64,000 bases of DNA from Diacronema lutheri (taxonomy: Eukaryota > Haptophyta > Pavlovophyceae > Pavlovales > Pavlovaceae). The DNA lies in the NCBI GenBank assembly GCA_019448385.1, contig JAGTXO010000024.1:102001-166000 (forward strand), given 5' to 3'. Shown piece after piece: positions 1 to 64,000 of this stretch. A model generated the notes under the pieces. The model did no database searches. It was not told the origin of the DNA and was given only the letters and a program-made list of their open reading frames with translations. Position 1 is the first letter of the stretch. The number at the start of each line of letters is the position of its first letter. Position numbers and translations under genes: made by a program.

Positions 1-98
1 GCCGGCGCGTGCGCGCGCCGGCGCGCGCACCGCACGCACGCGCCGCCCTGCCGGCGCGCCGAGGCGGCGCGTGGCGACGGCGGCGCGTGGGCGCGTGC

Positions 99-914
99 CT
101 ACTTGGGCTTGTACTTGTGCGGGAACATGAGCGGACCGAGGCGCTCCTTGCACTCGGTCATGATGCCGACGGCAAGGATCATTCGGCCGGTGCGCCACGC
201 CCAGCCGCGGAAGAAGCTGCTGAGTCCGCCCTGCGAGTAAAGGGTGCCGGCAGTGTGAGAGAAGCCCTTGTAGGTCTTCTGCTCCACGTCGCCCTGCATG
301 CAGGTCTTCATCGTGTCGAGCGGGTGCGACAGAGTCGCGCAGAGGACGCCGGCGCCGATCGCGCCGACCATCTTGGCCTGCACGCCGTCAAATCCGGCCT
401 GTTCGCGCAGCATGCCGGCGAAGGCGGGGCCGACGCCGACGTAGCCGGCGGTGAAGAGGCCCTCGCGGCCGCACGAAGGGATCAGCCCGCGGAAGATTGA
501 CAGGACGCCGTTTTCGCGCATGAGGCGCGCGGGTGTCGCGAGGAGCGAGCCGCCAAACCGCTGCTGCTGGATGAGCACGAGCTCCATCGGCGCGCAGAGG
601 AAGCCCGAGAGCGCGCCGCCGCAGAAGCCCGACGCGACCTGCTCCTCGTCCGTCAGTTTGCGGTGCGCGCTCTGCCCGCCGGTGATCAGCCCCGCCGAGA
701 AGCTCGAGAGCGGGAACTGGAGCGCGGTGAGGCTCGCCATGTTGATCACCGAGACCGTCAGGCCGCGGTAGAGCACCATCGGGTTGAGCGTGAGCGGGAG
801 GCCCTGCTGCGAGGCATTCTTGCAGTAGAGCATGGGCTGCAAGATTGTCACCTCGATCGTGCCCGCCGTCGCGCCGACGGCGAAGTTCTCCGCGCCGCTG
901 AGCTCGGTCGACAT
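99..914 (-). CDS. Mitochondrial carrier family protein
   Basis: A 271-residue single-exon protein of mitochondrial carrier (SLC25) size. Three loosely repeated halves-of-helix modules are visible; the third has the clearest carrier signature, HPLDTMKTCMQG (P-x-D-x-x-K), the second has APMELVLIQQQ, and the first a degenerate QPMLYCKN. Glycine-rich amphipathic stretches between them fit six transmembrane helices in the inner mitochondrial membrane. I start at ATG 914 (MSTELSGAENF) because the upstream in-frame extension to 1004 is basic and unlike a carrier. The substrate cannot be read from the sequence; the second-repeat contact residues are unusual, so it may belong to a divergent plant/algal carrier clade. 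It lies 218 bp downstream of the next gene on the same strand. Confidence 0.85.
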   Translation of the reverse strand: MSTELSGAENFAVGATAGTIEVTILQPMLYCKNASQQGLPLTLNPMVLYRGLTVSVINMASLTALQFPLSSFSAGLITGGQSAHRKLTDEEQVASGFCGGALSGFLCAPMELVLIQQQRFGGSLLATPARLMRENGVLSIFRGLIPSCGREGLFTAGYVGVGPAFAGMLREQAGFDGVQAKMVGAIGAGVLCATLSHPLDTMKTCMQGDVEQKTYKGFSHTAGTLYSQGGLSSFFRGWAWRTGRMILAVGIMTECKERLGPLMFPHKYKPK

Positions 915-1132
915 CCTCCCCCACCCGTGCGAGGTGTGCCCGAAAGCGACGAACCGATGACCCGAAGCAGTTTTTTTTTTGAGGGGTACCCATAATAATA
1001 TCATGGAGGGCGACTCTGAAAAAAACGGGGCGGGGGCTTCTCAGAGTGGCGCCAGCGGGTCGGACTCAGGGTCCGCGCCGGGGCAAGGTCGGGCCGACGG
1101 GCGCTCGGCGCGCGCGGGCTGGGGCCGGCCGC

Positions 1133-4100
1133 TCACATGCGCCGGCTCGCCGCGAGCGCGGCGGGGTCGTGGACGAGCAGCGCGTGGCGGAACGGCGGGA
1201 GCAGCGCGCCGGCCGCAGGCGCGGCGAGGCTGGCGAGCGTCCTTGCGCCGTCGGCGGCCGCACGCTCGGCCGCGCCGATCGCGTCGGCACGTCGCTTCTC
1301 GTCGGCCATCGAGTTGGCGGGTTCGCGCGCGAACGACACACCCGCCGCGTTCAGCAGCACACACAGGGCAACCGCCGCGTGCCCAAGCGCGGCGCGCTCT
1401 CCGTCGGAGCCCTTGGCGCCGCGCGCGCGCGCCGCCCACACGCGCTGCAGCGCGCGCAGCGTGTCGGGCGTGCGCGCGAGCTGCGCGAGCGCGGCGGCGC
1501 CGGGCGCCCAGTGCAGGCCGCCGGACGGCGCGCTCGCGCGCGCAGCATCGTCCGCAGCGTCGCGCAGCAGCTGCGCGTGCATCGACAGCATGCGCATGTG
1601 CTCCGCCTCGCACAGCAGCAGCTGCGCGGGCAGCCGCGCGGCGACGCCCAGCTCGGCGGCGGACGGCGGCGCGAGGGCGAGCGTGAGCACCGCGCCGCGC
1701 ATCGGCGCGCGCGCGCCACGCGGCTGCGCGTCGGCCGCGGCGGCGGGCGCGGCGGCGCGCGCACGACGGCCCGTCGCGTCGTCTCGCGCCGCGCGCTGAA
1801 CGTCCGCTCGCACCGCGAGCGGTCCGGATCCGTCAAAGGCCGAGCCGCGGTGGAGCGGCACCGCACGCTCTCGCACCGCACCGCTCGGCTGGCCCGGCCG
1901 CGCAGGCCGCCACTCCGCGAGCAGCTCGAGCGGCAGCGCGCCCCAGCACAACGCGAGCGTGCGCGGCCGCGCGTGCCGCCGCCGCGCGTACACGGAGCCG
2001 CCGCCCGCGCCCGCGCCCGCGCCGCCGCGCCGCGCGCCGCCCGCGCCACCGCCGCCGCCGCCGCCGTCGGCGGGCGCGGGCACGACCGTCGCGTCGAGCT
2101 GCACGATGAGGAGCGCACCGCCATCGATGAGCGACGCTGGCGCGCGCGCGAGGAGCTGGGGGCCCTTGTTGTCAAAGGCCCACGGCTCGGCCGCCGCCGC
2201 GGCCGCCGCGGCGCCGGCGGTGTCGCGCGCGGGCCGCGCGCCCAGCTCCGCAACGTTGCCGCGCATGCTCGCACTGCGCACGTCCAGCACGCACAGGCGG
2301 AGGGTGCGCGCGGTCTCGACGTAGCCGGCGGGCACGCGCGGCACGCCCTCCGCCCTGACGGGCCGCAGCAGCAGCTGCGCGGCATCGCCGCCGCCGCCGC
2401 CGCTGCCGTCCGACAACGCGGCGGCGAGCGCGCCGCCGAGCGACTCGACCCCACCGCCCGCCGCCCGCCGCGCAAGCTGCGAGTCGGTCGGCGCGCGCGC
2501 GAGCGCGCCGGCGAGCGCCGCCGCGCGCGCCGCGCGCGCGCCGCGCAGCTCCGCCGCCGCCTTTGCGAACGCTGCGCGCGCGCGCGGCGGCAGGTCGTGG
2601 TACGGCGTCGCGGCGCGCACACGCCGCGCGCTCTCGCGCGCGGCCGCCGACGGCGGCGGCAGCGGCGCGTCACGGCGCGCGGCGGGCGAACGGGCGAGCG
2701 CCGCGTCCGCGCGCGCCGCGCGCGCGCGCGCCGCGTCCGCCGCGATCGCGCCGGCGGCGCCGCCGTGCCGCTCGAGCGCCGCGTCAAGCTCGCGCAGCGC
2801 GTCGAGCGCGCGCACGTCGACGAGCAGCGCGCCGAGCGGCGCGCCGGGCGAGGCGGCGGCACCGGTCGCGTCGAGCAGCTCAACGCGCGCGCCGCGCACG
2901 TCCGCGCCGCGCGTGAGCAGCTCGTCGAGCGAGAGCGTGCCGCTCGCGAGCACGCGGCCGGCGGGCGCGCGCGCGCGCGCGGACGTGCCGCGCTGCGCGA
3001 CAAGCTCCGTGTCCGACGCGCTGAGCGCGAGCAGCTCGAAGACGACGTCACCGTCGTCGGCGTCCTCCGAGTCGAGTGCCTCGAGCAGCTCGCGCCGCGC
3101 GGCGAGCCCCGCGTCCGAGCCGACGCCGAGCGCGACGGCGTGCGTGAGCCCGAGCGGCGCGCGCATGCCGCTCGGGCCCACGTCCGCGCTGCGCACCGCG
3201 CGCGAGTGGGCGAGCGGCGCGCCGGGGAAGTCGACGCGCACGCAGAGCGAGTCGGCCGACGCGACCGCGCGCCGCGCTGCGCTGCCCAGCTCGAGCGTCG
3301 AGACGGCCACCTCAGCGGATGGGTCGGCGCTTGCGCGCGCGGCCGAGCGCGCGGGCGGCGAGCGCGCGGGCGGCGAGCGCTCGCCGCCGCGCGCGCGCTC
3401 GCTCGCGCGCGCGTCGCGCTCGCGCTCGGCGCGCAGCCTCTTGCCCGCCTCGCGCTCGACGACCTTGGCCTGCGCGCGCGCGCGCGCGGCGGGGCGCGGC
3501 GTCGGCCGCCGCGCGGCGGTGCACCCACGCGGCGCGCGCGGCACGCGGCACGCGGCGCGCGCGGCACGCGGCACGCGGCGCGCGCGGCATGCGGCGCGCG
3601 CGCACCGCCTTGGCCGTGCCGTGCGTGTCGATGGCGCTGTCGACGGAGCGCATCGCTTCGAGCGCGCGGATCGTGAGACGCACCGACCCGATCTTGTCGC
3701 GCTCGCGCCCTTTGAGCACGGAGAGGATCTTATACGCAGGGGCGACGCGGAGGGGGACGGGAGGCGACGCGGACGGAGCCGCGGGTCGGCGGGCGGGCGG
3801 GCGCGCGCGGCCGAGCGCGGAACCGTGCGAGCGCGGCGCGCACGGGGAGCGCCTCATTGTCAATGTCGCGCCCGCGTGCGAGCAGCTCCTCGAGGTTTGC
3901 AAAAGCGGCGCCGATCTCGACGCGCGAGGGCAGGCCCGTGCGCAGGTCCGGCGCGTCCTTGTCGATCGCCCAGAGCGTGAAGTAGACGTCCGAGTCCTCG
4001 CGGCTCTCCGACTCGAGCGCGTCGAGCAGCAGCTCGCGCGCCCTCGAGCCGAGCGGCACCTCAAACGCTGCGCGGCGAGCAGGGGGCGGGCGGGCGGGCG

Positions 4101-7100
4101 AACGGGCGGATGAGGCGAGGCGGGCGGGCGAAGAGCGCGTGCGCGCGGCACTCGCCCTTGTCAAACGCGACGAGGTGCGAGCCATCCGCCTCGACGGCCA
4201 TTGGCCCCGAGCGGATGTCATCCGTCGCGAGGAAGTCGAATTCAAACTCGAGCTCGTCGACGCCGCGCGGCAGCTCGCCCACGTGGTCGAGCAGCAGCTC
4301 GTGGATCGTGACGACGATGCACTCGTCGGCGCCGAGCGTCGATGCCGCCGGCGGCGCGCGCGCGCGCCCGGCTGCCGGCGCACCGCGCGCGCCGGCTGAT
4401 GCGCCGGCGCGCTGGCGGCGCTGCGCGAGCTGGCGCTCGGCGGCCTTGGCGCCGTCCGCGCCGCCGTGCGCCTCGAGCGCCGCGTCCGCCGTGCGCAGCG
4501 CGGCGCGCGCGTCGAGGCGGAGCGTGAGCTCGCCGACCGTGCGCGTGCCCGCGCGCGTCGTGCGCGCGAGCGGCAGCACGCGCTCGGCGGCGGCGCGCGA
4601 CGCGGGCTCGGCGAGCGCCTGCTCGAGGTTGATGAACGTGCTACCCACCTCCACACCCACCGCGCCCGGCCGCGCGCCGCGGTCGAGCTCGTAGAGCGTG
4701 AAGTAGACATCCGAGTCCTCGCGCGAGCGCGAGTCAAGCGCGTCGAGCAGCGCCTCGCGCAGCGCGCTGCCGGCCGACGCATCAAAGCGCTTGGCGTAGC
4801 GCACGGCGTGGTCGCCGTCGCGCTGCACCGCGCATGGCGGCGCGCGCTCACCCTCCGTCACGCCGAGCAGGTCGAGCCGCAGCTCAAGAAGCGCGGCGCC
4901 CGCGCCCAGGTCGCGCTCCACGTCAAAGAGCACGACGCGCGAGACGGACACGGCGATCACGTCGCCATCCTCGCCGTCGGCAACGGCGGCGCCGAGCTCG
5001 CTCGTCGACCGCGCGCGCTCGGCGGCCGCGTCGCCGCCACCGCCGCCGCCGCGCGCGCGCGCGCGCGCACGGCCCGCGCGGCGGCCGGCCGGCGGTGGCG
5101 GCGACGCGCCGCGCGCCAAGGGCGCGGCGCCCGCCGCGCTGATCGCCTCGCGCGCCGAGCCGGCGCGCTCGATCGCCCGGTCGATCGCGATGAGCGCAGG
5201 CAACGCGCTCGTCGTGAGCACGACGCTGCCCACACGCCCGCCGCCGCCGCGCGGCGCGAGCAGCGGCACGGCCTCGGCGGCAAAGTCGCGCCCGCGCGCG
5301 AGCACGTCGGCGAGGGCGAGCGTGCCGACGCCGAGCTCGCGCGCCGCGTTCGCCGGCTGCCCGCGCGGCGCGCCGCGCAGCTCAAGGCGAAGCTCCGACG
5401 CCTCGTCGCGCCCGTCCTCGCCGAGCGCCTCGGTGAGCGCGCGCCACACCGGCGCGCCCGCGTGCACGTCTACCACCTCACGCCAGTCGAGCACGTGCCG
5501 CCCCGAGTCCTGCACGCCCACGCGCGCGCTCGCGAGCGGCACGGCCGCGCCCGGCACGACGACGACGAGCTGCAGCTCGTCGATCGAATCTTCGAGTGCG
5601 CCGACGTCGTCGACGGTGAGCAGGCCGACGTGCAGCGTGAGCTTGTCCACGCCCGCGCCGCGGGCACCCTCGCCGCCGTCGGCGCGCGCCGCCGCGCGGC
5701 TCGGGCGGCGGCGCGCGCCGTCGACGCGCGCGGACGGCGCAACGTCGCGCGCGTCCGCCCGCTCCTCCGCCTGCCGCGCCGCGCGCGCGTCGCCGTGCCG
5801 CTCGAGCGCGTCGTCGATGTCGCGCAGCGCGGCGACGGCCTCGACGGTGGCGGTGAGCGTGCCCGCGCGCTTGCCGTCTCTGTCCACCAGCTCGAGCTGC
5901 GCGCCGAGCACGTCCTTGCCGCTCGATAGCAGGCCCTGCAAATTGAGACGCGAGCGCGCGAGCTCGATCCCTTTGCCGCCACTCGCGCGCTCGTGGCCGT
6001 ACACGACAAAGCTCGTGTCCGCGTCGGCGGTGCGCGACGACTCGATCGCCTCCATGAGCGCAAAGCGCAGAGCCGTGCCCGCCGACACGTCGAGTTGCGC
6101 CGCTGTCTCGTACAGGTGGCGCCCGTCATCGTGTAACGGCACGCGCGCGCTGCGCACAACCTCGCGCCCCACAAACTCGTACTCCACGGTCACGTCGTCC
6201 ACCTGCGGCGGCACAGTGCGCACGTCCGACAACTCGAGCTTTGCGATTCCGACCGTCACGCGCACGTCCTGCCGAACCGCGTCACGCACGTCGCGCGCGC
6301 GTGGCTCGGCCGCGCGTGCCGGCGACGGCGCGAGCGCGGCCTCGGCGCGCTTCGCGCCGGCGGCGCCGCCGTGCCGCTCGAGCGCCGCGTCGATCTCGCG
6401 CAGCGCGGCGAGCGCGCGCACGCTCACGACGAGCGTGCCCACCCGCCGCTTGCGCCCGTCCGCCGAGAGCACCGTGAGACGCTCGCCGAGCGCGTCGGCA
6501 CGCGCGGCGTCGAGCAGCTCCTCGAGGTTGAGCTCGCACGTGCCCAGTGGCTGTGGCGCGGCGCCCGGCTTTGCCTGCAGGTCGACGGTGCAGACGGTGA
6601 AGATCACCGCAGAGTCCTCGCGGCTCGCCGACTCGAGCGCGTCCATGAGCTCGGCGCGCGCCTTGCTGCCCGCACGCACGTCGACCGCGTGCTCGAAGGC
6701 GAAGGCGTGCGAGCGACCGCGCTCGTCGATGCGCACACGCTTGGTCCACAGCTCGTCGGGCAGGTTGGGCATATCCACGCTCACCACCAGCTCGTCCGCC
6801 TCGCGCGGCAGCTCATCCGCGCTCGCCAGCTCGAACCGCTCCACCTCCACCGCGATCGTGTCCTCGGCGCCACGCGACGCGCGCGCGCCGCGCGCGCCGC
6901 GCCTGTCGGCGCGCGCGCCGCCGTCGGCCGCCGCGCTGTCCGCGGCGCGCTGGCGCGCAACGCGCGCAGTGGTGTCGCCGTCAAGAACGTCGCGCGGCAG
7001 CTCGCCGCCCGGCGGATCGCGCGGCGCCGGCTCAAAGCGCTCGCGCTCAAAGCGCTCGGCCTCCTTGGCAGAGCCGTGCGCGTCAAGCGCGGCATCCGCG

Positions 7101-9740
7101 TCGCGCAGCGCGCCGAGCGCGCGCACGGTCATCGTGACGGTGCCCACCTCGGCGGCGGCGCCGCCGGCGTCGAGGCGCGCGCGCGGGCTTTCCCGCGCCG
7201 CGCCGCCACTGCCGCGCGCGCCGCCGCCGGCACGCGCCTGCGGCGGCGCGAGCACGAGCGGCAACTTCGCGTCGAGCAGGTCAGCACCGTTACGGAGCAG
7301 CTCTTCGAGGTTCACGTACGCGTTCGCCAGCTCAATGCGCGCGGGCTCGGCGCGGGTCGCGTCGCGGTCGAGGCCGTAGAGCGTGAAGTAGACGTCTGAG
7401 TCCTCGCGGCTCTCCGACTCGAGCGCGTCGAGCAGCTCGCGCCGCGCGCGCGTGCCGACGCCGCACGAGAAGATCTGGCGGAAGCCGACGCCGCGCATCT
7501 CGCCGTCGGGCCGCACGCGCACGGGCTGCGACGAGACGCCGAGCACGCCGAGCAGGTCGAACTCGAGGACGAGCTCGTCGATGGCCGCGGGCACCGACCG
7601 CGCCATCTCGCGGATCGAGATGGCGCTGATGGCCACCTCGATGCCGACGAACCGCGCGGTCGGCTTGCGCGCCGCGCCCGGAGCGGCGGCGCGCTGCGCG
7701 AGCTTCGCCTTGGCGGCGGAGCCGTGCGCGTCGAGCGCTGCATCGGCGGAGCGCAGCACGGCGAGCGCGCGCACGCTCACCGTCACCGTCGCGACCGGCG
7801 CGCCGGACCGGTCGGCGAGCGTGAGCGGCCGGTCGACGTAGTCAGCGCCGTCGGCGAGGAGCGCCTCAAGGTTGACGTGCCCAACGCCCATCTCCTCGCC
7901 CGCCTTGCCCGCCGGCGCGGGCGCGCGCCGGTCGGCGGCGGCGCGGGTCGCGTCGCGGTCGAGGCCGTACAGCGTGAAGTAGACGTCCGAGTCCTCGCGG
8001 CTCTCCGACGCGAGCGCGTCGATCAGCAACTCGCGCGCGCGCGTGCCCGGGCCTGCGGGCAGCGCGTGCTCGAGCTCGACGTCGCGCAGCAGCCCGCGCG
8101 CGTCGGCGGCCGAGCGCCGCAGCACGTCAGAGCGCGCGTGCGCGAGGTCGAGCGGGTCGAGCTCGAGCACGAAGCCATCCACGTGCGCTGGCAGCCGCGG
8201 CTCGTCGAGCAGCTGCAGCGCGCTCACGCGAAACTCGAGGCGCTCTGCGCCAGCAGGCTCTGGCAGCCGTTCAGTTGAGGATCCCACCGGCCGTTGCGCG
8301 GACGAGCGCGGGCGGCGAGCGGCGGTCTGCGGCTCGGCCGTGCGCACGGACGCGCCGGCGGCGGCCAAGCTCACGCGCGTCTCGGCGCCCGCCGCTGCCG
8401 CCACCACCGCCGGCGCCGGCGCGCGCGCGCGCGCGCCGCTTGCGGCCGGCGGCTCGCGCGCAGCCGCCCGCTCGCCACTGGCCGCGCGCGCCTCGGCGGT
8501 CTTGGCGGTGCGGGCGTCGCCGTGGCGCTCGAGCGCCGCGTCCACGTCGCGCAGCGCCGCGAGCGCCTCGACGCTCACGACGAGCGTGCCGGCCGAGGTG
8601 CCCGCCTGCGCCTTGCGCGCGTCCGCGGGCGCGAGCGCCAGCCGAACGCCGAGCGCGTCACGGCCTGCGTCGAAGAGCTCCTCGAGGTTGAGCGCGGCGC
8701 GCGCAAAGGGCACGCCGTTGGCGCCGCGCGAATCAGTCGCTGTGAGCACGAACGCCACGTCCGAGTCCGTTCGATCATCTGAGTCGAGCGCGCCGAGCAG
8801 CGCCTCGCGCTCGCGCGAGCCGGGCGGTGCGTCGAAGGTTCGGCTGAGCGCGAGCACCGCGCGCGAGCGCGAGACGGGCGCGGGCTCGGAAGCGACGGAC
8901 GCGGCGCCGAGCAGATCGACGGTGCACACGAGGCGCGGCTTGAACGTCGGCAGCGCGAAGCCGCGGCCGAGCTCGATCTCGCCGACCGACACGCGGATCG
9001 CGTGCGCACCGGGCGGCGTCGCGGTCGACACGGTCGACGGCGCGGCCGGCGCGAGCGCGGCCTCGGCGGCCTTGGCCTTGGTCGCCGAATCGTGCTTTGC
9101 AAGCGCGTCGTCAATGTCGCGCAGCGCGGGCAGCGCGAGCAGCGAGACGACGAGCGTGCCCACGTTGAGTTCGGCCGCCGCGCCGCGCCGGCCGACCGCC
9201 GGCTTGGGCGGCTCGACGACGAGCTTGAGCGGCCGGTCGCGCACGTCCTTCTCGTCGTCGAGCATGGTCTCAAGATTGACCATCCCACGGCCAAGCACGA
9301 CCGGCGCGGTACGCCCGCCGTCCGTCGCGTACAGCGTGAAGCTCACGTCCGAGTCGTCATGCGTCTGCGAGTCGAGCGCGTCCATCACCGCCGCGCGCGC
9401 GCGCCCGCCGGGCGGCAGCGCGAGGGTCGCGGCGAGGCGAAGGTCGGCCTTGCCATTGACGGGTGCTATCGCCTCCGACTTGGCCGACTCAACGCCGAGC
9501 AGGTCGAACTCGACGTAGACCTTGCCCTTGCCACGCGGCAGCGCGAAGCCCTTCGCGAGCTCGAGCTGCGTCGCGCTCACGCGCACCTCGTGCTGCGGCG
9601 CGGCCGCCGCCTGCCGGCGCGCGGCGTCGCGCAGCGGAGCACAGCAGGCAGGACCGGGGGAGCGGCGGGGGCGCGCGTGCGCGCCGTCAGCCGCGCGCGC
9701 CGCGCCTTTCGCGCCGCATGCTGCCGTTGCTTCGCACCAT
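1133..9740 (-). CDS. Giant protein with ten tandem RPGRIP1-C-terminal-like C2 domains
   Basis: My model has five exons: 9738-9740 (only the ATG), 4156-9592, 3844-4067, 3606-3728 and 1133-3469; 2,707 aa, in frame throughout. Each roughly 170-residue unit repeats one pattern: a beta-rich start ending in a VEFDLLGV-like strand, a REDSDVYFTLY-like strand, a VNLEELL helix, then G-T-L-V-V-S-V-x-A-L-x-A-L-R and a linker like DAALERHGGAAGAKRAE. Unit order and spacing match the C-terminal C2-like domain of RPGRIP1/RPGRIP1L, a ciliary transition-zone scaffold. Ten units start near 9592, 9000, 8245, 7660, 6860, 6280, 5650, 4980, 4330 and 3310. About 500 further residues at the C end (2750 to 1133) are Ala/Arg-rich and unassigned. 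Intron 2 (4068-4155) has a GC donor; splicing it restores the domain pattern in unit 9. The domain assignment is by pattern memory, not a search. Confidence 0.75.
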
Positions 9741-9930
9741 GATGGCCCGCCGGCAGGTTCAAACCCAAACGACGCCTATTTTGAAAACGGGACGCCCATT
9801 TTGAAAATGCGGCCAGCCGTGCCGCGCGTCTACCCGCGCCGGCCGGGAGGGCGGCTGGGCGGCTGCCGGCTGAGACTGAGCCGGACGAGCGCGTCGCGCC
9901 TCTCTGGCCAACCCCTCAAAAGGCGCGCGC

Positions 9931-11123
9931 TCAGATGGATCTCCGGCCCATCCGCGCGGAGCGGCCGCCGCGCTCGACCGCCGCGACGGACTGCACGTGC
10001 GCCGAGTGCAGCGCGCGCATGCACGCCAGCATGGGCTCTGTCGCGGCCGCCGCATCGGGGAAGGCGAGCGCGAGCTCCGCGTCGAGCCGGCCGAGCATGT
10101 CGAGCATCCTGCGAGCAGCGCGCGCGCGTGCGGGCAAAGGCGCGCGCGCGATGCCAAGGTCCTAAGCGGCGCGAAGCCAAACGGCTGATCCTGAGCGCCT
10201 GCTCCTGAGCGGCTGATCCTGAGCGGCCGGTCCTGAGCCGTGCGCAGAGGGTCGCTGCACGCCGATCGCGCCAGCGCGCAGCGCGCACCACGCCGCCTGC
10301 TCGGCGGGCAGCGTCGGCTCGGCGTGCATGGAGCCGTCGTACGCGTCGGACTGGGTGGTCACCGCGCACTCGTCGAAACGTGCCTCGATCTCTTCCTGCG
10401 CGCCCTCCGCCAGCCCCGCACTTTTGAGCGCCTGCCGCGCGCGCACGGGTGCGCGGCGCGCGGTTGGCGCGCGGCGTGAAAATTCGGCGCGCGCAGCGCC
10501 GGTCGCGTGCCTCGCCGCGCGCGCCCCCGTGCGCGCCCGCGCGCGCTCACCTGATATACGAGCGCGAGCTGGTGCGCCGCATACCGATGGCGGCCAAGCC
10601 TCAGCTCTGCGCGCAGCGCGCGGACGAGCGCGCGCGCGCGGCACACGGCGGCAGCGCTGGCGAGCGCGGCGTGGGCAGGCGCGTCGTCCGACACGGTGGG
10701 CGCCGTGACGCGCGCCTCGGCGCCGCCGGCGTGCGCAGGCGCGCGCGCGAGCTCGCGCAGCAGCGGGAAGGCGGCGTCCGCGCGCGTCTCGACGAGCAGC
10801 TGCGCGAGGCTGTGCGCGGGAAAGAGGTGGAGCGCCAATGCTTCGAGCTCTTCCACCGCGCGGCGTGCCGCTGCTCCGCGCGCGCCGCCGTTCCGCCCGT
10901 CCGCGCGCTGCTCGCGCTCGAGCAGCGCGTGCAGCCTCGCGCACGCGCCGAGCACGTGCTCTACGCCCGCGCACGCCGGCGCTCCGGGTGTGGCGCGCGC
11001 GTCCTGTTCGAGGAAGCGAGAGATTCGGCGGAGCGGCCCGCCGCGCAGAGGGCTCAGGCTGCCGCCGCCCTGCCCGCCGCGCAGAGGACTCGGGCTCATC
11101 AGCCCGCGTCCGCCGGACTCCAT
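9931..11123 (-). CDS. Hypothetical helical protein
   Basis: Not recognised. A three-exon model, 10551-11123, 10261-10431 and 9931-10161, keeps frame and gives 324 aa. The first junction is clear (donor GTGAGC after LALVYQ, acceptor GCGGCAG). The second is less certain: donor GTGCAG at 10260 and acceptor TTAG at 10163-10162; without it the protein would stop inside the intron repeats at 10162. The protein is mostly amphipathic helix with Ala, Leu and Arg, and no metal-binding or catalytic motif stands out. The N terminus has a short PSPLRGG / LSPLRGG repeat. Start chosen at ATG 11123, 51 bp from the divergent CW zinc-finger gene. Confidence 0.5.
10183..10238. repeat. 14-bp tandem repeat in an intron
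   Basis: Four consecutive 14-bp units of the form GGCTGATCCTGAGC (variants GCCTGCTCCTGAGC and GGCCGGTCCTGAGC) lie inside the proposed second intron of the hypothetical gene. The unit is not a multiple of three, which supports a non-coding location. Confidence 0.85.
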
Positions 11124-11174
11124 CGTGGTGCCCGCTTCAGCTTCAGCCGCTCTCACCGTTCGGAGTGCCACAGG
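11124..11174. promoter_or_regulatory. 51-bp divergent promoter region
   Basis: Only 51 bp separate the two start codons facing away from each other (hypothetical gene on minus, CW zinc-finger gene on plus). No TATA box is visible. Its role is inferred from gene orientation alone. Confidence 0.4.
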
Positions 11175-13916
11175 ATGGTGGAGGCATCCGCTCTCGAGCG
11201 GGATCCGGGGCATCTTCGCGGCGGCGCGCGCGCGCCGGGGCTCTCGCGGCGCAGCGGGAGCGACAAGCTTGCGCGGTGCAAGCGCTGCGGCTCCCACGAC
11301 ATGGTCTCGCCGTCCGACGCGCTGTGCGCCTACTGCAAGCGCAAGTACCGCTTTTGCTCGGTCTCGCCGTCGCCGGCCGGCGCGGACGAGGCGGGCGCGG
11401 ACGGGGCGGGCGCGGTCGTGGGCGTGATCGTCCCGATCGGCGGCGCGAGCGCCAAACTCACCGGCTCGGTTTGCGCTGACGCGCGCGTGTCGTCGCCCGC
11501 CCGCAGCTTGCGCGCGCACGCGCGAGGCTCGTATTGCGCGCGTGCAAGCGCCGCCAGCGCAAACCCGTACGCGCGGCCGCGCGCGCACGTCGGCGGCGGT
11601 GGCGGTGGCGCGGGGCGCGTAGCGGTCGCCAACTCGCCCGTCGCCGCGCGCAGCGGCCCCGCGTGCGACGCGCAGAGCGCCACGTGCGCCGCGGAGCCGC
11701 ACGCGGCCGTCGCCTCGCCGCCGCGGCCGGTGGCGGCGCCGGCGCCGGCGGCGGCGATCGCGGGCGGGAAGCGGCGGCTTTGCGAGGCGGAGGAGCGGGT
11801 GGAGGCGCCAGTGTGCAAGCGCTCGGCACCGCTCGTCGCTGGCGCGGAGGGCGCGAGCAGCGGCACGAGCGGCGGCCGCCGCTCGTCGTCCTCGCGCCAG
11901 CCGCGCCGAGCGGCCGTCGACGGCGGCGGCGGCGGTGACGGTGGGGCGCTCGCGGCGCTGCAGCCTGCGTGCCAGCCGCGGGCGGCGCACGCCCACCCGC
12001 CGCAGCGGCGGCTGCGCGCAGGATTGGAGAGCGAGACCGCGCCCGCGCTCGTCCAGTGGGCGCGGTGCGACGCGTGCGAGGCATGGCGAATCACCGGCGA
12101 GCACGACGCGACCCGCTGGCAGCGCTTCACGTGCGCTGCGCTCGGTCGGCACTGCGGTGGCGCAGACGACGCGCCGTCCGCGCCGGCGCTCGCAGGCGCG
12201 GACGGCCGCGCGTTCGCGTGCGAAGAGCGGGCGGAGGCGGAGGCCGCGCTCCGCGCCGCCGCGCGCGCGCGCTACGCCGAGTCCATCTGGCCGTCGCTCG
12301 ACGCCTTCTTCGCGCCGCTCGGCGCGGAGGCACTTCTCGCGCTCGACCTGCTCGGCGCCCAGCCGCCCGTCGAGCGCGAGGCGCCGCACGCCGCGTCCGC
12401 CGCGTCCGCAGCGCCGCCGGGCGGGCCAACCGACGCACGCCGCTCGGCCGCGCACAGCCCGTCGCACGCGGACCCGATCGGTGCGTCGGACGCGCTCAAT
12501 GCGGACGCGCTGGCCGCGCGCGCGGCCGCGCCCGCGTGCGACGGCCAGTGCGCGGCCGCGTCGGACGGCGAGCAGTGGCCGCCCGCCGAACCGCCGGGGC
12601 AGCGGCAGGGCGCGCAGCCGGGGCAGCGCGCGCGCAGCCCCGAACGGCCGCACCGATCGCGAGCCGACGTCGGGCGCACGCCGATCGCCGGCGCGCGCAG
12701 CGGCGGGCGCGCGTCGCGGTGCCGCGGCTTGGAGGCGTCGGGCGAGTCGAGCGACGGTGTGCACGGAGGAGGCGACGGAGCCGACTGCGCGCCGTCGGCC
12801 GCCTTCGCCGCTGACGGCTTCTTCGCCGGCACCTCGGACGCGGAGGGCGACGGCTGTGCCTCCGCCTCCGCCTCCGCCTCCGCCTCCGCCTCCGGTTTAA
12901 ATCCCCTTTCGCTCATCGCGCGGCTTGAGCTGACGAGCGCGCGCACAGTCGCACGCGGCGCGTCTGCGCGCTGCGCCATGCGCGCGCGCCGGGCAACGCC
13001 CTCGTCCTCAACTCTGCCCAGGGCAACGCCTCTGCCCTCGTTGGGCGGCATTGGCGGGCCGACGGCGGAGGCGGAGGCGGAGGCGGAGGCTGAGGCGGAG
13101 GGCGAACATGCGGGAAATGGTTCGCGCGGCCCGGCCGCGACTGTGCTCGGCGCCGGCGTGGACAGCGGCGCGCACGGGGCGTTGAAGCGCGCCGCGAACG
13201 CCGGTGCGCCGCACGGCACGCCGCGCGCTGGCTTCGCCCCGTTGCTCGTGCGCTGCATGTTCCGCCGCGCGCAGCAGACGCCGGCGCCGCCCGCCGCGCG
13301 CGCGCTCGACTCGCCAGCGTGCTGCACGCCCGATGGGCAGCACAGCCCGTGCGACGGCATCACCGACGAGGACGGGGAGCTCGTCCGGTTGCACGAGGCC
13401 GCGCTGTGTCACGGCTTGATAACCTACGTACCGAGTGATGCTGCGGCCGACCCGACGGCGCGGGGCGTTGGCGCGCGCGCCGTGGCGGACGCGGTGGAGC
13501 CGTGCGCTGACGCGACGGAGTGGGCGGGCGACTGGCTGCTTTCGCTCTCTCCGCCCGAGCAGCCGCTCGTTGGAGACGCCGCGTCATTGTGCACGGAGCC
13601 GCAGCAGCAGCCGCAGCACGACGAGCTCGACTCCAGCATCCGCGCGCTTGAGGTGAGCCGCCCGTTCGCCCTGCGTCGCTAGCGCGCGCGCCATGCGCAG
13701 CGGCGAGCGCACCTCACCCGAGAGTCCTCGGCGCGCCCCACGATCGCGAAATACCAGGCGCAACTGGCGACGGTAGCCTCGCGCACAGCCGCCACGCGCA
13801 GCAAGCTGCGCAGTGCAGCGCTCGCCGAGCCGCACGCCACGCTCGGCGCGTCGGAGCTGGCGCTGACGCCTGTCGGCGTTGCGTCGCCACGCGACGCTTT
13901 GTCGCCCTCACCGTGA
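11175..13916 (+). CDS. CW-type zinc finger protein
   Basis: Two exons, 11175-13652 and 13701-13916, separated by a 48-bp GT-AG intron; 897 aa. Near residues 34-62 a CKRCGS...CAYCKRKYRFC cluster looks like a small Cys4 zinc-binding module. Near residues 290-335 the sequence VQWARCDACEAWRI followed by WQRFTC and a later Cys fits the CW domain (W-x-x-C-D-x-C-x-x-W-R, then W-x-C), which in known proteins binds methylated histone H3K4. Much of the rest is low complexity, including Ala-Ser and Glu-Ala dipeptide runs. A nuclear chromatin-associated role is inferred from the CW module only. The frame is open upstream of 11175, but the composition there fits antisense shadow of the divergent gene. Confidence 0.7.
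12860..13102. repeat. Inverted hexanucleotide microsatellites in coding DNA
   Basis: A (CCTCCG)n tract at 12860-12894 and a (GGAGGC)n tract at 13064-13102 are complementary and lie about 170 bp apart in one exon. They encode an Ala-Ser run and a Glu-Ala run, and could fold into a long hairpin. Confidence 0.85.
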
Positions 13917-14198
13917 ATCAGACCCTCCTTTGTTGATATAACGGCGCTTGGAGCGAGTCAGGGGGGGGGGGGGTGGTGGGGGTGCACGAGGGGTGTGCAC
14001 GGCGACGACCCTGTGCCCCCCCCCAACAATCGCAGGGAGCAGTGCGCTCTGCACGAGTGCACACTGCCATCCCTGCGTCGGTGTGCAGGGCGGGGCTGCG
14101 TGGTCACGACTCACGGCTGAGCCACCAATCAATGATTGTACGCGCGCGCATCGACAACGTTTTCGACCACATGCTCATGAAGATGCTCGGATGCGCCG
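13917..14198. other. Intergenic region with G13 tract
   Basis: The region lies between convergent stops of the CW gene and the LUC7-like gene. It holds a run of 13 G at 13961-13973 and a C9 stretch near 14018-14026. No gene seen. Confidence 0.6.
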
Positions 14199-15371
14199 TC
14201 AGTCACGCCGGTATCCGCGCGCGCCGACCGGGTAGGCGCCGCGGCCGCGCTCGTCGTACCCGCCGCGCTCGCCCCGCTCGTAGCCCCTTCCGCCGCGCTC
14301 GTAGCCGCGCTCGCCCCGCTCGTAGCCGCGGCCGTATTCGCGCTCGCGCTCGTAGCCGCGCGGCCCAGCGTAGCCGCGCTCGTCGGTGTAGCCCCGCGCC
14401 TCGCCGTACGCGCGCCCGGCGCGCGCGCGCTCGGGCTCGTGCGCGCGCCCGTACCGGCCGCTGCCGTCGGCCGCGCCTGCGCGCTCGTCGCGCTCGCGCG
14501 AGCGGCTGCCGCCGCCATACTCGCGCGCGCGCGGCTCGTACGGGCGGCCGCCGGCGCGCTCGTCGCGCTCGCGCTCGACGCGGCTGAAGCCCGCGCGGCG
14601 CGAGAAGCGCGGCGCGCCCGGCCGCGGCGCCTGCGCGCGCAGCTGCTGCAGCCGCTCGCGCATCGCCTTCCACCCGCGGTACTGCCTGCCGGACTGGAGC
14701 TCGGCGATGCGCGCGTCCGAGTCGTTGGCCGCGTAGATGAGGCCCGAGACGGCGCAGACGACCTGCCGCCGCGCCGCGGACTGCGCGCGGCGCACCTCCG
14801 CCGCCTCCTGCAGCTCGGCCTTGCGCGCGCCGAGCGCATCGGCCTGCGCGCTCAGCGCGACGGACGCCTCGACCTCGCCTTGCTCACCCGCGAGCTCCGC
14901 CTTGACCTGCAGCTCAAGAATCTGGTCCTTGAGCGCCTGCACTTGCTGCGCCACCTCCGGCGTCATGTCCGGCTCCGCTGGCTCGTTGCTCGCGTCGAGC
15001 CGCGCCTTGGTCGCTGCGATCCGCCGGTCCATCTCGTCGACCATGTCCTGCAGGAAGTTGAGCGTCTCGTGCTCGAAGCCGTAGCGGTCCTTCTCGCCCT
15101 GCGGCAGCGCGTCCCACTCCGCCTTGAGCCGCTCGTCCTGGACGAGCAGCGCGTCGACGCGCGGCAGCATCGACTCCGACTTGGTCTGCGCGAGCACGAC
15201 GTACGGCGAGCAGCCGCACAGGTAGAACCGGTCGACGTCATCGTCACCGAGCTCGCGCCGCTTGACAGAGTCGCGCTGGTCGGGCGGCACGTCGCGATCT
15301 TCGCCCATGAGCGAGTCCATCATGGCGCGCACCGCGTCGTACGCGCCCACGTTCCGGAACTTGGGCGGCAT
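14199..15371 (-). CDS. LUC7: LUC7-like U1 snRNP-associated splicing factor
   Basis: A single-exon 390-residue protein. The start, the RAMMDSLMGEDRD helix, the long coiled region (MDRRIAATKARLDAS, then the AELAGEQGEVEASVALS segment) and the final GWKAMRERLQQLR helix follow the LUC7 family order. LUC7 proteins join U1 snRNP and help choose 5 prime splice sites. The C-terminal 130 residues are an Arg-Gly-Tyr-Glu repeat tail (RGYERGERGYERGG type) in place of the usual RS tail. The two family zinc fingers look degenerate: the first region reads LCGCSPYVVLAQ and the second VVCAVSGLIYAAND, missing most Cys and His ligands. ATG 15371 gives MPPKFRNV; upstream in-frame sequence is not family-like. Confidence 0.8.
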   Translation of the reverse strand: MPPKFRNVGAYDAVRAMMDSLMGEDRDVPPDQRDSVKRRELGDDDVDRFYLCGCSPYVVLAQTKSESMLPRVDALLVQDERLKAEWDALPQGEKDRYGFEHETLNFLQDMVDEMDRRIAATKARLDASNEPAEPDMTPEVAQQVQALKDQILELQVKAELAGEQGEVEASVALSAQADALGARKAELQEAAEVRRAQSAARRQVVCAVSGLIYAANDSDARIAELQSGRQYRGWKAMRERLQQLRAQAPRPGAPRFSRRAGFSRVERERDERAGGRPYEPRAREYGGGSRSRERDERAGAADGSGRYGRAHEPERARAGRAYGEARGYTDERGYAGPRGYEREREYGRGYERGERGYERGGRGYERGERGGYDERGRGAYPVGARGYRRD

Positions 15372-15484
15372 GGCGGGCCGTCGCTGCTTTCGCCCTGCGC
15401 GGTAGGCGGGGGTGTCCAAGCAGTCAGGGCTCTCACAAGACCACTCATCACTGAGAAAGCAGACTGCCGACACATCGAATCAGC

Positions 15485-18400
15485 TCAGTGCCTCTGCAAC
15501 GAGAAGCCGCCTCCCGTGAATCGAGGTAAGCTCGCGCGCGCCTCTGCGACGGCCGCGTCGAGAGGCTTGGTGCGCTCGAGCCGCACGCGCTCGCGATGGA
15601 GCTGCTCCTTGCGCTTCTGGTCGTAGAATTTGACCTTCACCTCGTGCAGCTCGCGCACCACCCGGTCGATCTCCGTCTTGTACTCGCCCACTTGCGCATG
15701 GTACCTGCCGCCGAGTCCGCGCGCGCGCGACGCGCGGCGGCAGCGCGGTGACGTCCCGCCACGCGGCGCGCGCCCACGCGACGCCCGGTCGGGCGAGAGG
15801 CGCGGGCCGGCGCGCGTGCACGCGCGGTTGGGCGGCGCGCGTCGCACATGGCGAGCTCCGACGCCATCTGCTCGGTCTGCTGGTCCTTCTCGCGCAGCGC
15901 GTTGCGGTACACGGCGAGCTGCTCGGCGATCTCAGGGCCGGGCTGCCGCGCGAGGATCGCCTTGAGCTCGGCGTAGAGGCGGTCCTTGGCGCTCAGCTCG
16001 GCGCCCTTGCTCACGGCCTCCTCCGCCTTGCCTATCAACCGCTTCTGCAGCACCTGCACCTTCTGCAGCATCTCGTACGCAGCCGGATCCGACCCTGCAC
16101 GTCGTCGCGTGCGCATGCGCGCGAGCGCGCGCGCGCGCGCCGGCCGTCGGGGTCAGATGGCGGACCTGAACCCCAGGTCCGGCACAGATCCGGCACAGAT
16201 CCGGCACAGATCCGGCACAGATCCGGCACGCGCGTTGAGCGCGGCCCCTCGCACGCGCGCGGGCCGCGCGCGCGCGCACCCTCGAGCTTGCGCCAGCGGT
16301 GCACGTTGAGCGGCTTGCCGAGCTCCGACTCGAGTGCCTTCACCTTTGTGCGCTCGTGCATCAGCTTCCTCGCCAGGTCGTAGACCTCGTCGCGGATCGT
16401 GCCCACGTTGACGACGGACGCGCGCAGGTTGTCGACGTGCGAGCGCAGCTGGGCAAGGCGCGTTTTGAGCTGCGCGACGGCCTGCGTCGCCTCGTCGTAC
16501 TGCGCCTCGCCCTTGCGCAGCATCGACTCGTGAATCCGGATCTGCCGCGCGCACAGCGGGGCGGAGGGCGGGTTTTTTTTTGTTTTTTGGGGGGGGGGGG
16601 GCATGAGCAGCCGACGCGCGCGCGCGCGCGCGCGCGTCGGCTGGCGGCGCGCGCGGCGGCACGCGGCCGGACGGCGAACTTACCTTCTCGTAGAGCAAGC
16701 CGAGCTCCTCGTTGCGTCGTATGAGCTGCAGGCCGAGGAGATCGCGCTCGTTGAGCACCACGTCGCTCTCCTTGGCCTGGCGCAGCCCCTCCGAGTCGGC
16801 CTCGGCGATGATCGCGCTGAGCTTGGAGAGCTCGGCGCGGTAGTTGGAGGTGGCCTCGTCGGCCTGAACGGTCTGCTTCTTGACGCGCACCACCTCGTCC
16901 TTGAGCGCGTCGCGTTCCTTGCCCACCTTCATGTGCTCAAAGTGCTCGCGCACGAGGGCATGATCCCTCGAGTGGATCTCCTCCTTGAGCTGCTCGATCT
17001 GCTGGCCCATCACCTTGAGCTTGCGCCGCATCTCGACAATCTCGTCGCGCGCCTCGAGCAGGTTCTTGTTGTACAGGTTGCGGTCCGCGCGCACCGCCTC
17101 GTACAGGTTGTGCTGCTGCTTCAGCTTGTTGTCCACGTCGCCAATCCGGCGCTGCTGCGAGACAACGCTCGCCTCGCGCGCGCGCAGCTCGTCGAGCGCC
17201 TGCGCGTGCTTGGCCGACGCGTCGCGCAGCTCGAGCGCGAGCGAGTCGACCTCCTTCTCGAGCTGCAGCGCCGCCTTGCGCTGCCGGTACGCGTCCGCCT
17301 TGTGCGCGCCGATCTGCTGCTCGAGCGTCTTGCGCACGCCCTCGTGCAACCGGACGGCGTCGGCCTGCTGGTGCGTCAGCGCGCGCGACTTGACGAGCTG
17401 CTTGTTCAGGAGCTCGCGCTCGCGGCCGGCGGCGTCTTTCGCCTTCCGCTCCACGTCGCGCGCTCGCCGCGCCTCGACCAGCCTCGCGTCGAGCTCGTTG
17501 AGCGTGCGCTTGAGCGCGACGCGCTCCTCGTCTACCTGCGCCTGCGCCCGGCCGATGCCCGACGCGCGCTTCGTCAGCCCGTCGATCTGCGCGTTGAGCC
17601 GGCCGATCTCCTTGCGGTGGGCGCTCACCTCGTCCTCGCGCAGCCGCAGCTCCACCGCGCGCTCGGCGCCCTCCTTGATGAGCTGAGTCGCCGTGTAGCC
17701 GAGCTCGTCGTCGTGCGTGGCCTGCTTTGCATTCTTGCCGTCGAGCACGTCCGCCTCCTTGGCCGCGCGGTCGGTGCGCACGCGCTCGTCGCGGAGGAGG
17801 TGCTCAGTGCGCGTGAGCGCCTCGTTGGTGTTCTGGATCGACGCGAGCGTCGAGCGCAGGTTCGCCTGGCGCTCGTCGAGCGCGTCGCGCACGGCGCGCA
17901 GCTCGGCCTCGAGCTGCTCCTTCCGCTCGGCCTCGCGCTCGGCGTCGGCCTTGCGCGAGGCGATCTGCTCGCGAAAGGCCGCAATCTGCGCCTGCTGCGA
18001 TGCCGCGTCGTTCTCTAGGTTGGCCACCTTGGCCAGGTAGCCGCCCACCTCCGCGCGGAGCGCGTGGACTTGCGCCATCGCGTGGTCGCGCTCGCGCATG
18101 AGCTCGTTCTTCACCTTCATCAGCTCATTCACCGTGTTCTCCTGGCCAATGGAGAGGCCAGCGCCCTGCTCGACAAGGCGCGACAGGTTCGCGATCTCCG
18201 TCTTCAGCTGCCCGATCGTGTCCTTGGCGCGACCCTCCTTGTCGTGCGCGGCGTCGACCATCTTCCACGCCTTCTCAATCTCGCGCTTGAGCGACGCGAT
18301 CGTGTTCTGGTCCTCCTGCGAGAGCTTGAGCGCGGTCTGCACCTTCTGCGCGTTCTGCACGATCTCGGCGTTCAGCTCTCGCGCCTTCTTCACCAGCCGC

Positions 18401-18819
18401 TTCTCAGACTCGTGCGACTTTTTGAGTGCGCGGTGCAGCTGCGCGCCGGCGCGGTCCGGGCGGCGCGCGCGGGCGCGGTGGCGGCGGGCGGTGGGCCGAG
18501 GCGCGCGCGCGCGCGCGTGCGCGGAGCGGCGGCAGGGCGATCGCGCTGCGCGGCGCCCGCGCGCACCTTCTCATACTCGGTGCGGAAGCGCTCGAGGCTC
18601 TTGTCGCCCACGAGCTCCTGCAGCACCTGCTGGAAATCGCGCTCCAGCGATTCGAACGCCGAGCCCTCGAGGATGGCGGGTTCGCCCTCCTTGGCCTGCG
18701 CGGCAAGCGGCGCGGAGACGCTCGGTCAGCATTCGCGCTCGGTCAGCATTCGGCGCGCGTGCCACCTGTGGCCTTTGGAGAACGGCGGAGCGGCTTACCG
18801 CCTCCTTCAGCTCCGCCAT
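15485..18819 (-). CDS. CFAP58: Cilia and flagella associated protein 58
   Basis: Six exons: 18799-18819, 18567-18695, 16684-18438, 16280-16541, 15848-16094 and 15485-15704; 877 aa, close to the animal protein. Almost the whole chain is coiled coil. Diagnostic stretches include KKSHESEKRL, ALKLSQEDQNTIASLKREIE, KAWKMVDAAHDKE, LVEQGAGLS, NVHRWRKLEGSDP, ILARQPGPEIAEQL and the C-terminal PRFTGGGF. CFAP58 belongs to the axoneme/mastigoneme machinery needed for flagellar assembly and motility. All five introns are GT-AG; the first is only 21 nt of coding sequence from the ATG. Intron 3 holds a C13 stretch and an A-rich run before its acceptor, and intron 4 an 11-bp tandem repeat. The start lies 71 bp from divergent UBE2C. 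Confidence 0.95.
16179..16229. repeat. 11-bp tandem repeat in CFAP58 intron 4
   Basis: Between four and five copies of CCGGCACAGAT run head to tail in the intron between the NVHRWRKLEG and SDPAAYEML exons. Confidence 0.9.
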
Positions 18820-18890
18820 CGCCCGTTACTGTTCCACCGCCCGGCTGCGATGGCTGCGGAGCTGAAACGGCCGCCACTCGTACAAGATCG
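18820..18890. promoter_or_regulatory. 71-bp divergent promoter, CFAP58 / UBE2C
   Basis: The two start codons point away from each other with 71 bp between. No TATA motif is seen. A shared promoter is inferred from orientation. Confidence 0.5.
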
Positions 18891-19546
18891 ATGTCGAGCT
18901 CAGTCCTCTCCGCGAACACAGCGCCAAAGGCGCAGGCCGACGGAAAGAATGTGGCCAAGCGCTTGCAAAGCGAGCTGATGGCCCTCATGGTGCGCACGCA
19001 CGCCGCGCGCCCGCCTCGCCATCGCCCCACCACTCGCGCAAGGCGGCGGCGGCGGCGGCTGGTATCGGCCGCGGCGCGCGCGCTGACGCGCTGCCGGCCA
19101 GTCGCCGACCGCGCGCGCGCGCGCTCGCGCGCGCGCAGATGGGCGGTGGCGAGGGCGTGTCCGCGTTTCCCGAAGGAGACAACATCTTCGTATGGGCGGG
19201 CACGATCGTCGGCGGGGCGGGCACCATCTACGAGGGGTTGACATTCAAGGTGAGCCTCAAGTTCCCAACCGCCTACCCGTACGAGGCGCCTCACGTCGTC
19301 TTTGTCACGCCGTGCTTCCACCCAAACGTGGACCAATTTGGGAACATCTGCCTCGACATCCTGAAGGAGAAGTGGTCCGCCGCGTACAACGTGCGCACCA
19401 TCCTGCTCTCAATCCAATCGTTGCTGAGCGACCCCAACCTCGAGAGTCCGCTCAACTCGCAAGCGGCGTCGCTCTGGCCAGACGAGGCCCAGTACAAAAA
19501 GCGCCTGCTGAAAGAGTACGAGGAGGCGAGCGCCGCGCGAAAGTGA
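18891..19546 (+). CDS. UBE2C: Ubiquitin-conjugating enzyme E2 C
   Basis: Two exons, 18891-18989 and 19139-19546; 168 aa. The join gives [23 protein letters not shown], matching the E2 C family across the splice. The catalytic core is intact: [21 protein letters not shown] with the active cysteine in NICLDIL, and the HPN motif before it. UBE2C works with the anaphase-promoting complex to start ubiquitin chains on cyclin B and securin. The intron (148 bp, GTGCGC to GCGCGCAG) is rich in alternating CG. I choose ATG 18891 ([15 protein letters not shown]) as the first in-frame Met after the divergent promoter. Confidence 0.95.
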
Positions 19547-19858
19547 GGCGGGCGTCGAGTTGGGCCGCCGCCCGTTGTGTCTGTGTTCATGGGGTGGACG
19601 ATCTGATGGCCTTTCAGAACAGGCCCCGCGGTGCGGTGCGGCTAGCCCTCACGAGCGGCCAACGGCGCACCCCTGGCCCCTGCCCGCGCGCGTCGCCGCG
19701 CCGTCGGGACACCGGACAGCGCGCGGAGCCGCCGCCGCCGCGGCCGTGGCTGTCCGCGCGCGTGCGAGGGCAACACCGCATGCGGCGCGCAGGCCGCGCA
19801 GCGGCGCGCAGGCCGCGCGCGGCGCCGGCTGCGCCGCGCCAAGAGCGCACGCGCGCGC
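19547..19858. other. Intergenic, nothing seen
   Basis: A 312-bp gap between the convergent ends of UBE2C and the phosphatase gene. It is GC-rich without a recognisable gene or repeat. Confidence 0.5.
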
Positions 19859-20908
19859 TCACATCGCGACCGACGCGGCCGCGACGGGCGGCAGCGCGTG
19901 CATCGAGCCCGCGGCGGCGTCGGCGCGGCTCTGGCGTGTGTGCTCGCGCTCGGCGCGCACCGCGCGCTCGAAGACGCGGATCAGCTCAATGTAGCCGAGC
20001 GGCGCGACGGACGGGCGGATGGTGCGGATCACGTCGTAGATTTCGCTAATCTCGGCGGGCAGGCTCTCGTGGCCGAGCACGTGGTGCCGGTAGAGGTAGA
20101 AGCACGCGACGACGGCGGGGGCGCGGTGCAGCCCCGCCAGGCAGTGCACGACCACGCTGCCGCGCTGCAGCGCCGCCCACATCTGCTCGACGATGGCGCG
20201 CAGCGCGTGCACGACCGCGGGAGGCTGCGCGCCGTACAGCTTGTGCACAGGCTCGAAGAGCACGGACGGCGCGGCCGTGCCCAGCCGGTACTTGCCCGGC
20301 CGCGCGGCCGAGGCGTCCTGGTGGCAGTTGACGACGAGGGAGATGTGGTTGAAGATTGGCGGCATGCTCGGCCCGCCGCGCGAGAGCGTCGCCTCGTCGG
20401 CGAGCATCACCCGCTGCGTGCGGCCGAGCGTGAGCTGCTCGCAGATCGAGTAGTTGGCGTGAAGCGACATGGGCGGGCAGAGCCACGCGTCCTCCGCCGA
20501 TCGCGGCGGCAGCGCGGTGGGCATCACCATCCCCTGCACCGGCTGCGCCGTGAAGACGAGCGCCATGCCGTCCGCCATCTTGGGCTTCACCGCGTCCTCG
20601 CCGACGACCGCGAGCGCGGGCGCGCGCCCCTCGCGCAGCTGTCGCGCGAGCGCGGAGAGGTCGAGGTACTCGTGCCGGCCGAGCTCGTCCATCCGGTGCT
20701 GCACGTACACCTCCTTGTGCGCGTCCTCGGGCGGTAGCCCGAGCATCAGCGCCTCGACCGCCGCGCGTCCGCGCTGGCGCGTGCCGCCGCCGGCCTGGCG
20801 CGTGAGGCTCGTCCACGTCGTCGGGTCGAGCGGGCGCTCGAGCAGCATTGCTGTGAGCGTGCGGCTGCCCGGCAGGCGCACGATCATCGGCACCTCCGCG
20901 CTCGTCAT
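19859..20908 (-). CDS. Dual-specificity protein phosphatase
   Basis: A single-exon protein of about 349 aa. The signature HCLAGLHR (C-x5-R loop) lies near residue 256, preceded by a hydrophobic strand (GSVVVHC) and followed by a helix AVVACFYLYRHHV, as in cysteine-dependent dual-specificity phosphatases. The loop differs from the common HCxAGxSRS form in having Ala-Pro after the Arg. The N-terminal 180 residues are not recognised and may hold a substrate or regulatory domain. A general acid Asp cannot be placed confidently. Start at ATG 20908; ATG 20887 is an alternative. Substrate unknown. Confidence 0.75.
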   Translation of the reverse strand: MTSAEVPMIVRLPGSRTLTAMLLERPLDPTTWTSLTRQAGGGTRQRGRAAVEALMLGLPPEDAHKEVYVQHRMDELGRHEYLDLSALARQLREGRAPALAVVGEDAVKPKMADGMALVFTAQPVQGMVMPTALPPRSAEDAWLCPPMSLHANYSICEQLTLGRTQRVMLADEATLSRGGPSMPPIFNHISLVVNCHQDASAARPGKYRLGTAAPSVLFEPVHKLYGAQPPAVVHALRAIVEQMWAALQRGSVVVHCLAGLHRAPAVVACFYLYRHHVLGHESLPAEISEIYDVIRTIRPSVAPLGYIELIRVFERAVRAEREHTRQSRADAAAGSMHALPPVAAASVAM

Positions 20909-21024
20909 CGGCACCTCCGCCGCCGCAGCCCCTAGCCGCCCCAGCCCCCACGCGCCTGCCTAGGAAGGAAACGCGGCTTTTTGGCCCGGATGGCGGATGC
21001 ACGGCGGTGTAATCTCAGTCAGTA

Positions 21025-21462
21025 CTGCCCGTTGGGTCTGAGTTCGCGGACGAAGGAATAGGAGAGACCCGCGCGCGAAAAAGCGAAAATGGCCGCGAGA
21101 GGTGCGCGCGCGCGTCGCGTCGGCCCCGCGGGAGGTGGCGCGGTGCGTGTCGCGCTATGCGTGTCGCCGCTGCGCGTGGGGGTTCCTGACATACCCGGGA
21201 ACCCCGCTCTCATAACCGCGACACGTGCAGGCGGCGCGGCCGCAGCGCCGCGAGCGGCGTCATCATCGGCGTCGGTCGCGGGCACCGGCTCTCGGTCGAG
21301 GTCATGAAGATCATCCTGTGGCGGCTATTTTCTCGGCAGGAGCGCGGTGAGGATTGCGGATGACCTCCACACATCCACCGACACGCTCACGGAGTCGATC
21401 GTCCGCGCCACCATCGAGCGGTACGAGGCCACCGGCATCGTCGATTCCCAGCCGAACAAGCC
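21025..21462 (+). repeat. Left terminal inverted repeat
   Basis: The 438-bp left arm begins CTGCCCGTTGGGTCTGAG and ends at the word AACAAGCC, after which left and right diverge. It contains the start of the transposase helix-turn-helix region, so both arms carry that part. Confidence 0.85.
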
Positions 21463-21690
21463 GTGCGCGAAGCTCATGAGCGAGCGCTCGACCAGGAGCT
21501 GATGCTCGCGATCATGGCGGAGCAACCGTGACTTTACTTAAGCGAGATTGCGGCCGAGCTGCAGGCCGTCACGCTCAAGGCGTTCACGCGCGAGTACATT
21601 CACTACAACCTCTGCGCCGCCGGCCTCTCGCTCAAGAAGATGCAGCGCGTCCAAGCGGCCCGCGACGAAGAAGAACACCTCGGGCATGCT
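21323..21690 (+). pseudogene. Tc1/mariner-type transposase remnant
   Basis: One frame reads GYFLGRSAVRIADDL, then RATIERYEATGIVDSQPN, the helix-turn-helix and linker typical of Tc1/IS630 transposases. It stops near 21500. A second frame picks up LDQELMLAIMAEQP, then after a stop LYLSEIAAELQ and GLSLKKMQRVQAARDEEE, matching the family block before the catalytic core. No DDE/D catalytic domain follows. The frameshift and stop mean it is broken; I do not attempt a restored frame. Confidence 0.7.
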
Positions 21691-21744
21691 GAGGAACAGC
21701 TGCGCGCGCTCGACGCTGCTGTTGATGTGCTCAGCAGCCTTGAT

Positions 21745-23100
21745 TCACGCCTGCGCGGTCGCATCCCAGCCAACTTTGCACAACTCGAGCGCCTGCGCGA
21801 CCTGCTGCGCGAGCGCCACGCTCTGAGCGGCCGGCATAGTGGGAGCAATGGACTGCGGCGCCGGCACAGGCGCGGAGCAGGCACCGAACGCGCCGGCCCA
21901 GCCGCCCGACGCCACGAGGCCGCCGCCACCGACCTTGCCAGGGTGCTTGGGCGGGGGCGTCACCTCGACGACAAGGTAAAGAATGCAGATGTCCAAGTCC
22001 TGCTGCGCGCCGCTCGGCGCGTAAAACCTGCGCGCCACGTCGGCATCGTCGGTGATCTGTGTCAGGCGGACGAACACTGCGGGCGCGCCGACCTCTCGCT
22101 GATGCCGATCCGGTAGAGCCGAAGGGAGTGAGGCGGCTGCGGCAGGTTGCCGTGAGCCGAGTCGTGCGTCGAGCGTAGGAGCGTGGTGAGCACGTCGCGG
22201 CTCTCGACCAGCGCGTAAAAGCCGTCGGCTGCTTGTAGACCAACGAGAGCGCGTAGCGGCGCGGAAGCGCTTGCTTCGTCATCCTCACCGTCTTCGCCGG
22301 TCGAGCGCGATTAGCGGCGCGACGCGTCTCGCGCGCCGGGCCGGCGCGCCGACACATCGCTCGTCTCCGCCGTGCGCTCCTCAAGCTGCGCGGCTTTGAT
22401 CTCCGCCGCCTTTGCGGCCGCCTCGTCCTTGTTGGCGCGCGTCTCAGCCGACCGGGCCTGCGCTTGCGCCTTCTCCCCGAGCGCAGGCGGAAAGTGCACC
22501 TTGTTCTCCTCTGCGTGCGCGCGGCCTCCGACTTGGCGAGCTCCGCGGCCTCCGCGCTATACTGAAGAGGAGCTTGGCCCATTTTAAAGCTTGCACGCGA
22601 GTGATCGCATCGTTGTCCCCCGAGTTGGCGCCCAGCTTGACGCACAATGGCTCGCCCGGCTTGAGGGCATCAACGTAGAGGGCATCAACGTACGCGTCAA
22701 AGGACACGAGGTACACGCGCAGCGTCTCCAAAGCCTTCCCCTCCTCCTCGGAGTCGTCCGCCACGACTTGAGCGAATCCTGCGCGGGCACCGCCGCAAGC
22801 CCACGCGCCGGCTCGTGCTCGTCCGGCTCGTGCCGTCCGGCTCTCCTCCGCTCGAGCTACCGGCCTTCGCGCCGGCCCCGCCGCCGGCGAGGGCGCGCAC
22901 TGGAGCCGCTTTCTCGGGCGGCTTCGTTGCGCCAGCGCTGGGCTTGCGAGACGAGCGCTGCGGCAGCGCGCCGATTGTTGTAGGCGAGTACATGGTAACC
23001 CTCGGCACGCGGGGTCGCGCGCCAGCCGGCGCCGAGGTCTCGCGCGCGCGATCGGCCTCGTCTTGGTCGGCCTTGCGCTTCGCTCGTGTCATCTTGTCGG
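21745..23100 (-). pseudogene. Unidentified reading frames inside the element
   Basis: On the minus strand, several frames read like protein rather than random GC-rich shadow: MTRAKRKADQDEADRARE and VTMYSPTTIGALPQRSS near 23100-22960, KALETLRVYLVSFDAYVDAL near 22735, EKAQAQARSAETRANKDE near 22470, ESRDVLTTLLRSTHDSA near 22210 and FVRLTQITDDADVARRFY near 22070. They sit in different frames and could be exons of one gene or a decaying gene. No family recognised. Being inside the inverted repeats suggests cargo or an older inserted element. Confidence 0.35.
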
Positions 23101-23334
23101 CTATCGCCTTGTCCCACGGACCGGCGCGCGCGACCTTGACGCGACCAACGCCAGCGCGCGCGCCGGCGTCCGCGTCCAAGCGGAGGGCCGCGAGCGCGCC
23201 TGCGCCGGCCGGCGGGCCGGGCGCGGCGGATGTCGCAGCTGCGGCGGCGGGGTCCTGGCCATTTTGGGAACCCGGGGCCGGCACGGCGACACCGTCCGCG
23301 ACGCCGCCGTCCGCTGCCGGCTCACCGAGCGTGT

Positions 23335-23772
23335 GGCTTGTTCGGCTGGGAATCGACGATGCCGGTGGCCTCGTACCGCTCGATGGTGGCGCGGACGATC
23401 GACTCCGTGAGCGTGTCGGTGGATGTGTGGAGGTCATCCGCAATCCTCACCGCGCTCCTGCCGAGAAAATAGCCGCCACAGGATGATCTTCATGACCTCG
23501 ACCGAGAGCCGGTGCCCGCGACCGACGCCGATGATGACGCCGCTCGCGGCGCTGCGGCCGCGCCGCCTGCACGTGTCGCGGTTATGAGAGCGGGGTTCCC
23601 GGGTATGTCAGGAACCCCCACGCGCAGCGGCGACACGCATAGCGCGACACGCACCGCGCCACCTCCCGCGGGGCCGACGCGACGCGCGCGCGCACCTCTC
23701 GCGGCCATTTTCGCTTTTTCGCGCGCGGGTCTCTCCTATTCCTTCGTCCGCGAACTCAGACCCAACGGGCAG
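23335..23772 (-). repeat. Right terminal inverted repeat
   Basis: The right arm is the inverted counterpart of 21025-21462, ending in the complement of CTGCCCGTTGGG followed by TA. Confidence 0.85.
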
Positions 23773-23774
23773 TA

Positions 23775-24224
23775 GTAGCACTCAGCGTAGCACTCAGCGT
23801 TCGGTGCCGACCGTGCGGCCCCATCGCGGCTCAAGGAGCCGTGGTGCCCACGGCGCCGTCGAGCACGGCCCCGAGGGATGTACGGCCAGCTGCGGTGGTC
23901 GTGCGCGCGCGTGGCTCGCGAGCCGGCCAACCTCTCGCGAAATGGCGAGGCGCACGTGGTCTCACGGTGCGTCCGTCCGTCAGTCTCGCCCGTGTCAGCG
24001 TGCCGGCAGGCCGCGTCTGGCGCCACCTTTGCAATGGCACGCTTCACGCGGGCAATGCGGGTGCTGCGGGCGTGCAGAGAGCGCCGCGTGTCACTGTGCT
24101 GCGTCACGCGTGTCACTGTGCTGCGTCACGCGTGTCACTATGCTGCGTGCGTGCCCTCGCGTGCGGTGTGCATCGCCGCACGGCGGCGCGCGGCGGGGCG
24201 GCACGCGTGCCGCCCCAACGCCTG
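23775..24224. other. Intergenic region with 22-bp tandem repeat
   Basis: A 450-bp gap between the element and the hydroxylase-fusion gene. At 24087-24149 nearly three copies of a 22-bp unit starting CGTGTCACTGTGCTGC occur. No gene seen. Confidence 0.6.
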
Positions 24225-27200
24225 TCAAAGCGGCACAAAGCTGCCGGGCTCCGGCGTCGCGTCCTCGACAACCGGCGCGATCAGGATCGAATACACGTCT
24301 TTCATAAGCTCGTTCTTCGCGTGCCGGTCGACGTTCGAGACCGGGAAGAAGTTGGGCGCGGGCGCCATGCTGATCAGCCATGGCTGCCCGCGCCGGTCAA
24401 AGAGCCAGACGCACTCGATGAGCGCGTACTGCACGCACTCGTCGGCCGGCAGCGGGCTCGTGAGCAGCGGGTGCGCGTCGACGAGGTCTTTGAGCACCGC
24501 GCGCATCTTTGGCAGCCACGAGTCCCAGTTGGGCAGCGCGACCGCGGACGCAGTCAGCGACGGCCGTGTCTGCGCGGCGCGAGGGCGCGAGGCGTTCGGC
24601 GCGGCGTTCGCGGCGCGGCGCGGCGTGAGCGGCGCGCCGTCCGTGCGACGCGCCGCCGCGCACCCTTTCCCGCTCGCCCTTTCCCGCTCGCCCTTTCCCG
24701 CTCGCCCTTTCCCGCTCGCCCTTTCCCGCTCGCACTTTCCCGCTCGCACTTTCCCGATTGCTCCGTGGGTGGCGCTCACGGAGCGGCGCGCGCCCTTTCC
24801 CGCGCGCTCGCCCTTTCCCGCTCACGGAGCGGCGCGCGCGCCCTCGCGCCGCACCGTGAGTGGCACGAGGAGCGGCTGTGGCCGTTCTGCGGGCGGCGCT
24901 GTGCCGTCGCTCATCGAGGCGGGCGGCGCGTGCGTGTGGTGCGGGAGCATCGATAGGAAGGAGTGGCACGACATCCACAGCTGTGGCCCAGACGGCCCGC
25001 GCGACGGCGGCGACATCGACGCGTCGGACGCGCCGGACGCGCCGCCGTCGGCGGCGGGCGAGCCGTCTCGCTCGTGCTTGGCGACGGCGAGGAGGTACGT
25101 GTGCGCGGTGAAGGGCATGCCGTCGTGCAGCGCGAGCTCCCGCGGCACCGCCTGCAGCACGTACGAGCCGTCGCGGTTCGCGCCCACCGCCTCGGCCGTC
25201 GCCGCGTCGAGCGCGGTCGCAAACGCCGCGTGCAGCGCCGTGGGCTGCACGCCCGCGCCGACCGCGCCGGCCATGCGCGCGAAGAGTTCGCCGGGCGAGC
25301 CGAGCTGCGCGCCCACGTGCGCGCGCCGCGCGTCGAGCGCGACGCGCAGCGCCGCCTCGACCTCGAGCAGCGAGTTGAAGCCGAGCGCCGTCTGCTCCGG
25401 CGCATACTCGGCGGGCAGCAGCTCGACGGGCCAGCGCAACGCCTCGGCGGGAGCGGCCGCGTCCGGCGGCGCGGGCAGCGCGCGCAGCAGCCAGAGCACG
25501 TCGCCCTTCGCCTGCCGCACGATCCGCGCGCGGCGGTGCGCGCGCGTGGGCGTGGCGGATACGCGCGCGTGTGAGCGGCGCGAGCGCGCGCGGTCGGCGG
25601 GCGGCGCGCGCGGGCCGCGCGGCAGGGGCGCCGAACCGCGCGCGCCCGCTCGCCCGCGCGTGTGTGCCGCCGCACCTCGAGCGGTGTGCCCGCGATCGGC
25701 CTGCCCTCGCGCGCGTCGCGCAGCGAGCGGTACACAGAGCGCAGATGCTCGGCCGGCTGCGCGCCGGCGCGCGCGCGCGAGAGCACGTCGGCGAGCGCGA
25801 GCGGGTGGGCGAGCGAGCGGAGCGCGGGCGGGCGGAAGAGGCGGAGGCAGGTGGCGGCATGCTCGCGCTCGCCCGTCTCGCTCGGCCACATCGTGAACGA
25901 CGCGGAACGGCCGTCGTCCTCCTCCTCCCACCCGCGCGCGAGCAGCGCCTTCTTGAGCGCCGTGCAGCCGTGCACGTGGAAGGAGAGCGGCTCGAGCTCC
26001 GACTTGACGTACGACGTCCAGCCGTCGGCGAGGACGACCGCCGACGTCGACTTGAACCATACGTGGATTGGCTCGTCGGGCGCGACGACCGCCTTCTGGA
26101 AGGTGAAGCCCTGGATCGCCGCGTGCGCCTTGCAGTAGGCGCGCGCCTCGTCGATCGTCATCGTCGCCGTGTGCATGTCTGAGCCCGCGGGGATGAAGCC
26201 AAACTCGACGTCAAAGCAGCCGCGGCGAATGCGCGGCTTGCGCTTCGCCACGCGCCGGCTCGGCTGTCCGTCGACGCGTGTGCGCTGGCGCACCCACACC
26301 TGCGCGACCCACTTTTGGTCAACGGCGGGCTCGGCGCAGTGGATCAAGTCCGAGTCGAGCTCGCCATCGAGGAACGCGGGGAAGAAGACGAGCGCCATGC
26401 CCGCCTTGGGCTTGATGCGCAGGTTGAGCTTGCGGAAGAAGGTGCAGCCGCCCACCTCCACGTCGTTCAGATAGACGAGCACCGTGCACACGCGCTGCCC
26501 ACCATTCTTGCAGAACGCCGCGCCCGAGTCGGTGTGCGGGTCGATGCCGTCGTAGTGCTCGAGGTAGCGCTGGTCCTTGGTGTAGCGCGCGACCTGCGGC
26601 AGCTCCATGTGGTCGAGCGGCTTGGCCGTGAGCGCCTCCACCTTTGTGAGGAACGGCCTGCACGCCGCCGCCTTCTTGTCGAGGTGGCACGTGTACGACG
26701 TGCGCTCGCCCGACGCGACCACGCCGCCGCCGGGCGCGGCGTGCGTCTTGCTCTTGTCAAGCAGCCCCTCGGACGCGACGACGAGCGCGTGGCACTCCTC
26801 CTTGGTTAGGAAGTTGTCGATCGTCCAGAAGGGCGGCTTCTCGGCGATCAGCCGCGCGCCGCCGCCGTACGCGCGCACGTTGACGGGCAGCCGCTGCTTC
26901 TGCAGCGCCACCGCGCCCGCACCGTCAGTCGGCGTCGCGTCCTTGCGCCGGCTCGGCTGCCCGTCGGTGCGCGCAAACTGGCGCAGCCACACCTGCGAGA
27001 CAAACTTTGGGTCGACGGCGGGCTCGGCGCAGTGGATCGCGTTCGTGTCGAGCTCGGCGTCGGTGAACGCGGGGAAGAAGACGAGCGCCATGCCCGCCTT
27101 GGGCTTGATGCGCAGGTTGAGCTTGCGGAAGAAGGTGCAGCCGCCCACCTCCACGTCGTTCAGATAGACGAGCACCGTGCACACGCGCTGCCCACCATTC

Positions 27201-27781
27201 TTGCAGAACGCCGCGCCCGAGTCGGTATGCGGGTCAATTCCGTCGTAATGCTCCAAGTACTTTTGGTCCTTGGTGTAGCGCGCGACCTGTGGCAGCTCCA
27301 TGTGGTCGAACGGCTTGGCCGTGAGATTCTTGATCTGCGCGGCGGCGCGAGCGGCGGGCGGGCCAAGAGCCGAGGGCGCGACGCGGCGCAGTGCGGCGTA
27401 ATCGCCTCAGCCGCCGTGCGCGCGCCTCCGCCGCGCCGCGTCCCCGTCGCGCGCGCGCGTCGCGCGCGCGTCGCGCGCGCGCGCCTTCGTGAGCAGCGGC
27501 GGGCAGGCGGCCGCCTTCTTGTCGAGGTGGCACGTATACGAGGTGCGGCCCGAGGACTGCGCGGTGCCGCCCTGTGGGGCGGAGTGCGTCTTCGAGCGCT
27601 CGAGCAGCCCCTCCGCCTCCTCGCGCAGCGCCCAGCACTCTGCGGGCGTAAGAAAGTTGTCGATTGTGTACACGGGCGATTGCTCGCCGAGCGCGTGCTC
27701 GCGCCGGTGGATGCCGGGGTAGTTGAGGTCGATCGGCATGTACTCGCGCGGCTTCTTGCCCGAGATCGACCGGTCGATCAT
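24225..27781 (-). CDS. Double prolyl-4-hydroxylase with possible TTL-like C terminus
   Basis: Four exons: 27485-27781, 25676-27334, 24855-25511 and 24225-24569; 985 aa in frame. Two consecutive 2-oxoglutarate/Fe(II) prolyl-4-hydroxylase domains each show YTIDNFLT or WTIDNFLT, SYTCHLDKKAAAC, DPHTDSGAAF (the His and Asp iron ligands), VYLNDVEVGGCTFF and IHCAEPAV (distal His). A following segment, MTIDEARAYCKAHAAIQGFTF then IHVWFKS, looks like a small PAN/apple-like module. The C-terminal 500 residues are less clear; ALKKALLARGWEEED and LIECVWLFDRRGQPWLI resemble tubulin-tyrosine-ligase/ATP-grasp sequence, a tentative call. Intron 1 (27335-27484) has a GC donor. No N-terminal signal is evident from ATG 27781, and an upstream exon is possible. 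Confidence 0.7.
24664..24830. repeat. 14-bp minisatellite in an intron
   Basis: About ten copies of the 14-bp unit CCCTTTCCCGCTCG, some with GCACTTTCCCG variation, fill the last intron (24570-24854) of the hydroxylase-fusion gene. Confidence 0.85.
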
Positions 27782-28235
27782 CCCCCACCTGCCGCAACGC
27801 GCGCACCGCGCTCGACGCGCGCGCGTGAGGCTCGCACACGACGCCCAACCGCCGAGCGCTCCGCGGCGCGTGCTCGCAGCTCCGGGGCCGCGGCTGGCAC
27901 GCGGGCGCGGGTGAGCGCCGTCCGGCGGAGGCGTGGCTTCGCCGCACAACGGCGCGCCCGGCTGGCGCGCGCGCACATCGCTCCCTGCTCGGCGCCCGCC
28001 TCGCTGCCCGTGCCTCTCCGGCCTCTCTGGAGGGCACGATGGCGGCACCTGGATGCTCCTCAGTTCAACCAATCAATTGGCTACATCTAGTAGAGGTCTC
28101 CAGGTTTTGGGTTGGTGAGGACGGGTGAAAATTTTCAATTCTGCAACCGCCGCCGCCCGTCCAAGGTGGGGCGAGCCTGATGAACGATGACGGCGTCCAG
28201 GATTCAGCGCGTGCCGGCCGTGCCGTGGCAGGTGG
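27782..28235. other. Intergenic, nothing clear
   Basis: A 454-bp gap upstream of the hydroxylase gene and downstream of the E1 gene (both minus). It may hold an upstream exon or promoter of the hydroxylase gene. No family-like frame seen. Confidence 0.4.
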
Positions 28236-31200
28236 CTACCAGATGTAGGCCAGCGGCGGGAGCGCGAGCGGTGGCTCGCCCTCTCGCCGCACGGCTGTCA
28301 CGCCGAGCCGCACCTCGCGCGCGCCGTCGCGCGCCTCGTGCACGTGCGGCGCGGGCCGCGCCTCGGCGAGCGCGTCGACGAGCGGCCGCTCGGGCGCGAT
28401 CGCGCACGGGTGGAGCGCCGAGTAGAGCACCGTGTCGGCGCACGTGAGCGCGAGCACGCGCGCGCCGTCGAGCAGACGCTCGAGCCGCTCGACTGCGCCG
28501 CCGATCGTCTCGCCGCTGCCGCTGCCGCGCGCCGCGCGCAGCTCGAGGCAGTCCCACTCGGAGAGCGCGTCGAGGCCGGCGATGGCGAGCGCGCGCGGCG
28601 CGGGCGGCAGCGGCTCGGTCGACGCGACGAGCGGCAGCGCCAGGTTGACGTACGTCGATCGCAGCCGCGCGCGCTCCTCCGCCGTGCTCACGCCGCGCCC
28701 GGCGGCGCGCTCGGCCGCCGCGCGCGCGAGCTTGAGGAGCTCAAAGCAGACGAGTGCGGCGACGACGGAGGTGGTCGTCGCGATGGCGGGCACGATCCGT
28801 CCGGCGAGCCCCTTGCATGCCAGCCGATCCACGCGCGGGATCGCGTAGTTGTCCGCTCGCAGCCCACTTGCCGCGTGCACGAAGTCGACGTGCCCATTGC
28901 CATCGTCGTCCTTTTCAAATTCGAGCGGACGGAGCGCGCGCGGGGGCAGCGCGGCGCGCAGCTCGTCGGCGCGCGCAAGCAGCGCCTCGGCGCGCGCGAC
29001 CAGCTCGCCCTCCTCCGCGCCCTCCTCCTCCTCCTCCGCGTCTGCGCCTGCGGCCGCGTCCGCGCCGGCGCGCTCGCCGCCGCCGCCCGCCGCGCGCGCC
29101 TCGTCGGCGAGCGCGTCGGCGAGGAGCGGCTCGAAGCGCGCGTCGTCGAGGAGCGCGGGCTCGAGCGGCACGCCGTATGCCTGCGCGTACAGCCGCGCGG
29201 CCGCGCGCGCAAAGGCGACGTGCGCCGGCCGCGCGGCATCAAAGGGCAGCGGCGTCGGCATGCGCTTCGAGCCGCGCCAAAAGGGCAACCCGTCGTCGGC
29301 GGCGGCGTCGGGCGGGTGCGCGCGCAAGATGGCCGCGATCGCGCGCTCGAAGCGTTCGGCGAACAGCCGTACCGCCCGGCGCGCGCACGCGCGCGCCGTC
29401 GCCGGACGCTCGTCGAGCGTGCGCACGACACGGCGGAGCGCGTCGCCGAGAGAGCGCGTGTCGACGCCCTCGTCGGCGCCCGCGTCGGCGTACTGTCGGA
29501 CGAAGGCGACCTCGTCGTCGACGAAGCGCGCGGCCTCGCCCACCGGCGTGCCAAACTCGACGTCGAGCTGCTCGCGCGCCCACGCGACGCAGTGCTCGGG
29601 CGCGAACGGGAAGGCCTTGAGCGTGCACTGCGGGATCGGCGTGTCGGCTTCGTCCGCCGGGTCGGCGCTCGCACCGTACGACTCGGTGACGCGCGGGACG
29701 GAGGGTTGCACCGAGCCCTTGGCGCCGAGCGTGCCCGAGTCGAGCAGCGCCACGCCGTACCGCACGCTCAGCTCGTCAGCGAGCAGCCGTGCGCCCACGT
29801 TATCAAGCGCCGTCGCGACCGCGCCAAGCCGTCGCCAAAACGGCTCGGCAAACGGTCCGGACGGTCCGGCGGTGTCGGCGTCGAGCTTGAGCTGCGACGC
29901 GACGACGCGCATGCGCGGGTTGAGCCGCGCGCACGCCTCCGCTGCGCATGCCGCCTTGGGCCTGCCAATGTCCGCCGCTCGGAAGAGGAGCTGCCGATTT
30001 AAATTCGACCGCTCGATGGAGTCGCCGTCGGTTACGCGCACGCATCCGCCGCTCGTGCCGAGCGCGACGCCCATGCCCGCAAAGTTTTTGAGCAGCTCGC
30101 AGCCGATCGCGCCCGCGCCCACGACGAAGAGCTCGAGCGACGCGAGCGCCGCGCCCTGCTCCGCGCCGACTGCGTCGCGCTGCCCGGCGAGCGCGTCGCC
30201 GCCCTCGCCGCCCTCGTCGCCCTCGTCGAGCGCGCGCGCGACGCGTGCGCGCGCGGGCGGCCAGATCGACTCGGCCGCGTCGTAGTAGAGGAGCTGGCAG
30301 AGCGGGCCCCAGCGGTGCGTGCACGCCTTGAGCGCCTCCTGCGCCGCCAGCCCGCCGAGCAACGCCGCCATTGGCCGGACGCTCGCGCGCGCCTGCCGCC
30401 AAAAGACGCGCGCAAGCGGCGCGTCGAAGGCGCGCGCGCGATCGTCGGTGGCGGCGGCGTCTGTGGCGTCGGCGGCGAGGGCAAAGGCACGCGCCGCCTC
30501 GACGAACGCCGCCTCCTCCTCCGCCGACGCCTCCTCCGCCGACGCCGCCTCACCCTCGCCCTCGCCCTCGCCCTCGCCCGCGCGCGCGCCGCCGAGCTGC
30601 AGCGCGCAGAAGCACGCGTGCACCGTGCGCTGCCGGGCCGGATCAGGCCGTGCGCCCTCGATCGGCACAATCGGCGGCTCCACGCGAGCCGCGGCGACGG
30701 CGAGCGGCTCGAAGCGCAGCGCCGCCCGCCGCTTCACGCGCCGCGCGATGCCGCCGCGCACGTACAAGCCGCCCGGCGCTGCCGCCGCAAGCGCGGCGGC
30801 GCACACGTCGAAGCCGCGACGGCCGCGCACGCGCTGGACCGTGAAAAGCGGCGTGTCGCGCTCGTCCGCACGCCCGTCGGCCGCGCCCTCGCACTCGCCG
30901 CCCTCCGCCCGTGCGTTGATGCCCTCGAGGCCGACGACGCCCGCGAAGGCGACCAAGTCGCCGCGCGAGAGGCCGTGCGGCGCGCCGCCCTCGGCGAGCT
31001 CGACGGTGCCATCGGCGCGGATCTCGTGGATGTGCACCTCGCGCGCAGCCTCGCCGTCTGTGTCCTCGACCACGAAGGGCTCGCCGTCCGCGCGCCCAAA
31101 GTCGCAGAAGACGCGCCCAAAGACGCCGCGCCCACACGCGCCGACAAAGTGCACGCCGCGCGCGCGGCAGAGCTCGTCGAGGCGGACCTCCTCGGCATGG

Positions 31201-31709
31201 TCAAGGTCGGCGGCGACGAGCACCGTCGCCTCCGCCGCGTCCAGCACCGCCGCCGTGAGCGGCCCGTCGTGCACGAGCACGTCAACGTGCTCCGGGTTGA
31301 GCGCGGCGAGCGCCGGCCGGACCGCGTGCGAGCGCGCCTTGCCGACGTGCGCCTCGTCGAGGCAGTAGTTGCCCGCGAGGTCGTCCCAGCCCACCAACGC
31401 ATCATCGTGCAGCGTCACCGCGCGCACGCCGGCGAGCACCAGATTCTTCGCCACTTCGGCGCCCGTCGCGCGCAGGCCCGTCACGAGCACGCGCGATTGC
31501 GACACGCGCAGCTGCGCGTCGCGCCCGATGGTGTAGAGCTGGCGCGAGTAGAGGCCGTCGTCGAGCTCAGCCGCCGGCGGTCGCGCGCGCGCGGGCGCCG
31601 CGCCGCCTCCGCCGCCGCGCGCGCCGCCGTCTGACGCGATGACGGCGACGGCAAGGAGCGCGGCCCAGACCGCGGGCGCCATCGCCCTCGTCGCCGCGTG
31701 GCGTGCCAT
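28236..31709 (-). CDS. UBA1: Ubiquitin-activating enzyme E1 with N-terminal signal-like segment
   Basis: A 1,157-residue intronless E1. The first half has the inactive adenylation repeat (LYSRQLYTIGRDAQLRVSQS, NYCLDEAHVGKARS). The active adenylation domain has VGAGAIGCELLKNFAGMG, the ATP site VTDGDSIERSNLNRQLLFR, and IGRPKA. The catalytic cysteine lies in TPIPQCTLKAFPF near residue 694. The C-terminal ubiquitin-fold domain is present but short. Before the E1 body is a short basic stretch and a hydrophobic segment, MAPAVWAALLAVAVIASDGG, then a Gly/Ala/Arg-rich linker. Cytosolic E1 lacks this. In algae with red secondary plastids such a leader can direct a plastid-associated E1 of the SELMA import machinery. 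Localisation is inference. Start ATG 31709; the in-frame codon at 31715 is TTG. Confidence 0.88.
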   Translation of the reverse strand: MARHAATRAMAPAVWAALLAVAVIASDGGARGGGGGAAPARARPPAAELDDGLYSRQLYTIGRDAQLRVSQSRVLVTGLRATGAEVAKNLVLAGVRAVTLHDDALVGWDDLAGNYCLDEAHVGKARSHAVRPALAALNPEHVDVLVHDGPLTAAVLDAAEATVLVAADLDHAEEVRLDELCRARGVHFVGACGRGVFGRVFCDFGRADGEPFVVEDTDGEAAREVHIHEIRADGTVELAEGGAPHGLSRGDLVAFAGVVGLEGINARAEGGECEGAADGRADERDTPLFTVQRVRGRRGFDVCAAALAAAAPGGLYVRGGIARRVKRRAALRFEPLAVAAARVEPPIVPIEGARPDPARQRTVHACFCALQLGGARAGEGEGEGEGEAASAEEASAEEEAAFVEAARAFALAADATDAAATDDRARAFDAPLARVFWRQARASVRPMAALLGGLAAQEALKACTHRWGPLCQLLYYDAAESIWPPARARVARALDEGDEGGEGGDALAGQRDAVGAEQGAALASLELFVVGAGAIGCELLKNFAGMGVALGTSGGCVRVTDGDSIERSNLNRQLLFRAADIGRPKAACAAEACARLNPRMRVVASQLKLDADTAGPSGPFAEPFWRRLGAVATALDNVGARLLADELSVRYGVALLDSGTLGAKGSVQPSVPRVTESYGASADPADEADTPIPQCTLKAFPFAPEHCVAWAREQLDVEFGTPVGEAARFVDDEVAFVRQYADAGADEGVDTRSLGDALRRVVRTLDERPATARACARRAVRLFAERFERAIAAILRAHPPDAAADDGLPFWRGSKRMPTPLPFDAARPAHVAFARAAARLYAQAYGVPLEPALLDDARFEPLLADALADEARAAGGGGERAGADAAAGADAEEEEEGAEEGELVARAEALLARADELRAALPPRALRPLEFEKDDDGNGHVDFVHAASGLRADNYAIPRVDRLACKGLAGRIVPAIATTTSVVAALVCFELLKLARAAAERAAGRGVSTAEERARLRSTYVNLALPLVASTEPLPPAPRALAIAGLDALSEWDCLELRAARGSGSGETIGGAVERLERLLDGARVLALTCADTVLYSALHPCAIAPERPLVDALAEARPAPHVHEARDGAREVRLGVTAVRREGEPPLALPPLAYIW

Positions 31710-31847
31710 CGCCAAAAGACCCGATCGATCTGCATCGGGAGTAGGGACTTTTCATTTTTACGGGCGACTCGGCCGGCTTCGGGGGCGCCCGCGGTGCGCC
31801 TCACGGCGAGTCACGACTCACGCGAGGTGCTGCAGGGCGAGCGCGTA

Positions 31848-33809
31848 CTACGCCAATCCGATGATATCGCCGCCGTCCGGACGAGCGGCGTCGAGCGTGA
31901 GCGCGCGCAGTTGGCGCACGTCGCTGTCGCGCGCGGCGCGCGTCGCGATGGCGCCGCCGCGCGCGAGCACGAGCGCGCGGTGCTCGGCGAGGAGCTTCGT
32001 CAGCAGCTGCGTGCCCTCCGAGTGCTTGTCGAGGCACATGTCCAGCCCGGCAGCCTCAAACTGCGTGCGGTCGTCGCATCCGACCATGTCGCCCGTTAAG
32101 CCGATGATGAGGCCATCGAAGCCGCGCCGCCGGAGCTCGCGCGTCGCGGCCGTGCCGCCCATCGTGGGCATCTGGTTGTCGATGAGGACCGCGTCGTACG
32201 ATCGGCCGCCGGTGCGCTCGCGCATCGCGCTCTCGCGCGCGAGCGCGTCCGCGCCGTCGACGGCCTGGTCGAAGGCGCCGTGCAGCGCGCCAAAGGCGTG
32301 GAGCGGCAGCGTGAAGCGCAAGAAGGCATCGTCCTCCACGTGCAGCAGCCGGTAGCCGCCGCCATCGTCTTCATCAGCGCCGGCGCCGGCGCCAGCGCTG
32401 GCGGTGGCGGCGCCGCCGCCCTCGGCCGCGCCGCGCGCGCCGCCGCCGCCGCCGTCGGCCGCGCCGCGCGCCCGCGCCCCGTTGCTCGCGCCGTACACCA
32501 TGTGCGCGCTGCGGTCTTGCTCGCCCGTCTTGCTCGCGCCGTACGCCATGTGCGCGCTGCGGTCTTGCTCGCCCGTCTTGCTCGCGCCGTACACCATGTG
32601 CGCGCTTTGGTCGCCCGTCTTGCTCGCGCGCTCGCTCTCGCACCGCCTGCTGCCGCCTCTCGACGGGAAGAGGCCAATCGACGCGCGCCAGCTCCCATCG
32701 CTCGGCGGCTTGAATGCGGAGAGAGCGCGCGCGCGCGGCGAGCCGTGCGAGCATGCGCGGCTGCGCGCACCGCCGGCGTCGTCGCCCGCCGCCGGGCGCG
32801 CGCCACCGCCCGAACCGCGGACGGTGGCGCCGGCCGCGGCGCGGCCGAAGCGCGCGGACGCGCTCGCCGTGGCCGGGATCACACGGCGTATGAGCGGCGG
32901 TGATGCGAAGGGCGTGCGCGGTTCGGTGCGCTGCGCCGCCGCCTCGCGCAGGCGTACACGGAGCTCAAAGGTGCTGCCCTGGCCGAGGCCTGGCGAGCTG
33001 AGGTGGAAGGTGCCCTTGTGCTTGTGCAGAATCTGCTGCGTGATGTGCAGCCCGAGGCCCGTCGCGCCGTTCCCCTGCGCGCGGCCCGCGCCCACCTGCA
33101 AGAAGCCCGCCGCCGCCGCCGTGTTGTCGTCCGCCACGCCCGCGCACTCGGCGCCGTCGTCGGTGCCATCAGCGCCAACGGCGCCGTCGCCCGCCGCCGA
33201 GTCGGCGCTCACGTGCAGCGACGCGAGGTCGGCAGCGCTCAGCCCGACGCCGCGGTCAATCACCACGACGCGGAGCACGTGCTCCGCGACGGGCGGCGAC
33301 GGCGAAGCCTCGACGCGCCCGGCGCCGTCGGCACCGCCGCGCGGCGCGGCGCCGTCGCCGCCCGTCGCCGAGCCGGCGCGCCACGCGTCGGCGTCGGCGC
33401 TGGGCCCGACGCGTGCGCGCCGGCCGAGCGCAGCGCGGCCGAGACGCGCCAGGCGCCGTCCGATCCCCCCCACGCCGTCGGCCGCATGCGAGCGACCGCC
33501 GCCGGCTACGGCGGGCGCGCCGGCGGGCGTCGCGGCCGATGTGGGCCGTGGGTCGGCACCCTCGTCCGCCGTGCCGTCGAAAAGCAGCGCGGTGCGCGCG
33601 CCGCGCTTTGGCGCCGCGCGCACGGCCTCGAGCGAGAGTTCGACGCGCACGGTCTCGCCCGGCGGTGAGAATTTGAGCGCGTTCGACACGCCATTGTGAA
33701 TGCACTGCTGCAGCCGGCGCACGTCGCCAAGCAGCAGGGGCATCTGCGCGAGCAGCGTAGCCGAGTCCGGCTCGACGCCGGCGCGCGCGCCACCGCCGCC
33801 GCCGCTGTC

Positions 33810-33847
<38 letters not shown>

Positions 33848-35447
33848 TGTCCACGACGGGCGCGCGCGCTGGCACGGCGACGCACACGAGGTCTACGCGC
33901 TTCTGCTTGCCGACGTGCGCAAAGGTGGCGACGGCGCCGCGCAGCAGCTCCGCCGGGTGGAAGGGCGCGAGGCTGATCTCCATCCTGCCCGCCTCGATCC
34001 GCTCCCAATCAAGCATGTCCGACAGGAGCGACTCCATGAAGGAGGCGCACATCTTGAGCGTCGCGACCAGCTGCCCCTCGTGCGCGCTCGCGCGCGTCGC
34101 GCCGCCGAGCTCGTGCGCGATCACCGAGATCGAGAGCAGCGGCGAGCGCAGGTCGTGCAGCACCGAGCGGATGAGCAGCGCGCGCGCTGTGCGTGCGGCC
34201 GCCTCGCGCTGCTCGCGCATGTCGGCGCGCGCTGCCTCGTGTGCGTGCAGCGTCGAGCGCACTGAGTTGACGACGAGGGCGGCGACGAGGAGGGACGAGG
34301 CGGCGGCGAAGCAGACGACGAGCACGACCTTGAACGCAAAGTCCACCGAGAGCGTGCGGAAGCCGCCCGCGGGCCGCACGAGGAGCTGCAGCTCAATGGA
34401 GAACTGCGGCAGCGAGATCGCCGACACGACCGCGCCCTCGAGCTGCGTGTCGGCGGGCGCGGAGAGGGAGCGCGCGATGATGCCATCGACATCCGCGAGC
34501 GACTCGTGCGGCTCGGCCGCGCGCAGCTGGTACGTGTAGTTTGCGCGCGCGCTCGCGTCGCGCTCGGCGCCGGCCGGCGGTGCGTCGCCCGACTGCGCCA
34601 AGCGGCCGGTCGCATCGAGCGGCGCAGCTTCGAGGCCGTCGAGCGTGGCGGAGAACATGTCGTGCACGGTCGCGAGCACCGTGACGAACCCCCAAAAGAA
34701 GGTGGGCTGCCCCTCCGAGTTGCGCGGCCCTTCGAAGCGGCAGTTGTCTGCCGCAAGCGCGGCCGTCGAGCAGTCGACGACGTGCGTCGTGCCTGCCGCG
34801 TCGACGAACGGCTGCGTGTCGATGAACTCGGGCGCGTGCGCCGAGAAGACCGGGTGGCGCGCGACGATCCCAACGCCACCCTGCAGCAGCCGTATCGGCC
34901 CCGCGACCGTCGCCGAGCTGGCGGGGTACGCGCGGATCGTCTCGATCGCCTGCGTGCGTTGCGACGGGCCGACGAGCAGGTTGAGCCCGAGCGCGCGCTT
35001 GTCGGCCTCGCGCAGCGGGAAGATATACGTGACCACCCCGTTGGGCGAGAGCTGCAGGTTTGTGATCCCTCGGAACGCGCCGACCATCTGCTTGGCCACG
35101 TCGCGGAACTCGCCGGGCGCGAGCGACGTGTTGGCGGGCAGCACGGCCAGGACGGCGCCGAGCGACCACGTCGCGCTGATCGCGCTCTCGAGCCGCTGGC
35201 GCAGCTTGATCGCGTACGTGTCCGCAAGCGACTGCACCGCGACGTGCCGGCGGTGCTGCTCGCCCACCTCGCCCTCGCCAAACTGCCACGCGATGATGGC
35301 GACGAGCGCGCCCAGCATCGGGAGCGCGAGGAGCACGCGCCGGTCACGGAGCCAGATCGGGCCGCGCAAGCGCCGCCGCCAGCCCTTGGCCGCCGGCTGT
35401 CCCGTGCCGGGCGCCGGCGCGCTCGGCTCAACCGCGCTCCGCCACAT
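31848..35447 (-). CDS. CHASE-domain hybrid sensor histidine kinase
   Basis: An intronless 1,199-residue protein. Transmembrane segments occur near residues 38-56 (VLLALPMLGALVAIIAWQF) and 373-397, flanking an extracytoplasmic region with LSPNGVVTYIFPLREADKRA, typical of CHASE sensor domains. The H-box SVLHDLRSPLLSIS near residue 430 gives the phosphoaccepting His. The ATPase lid follows: GVSNALKFSP (N box), VVIDRGVGLS (G1) and GATGLGLHITQQI (G2). A linker with 16-residue repeats leads to a receiver domain, LLHVEDDAF and the Asp in AVLIDNQMPTMGG near residue 1090, with CLDKHSEG as the Lys region. CHASE kinases sense small ligands such as cytokinins in plants; this ligand is unknown. Output partner not in the window. 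Confidence 0.9.
32483..32628. repeat. 48-bp in-frame tandem repeat in histidine kinase linker
   Basis: About three copies of a 48-bp unit encode a 16-residue repeat beginning ASKTGEQDRSAHMVYG between kinase and receiver domains. The unit keeps frame. Confidence 0.9.
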
Positions 35448-35605
35448 GCCGAGGTGGAGCGGGAGGGTGGGCCGCCCTGCCTCGGCGTGACCCTCTCGCC
35501 GGTGGCTCTGGTGCTATCGTATAGAATTGAAAATCCGAAACGACCTAGGGACTCTCTCTCTACCCGGCACCTGCCGACTGCCGTCCGCCCGTCCCCGTCC
35601 GGGCG

Positions 35606-37322
35606 TTACTCCGACGCGGCCGCGCGCGAGGCCACGCCGCCCGAGTTGCCAAAGCGCGCCTCGCGCATCGCGCGCAGCTCGGCTGAGGGGTCGACGGGCG
35701 CAATTTGGGCGCGGCGGAGCGCGCAGCAGGCGTAGGGCGACATGTGAGCGCGCGCGCGCGGACAGCGGACGGCGGACCGCGCGCGCGGCGCGCGCACCTG
35801 GCGACGCGCCGTACTGCGAGAAGAGCGCCTTGTCCTCATCCGACTTGAGCACGCCCTTTGGCAAGTCGTGCAGCCCGAGCACCGCCGCGTGCGCGCGCAG
35901 AATACGCTGCCGCTCCTCCTCGACGATGCTCATCCTGTCGAGCTCGCGCGCGGCCGCCTCCTCGTGCTCGGCGAGCGCGGCGTCGCGCTCGGCCTCGAAC
36001 ATGGCGCGACGCTCCTGCAGCAGCCGCTCGACCTCGCGCCGGTGCTCGAGCTGCTTGAGCCTGCGCTTCTGCGCGTTCATCTGCTCGATGCGGTCGTCCT
36101 CGGCAAACTTTGCCAGCTACACACGCGCGGCGCGGCGGCGCGGAGCGGCGCCAAGTGAGCGCGCGGCGCGAGCGCGCGCGCGTCGCGGGCGTGGCGGCGC
36201 GGCGCTCGCCATCTCCTTGCGGAAGATGTCCTCCTCCGCCCTCTCCTCCTCGCGCTTCATCGCCTTGAGCTGCTTCTGGTAGGCGTTGGCGCGCTGCATC
36301 TCGAGGCGCATGCGCACGCGCTGCTCAAACTCGTCGCGCTCGTCGGCGAGGCGGCGCTCCTCCGCCTCCTCCTCCGCGAGCTCGTTGCGCAGGTGCTCGA
36401 GCTCGTCGCGCTCGGCGTTCCGCTTGCGGATGTCGTTTGCGATCTGCTCGGCGATGCGATCGCGCGCCTCCTGCTTGCCCGCCTTCTTGGCCTCCTCCGC
36501 CTCCTCGCGCGCGGCCTTGTACGCGGCAAACTCGAGGATCTTGCGGTTCTCCTCCTCCAGCTGCGCGAGCCGCTGCCGCTTGAACGCCTCGCGCTCGTGC
36601 ACAAAGTGCGCGATGTACTCCTTCGTCTCGGCCTGCTTGTGCAGCCGCGCGAGCTGCTCCGCCTCGTCCTCCGCTTGGATCTTGGCGATGATCGCGTCGA
36701 CCTGCGCCTTCTCCTTGAGGAACTCGTGGTACGCGTGCTGCCGCCGCACCTCCGCGTCCGCCATCTGCGCCTTGAGGTCGTCGACGGCGGCGAGCATGTC
36801 CTGCCGGCGCATGTGCTCACGGTACGCCTCGGCCATGATGCCCTTTTGGCGCTCGAGCTCCATCTGCTCGTCGATGACGCGCTCCTTCTGCTGCTGCAGA
36901 CCAATCTGCCGCTCCTTCTCCGCCACTTGCACGTGCCGCTCCTTGTTCATGTACGCCTGCTTGAGCTGCGCCTCGAGCTCGCGGATCTCGTGCGACGTCT
37001 CGACGACGCGTTGCTTCATCTTGACGTCGCGCGTCTGCTCGACTTTGCGCCGGTGGAGCTCGTTGGCGAGCGCCTCGTCCTGCTCCTTGACGATCGCGTT
37101 CCTCCGCCGCTCGCGCTCCGCCGCGGCGAGCGCGCGCTCGCGCTCCATCTCGCGCGCGAGCTCCTGCTCCTCGCGCACCATGCGCAGCTTCTCGACGCGC
37201 TCGTCGGAGCGGAAGTTCTCGCCGAGCATCTTGTTCCAAGCGAGATCGCGCTGCAGCGTCTCCGTCTTCGCCTCCATCGAGCGCTGCGCCTCCAGCTTGC
37301 TCAGGTAGCGCGACCGCGACAT
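35606..37322 (-). CDS. MNS1: MNS1, axonemal microtubule inner protein
   Basis: Three exons: 36210-37322, 35798-36116 and 35606-35682; 502 aa, near the animal length of 495. Nearly all coiled coil with Glu/Arg/Lys/Ala. Diagnostic stretches: EMLAKFAEDDRIEQMNAQKRR across the first splice, RRLKQLEHRREVERLL, and HDLPKGVLKSDEDKALFSQYGA. MNS1 lies inside doublet microtubules and helps outer dynein arm docking and motility. Intron 1 (36117-36209) has a GC donor (GCGAGC); only that choice restores the conserved EMLAKFAEDD join. It is divergent from PSMA4 with 134 bp between. Confidence 0.92.
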
Positions 37323-37456
37323 TGCGCGCGCGCGGCCGCGAGCTCCGGGCTCTCCCCCGTGCTGAAGGCGCAACGGACACCACGCGCCTCTTTTAAAAAT
37401 CGGGGTTTGCGCCCTTAGAGCGGAAGCGGCGCCCGGACCCGCCTGCGCGCGCAGCC
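37323..37456. promoter_or_regulatory. 134-bp divergent promoter, MNS1 / PSMA4
   Basis: The region between two outward start codons. It includes a short run TTTTAAAAAT near 37391-37400, the only AT-rich spot, which may serve as a core element. Role inferred. Confidence 0.4.
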
Positions 37457-38796
37457 ATGGTGGGCGCGCGCGCGCGCGCGCGCGCTGCGCGCACCGGCCG
37501 TGGCGGCAACGCGCGGGCGGGCCGGGCTTGCGCGCGCGAGCCGATGCGCTCAGCCGCGAGGCGCGCGTGCGCATCCCGCGCCGCCGCGGCGCGCCCCTCG
37601 CCAGTCGCGCCGCTACGACTCGCGCACGACGATCTTCTCGCCCGAGGGGCGGCTCTACCAGGTCGAGTACGCGATGGAGGCCATCTCGCACGCGGGCACG
37701 GCGGTGGGGATCCTGAGTTCGGAAGGCGTGGTGCTTGCAGCCGAGAAGAAGATCACATCCAAGCTCCTCGAGCCCTCCAAGAGCTCCGAGAAGATGTACA
37801 TGGTCGACGAGCACGTCGCGTGCGCGGTCGCGGGCATCACCGCGGACGCCAACATCCTCATCAACTACGCGCGGCAGGCGGCGCAGCGGTACCAGCTCAC
37901 GTACCAGGAGCCGATGCCCGTCGAGCAGCTTGTGCAGGCGCTCTGCGACACCAAGCAGGGCTACACGCAGTACGGCGGCCTCCGCCCGTTTGGCGTCTCC
38001 GTGCTCTACGCGGGCTGGGACAAGCAGCATGGCTTCCAGCTCTACTGCTCAGGTCGGCCGCGCGCCGCCGCGTGCGCCGTTGCGCGCGCCGCGTGCCCGC
38101 GAGCCGCGCCGGCTGCGGAGCGCCGGGGCGCGCGCCGCCTGGGGCGCGCGCCGCCTGGAGCGCGCGCCGCCTGGAGCGAGCACGCCGCAGAAGCGCGCGC
38201 GAGGCACCTCGCCCGCCTCAGCTCCGCCTCAGCACCGCCTCTCGTCCGTCTGCTCCGCCCCTCGCACGCCGCTGCTTGCCGCGGCGCTGCGGTGCAGATC
38301 CGAGCGGCAACTATGGCGGATGGGTCGCAACGTCGATTGGCGCGTCGACACAAGCCGCGCAGTCCATCATGAAGCAGGACTATCGCGCGGGCGAGATGGA
38401 CCTCAAGGCGGCGCTCGCGCTCGCCGTCAAGGTCCTCGCAAAGACCTGCGACGCTACCGCGCTCACGCCCGACAAGCGTGCGCGCGTCGCGCGCGACACC
38501 GGGGGCCGAGCGCGCGTTGCCGCGTTGCCGCGCGCAGGCGGAGGCAGACCTTCGCGCGTGCGCGCGCGCACGGACAGAGTGTCGAGAGATCGCGCGCGTC
38601 GCCCGCCTCGCACATCGTCCACCCGTCGCCTCACGCGCCGCGCCGCACCGCGGCTGCCCGCGCGCGATCGCCATTAGTTGATATTGCGACCCTCACGCTC
38701 AAGGATGGGCGCGTGGCATATGCGCCCTACCCCGAGGCGGAAGCAAAGGTTTTGCTCGACGCGTTGCAGGCGGAGGCGGCAACCGGGGACGCGTGA
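37457..38796 (+). CDS. PSMA4: 20S proteasome alpha subunit type 4
   Basis: Four exons: 37457-37459 (only the ATG), 37605-38052, 38298-38477 and 38678-38796; 249 aa. The first intron starts directly after the ATG (ATG|GTGGGC) and ends at CCAG before TCGCGCCGC, so the protein begins [16 protein letters not shown] as in the family. Alpha-subunit signature [21 protein letters not shown] is intact, as are [21 protein letters not shown] and the C-terminal half. It forms part of the outer ring of the 20S core. All introns are GT-AG. Confidence 0.95.
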
Positions 38797-39154
38797 TGCG
38801 CCGCGCCGGCCAATCGACAGGCACGGCCCGAGCGCGGCGCGGGCGCGCGGGCACGGCAGTCGGTAGCGCAGCCTGCGCGGCCGCATGCACCGTGGGCGCG
38901 ATGTGCAAAGGCGTAGCGGGCGGCACGCGCCATCGAGGTGTGCGTCGAGTTGTCAGACTCCGCGAGTCTTGACTCTTGAGTGTTGATCGACGACACGTCG
39001 CTGGTCGGCGGTCGCACCCTCCGAGTCTCAAAACAGTGTCTCAAAACGGCCACCATCGTTTGCCGGTGCCCGCGCGCGCCCAACCGTGCTCAACCGCCAC
39101 TTCCGCGGCCGCCGACCTGGAGGAGCCGCGGCCTGTCGTCGCGCGTGCGCAGCC
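38797..39154. other. Intergenic, nothing seen
   Basis: A 358-bp gap between PSMA4 and TXNDC9, both on plus. A lower-GC stretch near 38940-39060 probably holds the TXNDC9 promoter. No gene seen. Confidence 0.5.
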
Positions 39155-39757
39155 ATGGACCCGGCGCTGATGCAGCAGGTGGCGGCCCTCGCGATGGGGA
39201 CCGTCGAGAAGGCGCTCGACGCGGAGATCGACAAGATGGACAACCTGGGCGAAGAGGACTTTGCGCGCATCCGCAAGGAGCGGATCGAGCAAATGAAGCA
39301 GGCCGCGCTCGAGAAGGAGGCGTGGCGCAGGAACGACCATGGCGTGCTCACGACGATCAGCGACCAGAAGGAGTTCTTTGAGGCGGTCAAGAGGAGCAAA
39401 CGCGTCGTCTGCCTCTTCTACCGCGATTCGAACAAGTGGTGCGACGTGATCGGCAACCACTTCACCGTGCTCGCCGAGAAGCACATGGAGGCAAAGTTCC
39501 TCAGGGTCAATGCGGAGAACAGTCCGTTCCTCGTCGAGCGGCTGAACGTGTGGATGATGCCCACAATCATCTGCTGCAAGGAGGGCAAGGTGCACCGCCA
39601 ATTCAACGGCCTCGATGAGATCGACCCGACCGGTAAGTTCGAGACGGCCTCGCTCGAGTTTGTCCTCCACGGCTCCGGGATGCTCGACGATACGCCGCTC
39701 GTCGACAAGGTGCTGCAGCGGCAGGACGACGCGAGCGACGACGAACTAGATGACTGA
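39155..39757 (+). CDS. TXNDC9: Thioredoxin domain-containing protein 9 (phosducin-like)
   Basis: A single-exon 200-residue protein. An N-terminal helix (TVEKALDAEIDKMDNLGEED) leads to HGVLTTISDQKEFFEAVKRS and the thioredoxin fold with VVCLFYRDSNKWCDV, KFLRVNAENSPFLVERL and a cis-Pro motif MMPTIICC. There is no CxxC pair, normal for this family. The tail is acidic (DDASDDELDD). TXNDC9 helps the cytosolic chaperonin CCT fold tubulin and actin. Start ATG 39155, before MDPALMQQV; the upstream in-frame Met at 39086 opens onto Arg-rich sequence. Confidence 0.93.
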   Translation: MDPALMQQVAALAMGTVEKALDAEIDKMDNLGEEDFARIRKERIEQMKQAALEKEAWRRNDHGVLTTISDQKEFFEAVKRSKRVVCLFYRDSNKWCDVIGNHFTVLAEKHMEAKFLRVNAENSPFLVERLNVWMMPTIICCKEGKVHRQFNGLDEIDPTGKFETASLEFVLHGSGMLDDTPLVDKVLQRQDDASDDELDD

Positions 39758-40121
39758 CCGGCACGACGAGTGAAGCGAGGGGGCGCACGCCGCCGTGCCG
39801 CGCGCCGCGGGACGCCGGACGCGTGCCGCGGGACCGCGGCCGCTGGCCGCCGATACGCTCCTCGGGCGCACGCAAACCGAAGCACACGCGCGGCGGCCAA
39901 GACTGTCGCGCGAGCGCGAGCGGCTCCGCGAGGGTGCCGTTGGCAGCCAATTTGGGCTGCGCGAGGTCCGTCAAGGGTCCGTCAAGCGCCGCGCAACCAC
40001 GCGTTCGGTCCTCGAACTGAAATTCAGATTTCGACGTATTATTTTTATTCCCCCCTTACCACCGAGCGAGAGCGCGAGGACAACGTTCAAACCGCGGGTC
40101 CCCGCCCCCGTCCTGCGCGCC
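39758..40121. other. Intergenic, nothing seen
   Basis: A 364-bp gap between two plus-strand genes. An AT-rich island near 40018-40052 (ATTCAGATTTCGACG, then ATTATTTTTATT) sits about 70-100 bp before the next start and may be promoter. Confidence 0.5.
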
Positions 40122-41108
40122 ATGGACGACACCGCCTCTGCCCCCTTCGAGGTGCCTGACCTCGAGATCGACAAGGAGAACGCGCGCACCCTCGGCGAGC
40201 TCGCGCGCGCGTCGGGCGCGTCGAGTGCGGGCAATCCGCCGGGCCGCCGTTGGCATGGCGCCGCGGCGGGCACGCCGGCCGACTGGCTTGACGAGAAGCG
40301 CTCGCTGCAAAAGACCATCCGTGCGCAGGCCGTTCGCATGGCGGAGATCATGCGCATGAACGACCACGTGCTGCACAAGCTCGCCGCGCGCGAGCAGAGC
40401 GCCAGCGTCGCGGGCGCGGGCGAGCACTTCGCGTCAGAGATGGGGGTGATGCGGCCCGCGCTGTGCCAGGCGCAGGCCGGACTCAACAGCACGGGCGCGC
40501 AGGTGCTCAGCGCCCGCCGCGAGCTGCAAGGCGAGCTCCGTGCGCGCGCGCCTGAGCACGCCGCCCGCCGGACCGAGCGCGTCGAAATGGAGGCGGCTGC
40601 GGCCGACGCGCACGAGGCGCACTTCGAGGCCGAGACGGTCGCGCTTCGCGCGCTCGCCGCGGCGCTCGAGGCCGAGGTGGACGCGGCGCGCATCCGACAC
40701 GCCGCGCTCGAGGTGGAGCTGGGCGACGCGCAGACGTACGGCACGGAGGCCGCCGCGGAGCTGTGCGCGCTGCGCGAGCGCGCCGCCAAGCTCGAGGCAG
40801 CGCTCGCGGCCGCGATCAGCCTGAGCGCCAAGTTTGAGGCTGATGCGGACGAGCAGAGCGCGCGCGCGGACGCGCTCGCCCAGCGGCTTGCCGACACGGC
40901 CGTGCCGCACGACCGAACAGGTGCGCGTGCTCGCGCCGCGCGAGGCTGCGCTCCTCGCGCCAGCGCGCCGTTCACATCCGCGCGCGCCACTCGCGCACGC
41001 GCAGAGTGCGACCGCGCGGGTGGCCGAGGCTTCGCCGTTGTTGGCGGGCTGAGCGCGCTCGCCGCGCTCTGCGCGCTCGTGCGCATGCGGCAGTTGGCAC
41101 AGCAGTGA
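40122..41108 (+). CDS. Tail-anchored coiled-coil protein
   Basis: Two exons, 40122-40920 and 41005-41108; 300 aa. An 84-bp GT-AG intron that is itself in frame explains the Arg-rich stretch it would otherwise encode. The middle is a long Ala/Glu/Arg coiled coil (ALAAALEAEVDAARIRHAAL and following). The C terminus, GFAVVGGLSALAALCALV then RMRQLAQQ, is a hydrophobic helix with a short basic end, as in tail-anchored membrane proteins. Not assigned to a family. The early segment EVPDLEIDKENARTLGEL and a Trp-Leu-Asp-Glu-Lys-Arg motif may be conserved. Start ATG 40122 follows an AT-rich leader. Confidence 0.65.
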   Translation: MDDTASAPFEVPDLEIDKENARTLGELARASGASSAGNPPGRRWHGAAAGTPADWLDEKRSLQKTIRAQAVRMAEIMRMNDHVLHKLAAREQSASVAGAGEHFASEMGVMRPALCQAQAGLNSTGAQVLSARRELQGELRARAPEHAARRTERVEMEAAAADAHEAHFEAETVALRALAAALEAEVDAARIRHAALEVELGDAQTYGTEAAAELCALRERAAKLEAALAAAISLSAKFEADADEQSARADALAQRLADTAVPHDRTGARARAARGCAPRASAPFTSARATRARAECDRAGGRGFAVVGGLSALAALCALVRMRQLAQQ

Positions 41109-41306
41109 ATCTGAACGCCTCTGCGACAACTAAACTTATCGAAGGCCGCGGGCTCGTCTGCGAGCGCGTGACGCTCGGCCTCGAGGTCCGCAGCCGGTGC
41201 GCGGCAGCGCGCGTGGGGCACGGGGCGCAGGCGCGCGCCTTGGAGATGAGCGCAGCGTGCAGGCTGCCCACCGCAGCCAGCGCGAGCGGCGCCCCTGTCG
41301 GCGCGC

Positions 41307-41561
41307 TCAGACGAGCGGACTCTCATCGCCCAGCCCGCCCGTCCAGCCCGCGTGCGCGCCATCGGCGCTGTCGTCCGCGTGGCGCGCAGCGTGGAAGCCG
41401 TTGAAGTCAAGCCGCGCGGCGAGCGAGGCGAGGCGTGGCGACGGGTGCCGGCTGACGAGGCTGAAGAAGCTATCAAACTCGGCGTAAAATGTCTGCCGCA
41501 GACTCTGCGAGGCCGCGACGGCCGCGCACGGACGGCGCGCGGCCGCGCGCGCTCAGCACGG

Positions 41562-41611
<50 letters not shown>

Positions 41612-44600
41612 CGGGAGAAGGGCGTGCGGCCGCGGCGCGCGCGCGCTTGGCACGCACCTCGGCCTCGGCCTCGAACGCGTGGGATATGGGCCTGAGCTCC
41701 TTGTCGCCGTGCCGGTAGTCGCCGCTGCCCGTCGTTGCCCACCTGCCCGCGTCGGTGTTGGCCCTCGCGCGCTCCCGCGCCGCGCGCCGCTGCGCGTCGG
41801 CGTGGAGCAGCGCGTCGTAGAGCCGGCCCTGCAGGTGCGCAAAGTCGAAGGCGACCTGCGTGATATCGCGCACGGGCTCGGTGAACTCGGCGCTGTCGAG
41901 GAAGAGGCCGTCGTCCACAATCGCCCGGAGGTACGCTGCGTGCGCAGCGCACACGGCGCTCAGGTCGGGTGCCTTTCCGATCGCTTCGAGAAGCTCGACC
42001 CAGCAGCTCTGCGCGATAGGGAAAGGGGGGACGGGAGGGGGACAGGGAAGAGAGTTGAGGGCAGGCCATCGCGTCAGAGCGCGCCGCACGCGACGGCGCG
42101 GTGAAGCTCACGCGCGCGGCGTGCAGGCGGGACGGGGTCAAGGCATGCATTCCCCGGTGCGTGCGATGGGCGGCAGCGGCTGCGCGCACCTCAATAACCT
42201 CGGCCATCGCGTGGTATTGCATGTTGTGCACAAACGAGAGGAGCTCGTGACGTAGCCGCTGGAAGGCGCGCATCGGCGCGGAGACGCGCAGCTCGCGGAA
42301 GAGGCGGAGAAGTGTCGTGTGCTGCCGCCAGACGAGCGCGAGCATGTGCTCCGCCCGCTTGAGGCGCCACACAAAGTGAAAGAGGCGCGAGTAGGTGCGC
42401 AGGCACTCGGACGTGACGACCGCCGCGACGGGCGAGTCGCCGACGTGGTAGTCGAGGGAGAAGGCCGCCCAGCCGTCCTCGTGCGGCAGCGGCCGCAGCT
42501 GCACGTCAAGCCGCGCGAGCGCGTCGGCGGAGAACTCGACGGCGGCCGTGCTCGCGCGCACGGCGCCGTCGAGGAGCGAGAGAAGCGAGTGACGCGAGAG
42601 CTCGTGCGCGGGCCTCGCGAGCTCTGGCGCGAGGCAATCCATCAGGTGCTGCACGAGGTCGCCCTGCGAGAGGAGCACGAACCCGCGTAGCGCGCGCAGC
42701 TGCTCGACGAGTGCACCGTCGTCGAGCACGAGCTGTGCGGTGCGAGGGGCGCGAATGGTGGGCGGGGGAGCAGAGTTGGCGCGCGGCAGGGTCGGCGGAC
42801 GGCGGGGGCGGCGGCGAGCGGCCCTGCGCGCGCGCGCGCGCGCGAGCGCGGCCGCGCGGCCGACGGGCGCGGCGCGCGCCGGCGCGCCTTCGTGACGCGC
42901 GGGTGAACCACGGCGGCGGCCTGCTCGACGAAGAGCTCGAGCGCGCCGACGTCGCCCCAGCGCAGCTCGGGCGCGCCGCGCAGCCGGAGCGCGACCAGAC
43001 CACCGGACCCGCGCTCCTCCGCCGGACTCGCGCACTCTCGCAGCAGCCGCACCGACTTGCCCACCAGCAGCACGCGCGTGGCGAGCGCGGCCGAGATGTA
43101 GCTTGGCAGCATCGCCGCGCGCAGCACGTACGTCGAGTGCCACAGCGCCTCGGCGCCGCCGGGCGCGCCGGGCGCGCCGCCGGCGGCCGACGTGTCGGCC
43201 GGCACGCCGCGCGCGCCGCGCGCGGCGACGAAGAACTCGCCGTGCGTGTCGTCAAGCGCACCGTGCTGCATCCACGCGCTGAGCATGCGCAGCAGCGGCG
43301 CGCCCGCCTGCGCGGCAAAGGCACCGACGTAGGCCGCGACGAACGGGTCGCCATGCTGACTGCACTCGCGCAGCGCGTTGCACAGCGCGCCGCCATGCTG
43401 TGTAACGCACCGCTCGATCAGCGCGCACAGCGCGTCGAGGCGCAGCCGCGGCTCGTGCGCCCAGAGCAGCAGCTTTCGCAGCGTCAGCCGCGCGCGCGCG
43501 CGCCCGCCGCCGCCGCCACCACCGCCGCCGCCCTCCGCCGCACGCGCGCCGCCCAGCCGCTCCTCGTCGAGGAGCGCAAGCAGACGCACGTAGTCGTCGA
43601 GCTCGCGCCGCACGGCCGCGCGTAGCGCCTGGCGCACGTGCCCGCCGTCGTCGGCGTCGATGCCGCCGCCGCCATCGCCGCCGCCGTCGACCGCCCCCTC
43701 GTCGGCGCCCACGCCGCGCGACGCGCCGCCCGACAGCGCGCCGCGCGCGAACCGCTCACACCCGGCGTACGACGCGCCAAGCTCGCACAGCGCAGCGAGC
43801 AGCGCGCGCGTCGCGGCCGGGAGCGACGGCTCGACAACGAACGGCGGCGCGTCGCGCGCGGGCGACGCGTCGAAGCGCACGTGCGCCGACGAGACGGCCT
43901 GCATGGCGTATAGCGCCACGCGCACGAGCTCGGCCTCGCGCACGGCGGCACGCGCGGGCGCGCGCCACACCGGCGGCGGCGCGGGCGGCTCTGCCGCCGA
44001 GCCGCCGCGCCACGCGCTCTCGGCGGCGGCGGCGACCGTCGGCTGGCGCGCGCCCGCGGATCGCGCCGCCGCCTCGCCGTGCGCCGACTGCGCGCGCTCG
44101 GCCCACGGCGCGGCCGCGCCTTTGCCGTGCGGCGCGCGCGCCGCCGGCGCGGGCGTCGGCCGGCTGTTGACCGCCACGTCGAAGCGCTGCGAGAGGACGG
44201 CGGCGACGTCAGCTTCGCACGCGCTGTGCGCCGCCGGCACGAGCGCGCCATGCGCGAGGCCGAAGCGCGCCTCGCCGTGGCCGCTGGCGCCGAGCGCGCC
44301 GCCGGGCGCGCCGAGCGCGCCGCCCGCCGCGCCCACCGAACGGCGGCTGCCCGCGAGCTCGGCGAGAAGCTGAAGCGCGGCCACGCGGTGCTCGTGCGCG
44401 AGCGTGGGTTCGGCATCGTCCAACCCGTCGCACGCGTCGCGCAACTCCGCCAGCTGCTCGCGCAGCTCGAGCTGCGGCGCGTCGGCGCCGCGCGCGCGCG
44501 CGAGCTCGCGGCCGAGCCGCTCGGCGAGCGCGAGGTCGGATGGGGTGCGCGCGGACATGCGCGAGCCGAGCAAGCTCATGCAGTAGCCGACCTGCGTGGC

Positions 44601-44841
44601 GCGCAGGCGAGCCCTCGCGCGCGCGCGCGCGCGCCGCCGCGCGCGTCAGGAGCGTCGCGAGCCGTGCGCGCGTGCCGCGCGGGCGCGCACGCGACGCCAT
44701 CCGCGCGCGGAGGCGCGCGCATACCAGCCGGCTGGTGGCAGGGCCACGCCTCGAGGCGGGAAGCCCGGCCGCCTCGCGCAGCGCGCGCAGCACCAGCTGC
44801 TCCACGAGGGCGAGCACCGCCTGCCCCTCGGCGCCCGCCAT
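41307..44841 (-). CDS. TUBGCP3: Gamma-tubulin complex component 3
   Basis: Five exons: 44725-44841, 42888-44591, 42190-42732, 41658-42008 and 41307-41504; 970 aa. The N-terminal GRIP half has RKLLLWAHEPRLRLDALCALIE, GDPFVAAYVGAF, DTHGEFFVA and WHSTYVLRAAMLPSYIS then VLLVGKSVRLL. The C-terminal half has LLSQGDLVQHLMDCLAPEL, DGWAAFSLDYHVGDSP, VWRLKRAEHML and the last RLDFNGFH. GCP3 pairs with GCP2 to hold gamma-tubulin and nucleate microtubules. Low-complexity Gly runs in the first half are insertions compared with animals. Intron 2 (42733-42887) has a GC donor, supported by the conserved TK-LVLDD join. Intron 4 contains a C48 run on the sense strand. Confidence 0.93.
41564..41611. repeat. G48 homopolymer (C48 on GCP3 sense strand)
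   Basis: Forty-eight consecutive G on plus, within the last GCP3 intron (41505-41657). It is about 60 bp from the acceptor, so it could extend the pyrimidine tract. Confidence 0.9.
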
Positions 44842-45021
44842 CGAGCCGGCGGCGATTTTCCCGCGTAAAAACTCTTGACTCGGGTCAGAAGAATTGGGTC
44901 TAGGTCAGCCGCGCGAACTTTCCTACGTCCGGAGGCCAGTTGTCATCCGCCGGACTCCTGAGGCCTTTGTGGTCCGCTAGGCAGCCGCCGACCGAGCGAC
45001 GCACCGAGTTCTCCCGGCAGC
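44842..45021. promoter_or_regulatory. 180-bp divergent promoter, GCP3 / profilin
   Basis: The region between outward start codons of GCP3 and profilin, with a lower-GC patch near 44857-44905 (TTTTCCC, TAAAAACTC). Function inferred. Confidence 0.4.
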
Positions 45022-45794
45022 ATGAGCTGGCAGAGCTACGTTGACGACCACCTGATCGCGTCGGGCAACGTGACACAGGCCACGATCATTGGCGTGAAAG
45101 ACGTTGATGTTTGGGCGCAGTCGCCAGGCTTTGAGGTGCGCGCGGCGCACGCGCACCGAGTGTCGCGCGCGCGGAGCGCGCCGTCGAGCGCGTTGGACGC
45201 GCCGCGCACGCGGGCGCACCTGTCGCGCCATGCATTCGCTGACGTGCCGTCGACGCTCACGCGCGTGCGCGCGCGCCGCCCTCGCGCGCGCGCGTGCGCG
45301 CGGCAGGTCTCGCCCGACGAGGCCAAGGCGCTCATCGCTGGGTTCTCGGACGCGACTGCCCTCCAGGCGAACGGCATCTTTGCGAACAAGGAGAAGTACA
45401 TGTTCATCAAGTGCACGGACGGCAAGGAGATTCTTGGCAAGAAGGCGCGCGCGCGCGTGCCGCTGCCTGCATCCAGCGCCTTGGCGCGCACGCCGCGTGC
45501 CGCCGCCGTGCACGGCAGCCGCGCGCGCAGCGGCGGCGTGCAGGGGCAACGGGAGCGCACCCCGCCGTCGATGAGCCCAGGTGAGCAGTCGTGGCGATGG
45601 GCGCGCAGCCGACCACACGCGTCACGCCTCGAATCGGCTGTCGTGCCGCGCGTGCGCAGGGCACGTCCGGCATGTGTGCGTTTAAGGGCTCCACGTTCAT
45701 CATGATCGCAGTCCACGATGAGTCCATCACGCCCGGCAACTGCTCGGCGACTACGGGCAAGCTCGCAGACTACTTGATCGAGCAGGGCATGTGA
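45022..45794 (+). CDS. PFN: Profilin
   Basis: Three exons: 45022-45135, 45307-45444 and 45660-45794; 128 aa. MSWQSYVDDHLIASGNV is the classic profilin start with the poly-Pro-binding Trp and Tyr. Later KYMFIKCTDGKEILGKK and the final GKLADYLIEQGM match. Profilin binds actin monomers and formins. Intron 2 (45445-45659) has a GC donor, AAG|GCGCGC; the join restores GKK-GTSGMCAFK. Confidence 0.96.
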
Positions 45795-45898
45795 GCGGGT
45801 CAGCACAGCACGCTCGGACGCTGGTGGCGAATTGGCTGAAGGGGATCTCGGAACTAGCAGGGGCGAGCTTGGCCGAGCCGGCGCTGCGCGCGCGGCGC

Positions 45899-47473
45899 TC
45901 ACTCGTGCACGAGGAAGCCCGCCGCGAGCAGCACGTAGGCCGTGACGAGCACGAGGCCCTGCAGCCAGTTGGTCTGCCCCTGCGTCGTAATAATCGCGAC
46001 GAGGATTGCGCTGGCAAACATGGTTGCCGCCTCGTACGCCTCGAGCTGCATGTCGAGCGGGTGGCCCATCGCCCAGCCGAGCAGCACGAGCGACGGGATC
46101 ACCGAGAGCGAGATCTGGCCGCGGGTGGCGCGCCGGAGCGCCGGGCGCGCGCGCGTGAGGCACGCCGCCGGCGCGCGCGCACGGGCGCGTGCACCGTCGC
46201 CGAGCGTGAGGCACGCCGCCATCGCCGAGCGAACTCGCGCGGCGCGGCGCGGCGCGGCGCGCGACGGGGTGCGCGGGCTGATTTGCGCGCGCACGGCGCG
46301 GTTTGCGCTTGCGCGCGATGCGCGCACCTGCGTGGCCGAGCCGACGGCGATGCCGAGCGCGAGGTCCATCTTGTTCTTGAGCGCGAAGATGACCGCAGCC
46401 GCATGCTCGGCCGCATTGCCCACGATCGGGATGACGATCACGCCAATAAAGATGTCGGGCACGCCCCACGAGACGGCAGCGCCTTCAATCGCGTCGACCA
46501 TGACCTCGGAGAGTGCCGCGATGATGAGCGTGATCGCGCCTAGCCAGAAGAGCGCCCCCCAAAAGCCGAGCACAAACTCATCATCGCCCTCGTCGTCCTC
46601 CTGCCCCTCGAAGAGGTGACGGTGGGTGGCGAGCTGGAAGTAGAGGAAGGCGGCGTACACGATGAAGAGCAGCAGCGACATGACGCGCGAGAGCAGCAGG
46701 ATCGAGTCGGCGTGCAGCTGCGCGCCCGAGAGCGCGAGCGACGTGGGGAAGAGGAGGGACATGGATGCGAGCATCAGCAGAGACGAGTTCATCGACGCGG
46801 CGTTGCGGTTAAAGGTCTGCGTCTCGTGCTTGAGGCCGCCGAAGAAGAGCGCCATCCCAAGCACGAGGAGCAGGTTGGAGAGCACGCTGCCCAGCAGGTT
46901 GACCTGCACGATGTGGTACATGCCCGCGCGCAACGCAAAGACCGAGACGATCAGCTCGGTCACGTTGCCAAACGTCGCGTTGAGCAGGCCGCCGAGCGTG
47001 TCGTTGGTGTACATGGCGAGCTGCTCCGTCACAAACGAGAGCCGCTCGGCGAACGGCGCGATCGCCACGAGTGCGCACAGGAACGTGAGCCCCTCGCCCC
47101 ACCCGAGGTGCCTCGCGTACAGCGCGAACGGCGTCGCCTGCGTGCGCCGGGAGCGCGCGCGCCGGGCGGCGCGCCGCGAGTGGGGGCGCGGTGAGACGGC
47201 GCTGCCGCGCCGTGCGCCCACCGCGCGCGCGCGGCCCCAGCGCGCGCGCGGCCCCACCCGCGCCCTGCCGCGCGCGCGGCGCGGCGCGGCGCGCGCGCCG
47301 CGCACCAACATGAGGATGTTGAGCTTCTCCTCGAAGAGCAGCGTGCCGATCGATCGGCGCAAATAGGCCAGCCATCCATCGGCAAGCACATCCGGAAACC
47401 CCTCCTCCTTCTCCGGCGCGTCGCTGGGCACCGCGCCGGGCTGGACGAGCCGACCTCCGCTCGCCGGTGCCAT
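45899..47473 (-). CDS. CAX: Vacuolar Ca2+/H+ exchanger
   Basis: Three exons: 47306-47473, 46328-47137 and 45899-46114; 397 aa. Both ion-selectivity repeats are present: GGLLNATFGNVTELIVSVFAL (c-1) and VGNAAEHAAAVIFALKNKMDLALGIAVGSATQ (c-2). About eleven hydrophobic segments and a central acidic loop EGQEDDEGDDE fit the CAX family, which loads Ca2+ into the vacuole or acidic store using the proton gradient. The N terminus is soluble and short. Both introns are GT-AG with GTGCGC donors. The gene starts only 70 bp after the HPPK-DHPS stop, same strand. Confidence 0.94.
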   Translation of the reverse strand: MAPASGGRLVQPGAVPSDAPEKEEGFPDVLADGWLAYLRRSIGTLLFEEKLNILMLVRGARAAPRRARGRARVGPRARWGRARAVGARRGSAVSPRPHSRRAARRARSRRTQATPFALYARHLGWGEGLTFLCALVAIAPFAERLSFVTEQLAMYTNDTLGGLLNATFGNVTELIVSVFALRAGMYHIVQVNLLGSVLSNLLLVLGMALFFGGLKHETQTFNRNAASMNSSLLMLASMSLLFPTSLALSGAQLHADSILLLSRVMSLLLFIVYAAFLYFQLATHRHLFEGQEDDEGDDEFVLGFWGALFWLGAITLIIAALSEVMVDAIEGAAVSWGVPDIFIGVIVIPIVGNAAEHAAAVIFALKNKMDLALGIAVGSATQVRASRASANRAVRAQISPRTPSRAAPRRAARVRSAMAACLTLGDGARARARAPAACLTRARPALRRATRGQISLSVIPSLVLLGWAMGHPLDMQLEAYEAATMFASAILVAIITTQGQTNWLQGLVLVTAYVLLAAGFLVHE

Positions 47474-47543
47474 GGAAAACTGGTCGACCTCTCTCCGCTT
47501 TTCAGCTACAAGTACCCCCATGGACGAATTCGGCGCACGTTGA

Positions 47544-49007
47544 CTACCCGCACGATGGCTGTCCGCCCGTTTGCACCGCGCGAGCGCGCGGCCGGCGTAT
47601 CGCGTCGGCGACGGCGAGGACCTGCCGGTTGGGCGCGACGGCGTGCACGCGGTGCACGTCGACGGCCGGCACGCACGCCGCGGTGACGGCCGCCGTGCCC
47701 CACTCGCGCGCGGCGGGCGATCCCGCCGCATCGCCGATCAGCTCGCCGATGAAGCGCTTGCGGCTCGCGCCCATGAGGAGGGGCAAGCCGCCAAGCCGCG
47801 CGCGCAGCTCGGGCAGCGCACGGAGCAGCGCCAAATTGTGAGCCAGCTGCTTGGCGAAGCCGATGCCCGGGTCGAGCACGAGGTCGAAGGACGGCACGCC
47901 CGCCGCGCGCGCCGCGCGCGCGCGCGCGGCTAGCTCGTCGGCGACCGCGTCGACGACGGCGGCGTCGGCGCCGTCGTCGGCACCGTCGCCGTAGCGCGCG
48001 AGCGAGCCCATCGTGCGCGGCGTGCCCCGGCTGTGCATCAGCACCGCCGGCACGCCGAGCTGCGCGATGGCGGAGAACATCTCGCCGTCCGCCCCACCTG
48101 CGCTCACGTCGTTCACCATGTCGGCGCCCACGAGGACGGCGGCGCGAGCGACGGCGGCGCTCGACGTGTCGATGGAGATGGGCAGCTCGAGCCCGTCCGC
48201 GCGCAGCGCCTCCACTACCGGCAGCACGCGCGCCAGCTCCTCGTCGACGCCGACGGACGCGGCGCCGGGCCTTGTCGAGACGCCCCCGACGTCGAGCACG
48301 TCCGCGCCGTCTGCGGCCATGCGCGCGGCGGCGCGGCGCGCGTCGTCAAGCGAGCCGAGCGCGCCGCCGTCGGAGAACGAGTCGGGCGTCACGTTGAGGA
48401 TCCCCATCACGTAGCTCCGCGCGCCCCACCGCCATACAATCGGCGCAGCGCGCACGTGCGCGCCGCCCGCGCGGCCCACGCCCGCGACGCGCGGCAGGGG
48501 CTCGGCGCCGCGCGCGAGGAGCTCGGCGTGGAGCTGGGCGACACTTTTGCCCAGCCGCGGGTGCCGCACCTCGGGCGCGATCTCCGCCAGCGGCTGCAGC
48601 ACGAAGAGGCGCTCGTGCAGCCGCTCGTGCGGCACGCTCAGCGCGCGCGCGCCGTCGCCGTCGCCGTCGTGCTCGATGGTGGATATGCCATCGGCGAAGG
48701 CGAGCAGGTCCACGTCGATCGGCCGCGCGCCGAAGCGCTCACCTGGCGCGCGGCCGAGCCGCGCCTCCAGCGCCTTGACCGCGCGCAGCAGCTCGGCGCC
48801 GCTCGCGCGCGTCTCGAGCGCGCACGCGCCGTTCACATAGTCGGGCTGCGGCCCGCCCGCCCAGCCGGGCGGCGTCCAGGGTGGCGACTCGACGAGCGAC
48901 GACGTCGCGACCACCCGTCCGACCTCGCCCAGCCCGCGCAGCGCCGCGCGGATCCCGCCCACGCGGTCGCCCAGATTCGCGCCGAGGCCGATCAGCACGG
49001 TGCGCAT
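47544..49007 (-). CDS. Bifunctional HPPK-DHPS folate enzyme
   Basis: A 487-residue intronless fusion. Residues about 1-150 are 6-hydroxymethyl-dihydropterin pyrophosphokinase: TVLIGLGANLGDRVG, then FGARPIDVDLLAF and SVPHERLHERLFVLQPL. Residues about 205-485 are dihydropteroate synthase: YVMGILNVTPDSFSDGG, DVLDVGGVSTRPGA, ISIDTSSAAV, NDVSAGGAD, LDPGIGFAKQ and MGASRKRFIGEL. The two domains do consecutive steps of folate synthesis and are fused in plants and many algae, where the enzyme is mitochondrial. A 37-residue Arg-rich extension in frame upstream could be a presequence; I use ATG 49007. Confidence 0.95.
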   Translation of the reverse strand: MRTVLIGLGANLGDRVGGIRAALRGLGEVGRVVATSSLVESPPWTPPGWAGGPQPDYVNGACALETRASGAELLRAVKALEARLGRAPGERFGARPIDVDLLAFADGISTIEHDGDGDGARALSVPHERLHERLFVLQPLAEIAPEVRHPRLGKSVAQLHAELLARGAEPLPRVAGVGRAGGAHVRAAPIVWRWGARSYVMGILNVTPDSFSDGGALGSLDDARRAAARMAADGADVLDVGGVSTRPGAASVGVDEELARVLPVVEALRADGLELPISIDTSSAAVARAAVLVGADMVNDVSAGGADGEMFSAIAQLGVPAVLMHSRGTPRTMGSLARYGDGADDGADAAVVDAVADELAARARAARAAGVPSFDLVLDPGIGFAKQLAHNLALLRALPELRARLGGLPLLMGASRKRFIGELIGDAAGSPAAREWGTAAVTAACVPAVDVHRVHAVAPNRQVLAVADAIRRPRARAVQTGGQPSCG

Positions 49008-49241
49008 GCTCGGGCGCCGCGCTCGCGGCGGCGGGCGGCGGGCACAAAGGAACGCGGAAGGGTGGCAGCAGCGCGGCGCGCACGCAGCAGCGCCTCTCCT
49101 CCGCTCCCCTCTGGGCACGACCGTGCCCCTCCGGTCGCCACCGGTGGCCGCCGGTCCCTGAGCCCGAGGGACACGCGTGCTTCAACGATGGCGGTCGTCG
49201 CTACTATGGCCTGGAGGCGGCAGGGGATCGAAGTTCGGACG

Positions 49242-49279
<38 letters not shown>

Positions 49280-49875
49280 TCCCCGCACTCGATGAAGAGC
49301 GGCACGATGGCACCGCCCGCGCCCAGCGCGATCAGCGCATCATCGCCGCCGCCGTTCGATCGCTCGCCGTCCGCTCGCGCAACCGCGCGGTCGGTGTCGA
49401 GCGCGTCCGCCGTGAGCGGTGAGCCCGCGTCGGCTCGCGCCCGGCAGGCCGCTCCGCCGCCAAGGGCGCCACTCGCCGCTCGTGGCATCGCGATACTTCT
49501 GCGCGTACTGGTGCGCGCACTGCTTCTTGGCACCGCCTCTCGTCGAGGGCCGAGGGGGCACTGCGGCATGCAAATGTTGGCGCCATGCCCCTGGCACGCC
49601 TCGCGACGCGCGTCCTCGCCGTCCGCGATCTGCAGGCCGGCCTCGCCGGCAACGCAGCAGCTGCAGAGGCACGCGACGAGCGGGCGCACCACCCCCCCCC
49701 CCCCGCCTACCCCCCGCGCGCGCTGCCGTGCAACCCCACGCTCGACGCATGCGGCGAGGTAGAGCTAGGGCAGGCCGAGTGCGGCGCGTCCGTGCCGAAG
49801 GCAGGCCGAGTGCATGCGGCGAGGCAGGCCGAGTGCATGCGCCGCGTGCCCAACGCGGCGCCCCCCCCATCCCCT

Positions 49876-49915
<40 letters not shown>

Positions 49916-49988
49916 ACGTGACCCCACAAGATCCGTGCTCCGTCCTCATCGCCGCCGCGCCGCCATCGTTGCGACGTGGAGGTGCGCG
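49008..49988. other. Intergenic region with long C tracts
   Basis: A 981-bp gap between HPPK-DHPS (minus) and NOP2 (plus). C runs of 34 (49243-49276), 13 (49692-49704) and 37 (49877-49913) occur. Around 49752-49840 a GGCAGGCCGAGTGC word repeats. A minus-strand frame near 49692 begins MVRPLVACLCSCCVAGEAG and could be a short secreted protein, but it ends in a Gly run from the C tract and is not listed as a gene. Confidence 0.5.
49877..49913. repeat. C37 homopolymer upstream of NOP2
   Basis: A run of 37 C, 75 bp before the NOP2 start codon on its sense strand, with a second C34 run at 49243-49276. Confidence 0.9.
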
Positions 49989-50489
49989 ATGGCGCGTGGC
50001 ACCGCACCGCCGGCCAAGGTTGCAAAGGCGCCGGCGAGGAAGTCGTTCTCGGACGAGAACAAAAAGTGGCTCAAGCCCAAGGTGCGTAGCAGGCGTGTCT
50101 CCTCGCCGAGCGGATGCGTGCTCGGCACCGGGCGCTCACGCGCGCGCGCCGCCGCCCACGCCGCGCGCAGAAAGCCGCCGCCGCCACGAAGCTCGCGGCG
50201 CCCAAGGGCCGGGCGCGCGCTACGGAGGAGGATGAGGAGGATGACGACGACCTGGACGACGAGCTGCTCGACGACGAGCTGCTTGACGACGATCTGGATG
50301 GCGGTGACGGCGCCGACGACTTTCTTGGCGCCGATCTTGCCAAGCGCGCACCTGGCGCGAAGGGTGCCAAGGGCGCAAAGGCCGCGCCCCGGGAGCGGCC
50401 CGCGGCAAAGCGCGGCAAGAAGGCGAGCCTCCTCGACAGCGACGAGGATGAGGAGGATGATGCGCGTAAACATGACGACGTGCTCGACG

Positions 50490-50550
<61 letters not shown>

Positions 50551-52661
50551 TGAGTTGCAGCTCGACATTGAGCGCGACGCGCGCGCGGCGGACGAGGAGG
50601 AGAGGCGCGTGGCGGAGGACGACGCGGCGGAGCTGAAGACCAACATTCAGCGCATCAACCGCTTCGTCCTGCCGAGCGGACAGGAGGTGCAGCAGCGCGA
50701 GATCATGCCGCCAGACCTCGCGATCATCGCGACGCGCATCAAGGACAACCTCGCGACGCTTTCAAACTTTGCGGAGTTGCGCGACCCGCAGCACGCGCGG
50801 CAGGACTACCTCGACCAGCTCGAGCGCGACATGGCCGCCTACTACGGCTATGTGCCCGACCTCGTCCAGCTCTTCCTCCGCCTCTTCTCGCCCGCCGAGG
50901 CCTACGAGTTCCTCGAGGCCAACGAGACGCCGCGTCCGCTCACCATCCGCACCAACACGCTGCGCACGCGCCGGCGCGAGCTCGCGCAGGCGCTGATCGC
51001 GCGCTCGGTCAACCTCGACCCGATCGACAAGTGGTCCAAGGTCGGCCTGGTCATTTACGAGTCGGCCGTGCCGATCGGCGCGACGCCAGAGTACCTGGCG
51101 GGCCACTACATGGTGCAGAGCGCCTCGTCCTTCCTGCCCGTGATGGCGCTCGCGCCGCACGAGGGCGAGCGCGTGCTTGACATGTGCGCGGCGCCGGGCG
51201 GCAAGACCTCGTACATCTCCGCGCTGATGCGCAACACGGGCGTCGTCTTTGCCAACGACGCCAAGAAGGAGCGGCTCAAGGGGCTCACCGCCAACCTGCA
51301 CCGGCTTGGCGTCACGAACGCAGTCGTGTGCAACCTCGACGGCCGCGCGTTCCCAAAGGTCCTCGGCCGCTTCGACCGCGTGCTCCTCGACGCGCCGTGC
51401 ACCGGCCTCGGCGTCATCGCCAAGGACCCGTCCGTCAAGGTGCGCGCGCGCGCCACGGCGCCGGACGCGCGCGCCGCGCCGCTGCGCCCCGCCTCCACGC
51501 GCCAGCCGGCGCGCGCGCGCCCACGCGCGGCGCGTCTCGCGCGCGCGTTGGCCCGCGCTCGAGTAGCTGCAAAAGGACTTCAAGGACCTGCAGCGCTGCC
51601 AGCAGCTCCAGCGCGAGCTCCTCCTCTGCGCGATCGACTCGGTCAACGCCGACTCGAACACGGGCGGGTACGTCGTCTACTCGACCTGCTCCGTCTCCGT
51701 CGAGGAGAACGAGATGGTCGTCGACTACGCGCTGCGCGCGCGCTCCGTCAAGGTGCGGCCGGTCGCGCCGCCGCGCCGCCGGCGGCGCACCCGCGCGTCG
51801 CGCGTCGTGCCGTGCGCCGTGCGCTGTGCTCACGCGACGCCCGCGGCGCGACGCGCGGCGCGCCTTCCGCGCGCTCGCGCTCGCGCTCGCGCTCGCGCGC
51901 AGATTGTCGGGTGCGGACTCGACTTTGGCCGGCCGGGCCTCACGCGCTACCGCGAGCGCCGCTTCCACCCATCGCTCGCCGAAGCGCGCCGCTTTTACCC
52001 GCACGTGCACAACATGGATGGGTTCTTCGTGTGCAAGCTGCGCAAGTTTTCAAATGCGCTGCCGTCGGCGGCAGAGCGGAAGCAGGCCAAGGCGGACGCG
52101 CGGCCCAAGACGGGTGGAGCAGGCAAGCAGCCGCGCGGCGCGCAAGCCGCGGCCGCGCCGGACGACGCCGACGCGCACGGCGAGGAGAGCGGCGATGGTG
52201 ACGACGGCGACGACAGCGACGACGATACGCAGGGCGAGAGCGGGCTGGCGGACGCGCGCGCGGCGGAGGCGCAGCGCCGCGCGAGCAAAGCGGACGCGCC
52301 GCTGCAGGGAAAACGGGCGCGGTCCGACGGTGCGCGATTGCCCGACGGTGCACGTGACGCAGGCGCGCGCGCACCCAAAGCGCGCGTTGAGGCTAACGGC
52401 GCACGGGCGGCTGATGGCACGCAGCGCCCGCCGCGCGAGCCGGCGCCCGCCCGCGTCGAGCCGACGTTGCGTGCCGGCGGCAAGCGGCAAGCGGCGCGCC
52501 CGCACGATGGCGCGTCTGCGGCGAACGTGCAGCCCGTGCCGAGCGCCAAGCGGAGCAAAGCAGCCATCGCGGGTGGCGATGGCGGGAACGGCGGCCAGCG
52601 CAAGCTCAAGGCGCCCGCCAAGGCGAAGACGAGCGCGCGCGCCGCCAACGTGGCTCAGTAG
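49989..52661 (+). CDS. NOP2: NOP2/NSUN1 rRNA cytosine-C5 methyltransferase
   Basis: Four exons: 49989-50081, 50171-51439, 51567-51752 and 51903-52661; 768 aa. The methyltransferase core has DMCAAPGGKTSYISAL (motif I), LLDAPCTGLGVIAKDPS (motif IV, first catalytic Cys), and VYSTCSVSVEENE (motif VI, second Cys). The C end includes RFYPHVHNMDGFFVCKLRKF. NOP2 methylates large-subunit rRNA in the nucleolus and helps 60S assembly. The N-terminal half is acidic, with about 20 consecutive Asp near 50498-50551. The C-terminal tail is Ala/Lys/Arg-rich. The stop lies 25 bp from the convergent neighbour's stop. Confidence 0.95.
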
Positions 52662-52686
52662 CGCGTGTGAAGCGCCACGTGGCATG

Positions 52687-53540
52687 CTAGTGCTTTTCCA
52701 ACGCCGCGTCACCGCCTGGGTCCTGCAGCACTTTGACGTTGAAGATGAGGAAGCACCACGAGCCCCAGTCGTCTGGCGGGCGCACGGCGGGGCGCGCGCG
52801 GGAGGGAAGGGGCGAGGTCGGGGTTGGAGTTGGCGGGAGAGGGGGGCGGCGCAGCGCGTCGCGATGGGGTCAGCGGCCCTAACGGCGCGGCGCAGCGCGG
52901 ATGCTCGCCCGCGAAGCGGCGGCGCACAGAGGAGGCGGACGGCGACGATGTACGCCGAGCCGCCCTTGCGCACGTCGAGCAAGAACTGGACGATCCACCC
53001 GTCCTCCTCCTTGGACAGCGTCGTGGGCGGCGAGGCAAAGCGCCACGCATCGCACGCGAGCAGCATGGGGAACTCGGCACGCAGCTCGCGGCTGAAGCCG
53101 GCGAGATCATTCGCAACGCCCGAGACGAAGCGGCCAATGACCTTGCCGCTCACCCAGCTCGTCCTCGGCGTGCTATCCGAAACGCCGTGCACAAACGACT
53201 GCGTGCCGGCGGCCGCGGACGTGAAGCGAAACGCCTGCGCGAGGCCCGCGTCCTCTCTGTGCTGCAGGCAGAGCATGACGAACTCGACAACCTTGGCCGG
53301 GTCCTTGAAGGCGGAAGGCCCCTCTTCCTCGAGCTGCTGCAGCGACGACCGTATCCCGCGCCGTCGAAACTCTCGAGCTAGGCGCGCCTCGAGGTCGCCA
53401 TCCGCGTCCGCGTCGCTCGCGCGCACGCACACACGCGGCCGCGGCGCTCGCACCATCCGAGTAGGGGCGGATCCTAGCGATATCATTGCCGCCATCATGG
53501 CGGCCATGGCGGCCGCCATGGAACGACAACAGTGACCCAT
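52687..53540 (-). CDS. Conserved-looking plastid-type protein of unknown function
   Basis: Two exons, 52928-53540 and 52687-52772; 232 aa. The N terminus MGHCCRSMAAAMAAMMAAMI is hydrophobic and followed by a basic Ser/Arg stretch ending PRVCVRAS, like a signal plus transit peptide for a secondary plastid. The mature part has VEFVMLCLQHREDAG, then WRFASPPTTLSKEEDGWIVQ and the exon-2 end DWGSWCFLIFNVKVLQDPGG, which has the compact alpha/beta look of a small soluble domain. Not recognised as a named family. The junction (donor GTGCGC at 52927, acceptor CAG at 52773) restores a Tyr-Asp-Trp motif. Confidence 0.6.
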
Positions 53541-53574
53541 GGCGTCACTCAAGCGTGACTGACGTCGTCACAAC

Positions 53575-54613
53575 TCACAAGCCGACGGCACCGTCGGGCG
53601 GCGCAGGGCCGAGCAGGGCGGGCGGTCTCGGCCCCTCGTGCGCCGCGCGCACGAGGCTCTTGCGCGCCGAGTTCGGCCCGCCTGGCAGGAAGGCCTCGAG
53701 CTCCTCGAGGACCTCACGCTGCTCGCCCTGGTACGACTTGAGGCTCTGCACCAGCTGCATCTCCCGGCGCTCGAGCGCGGCGAGCTTGGCCTCCTGCTCG
53801 CGAATCTTGGTCTCCTCGTTGCTCAGCCGCGCCTCCTGCTCCTCCTTGAGCTGCTGCTCCATCATCTCCTGCGCGAGCCTCCGGCGCTCGCGCCGCGCCT
53901 CGTCCTGCCGCCGCACGTCATCGCGCAACGCCACCTTTTGGCGGAGCTCGTGCCGTCGCCGCGCCTCCGCCTCGGTGGCAACCGACTCTCTCCGCTCCTT
54001 GACGGACTGCACCGTGTGGTGCCGGTGGATCCAGCACGCCTCCTGCGACGACTGCGTGGCGCGCGCGTGGCGCGGCGTGCGGCGCTCGGCGCGGGGCGCG
54101 GTGGTCGGCATCCGCGCGTGCGCGAGACCGCCGCATCCTTCAGCCCACCTCTTCTCGCCCCGCGGACGTCCTGACCGCGCTCGCGTCGTGCCGCGCCGCG
54201 CCGCGCCGCGCCGCGCCGCGCACCCGTATGCTCGCGCGCTGCTGCATCTTGCTTTCGACGAGCCGCAGCCGTTGGTCGTTGAGCTCGTCGTGCCGGGCGA
54301 GCTCGAGATTTTGGCGCTCGATGGCGGCCTGCTCCTTGGCCGCCTTCTGGTCGAGGATGTCCTTTGTGCGACGGTGCGTCTCCTCGATCCGCTTCATCAG
54401 CTTCATCTCCTCGGCCTGCAGCCGCGCGATGCGGTTCAGCCGCATCTGGCGCTCGGCCTCGGCCTTGGCGCGCGCCTGCTTCGCCTCGATCATCTGGCTG
54501 GAGAGCATCAAGTGCTGCGCGTCCGACACGTTTGCCAGCTCCTGTGCCGACTCCTCGCCAACAAACGAATTCGCGTCGCTCGCCCGCCCGAGTCCCGCGC
54601 CCGAGTCCACCAT
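53575..54613 (-). CDS. Coiled-coil protein, possibly axonemal
   Basis: Two exons, 54224-54613 and 53575-54051; 288 aa. After a short MVDSGAGLGRASDANSFVGE leader almost everything is Glu/Arg/Lys/Ala/Gln coiled coil: RLQAEEMKLMKRIEETHRRT, QSVKERRESVATEAEARRR and EMMEQQLKEEQEARLSNEE. ACWIHRHHTVQSVKER is the only non-coiled conserved-looking segment. The style resembles small flagellar coiled-coil proteins, but no family is assigned. The splice donor GTGCGC at 54223 is clear; the acceptor at 54052 is the best of a few choices. Divergent with the LHC gene across 78 bp. Confidence 0.6.
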
Positions 54614-54691
54614 CGCCCCCGCCGCTGGGCGCTCCGGGCGCCTGGCCGACCACCGCCCTGCTGAAACGATTTTGAGGTCTGGCGAATTAAA

Positions 54692-55585
54692 ATGGCCGCA
54701 TCGGCGTGCACGCTCTTGGCGATCGGCGCCGCGAGCTCCGTGGTTGTGCAGCCGGCGACGCGCCATGCGGCCGTGCGCGGCGTGCGCATGTCGACGACGG
54801 GGCAGGATGCGTCCGCGTCGTCGCCCGCCTTGTCCAAGTGGAGCGCAGCGGTGCCGTTCCTCTCGCGGCCGGCAAAGCTTGACGGCTCGATGGTCGGAGA
54901 CTGCGGCTTCGTACGTTGCCCGCACGTCCTGGCCGCGCGGCGCCCACCGACTCCGGCGCGCCGCACCTCCGTGCGAGCGCGTACCCGCGCCGCGGCCCAC
55001 CTGGCGCACGCGCACCGATCGCGCGCGGCGCCGCGCGATCCGTTGCGCGCAGGACCCGGCCGGGCTCTCCGAGATTGACGGTGAGTACATCAACCTCAAG
55101 TGGATGCGCGAGGCGGAGATCAAGCACGGGCGCGTTGCGATGCTCGCAACTGCCGGCTGGCTCGCGGTCGACTTTGGCTTCAAGCTGCCCGGTGCGCCGC
55201 GCGGCGCCGCGCGCGACACGCCCATCACGCCGTCGCGCGCGCCGGCCGGTGTGCTGCGCCGGCCTCACGCGCGGCGAGCGGCGCGCGCCGCGCAGGCGAC
55301 AAGTACGCGGGCCTGACGAGCTTGAACGCGCACGGGCCGATGGTCGAGTCAGGCGACATGGTGCTCATGCTGCTCGCCGTCGCGTTCGTCGAGGCGACGT
55401 TTGGCGCAAAGATCTTCCAGCCGGGCCACACGCCCGGCGCGTACGGCTGGGACCCGCTCGACATGGGCAAGGAGGACAGCGAAGCGGCACTCAAGGAGCT
55501 CAAGAACGGGCGCCTCGCAATGATCGCCTTCTCGGGCATCGTCACGCAGGCTGCATTGACCGGCTCGGGCTTCCCGTACGTGTAG
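54692..55585 (+). CDS. Fucoxanthin/chlorophyll a/c light-harvesting protein
   Basis: Three exons: 54692-54910, 55053-55191 and 55296-55585; 215 aa. Helix 1 has EAEIKHGRVAMLATAGWLAVD and helix 3 ELKNGRLAMIAFSGIVTQAAL, the chlorophyll-binding Glu-x-x-x-Gly-Arg motifs. Helix 2 is VLMLLAVAFVEATFG. The loop YGWDPLDMGKEDSE is typical of red-lineage LHC. The N-terminal 32 residues, beginning MAASACTLLAIGAASSVVV, act as plastid leader. It harvests light in the thylakoid membrane. Assignment within the Lhcf/Lhcr groups is not attempted. Confidence 0.95.
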
Positions 55586-55864
55586 GTTGCGTCGGCCGAC
55601 TCGGGCCGTGGACGCGCGGTCGAGCGTGCGTAGCGACTGGCGCCATGAAAACTGAATTCATTCCAGCGTCGCGGCGGTGTCGCCGGCGGCCCGGCCGCGA
55701 GCCGCGCGCAACCGGCGACACGCCGCGCCGCGCCGCGCGCGCGCGTGCGTGCGTGCGTGCACGTGCGCGTCCGGCGCGCCCGGGCGAACTGGAAACCCCC
55801 CCCCCCCCGCCCTACATCCTAGAGTCGAAAGTCCACGCGCGGGCGGCCGAGCGCGCAGGCGGCC

Positions 55865-56669
55865 TCAGCGTCGACGCTGCAACGTCGCCTGCAGCGCGCG
55901 GTCGTCCACGAAGGCCGGCTGCTGCCCATACAGCCCGGCCGGCAGCGTCTGCGTCGGCTGCGTCTGCGCGTCCTCAGCGGGGCGCAGCCGCTTGAGCATC
56001 CCGAGGCTGCCGGTCGCAAACGTGCGTATGCGGTTGATCTCGATCGGCGTGAGCCCGCGCAGCCGCGTGACGCCGAGCAGCCCGTGGGCGCCCAGCTCGA
56101 CGCGCGCAAACTGCGCGCGCATCTTTGCGTGCCGCACGTCCTCAATGTCGGCGAGCAGCCCTTCCACGCTGTGCGCGGTGCGCGCGTCGCCAAAGTCGTC
56201 GCGCGCCAATTCGAGGAGGAGGTGCGCCACCTCGAAGAAGTGCTGCGGCAGGTCCTCGAAGCGTTCGTTGCGCCTCTCGGCCTCGAGCGTCTTTGTCAGC
56301 TCGTCGACGCCCAGCCAGGATGGCAGCTGAATCGAGCAGCGCTGCCGCTTCTTGAGCGCGAGGGCAAACCAGAGGGGCACGCGCTCTGGGATGAGCGGCC
56401 GGAACGGCCCAAAGTTGCCCTGCGGAGCGCCGCGTGCGAGCGGCGTTGGCGTGGCCGCCGCGATCGCTCGGCAAAGAGGGGCTGGCGGCGCAAGCGGCGG
56501 CGGGGCTCGGGCGGTGGGCGGCGCGAGGCGCACGGGCGCGCGCATGGGCGTGACACACGTGGATCATCTCAAGGACGGGCAGCGTCAGGTTTGGGACGAT
56601 CATGACGATCGTGTTCTCCGCGAAGAACTCATACTCGGCCGTGGGGATATCGCCCGGCACGAACGACAT
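55865..56669 (-). CDS. GINS2: GINS complex subunit PSF2
   Basis: Two exons, 56559-56669 and 55865-56419; 221 aa. AEYEFFAENTIVMIVPNL begins the beta domain; after the splice GNFGPFRPLIPERVPLWFALALKKRQRC matches the GINS2 core, followed by LLLELARDDF and MRAQFARVELG helices. GINS is part of the CMG replicative helicase. The tail after about residue 185 is divergent and Gln/Arg-rich. ATG 56669 fits the family start; an in-frame ATG at 56708 would add 13 residues and overlap the divergent start codon. Confidence 0.92.
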
Positions 56670-56706
56670 TATTTTCTCCCGCCAATAATCGACGGTTGTG
56701 CGGGCC
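56670..56706. promoter_or_regulatory. 37-bp divergent promoter, GINS2 / methyltransferase
   Basis: Only 37 bp separate the two outward start codons. It contains an ATTATTTTCTCCC word just upstream of GINS2. A CCATGG at its right edge gives ATG on both strands. Confidence 0.45.
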
Positions 56707-57663
56707 ATGGCAGCGGCGGCCGAACCCGCGGCCGAGCCTGCGGCACGCGAAGATGCGCTCGCGCGCGGCGTATGGCCGGACGTGGGGACGTATGGGACGA
56801 ACAAGATGTACTACCACCACACCTTCCTGCCGCACTCCAAGCAGCGCACGCGCGCGCTCGCGGCTATCGCGGCCGCGCAGCGCGAGGAGAGCGGCATCGC
56901 GAGCAAGTTGGTAGGCGAGGGTGGGCGCGACATTTACACGTACGCGCGGCGAAGCGGCTCGCGAGTGGCGGCCCGTGGGCGTCGGCAGCTTTCGCCGCAT
57001 CCTGCCTGAACCAACCACCCACCCTTCTTCCCCCAATGCGCCCCGCGCGCTGGCTGCGACGCGGCCAGCTTTGGCGTGTACACGGGGGCGAGCGTCAAGT
57101 TTTGGCACGAGCGGCTACCCGTCGTGGGCATGCCGTACACGACGCAGTGGGGCTTCGACTCGTTCGAGGGGCTGCCCGAGGAGGCGGACGGGTGCGAGCT
57201 CGAGTGCAAGGCATGGCTGCCCGGCGCGTTCAGCGCCGCCGACCAGTTCGGGACCAGCTCTTGGGCGCAATGCCAGGCGCAGCTGTACGCGCACGTGCTC
57301 GGCGACGGCACGGCGCCGGACAGCGCGCAGCGGCGCAAGCTCCAGTTCGTGAAGGGCTTCTTCTCCGACTCGCTCACGCCCGGCCTCGTCGCAGAGCGGC
57401 AGATGCGCCCGGCGCTGCTCGTGGACATGGACGTCGACTTGTACGTCTCGACCAAGCAGGCGCTGACGTGGGCGTTCGACGAGGGCATCATCGTGCCCGG
57501 CACGTTTGTTTACTACGACGACGTGGGCATCGTCAAGGCCGACGGCGGCGGCGAGCTGCGCGCGCACGATGAGGCGACGCTCGCGTACGATGTCGCATGG
57601 CATCGGTTCTCCGATGATCTGTGGCGCGTCACGAGCATCGGTCGGCCGCCGGTCGTCGCCTAG
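56707..57663 (+). CDS. TylF-like class I methyltransferase
   Basis: Two exons, 56707-56939 and 57069-57663; 275 aa. The splice (donor GTACGC, acceptor GGCCAG) joins RDIYT-FGVYTGASVKFW, the SAM-binding Gly motif. Later WGFDSFEGLPE, FVKGFFSDSL and ALLVDMDVDLYVSTKQAL then FVYYDD match the macrocin-O-methyltransferase (TylF/MTase_24) family, with Asp residues placed as in metal-dependent members. Substrate unknown; in algae these often act on sugars or small metabolites. No leader is visible. Confidence 0.82.
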
Positions 57664-57681
57664 GCGGACCCTCCCATCATT

Positions 57682-57710
<29 letters not shown>
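57682..57710. repeat. C29 homopolymer
   Basis: A run of 29 C starting 19 bp after the methyltransferase stop, on its sense strand. Confidence 0.9.
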
Positions 57711-57712
<2 letters not shown>

Positions 57713-57723
57713 ACCACCCCATT

Positions 57724-58390
57724 TTTCTTGGGACGTACGCGCGGCGCGAGGACGCGGACACATCTTTGGCTCCGTGCTCGCCGGCGTGCCGCTGGCCGGG
57801 CGCGCGGCCGTGCGGCGTCGGCGCGTGCCCACCGTCGATCTCGTCGTTGTGCTCAACGGTGCGGGCTCGGCCCCTCAGCTCGCGCAGACGCCGTGCGAGC
57901 TCAACTCGATCTCGTACTGCCCAACGCGCTACGGCCAGTCGGACACGCGCCGCTGCCAGGCCGCTGAGCGGCGGGCGGCGGCCGTCGGTGGCGAACGGCG
58001 GCGCGCGTGCGCCGAGCTCGACGAGGAGCTCTTCGGCATGCAGCCGGGCCAGGTTAGCCCGATGCAGGCGCGCCTCAACTCGTTCCCGCCAATCCGCGCG
58101 CTGCTAATCGGCTTGTTTGGCGAGTGGTCCAACCTTGCTCGCCGCCTTCTCGCACATGGGCGCGGACGCGTGGATGGCGCGCATGGGCGCGCCCTCACGT
58201 GCCGTCGCCCGGGCGGCGCTCGAGCTGCACATGCGCCGCCAGCTCGCCGCGTGCGTCGTGCTTGGGCACGCGCAGCTCCTGCTCGCGCGTGCGCACATGG
58301 CGCGCGGGCAGGCGCCGCCGCACCGCCACGCCGCCCACGGCGTCCAGGCGGATGTGGACGCCTGCGGCGGTGTGGACGCCGTCTGCTGCG
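57724..58390 (+). pseudogene. Reverse-transcriptase element, 3-prime relic
   Basis: VPTVDLVVVLNGAG, then SPMQARLNSFPPIRALLIGLFGEWS and, after a frame change near 58130, LSHMGADAWMARMGAPSRAV and LELHMRRQLAACVVLGHAQ read like the C-terminal tail found after reverse transcriptase domains in algal retroelements. It ends with a roughly 95-bp segment (58290-58385) also found at 60648-60740. The catalytic domain is missing. Assignment is from memory of such tails and is moderate. Confidence 0.5.
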
Positions 58391-58400
58391 AGGACGCCCT

Positions 58401-58449
<49 letters not shown>
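58401..58449. repeat. G49 homopolymer
   Basis: Forty-nine consecutive G at the 3-prime end of the retroelement relic. Confidence 0.9.
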
Positions 58450-58451
<2 letters not shown>

Positions 58452-58601
58452 GCAGCAGCCAGGGAAACGCGCGTGTCTTCGAGCTAGACAAGCTGCGGCC
58501 TGCGAGCACTCATTGATCCAACCCTCTGGGTGTCTGGGTGACAGTCACGCATCGGCCCGCTGAGGGTCAGATTCACAGTCACACCGCAGGTGGTCGGCGG
58601 G

Positions 58602-59603
58602 TCAGCTGACCCAGCGCAAAGTGGCCACGTCAAACTCGCGATGCCGCTTCGCTTGCTCGTTGAGGTATATGACAGGCCCGCTCAGCGTGAGATCGATTCC
58701 GTGAGTGCGCTGGATGCGCGCGAGCGCGGCCACCACGAGAGCCGTCGCCAAACCGGGCGACGACGACACTCCGAGGCGCCAGCCAGTGCCCTCAAAATCA
58801 GCGGCGCCCTTGTGGTGCGCCGACGACAAGCGGTTGGAGAGCGATTTCAGGTCGGAAACGACAGTCGAGAGGTCGTTCAAGCCGGCGAGGTCCTTCAGAT
58901 CATCGACGGCCGCGTCCGTGAGTTTGCCGTCGCGCAGCACGTCGCGTAGCAGCAGTTGCCACTTGCCACCCGACTTACCCTTCACGGCCGACTCGAGCCC
59001 AGCATAAAGGATGTCGAGCATGATGCGCGGGTGGTACTGCGCCCTGAAGACGGCGAGCTGATTCGCCTTTTGGTTGATGAGAACCGCGTGTGCGACCTTT
59101 ACGGACTCGAGTTTCTCGTCCTTGTCCGCGAGCCGGTCCGCGAGCGCCTTCTCCATGCCCGCGAGCGCCTTCTCCTTGTCCGCAAGCCGGTCCGCGAGCG
59201 CCTTCTCCATGCCCGCGAGCGCCTTCTCCCTGTCCGCAAGCCGGTCCGCGAGCGCCTTCTCCTTGTCCGCAAGCCGGTCCGCGAGCGCCTTCTCCATGTC
59301 CGCGAGCCTTTGCTTCGAAACGGCGATCACCTCGTTCTTGCCCGCGACCTTGTCTTTGAGGGCCGAGAGCTGGATCTCGACCATGTCCTTAACGGCCCGG
59401 CGGATCATGCAGAGCACACGCGCGTCCACATGGGGCTCGAGCTGATCCAACGAGCTCAAATAACTAGGCTGATCGACATGGGGCGCGGTGGACATGCGCA
59501 CCACCGCCAGCTGGTTCGCCGCCACCACCGCCTGCTGGTTCGCCGCCGCCGCACGCAGGGCCGGCCTCGCGGCTAGGACGACGCGGAGGAGCATGGATGT
59601 CAT
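58602..59603 (-). CDS. Repeat-rich coiled-coil protein with mitochondrial-type presequence
   Basis: A 333-residue intronless protein. The start MTSMLLRVVLAARPALRAAA is a good amphipathic mitochondrial presequence. Residues about 100-165 are tandem units EKALADRLADK / EKALAGM forming a coiled coil. The C-terminal half is a soluble domain with LLRDVLRDGKLTDAAVDDLKDLAG, then STVVSDLKSLSNRL and FDVATLRWVS at the end. Not recognised. It lies between two retroelement relics and its GC content is lower than its neighbours, which hints at a different origin. Confidence 0.65.
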   Translation of the reverse strand: MTSMLLRVVLAARPALRAAAANQQAVVAANQLAVVRMSTAPHVDQPSYLSSLDQLEPHVDARVLCMIRRAVKDMVEIQLSALKDKVAGKNEVIAVSKQRLADMEKALADRLADKEKALADRLADREKALAGMEKALADRLADKEKALAGMEKALADRLADKDEKLESVKVAHAVLINQKANQLAVFRAQYHPRIMLDILYAGLESAVKGKSGGKWQLLLRDVLRDGKLTDAAVDDLKDLAGLNDLSTVVSDLKSLSNRLSSAHHKGAADFEGTGWRLGVSSSPGLATALVVAALARIQRTHGIDLTLSGPVIYLNEQAKRHREFDVATLRWVS

Positions 59604-59879
59604 GGATGGCCGTTTAACAAATTTTGACGAAACACATGGTAGAGAGCCTCACCTCCGCTCTCAGAGCGCCTCTCGCGTCAAGCCGCTGCGTCTCCACGCG
59701 CGAGACGCCGACGGCGAGCCTGTTGTCCGGCCGGTGCGCATGCTAGGCGTGGACGCGAAGCTCGCGGCTCGCTGCTCAGCGCGCGGCGTGGCGTACCGAG
59801 CCTCGTCCGACGACGAAGATGCCGATGCGCGAGGGCCGCCCGCTCCGACGCGCTTCGTGCCGGACCAGACGCCCGCTCC

Positions 59880-60745
59880 ACGCGCCGCAGCTCGGAGGGC
59901 GTGCGCAGGGCTCGGTGGAGGGCATCGGTGGAGGGCAGCTACTTCTTCGCGGCCGCCATCCAGCCCGCGCTCGTGGCCCTCGACGCCGAGCTCGCCGCGG
60001 TCGGGGCGGCCGCGCGCGCAGGCCATGACGATGTCTACGCCGTCGGCCCGCCCGCTCTCGTGGCCGCTGCGCTTTCGCGCTTCGAGAGCGCGCTGTCTGG
60101 CCTCGGCCTCCACACCAACCTGGCCGAGTCGGCGTGCTGGGTTGACCCGCGCTGCGCCGGAACGCTCGATGGCTGCCGGGGGGGCTGTCCCTCTCGGCTG
60201 GGTGGGGCGACGGGTGCCCTCCACTACGGCCTCAACATCTGCGGCGTGCCGGTGGGCTCGCCAGGCGACGTGGGCACGACACTCGCGACCAAGACCGACG
60301 AGATCGCTGGCATCTCGAACAAGCTGATCACACCGCTCGGCTCGTTGGCCAGACAGGCGCTGTCGGTCCTCGCCCGCTGCTCCACCCACCGCACCTGCTC
60401 GACACGCGCGCCGCGGACGGCGCGCCTCGCGCGCAGCGGCAGCCAGCGCCCGATCCCGGTCGATGCGTACGGCGACGCGCTCGCGGCGGCTCCGGGCGTC
60501 GCCAATGACCACGTCGCGAAGCTTCGCCACGGCGTCGCTCTCAACCTGCTCGCCTCTCTCGCTCGCGGATACGCGGGGACGTACGCGCCATCTGGCGCGC
60601 GCGCCAGATGGCGCGGCGAAGCTTCGCGCCAGATGACGTCGCGCCAGATGGCGCGCGGGCAGGCGCCGCCGCAGCGCCGCGCCGCCCACGGCGTCCAAGC
60701 TGACGTGGACGCCTGCGGCGGTGTGGACGGCGTCTGCTTCTGGCG
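59880..60745 (+). pseudogene. Reverse transcriptase relic
   Basis: EGSYFFAAAIQPALVALDAEL, then AGHDDVYAVGPPALVAA (position of the Y-x-D-D catalytic box, here Ala-Gly-His-Asp-Asp), LSGLGLHTNLAESACW and GVPVGSPGDVGTT follow the order of the palm and thumb of non-LTR-like reverse transcriptases. Upstream motifs are missing or out of frame. The 3-prime part shares about 95 bp with 58290-58385. Considered broken. Confidence 0.65.
60585..60614. repeat. 30-bp perfect palindrome
   Basis: The 30 bases read the same on both strands, built around CATCTGGCGCG / CGCGCCAGATG. The word GCGCCAGATG recurs near 60628 and 60641. It is near the 3-prime end of the reverse transcriptase relic. Confidence 0.9.
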
Positions 60746-61731
60746 CGGCGACGGCGGCGGCGGCCGACGGGGGCCGGCGAGGGTTGGCTAGGCGTGTGTG
60801 GGTGTCCGTGCTCGCCTGGTGGGCGCGCGGCGAGGTGTGGGAGCGTGAGGAGCGCATGGTACACGGCGAGGGCGACGACTGCGACGACGAGGGCGACGGC
60901 GACGGCGACGACGACGACGGCAGCGGCGACGGCGGCGACTACGACGACGACGGCGACGGCGGCGACGGCGGCGAGGGCGACGGTGACGGCGACGGCGGCG
61001 GGCGCGGCGGCGGTGGTGGCGGCGGCTCTCGCGCCCGCACCCCCGCCCGCGGAGCTGCGGGCGCCAGTGCCGGCGGCGGCATCGCGCGCGGGCCGAAGCG
61101 CAGCCGGCGTTGACGCACGGCCGAGCCGCGCAGCGGTCGACGCTTTGCGGGCTCTGCCCAGGTCGCGCGCGGCTGGCGACGCGTAACGCATTCGGCACGC
61201 CCGTGCACGCCGCCGCCCATGGCCGAGCGCGCCGCACCAGCCGGCCCGCTCCAACCGCCGAGCGGATCACGGACGCTTGCTACGGCTCGTCGGCGCGCGT
61301 CACCTGCGCCGGCGGCCACGGCGCCGTCTGCTCCGGCCTCGTTTCGAGCAGTCCGACCGCTGCTCGCCGCCCGCACGCTGCCGCAGCAACGCTGCGCGTC
61401 GTGCTCCCGCGCTCGCCAAAAGCGAAGAGCTCCCTCACAAGGACGTCCTTCCGAACGGCCCGCGCTGCACTCGGGGCGCTCGACCGCGCCCCTGATCGGA
61501 TTTGGCTTGACCATCTATACATACTTCTTGGCCCCATCAGCATCTCTCAGGTGTGCACTGTGATTGCTAATCGACTGGAAGGGACGGGGAGGCTCAAGTG
61601 GGGGGAGGGGGAGGAGGGTCACACGCTGGACACATGGCCGGGCGCGGCGTGGCGCGTGGCGCGCACCCCGCGCACGCTTACTGGCGCGCACGGCGCGCGG
61701 GCGTGCCGCTCTGCGCGCCTGCGGCCGGTGA
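60746..61731. other. Intergenic region with (GGCGAC)n-like repeat
   Basis: A 986-bp region. At about 60860-61015 trinucleotide and hexanucleotide GGC/GAC repeats would encode a Gly-Asp run on plus; I do not call a gene. The remainder, 61110-61730, shows no convincing frame. Confidence 0.5.
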
Positions 61732-62646
61732 TCAAAAGATGCCGCGCCTGCGCGCGAGCTTGTCGTAGCCGACTTGGAATTTGTCGATCACGTCGTTCGC
61801 GACGCTCGTGCCGTGCGTGACTGTGGAGAGGTAGGCGACGAGGAGCGTGTCGTTGTAGTCGCTCATAAAGTCGGCGTGGAAGTTGTTCGACCTGTTCGCC
61901 GTGTTCACCGCGGGCAGCGAGCTGCACAGCGCCTTGACCTGCCGCATCGCCGCGTGGTCGAGCGGGATGCTCCCGTCCTGCACGCCGGCCAGGTAGGCCT
62001 GCACGACGCTGATGCGGTCGGAGAGCATCTTGATCGCGGACTGCTGGCCGCCAAGGTGCGAGACGAGCGCGGCGCTCTCTGGCCCGCCGCCCGCGCTCGA
62101 GATGTGCGCGACGTGGTCGACGGAGATGCGCTCAGAATCGACCGAGTCAATCTTGAAAGCGGCGCGCGAGAGCTGCATCGTCGGGCTGTCGTCAACGATC
62201 GCCATCTCCGACTCGTAGAGGGTAATGGGCAGGTCCTGCGTGCCCGCTGGGGGCAGCGGGTCGAGCACGAGGTACATCGGGCTCTCCGTGATCTCGCACA
62301 TTTGGCGGTGGAGGTGCGAGTCGCCGTCCTGCGCCTGCTGGCCGGCGGCGGTCGAATACCAGCCGAGCGCGTCAAAGGCGGGGAAGACCTTCTTGTACTC
62401 GTCGAGCCGGACCTTGAGGAACTCGATGTCGATCACGTGCGTGCGCCCCTCGTCCGTGCTCGCCACCTTGAGCTCGAACGAGTTTGCAATGTCAACGTTG
62501 CGCCCCGAGAGCGTGCCGAGCAGCACGCCGAACACGCGCACCGGCGCGCCCGGCGGCGACTGCGCGCGGTGGCGCGTGAAGTGCTCGCTCACGTTCATGA
62601 TCACCATCGGATGCAGGCTGATGCCCAGCCCCGCACCCGAATCCAT
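61732..62646 (-). CDS. CSN6: COP9 signalosome subunit 6
   Basis: A 304-residue intronless MPN-domain protein. SLHPMVIMNVSEHFTRHRAQ, VFGVLLGTLSGRNVDIANSF, FPAFDALGWYSTAA and LVLDPLPPAG match CSN6; the JAMM zinc ligands are absent, as expected for this non-catalytic subunit. SERISVDHVAHISSAG and QQSAIKMLSDRISVVQAYL follow. CSN removes NEDD8 from cullins. Start ATG 62646; a longer frame upstream lacks similarity. Confidence 0.95.
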   Translation of the reverse strand: MDSGAGLGISLHPMVIMNVSEHFTRHRAQSPPGAPVRVFGVLLGTLSGRNVDIANSFELKVASTDEGRTHVIDIEFLKVRLDEYKKVFPAFDALGWYSTAAGQQAQDGDSHLHRQMCEITESPMYLVLDPLPPAGTQDLPITLYESEMAIVDDSPTMQLSRAAFKIDSVDSERISVDHVAHISSAGGGPESAALVSHLGGQQSAIKMLSDRISVVQAYLAGVQDGSIPLDHAAMRQVKALCSSLPAVNTANRSNNFHADFMSDYNDTLLVAYLSTVTHGTSVANDVIDKFQVGYDKLARRRGIF

Positions 62647-62728
62647 CCTCGCGACGAGCGCGCCGCGCTGCGCGTCCGCACGCGCCTTGGCGGGTCCGAC
62701 GCTCGCCAGTCCGGGGGGGGGGCGAGAA
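62647..62728. promoter_or_regulatory. 82-bp divergent promoter, CSN6 / NDUFB7
   Basis: Outward start codons with 82 bp between, including G10 at 62713-62722. Role inferred. Confidence 0.45.
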
Positions 62729-63406
62729 ATGGTATTCGAGCCTCGGGAGGGCCCCACCGCCGAGCTGCAGGCCATTCGCGCGGAGATGGGTGCCCCCATG
62801 GCGGAGCCGGGTGCGCGCGCGCCGCGCTGCGGCGGATGCGGCGTGCAGCTGGCGCGCGCGCGCGCCTCTTCGCCGCGCGCCGCCGCGAGCGCCGGCTCGC
62901 CTCACGCGCGCTCGCGCGGATCGTGGACATTGCTCGCGCACCGCCGGCGCCCTCGGCCCGTCGCCGTTCGCGCCGCCGTGCGCGTTGCTGCAGTGTCCTA
63001 CGTCTCGCGGCAGGAGATGCACGACGCCAAGGTGCCGCTCGACTATCGCGACTACTGCGCGCACCTGCTCATCCCGCTCAACCGCTGCCGGCAGCAGGAG
63101 TTGTACCTGCCGTGGAAGTGCGAGACGCTGCGCAACGCATACGAAAAGTGCCAGCACAACGAGTGCGCGCGGCGCCAGTTGCCGCGCGCGCGCGCGCGCG
63201 CGCGGTGGCATAGCTCTTGCCGCCGCCGCCGCCGCCGCCAGCACGCAGACGGCGCGCGCATGCGAACGCACCAAGCGACCGCTGCGGCTCACCGCGCGCA
63301 CGCCGCGCGACCCATCGCGCGCTTTGATGGCGCGCATCCTCCGCTCCGCGCGGCCCACAGCTACGTACGACGGCGCGCGCTCAAGAAGGCCGAGGAGGGC
63401 GCCTGA
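62729..63406 (+). CDS. NDUFB7: Mitochondrial complex I subunit B18
   Basis: Three exons: 62729-62810, 62994-63162 and 63361-63406; 98 aa. DYRDYCAHLLIPLNRCRQQE and KCETLRNAYEKCQHN carry two C-x9-C motifs, the hallmark of this intermembrane-space subunit. The last splice gives QHN-DYVRRRALKKAEEGA, matching the family tail. All introns are GT-AG (donors GTGCGC). Confidence 0.93.
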   Translation: MVFEPREGPTAELQAIRAEMGAPMAEPGARAPRCGGCGVQLARARASSPRAAASAGSPHARSRGSWTLLAHRRRPRPVAVRAAVRVAAVSYVSRQEMHDAKVPLDYRDYCAHLLIPLNRCRQQELYLPWKCETLRNAYEKCQHNECARRQLPRARARARWHSSCRRRRRRQHADGARMRTHQATAAAHRAHAARPIARFDGAHPPLRAAHSYVRRRALKKAEEGA

Positions 63407-63540
63407 GCAGGCGCGCGCTCGCGACCGTGGAGCGAGGCGGCGGTGCGGCGGCCTGCACAGTCGCCGGCCGCACGCGGCTCGCCGCGCTTGGAATTGCGAG
63501 GGGCGGCAGTCGCCATGTGGCTTGGCCATTGGGCTCATGG

Positions 63541-63666
63541 GCCTGGCGCGCCAAAACAAAGCAGGCCCATTTCCAACGTCCGAATGGCCAGATTGGGCAG
63601 GACGCCTGGCGCGCCAAAACACAGCAGGCCCATTTCCAACGTCCGAATGGCCGGATTGGGCAGCAC
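63541..63666. repeat. 63-bp tandem duplication
   Basis: Two 63-bp copies (63541-63603, 63604-63666), nearly identical, beginning GCCTGGCGCGCC. The period is 21 codons. Confidence 0.95.
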
Positions 63667-63722
63667 GCTCATCGGGCCGGAGGACGCGCTGTGCGTGCGC
63701 GCGTCGTGCCACGCCTTTGCGC

Positions 63723-64000
63723 ATGCGCTTCCCGCGCCGAAGCGCACGCCGCGCGCTCGCCGCGTGGGCGTGGACGCTGCCCGGCTTCCGCTCGGCAGCG
63801 TTTCCCGCGATGGAGCAGATCAAGCTGTGCGCGCTGGCGGCGAGGGCTGGATGCGTCGGCACGATGGCGTTGCTGCGCGAGCACGGCTGCGAGTGTGACA
63901 GCGACACGTGCTCCGCTGCAGCTGAGGGTGGCCACCTCGAGATGCTGCAGTGGGCACGCGAGCACGGCTGCGTGTGGTACAGCGACACGCGCTCCGCTGC
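63723..64000 (+). CDS. Ankyrin-repeat protein, 5-prime part only
   Basis: A frame starting at ATG 63723 or 63810 reads MEQIKLCALAARAGCVGTMA, then EGGHLEMLQWAREHGCVWYS, and runs off the window. The H-L-E-M-L-Q-W-A-R-E-H-G-C unit is the ankyrin variant abundant in haptophytes and some large viruses. Just upstream in another frame is STLIGPEDALCVRASCHAFA, which resembles an F-box-like start of such proteins, so the gene may begin earlier with an intron or be frameshifted. Incomplete here. Confidence 0.6.
   Translation, partial: MRFPRRSARRALAAWAWTLPGFRSAAFPAMEQIKLCALAARAGCVGTMALLREHGCECDSDTCSAAAEGGHLEMLQWAREHGCVWYSDTRSA

What the first reader, a model, noticed from the sequence alone, without database searches (positions are those of the whole stretch)
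1133..9740. Ten tandem RPGRIP1-type C2 domains in one protein
Seen: ten units of about 170 residues share a fixed pattern (FDLLGV-like strand, DSDVYFTLY strand, NLEELL helix, LVVSVRALAALR, DAALERHG linker). Established: RPGRIP1/RPGRIP1L carry one such C-terminal domain, which binds RPGR or NEK4-type partners at the ciliary transition zone. A tandem array is not something I recall in described proteins. Inference: a beads-on-a-string scaffold that spaces transition-zone partners.
Basis: partly seen in the sequence, partly recalled or inferred. Interest (0 to 1): 0.8.

Follow-up and report, generated by a model that had tools for sequence, protein, structure and literature searches.

The report
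Ten-bead ciliary C2 scaffold protein
A flagellate alga encodes a long protein that strings together ten copies of a protein-binding domain known from the cilium-base proteins RPGRIP1/RPGRIP1L, and ends it with what is probably the tail domain of a second cilium-base protein, nephrocystin-1, which suggests one chain doing the scaffolding job of several.

Summary

Their core models as a second C2-like sandwich plus helices and is probably the C-terminal domain of nephrocystin-1 (NPHP1): profile controls favour this, but single-sequence searches and a two-row profile fail, and no structural test succeeded. A metagenomic protein has 12 units and probably the same end. The same genome holds an RPGRIP1L gene (3 units) and a 28-unit open frame with about 16 EF-hands.

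Best reading: a multivalent scaffold at the flagellar transition zone, joining RPGRIP1-type docking beads to an NPHP1-type anchor. Domain identity is well shown; NPHP1 homology is probable; location and partners are inferred. New variant of a known kind.

The parts
4156..9775 (-). coding exon with units 1-8 and the first part of unit 9 (its 5' end is unresolved)
9074..9592 (-). RPGR1_C-type C2 unit 1
8504..9004 (-). RPGR1_C-type C2 unit 2
7706..8248 (-). RPGR1_C-type C2 unit 3
7058..7645 (-). RPGR1_C-type C2 unit 4
6353..6862 (-). RPGR1_C-type C2 unit 5
5777..6265 (-). RPGR1_C-type C2 unit 6
5144..5647 (-). RPGR1_C-type C2 unit 7 (longest window-unit branch in the tree)
4448..4963 (-). RPGR1_C-type C2 unit 8
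3467..4324 (-). RPGR1_C-type C2 unit 9, split by three introns
4068..4155 (-). intron, GC-AG, 88 nt
   Evidence: removal restores a complete unit 9
3844..4067 (-). coding exon
3729..3843 (-). intron, GT-AG, 115 nt
3606..3728 (-). coding exon
3470..3605 (-). intron, GT-AG, 136 nt
1133..3469 (-). last coding exon with stop: unit 10, linker and C-terminal module
   Evidence: same layout in P0005
2747..3319 (-). [not shown]
1664..2398 (-). C2-like beta-sandwich of the C-terminal module (model residues 358-602, mixed confidence)
1136..2605 (-). C-terminal module, probable NPHP1-type domain; only one copy found in this genome

Best explanation
The gene encodes a multivalent scaffold of the flagellar base. 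Ten C2 domains of the RPGRIP1 RPGR-interacting type, each a protein-binding bead, are spaced by 20-85-residue basic Ala/Arg/Pro-rich linkers and end in an NPHP1-type C2-plus-helix module. SHOWN: domain type, number, order, and the exon structure that restores unit 9. PROBABLE: homology of the end module to NPHP1 and to the end of the 12-unit protein P0004. INFERRED: the end module anchors the chain in the transition-zone NPHP network, and the beads bind several partner molecules (RPGR-like, NPHP4-like or other C2 proteins) along one chain, so that array length sets how many are held and how far apart. Array length then varies between lineages by tandem duplication.
Confidence: 0.55

Rival explanations
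1. The array is real and of RID type, but the end module is a lineage-specific C2-plus-helix domain unrelated to NPHP1. The protein is then a RID-array scaffold of unknown anchor.
For: Failure of single-sequence, NPHP1-profile and two-row-profile searches, 4.7% hhalign probability, failed NPHP1 model; C2 folds are common.
Against: Three-row profile and transitivity controls: NPHP1 beats 132 of 132 real-protein windows in both; two of three colinear matches have P under 0.01.
Confidence: 0.2
2. An axonemal or haptonemal structural protein. The C2 beads decorate microtubules or the central pair rather than the transition zone, as other multi-domain proteins of the axoneme do.
Against: Those fold matches run across domains at rmsd 17-40 Angstrom, so they show only stacked sandwiches; the specific match is RPGRIP1 RID. 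The NPHP1-like end module, if real, points to the transition zone.
Confidence: 0.18
3. A membrane-binding multi-C2 protein that works like ferlins, with C2 domains docking on lipid, perhaps with Ca2+.
Against: By sequence, only RPGRIP1 RID matches clearly in the PDB. The RID is reported not to bind Ca2+ or phospholipid (PMC4519163). Ca2+-site residues were not mapped here.
Confidence: 0.07

Closest known systems
RPGRIP1 / RPGRIP1L (RPGR-interacting domain, Pfam RPGR1_C PF18111; structure 4QAM)
   Same: Each unit is the same C2 type by Pfam and the array by PDB sequence search; unit 10 also by fold.
   Different: Human proteins have one such domain at the C-terminus (recalled). Here ten, without the C2-C2_1 domain. 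The genome's own RPGRIP1L-type locus is separate, with C2-C2_1 and three units.
Nephrocystin-1 (NPHP1)
   Same: C-terminal module probably homologous: three-row profile and transitivity controls, colinear matches.
   Different: No SH3 domain found; array of C2 beads in front; remote similarity only, lost with a two-row profile; found by others only in opisthokonts (PMC4092220, passages; the words haptophyt and Emiliania do not occur in its main text, so haptophytes may not have been sampled).
Metagenomic protein P0004 (JGI, organism unknown)
   Same: 12 RPGR1_C-type units followed by an end that is probably the same module.
   Different: Two more units; in the tree most of its units do not pair with window units, while W_9 pairs with P4_11 (96/79).
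28-unit open frame on contig C9 of the same genome (C9:1402731-1420814)
   Same: Tandem RPGR1_C-type units.
   Different: 28 units, mostly near-identical 352-residue two-unit periods, followed by about 16 EF-hands and a coiled-coil-like tail; the three-row end-module profile did not hit it. Its units (8 of 28 used) group with those of the RPGRIP1L-type locus, 97/93.

Membership tests
RPGR1_C domain family (PF18111) | Match to the curated model above cut-off | tested here: met
   148.7 bits against cut-off 22.9 for the frame with units 1-8; 10 of 10 single units match at E<=1, at least one of them below the cut-off
RPGR1_C domain family (PF18111) | C2 beta-sandwich closest to RPGRIP1 RID | tested here: met
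   [not shown]
RPGR1_C domain family (PF18111) | Binds RPGR or a comparable protein partner | not testable with these tools
   needs binding assays
RPGRIP1/RPGRIP1L proteins | C2-C2_1 domain (PF11618) ahead of the RID | tested here: not met
   no hit at E<=1 in the three frames of the gene; the genome's single PF11618 hit is at C82
NPHP1 proteins | C-terminal NPHP1 domain | tested here: inconclusive
   for: three-row profile 14.9 bits against best real decoy 1.3, transitivity 0 of 132; against: two-row profile 1.9 bits, single-sequence E 12 and 24, hhalign probability 4.7%, model failed
NPHP1 proteins | SH3 domain | tested here: not met
   no SH3 hit at E<=1 in three frames; an unrecognised first exon remains possible
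Ciliary transition-zone proteins | Location at the transition zone | not testable with these tools
   needs tagging or proteomics

The most novel reading that the evidence does not exclude
One polypeptide fuses two partners of the NPHP module, an NPHP1-type anchor and a tandem array of RPGRIP1-type docking domains, so that array length acts as a countable ruler for transition-zone partners. NPHP1-type domains would then predate opisthokonts, and this haptophyte would have multiplied RID domains in at least two separate genes (10 and 28 units).
Probability: 0.4. Interest if true: 0.75.

Novelty: new variant of a known kind. Interest (0 to 1): 0.6.

Why it matters
RPGRIP1L and NPHP1 are human ciliopathy proteins of the ciliary gate. 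A natural fusion would be direct evolutionary evidence that their domains work side by side, would push the NPHP1-type domain outside opisthokonts, and would offer a countable array (10, 12, 28 units) for asking whether repeat number sets spacing or stoichiometry at the flagellar base.

Tried and rejected
Rejected: chance or low-complexity repeat (array E 1.8e-43; one clear PDB family). Rejected: RPGRIP1L itself (no C2-C2_1; a separate locus has it). Rejected: translation as one uninterrupted frame (stop at 4061; introns restore unit 9).

Led nowhere: human NPHP1 against the own genome found only SH3-region stretches (E 0.023 and 0.11), no second end module. The window's end module found only itself. 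The listed NPHP1s were too uniform to give a good profile or model (mean pLDDT 37.8). Foldseek against viral models gave nothing at E<=0.001. Tandem Repeats Finder on L013 found nothing, its longest period being 500. phmmer of whole P0004 against PDB found nothing. The VIA list barely tests the helices after model residue 602.

Limits: the protein search for the array scored only the 7,980 candidates sharing most words and returned one hit, so how widely such arrays occur is unknown; likewise for the end module (7,991 candidates, one hit). Of 1,211 NPHP1 hits the best 120 were listed, those with names being mammals. Of those 120, 100 could be cut at the domain start and 12 remained after a 97% filter. 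In one search the badger row of a display alignment was empty through a slip of mine; nothing rests on it. In the tree, 8 of 28 giant units were used. Ten of the 253 listed frames of the window were scanned for neighbours. The intron choices and the first exon are my reading; no RNA data and no D. lutheri gene annotation were seen.

Not in print, by these searches only: (20 of 46 listed; 15 of 24; 15 of 15; 15 of 19; 11 of 11; 10 of 60; 12 of 58; 1 of 1) listed no paper whose title or abstract start describes a tandem RPGR1_C array or an NPHP1 fusion. Listings were read, not all texts.

Full report
WHERE. The window is G000:C74:102001-166000 of a 43,492,796-base assembly in 103 contigs; contig C9 is 3,042,068 bases. 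The published Diacronema lutheri NIVA-4/92 genome is 43,502,671 bp in 103 contigs, 73.25% GC, longest contig 3.042 Mb (PMC8379373, passages read), about 10 kb more than held here; window GC is 0.68-0.81 per 2 kb. I take the organism to be D. lutheri, a haptophyte; the paper describes Pavlova cells with two flagella and a short haptonema.

GENE. The finding is on the minus strand. A 1904-aa frame (4061-9775) ends inside unit 9; splicing out three introns (88 nt GC-AG, 115 and 136 nt GT-AG) joins it through two short exons to the last exon, 3469-1133, giving 2,767 residues. Unit 9 is complete only in the spliced form. The last exon has a 61% identical counterpart, P0005 (804 aa), as expected of a real coding sequence. 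The first exon is unresolved.

UNITS. Ten units align over their whole length, 35.5% identical on average (45 pairs), with linkers of 20-85 residues rich in Ala, Arg, Pro and Gly. Pfam RPGR1_C matches the main frame at E 1.8e-43, and each unit alone matches it, 10 of 10 at E<=1 with the best at 1.6e-10; at least one does not reach Pfam's cut-off alone. A profile of the ten against all PDB sequences gives RPGRIP1 RID (4qam_B) at E 9.3e-11; the next hit is an engineered protein at 0.042. The aligned signature is the helix-turn 'LxxxLxxGRD' and the last strand 'GxLxVSxxA'.

RELATIVES. P0004 (JGI metagenome, 2797 aa) has 12 units by the window's unit profile and nine RPGR1_C stretches by Pfam (E 1.6e-57). 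Its end is probably the same module: Smith-Waterman 118 and 123 against the window and P0005, reached by 0 of 132 E. coli windows but by 6 and 9 of 1000 block shuffles, and 10.6 bits by the two-row profile against 6.6 for the best decoy; BLASTP finds a 21-residue stretch at E 1.9e-4 and default phmmer nothing. In a 35-row unit tree, W_10 pairs with P0005's unit (100/100) and W_9 with P4_11 (96/79, just under the tool's mark); most other units of the two arrays do not pair, so the end of the array looks old and the rest largely expanded separately, though deep branches are weak.

THE SAME GENOME. RPGR1_C gives eight matches at five loci, the window gene and four others. C82 holds an RPGRIP1L-type gene: C2-C2_1 (E 7.5e-33) and three units. 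C9:1402731-1420814 is a 6028-aa open frame with 28 units, most as 352-residue two-unit periods (successive periods 328-352 of 352 identical in ten of eleven comparisons), then about 16 EF-hands (PF13499 E 9.1e-126; PF00036 16 stretches). Units of C82 and of this frame form a clade (97/93). B9-C2 and Meckelin matches show that core transition-zone genes are present.

MECHANISM. The RID of RPGRIP1 is a C2 domain that binds protein, not Ca2+ or lipid (PMC4519163, whole text). RPGRIP1/1L are reported to hold NPHP4 by C2-C2 contact (PMC5290278, passages; the passage is about their C2 domains in general, and that paper deals with the N-terminal C2 type, not the RID). RPGRIP1L is needed for NPHP4 at the Chlamydomonas transition zone (PMC6215392, passages). 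A chain of ten RID-type beads with an NPHP1-type end is best read as a multivalent scaffold of that zone. Partner identity, stoichiometry and location are inferred.

NOVELTY. The domain types are known; their number and combination were not in the listings of my searches. PMC4092220 reported NPHP1 only in opisthokonts among 52 proteomes and one RPGRIP1L-like sequence in non-metazoa (passages). I rate this a new variant of a known kind.

Noticed in passing
G000 contig C9:1402731-1420814, minus strand (loci L012-L014): A single 6028-aa open frame with 28 RPGR1_C-type units, mostly near-identical 1,056-bp two-unit repeats, then about 16 EF-hands and a coiled-coil-like tail. It could be a giant Ca2+-responsive flagellar or haptonemal protein; copy number may be affected by assembly.
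   Followed up: partly
G000 contig C82:1445117-1447974, minus strand (L001, L009, L016): RPGRIP1L-type gene of the same genome: C2-C2_1 domain followed by three RPGR1_C-type units rather than one.
   Followed up: partly
G000 contig C9:175788-178154, minus strand (L018): 789-aa frame with one RPGR1_C-type unit that groups with window units 1 and 2 in the tree.
   Followed up: partly
G000 contig C37:1086454-1096264, plus strand (L020, L006): Frames with leucine-rich repeats, a weak EF-hand and partial RPGR1_C units; possibly one further multi-unit gene split by introns.
   Followed up: no
window 16153-18570 (-), 36117-38048 (-), 42642-44645 (-): Other cytoskeleton or cilium-type frames in the window: CFAP58 central coiled coil (E 2.2e-65), Trichohyalin-plectin-homology domain (E 7.5e-43), gamma-tubulin complex N-terminal domain (E 2.2e-52).
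   Followed up: no
window 31848-35513 (-): CHASE-domain hybrid histidine kinase with receiver domain.
   Followed up: no
window 28236-31751 (-): Ubiquitin-activating-enzyme-type protein (ThiF and UBA_E1_SCCH domains).
   Followed up: no
window 99-1040 (-): Mitochondrial carrier protein frame just downstream of the array gene on the same strand.
   Followed up: no
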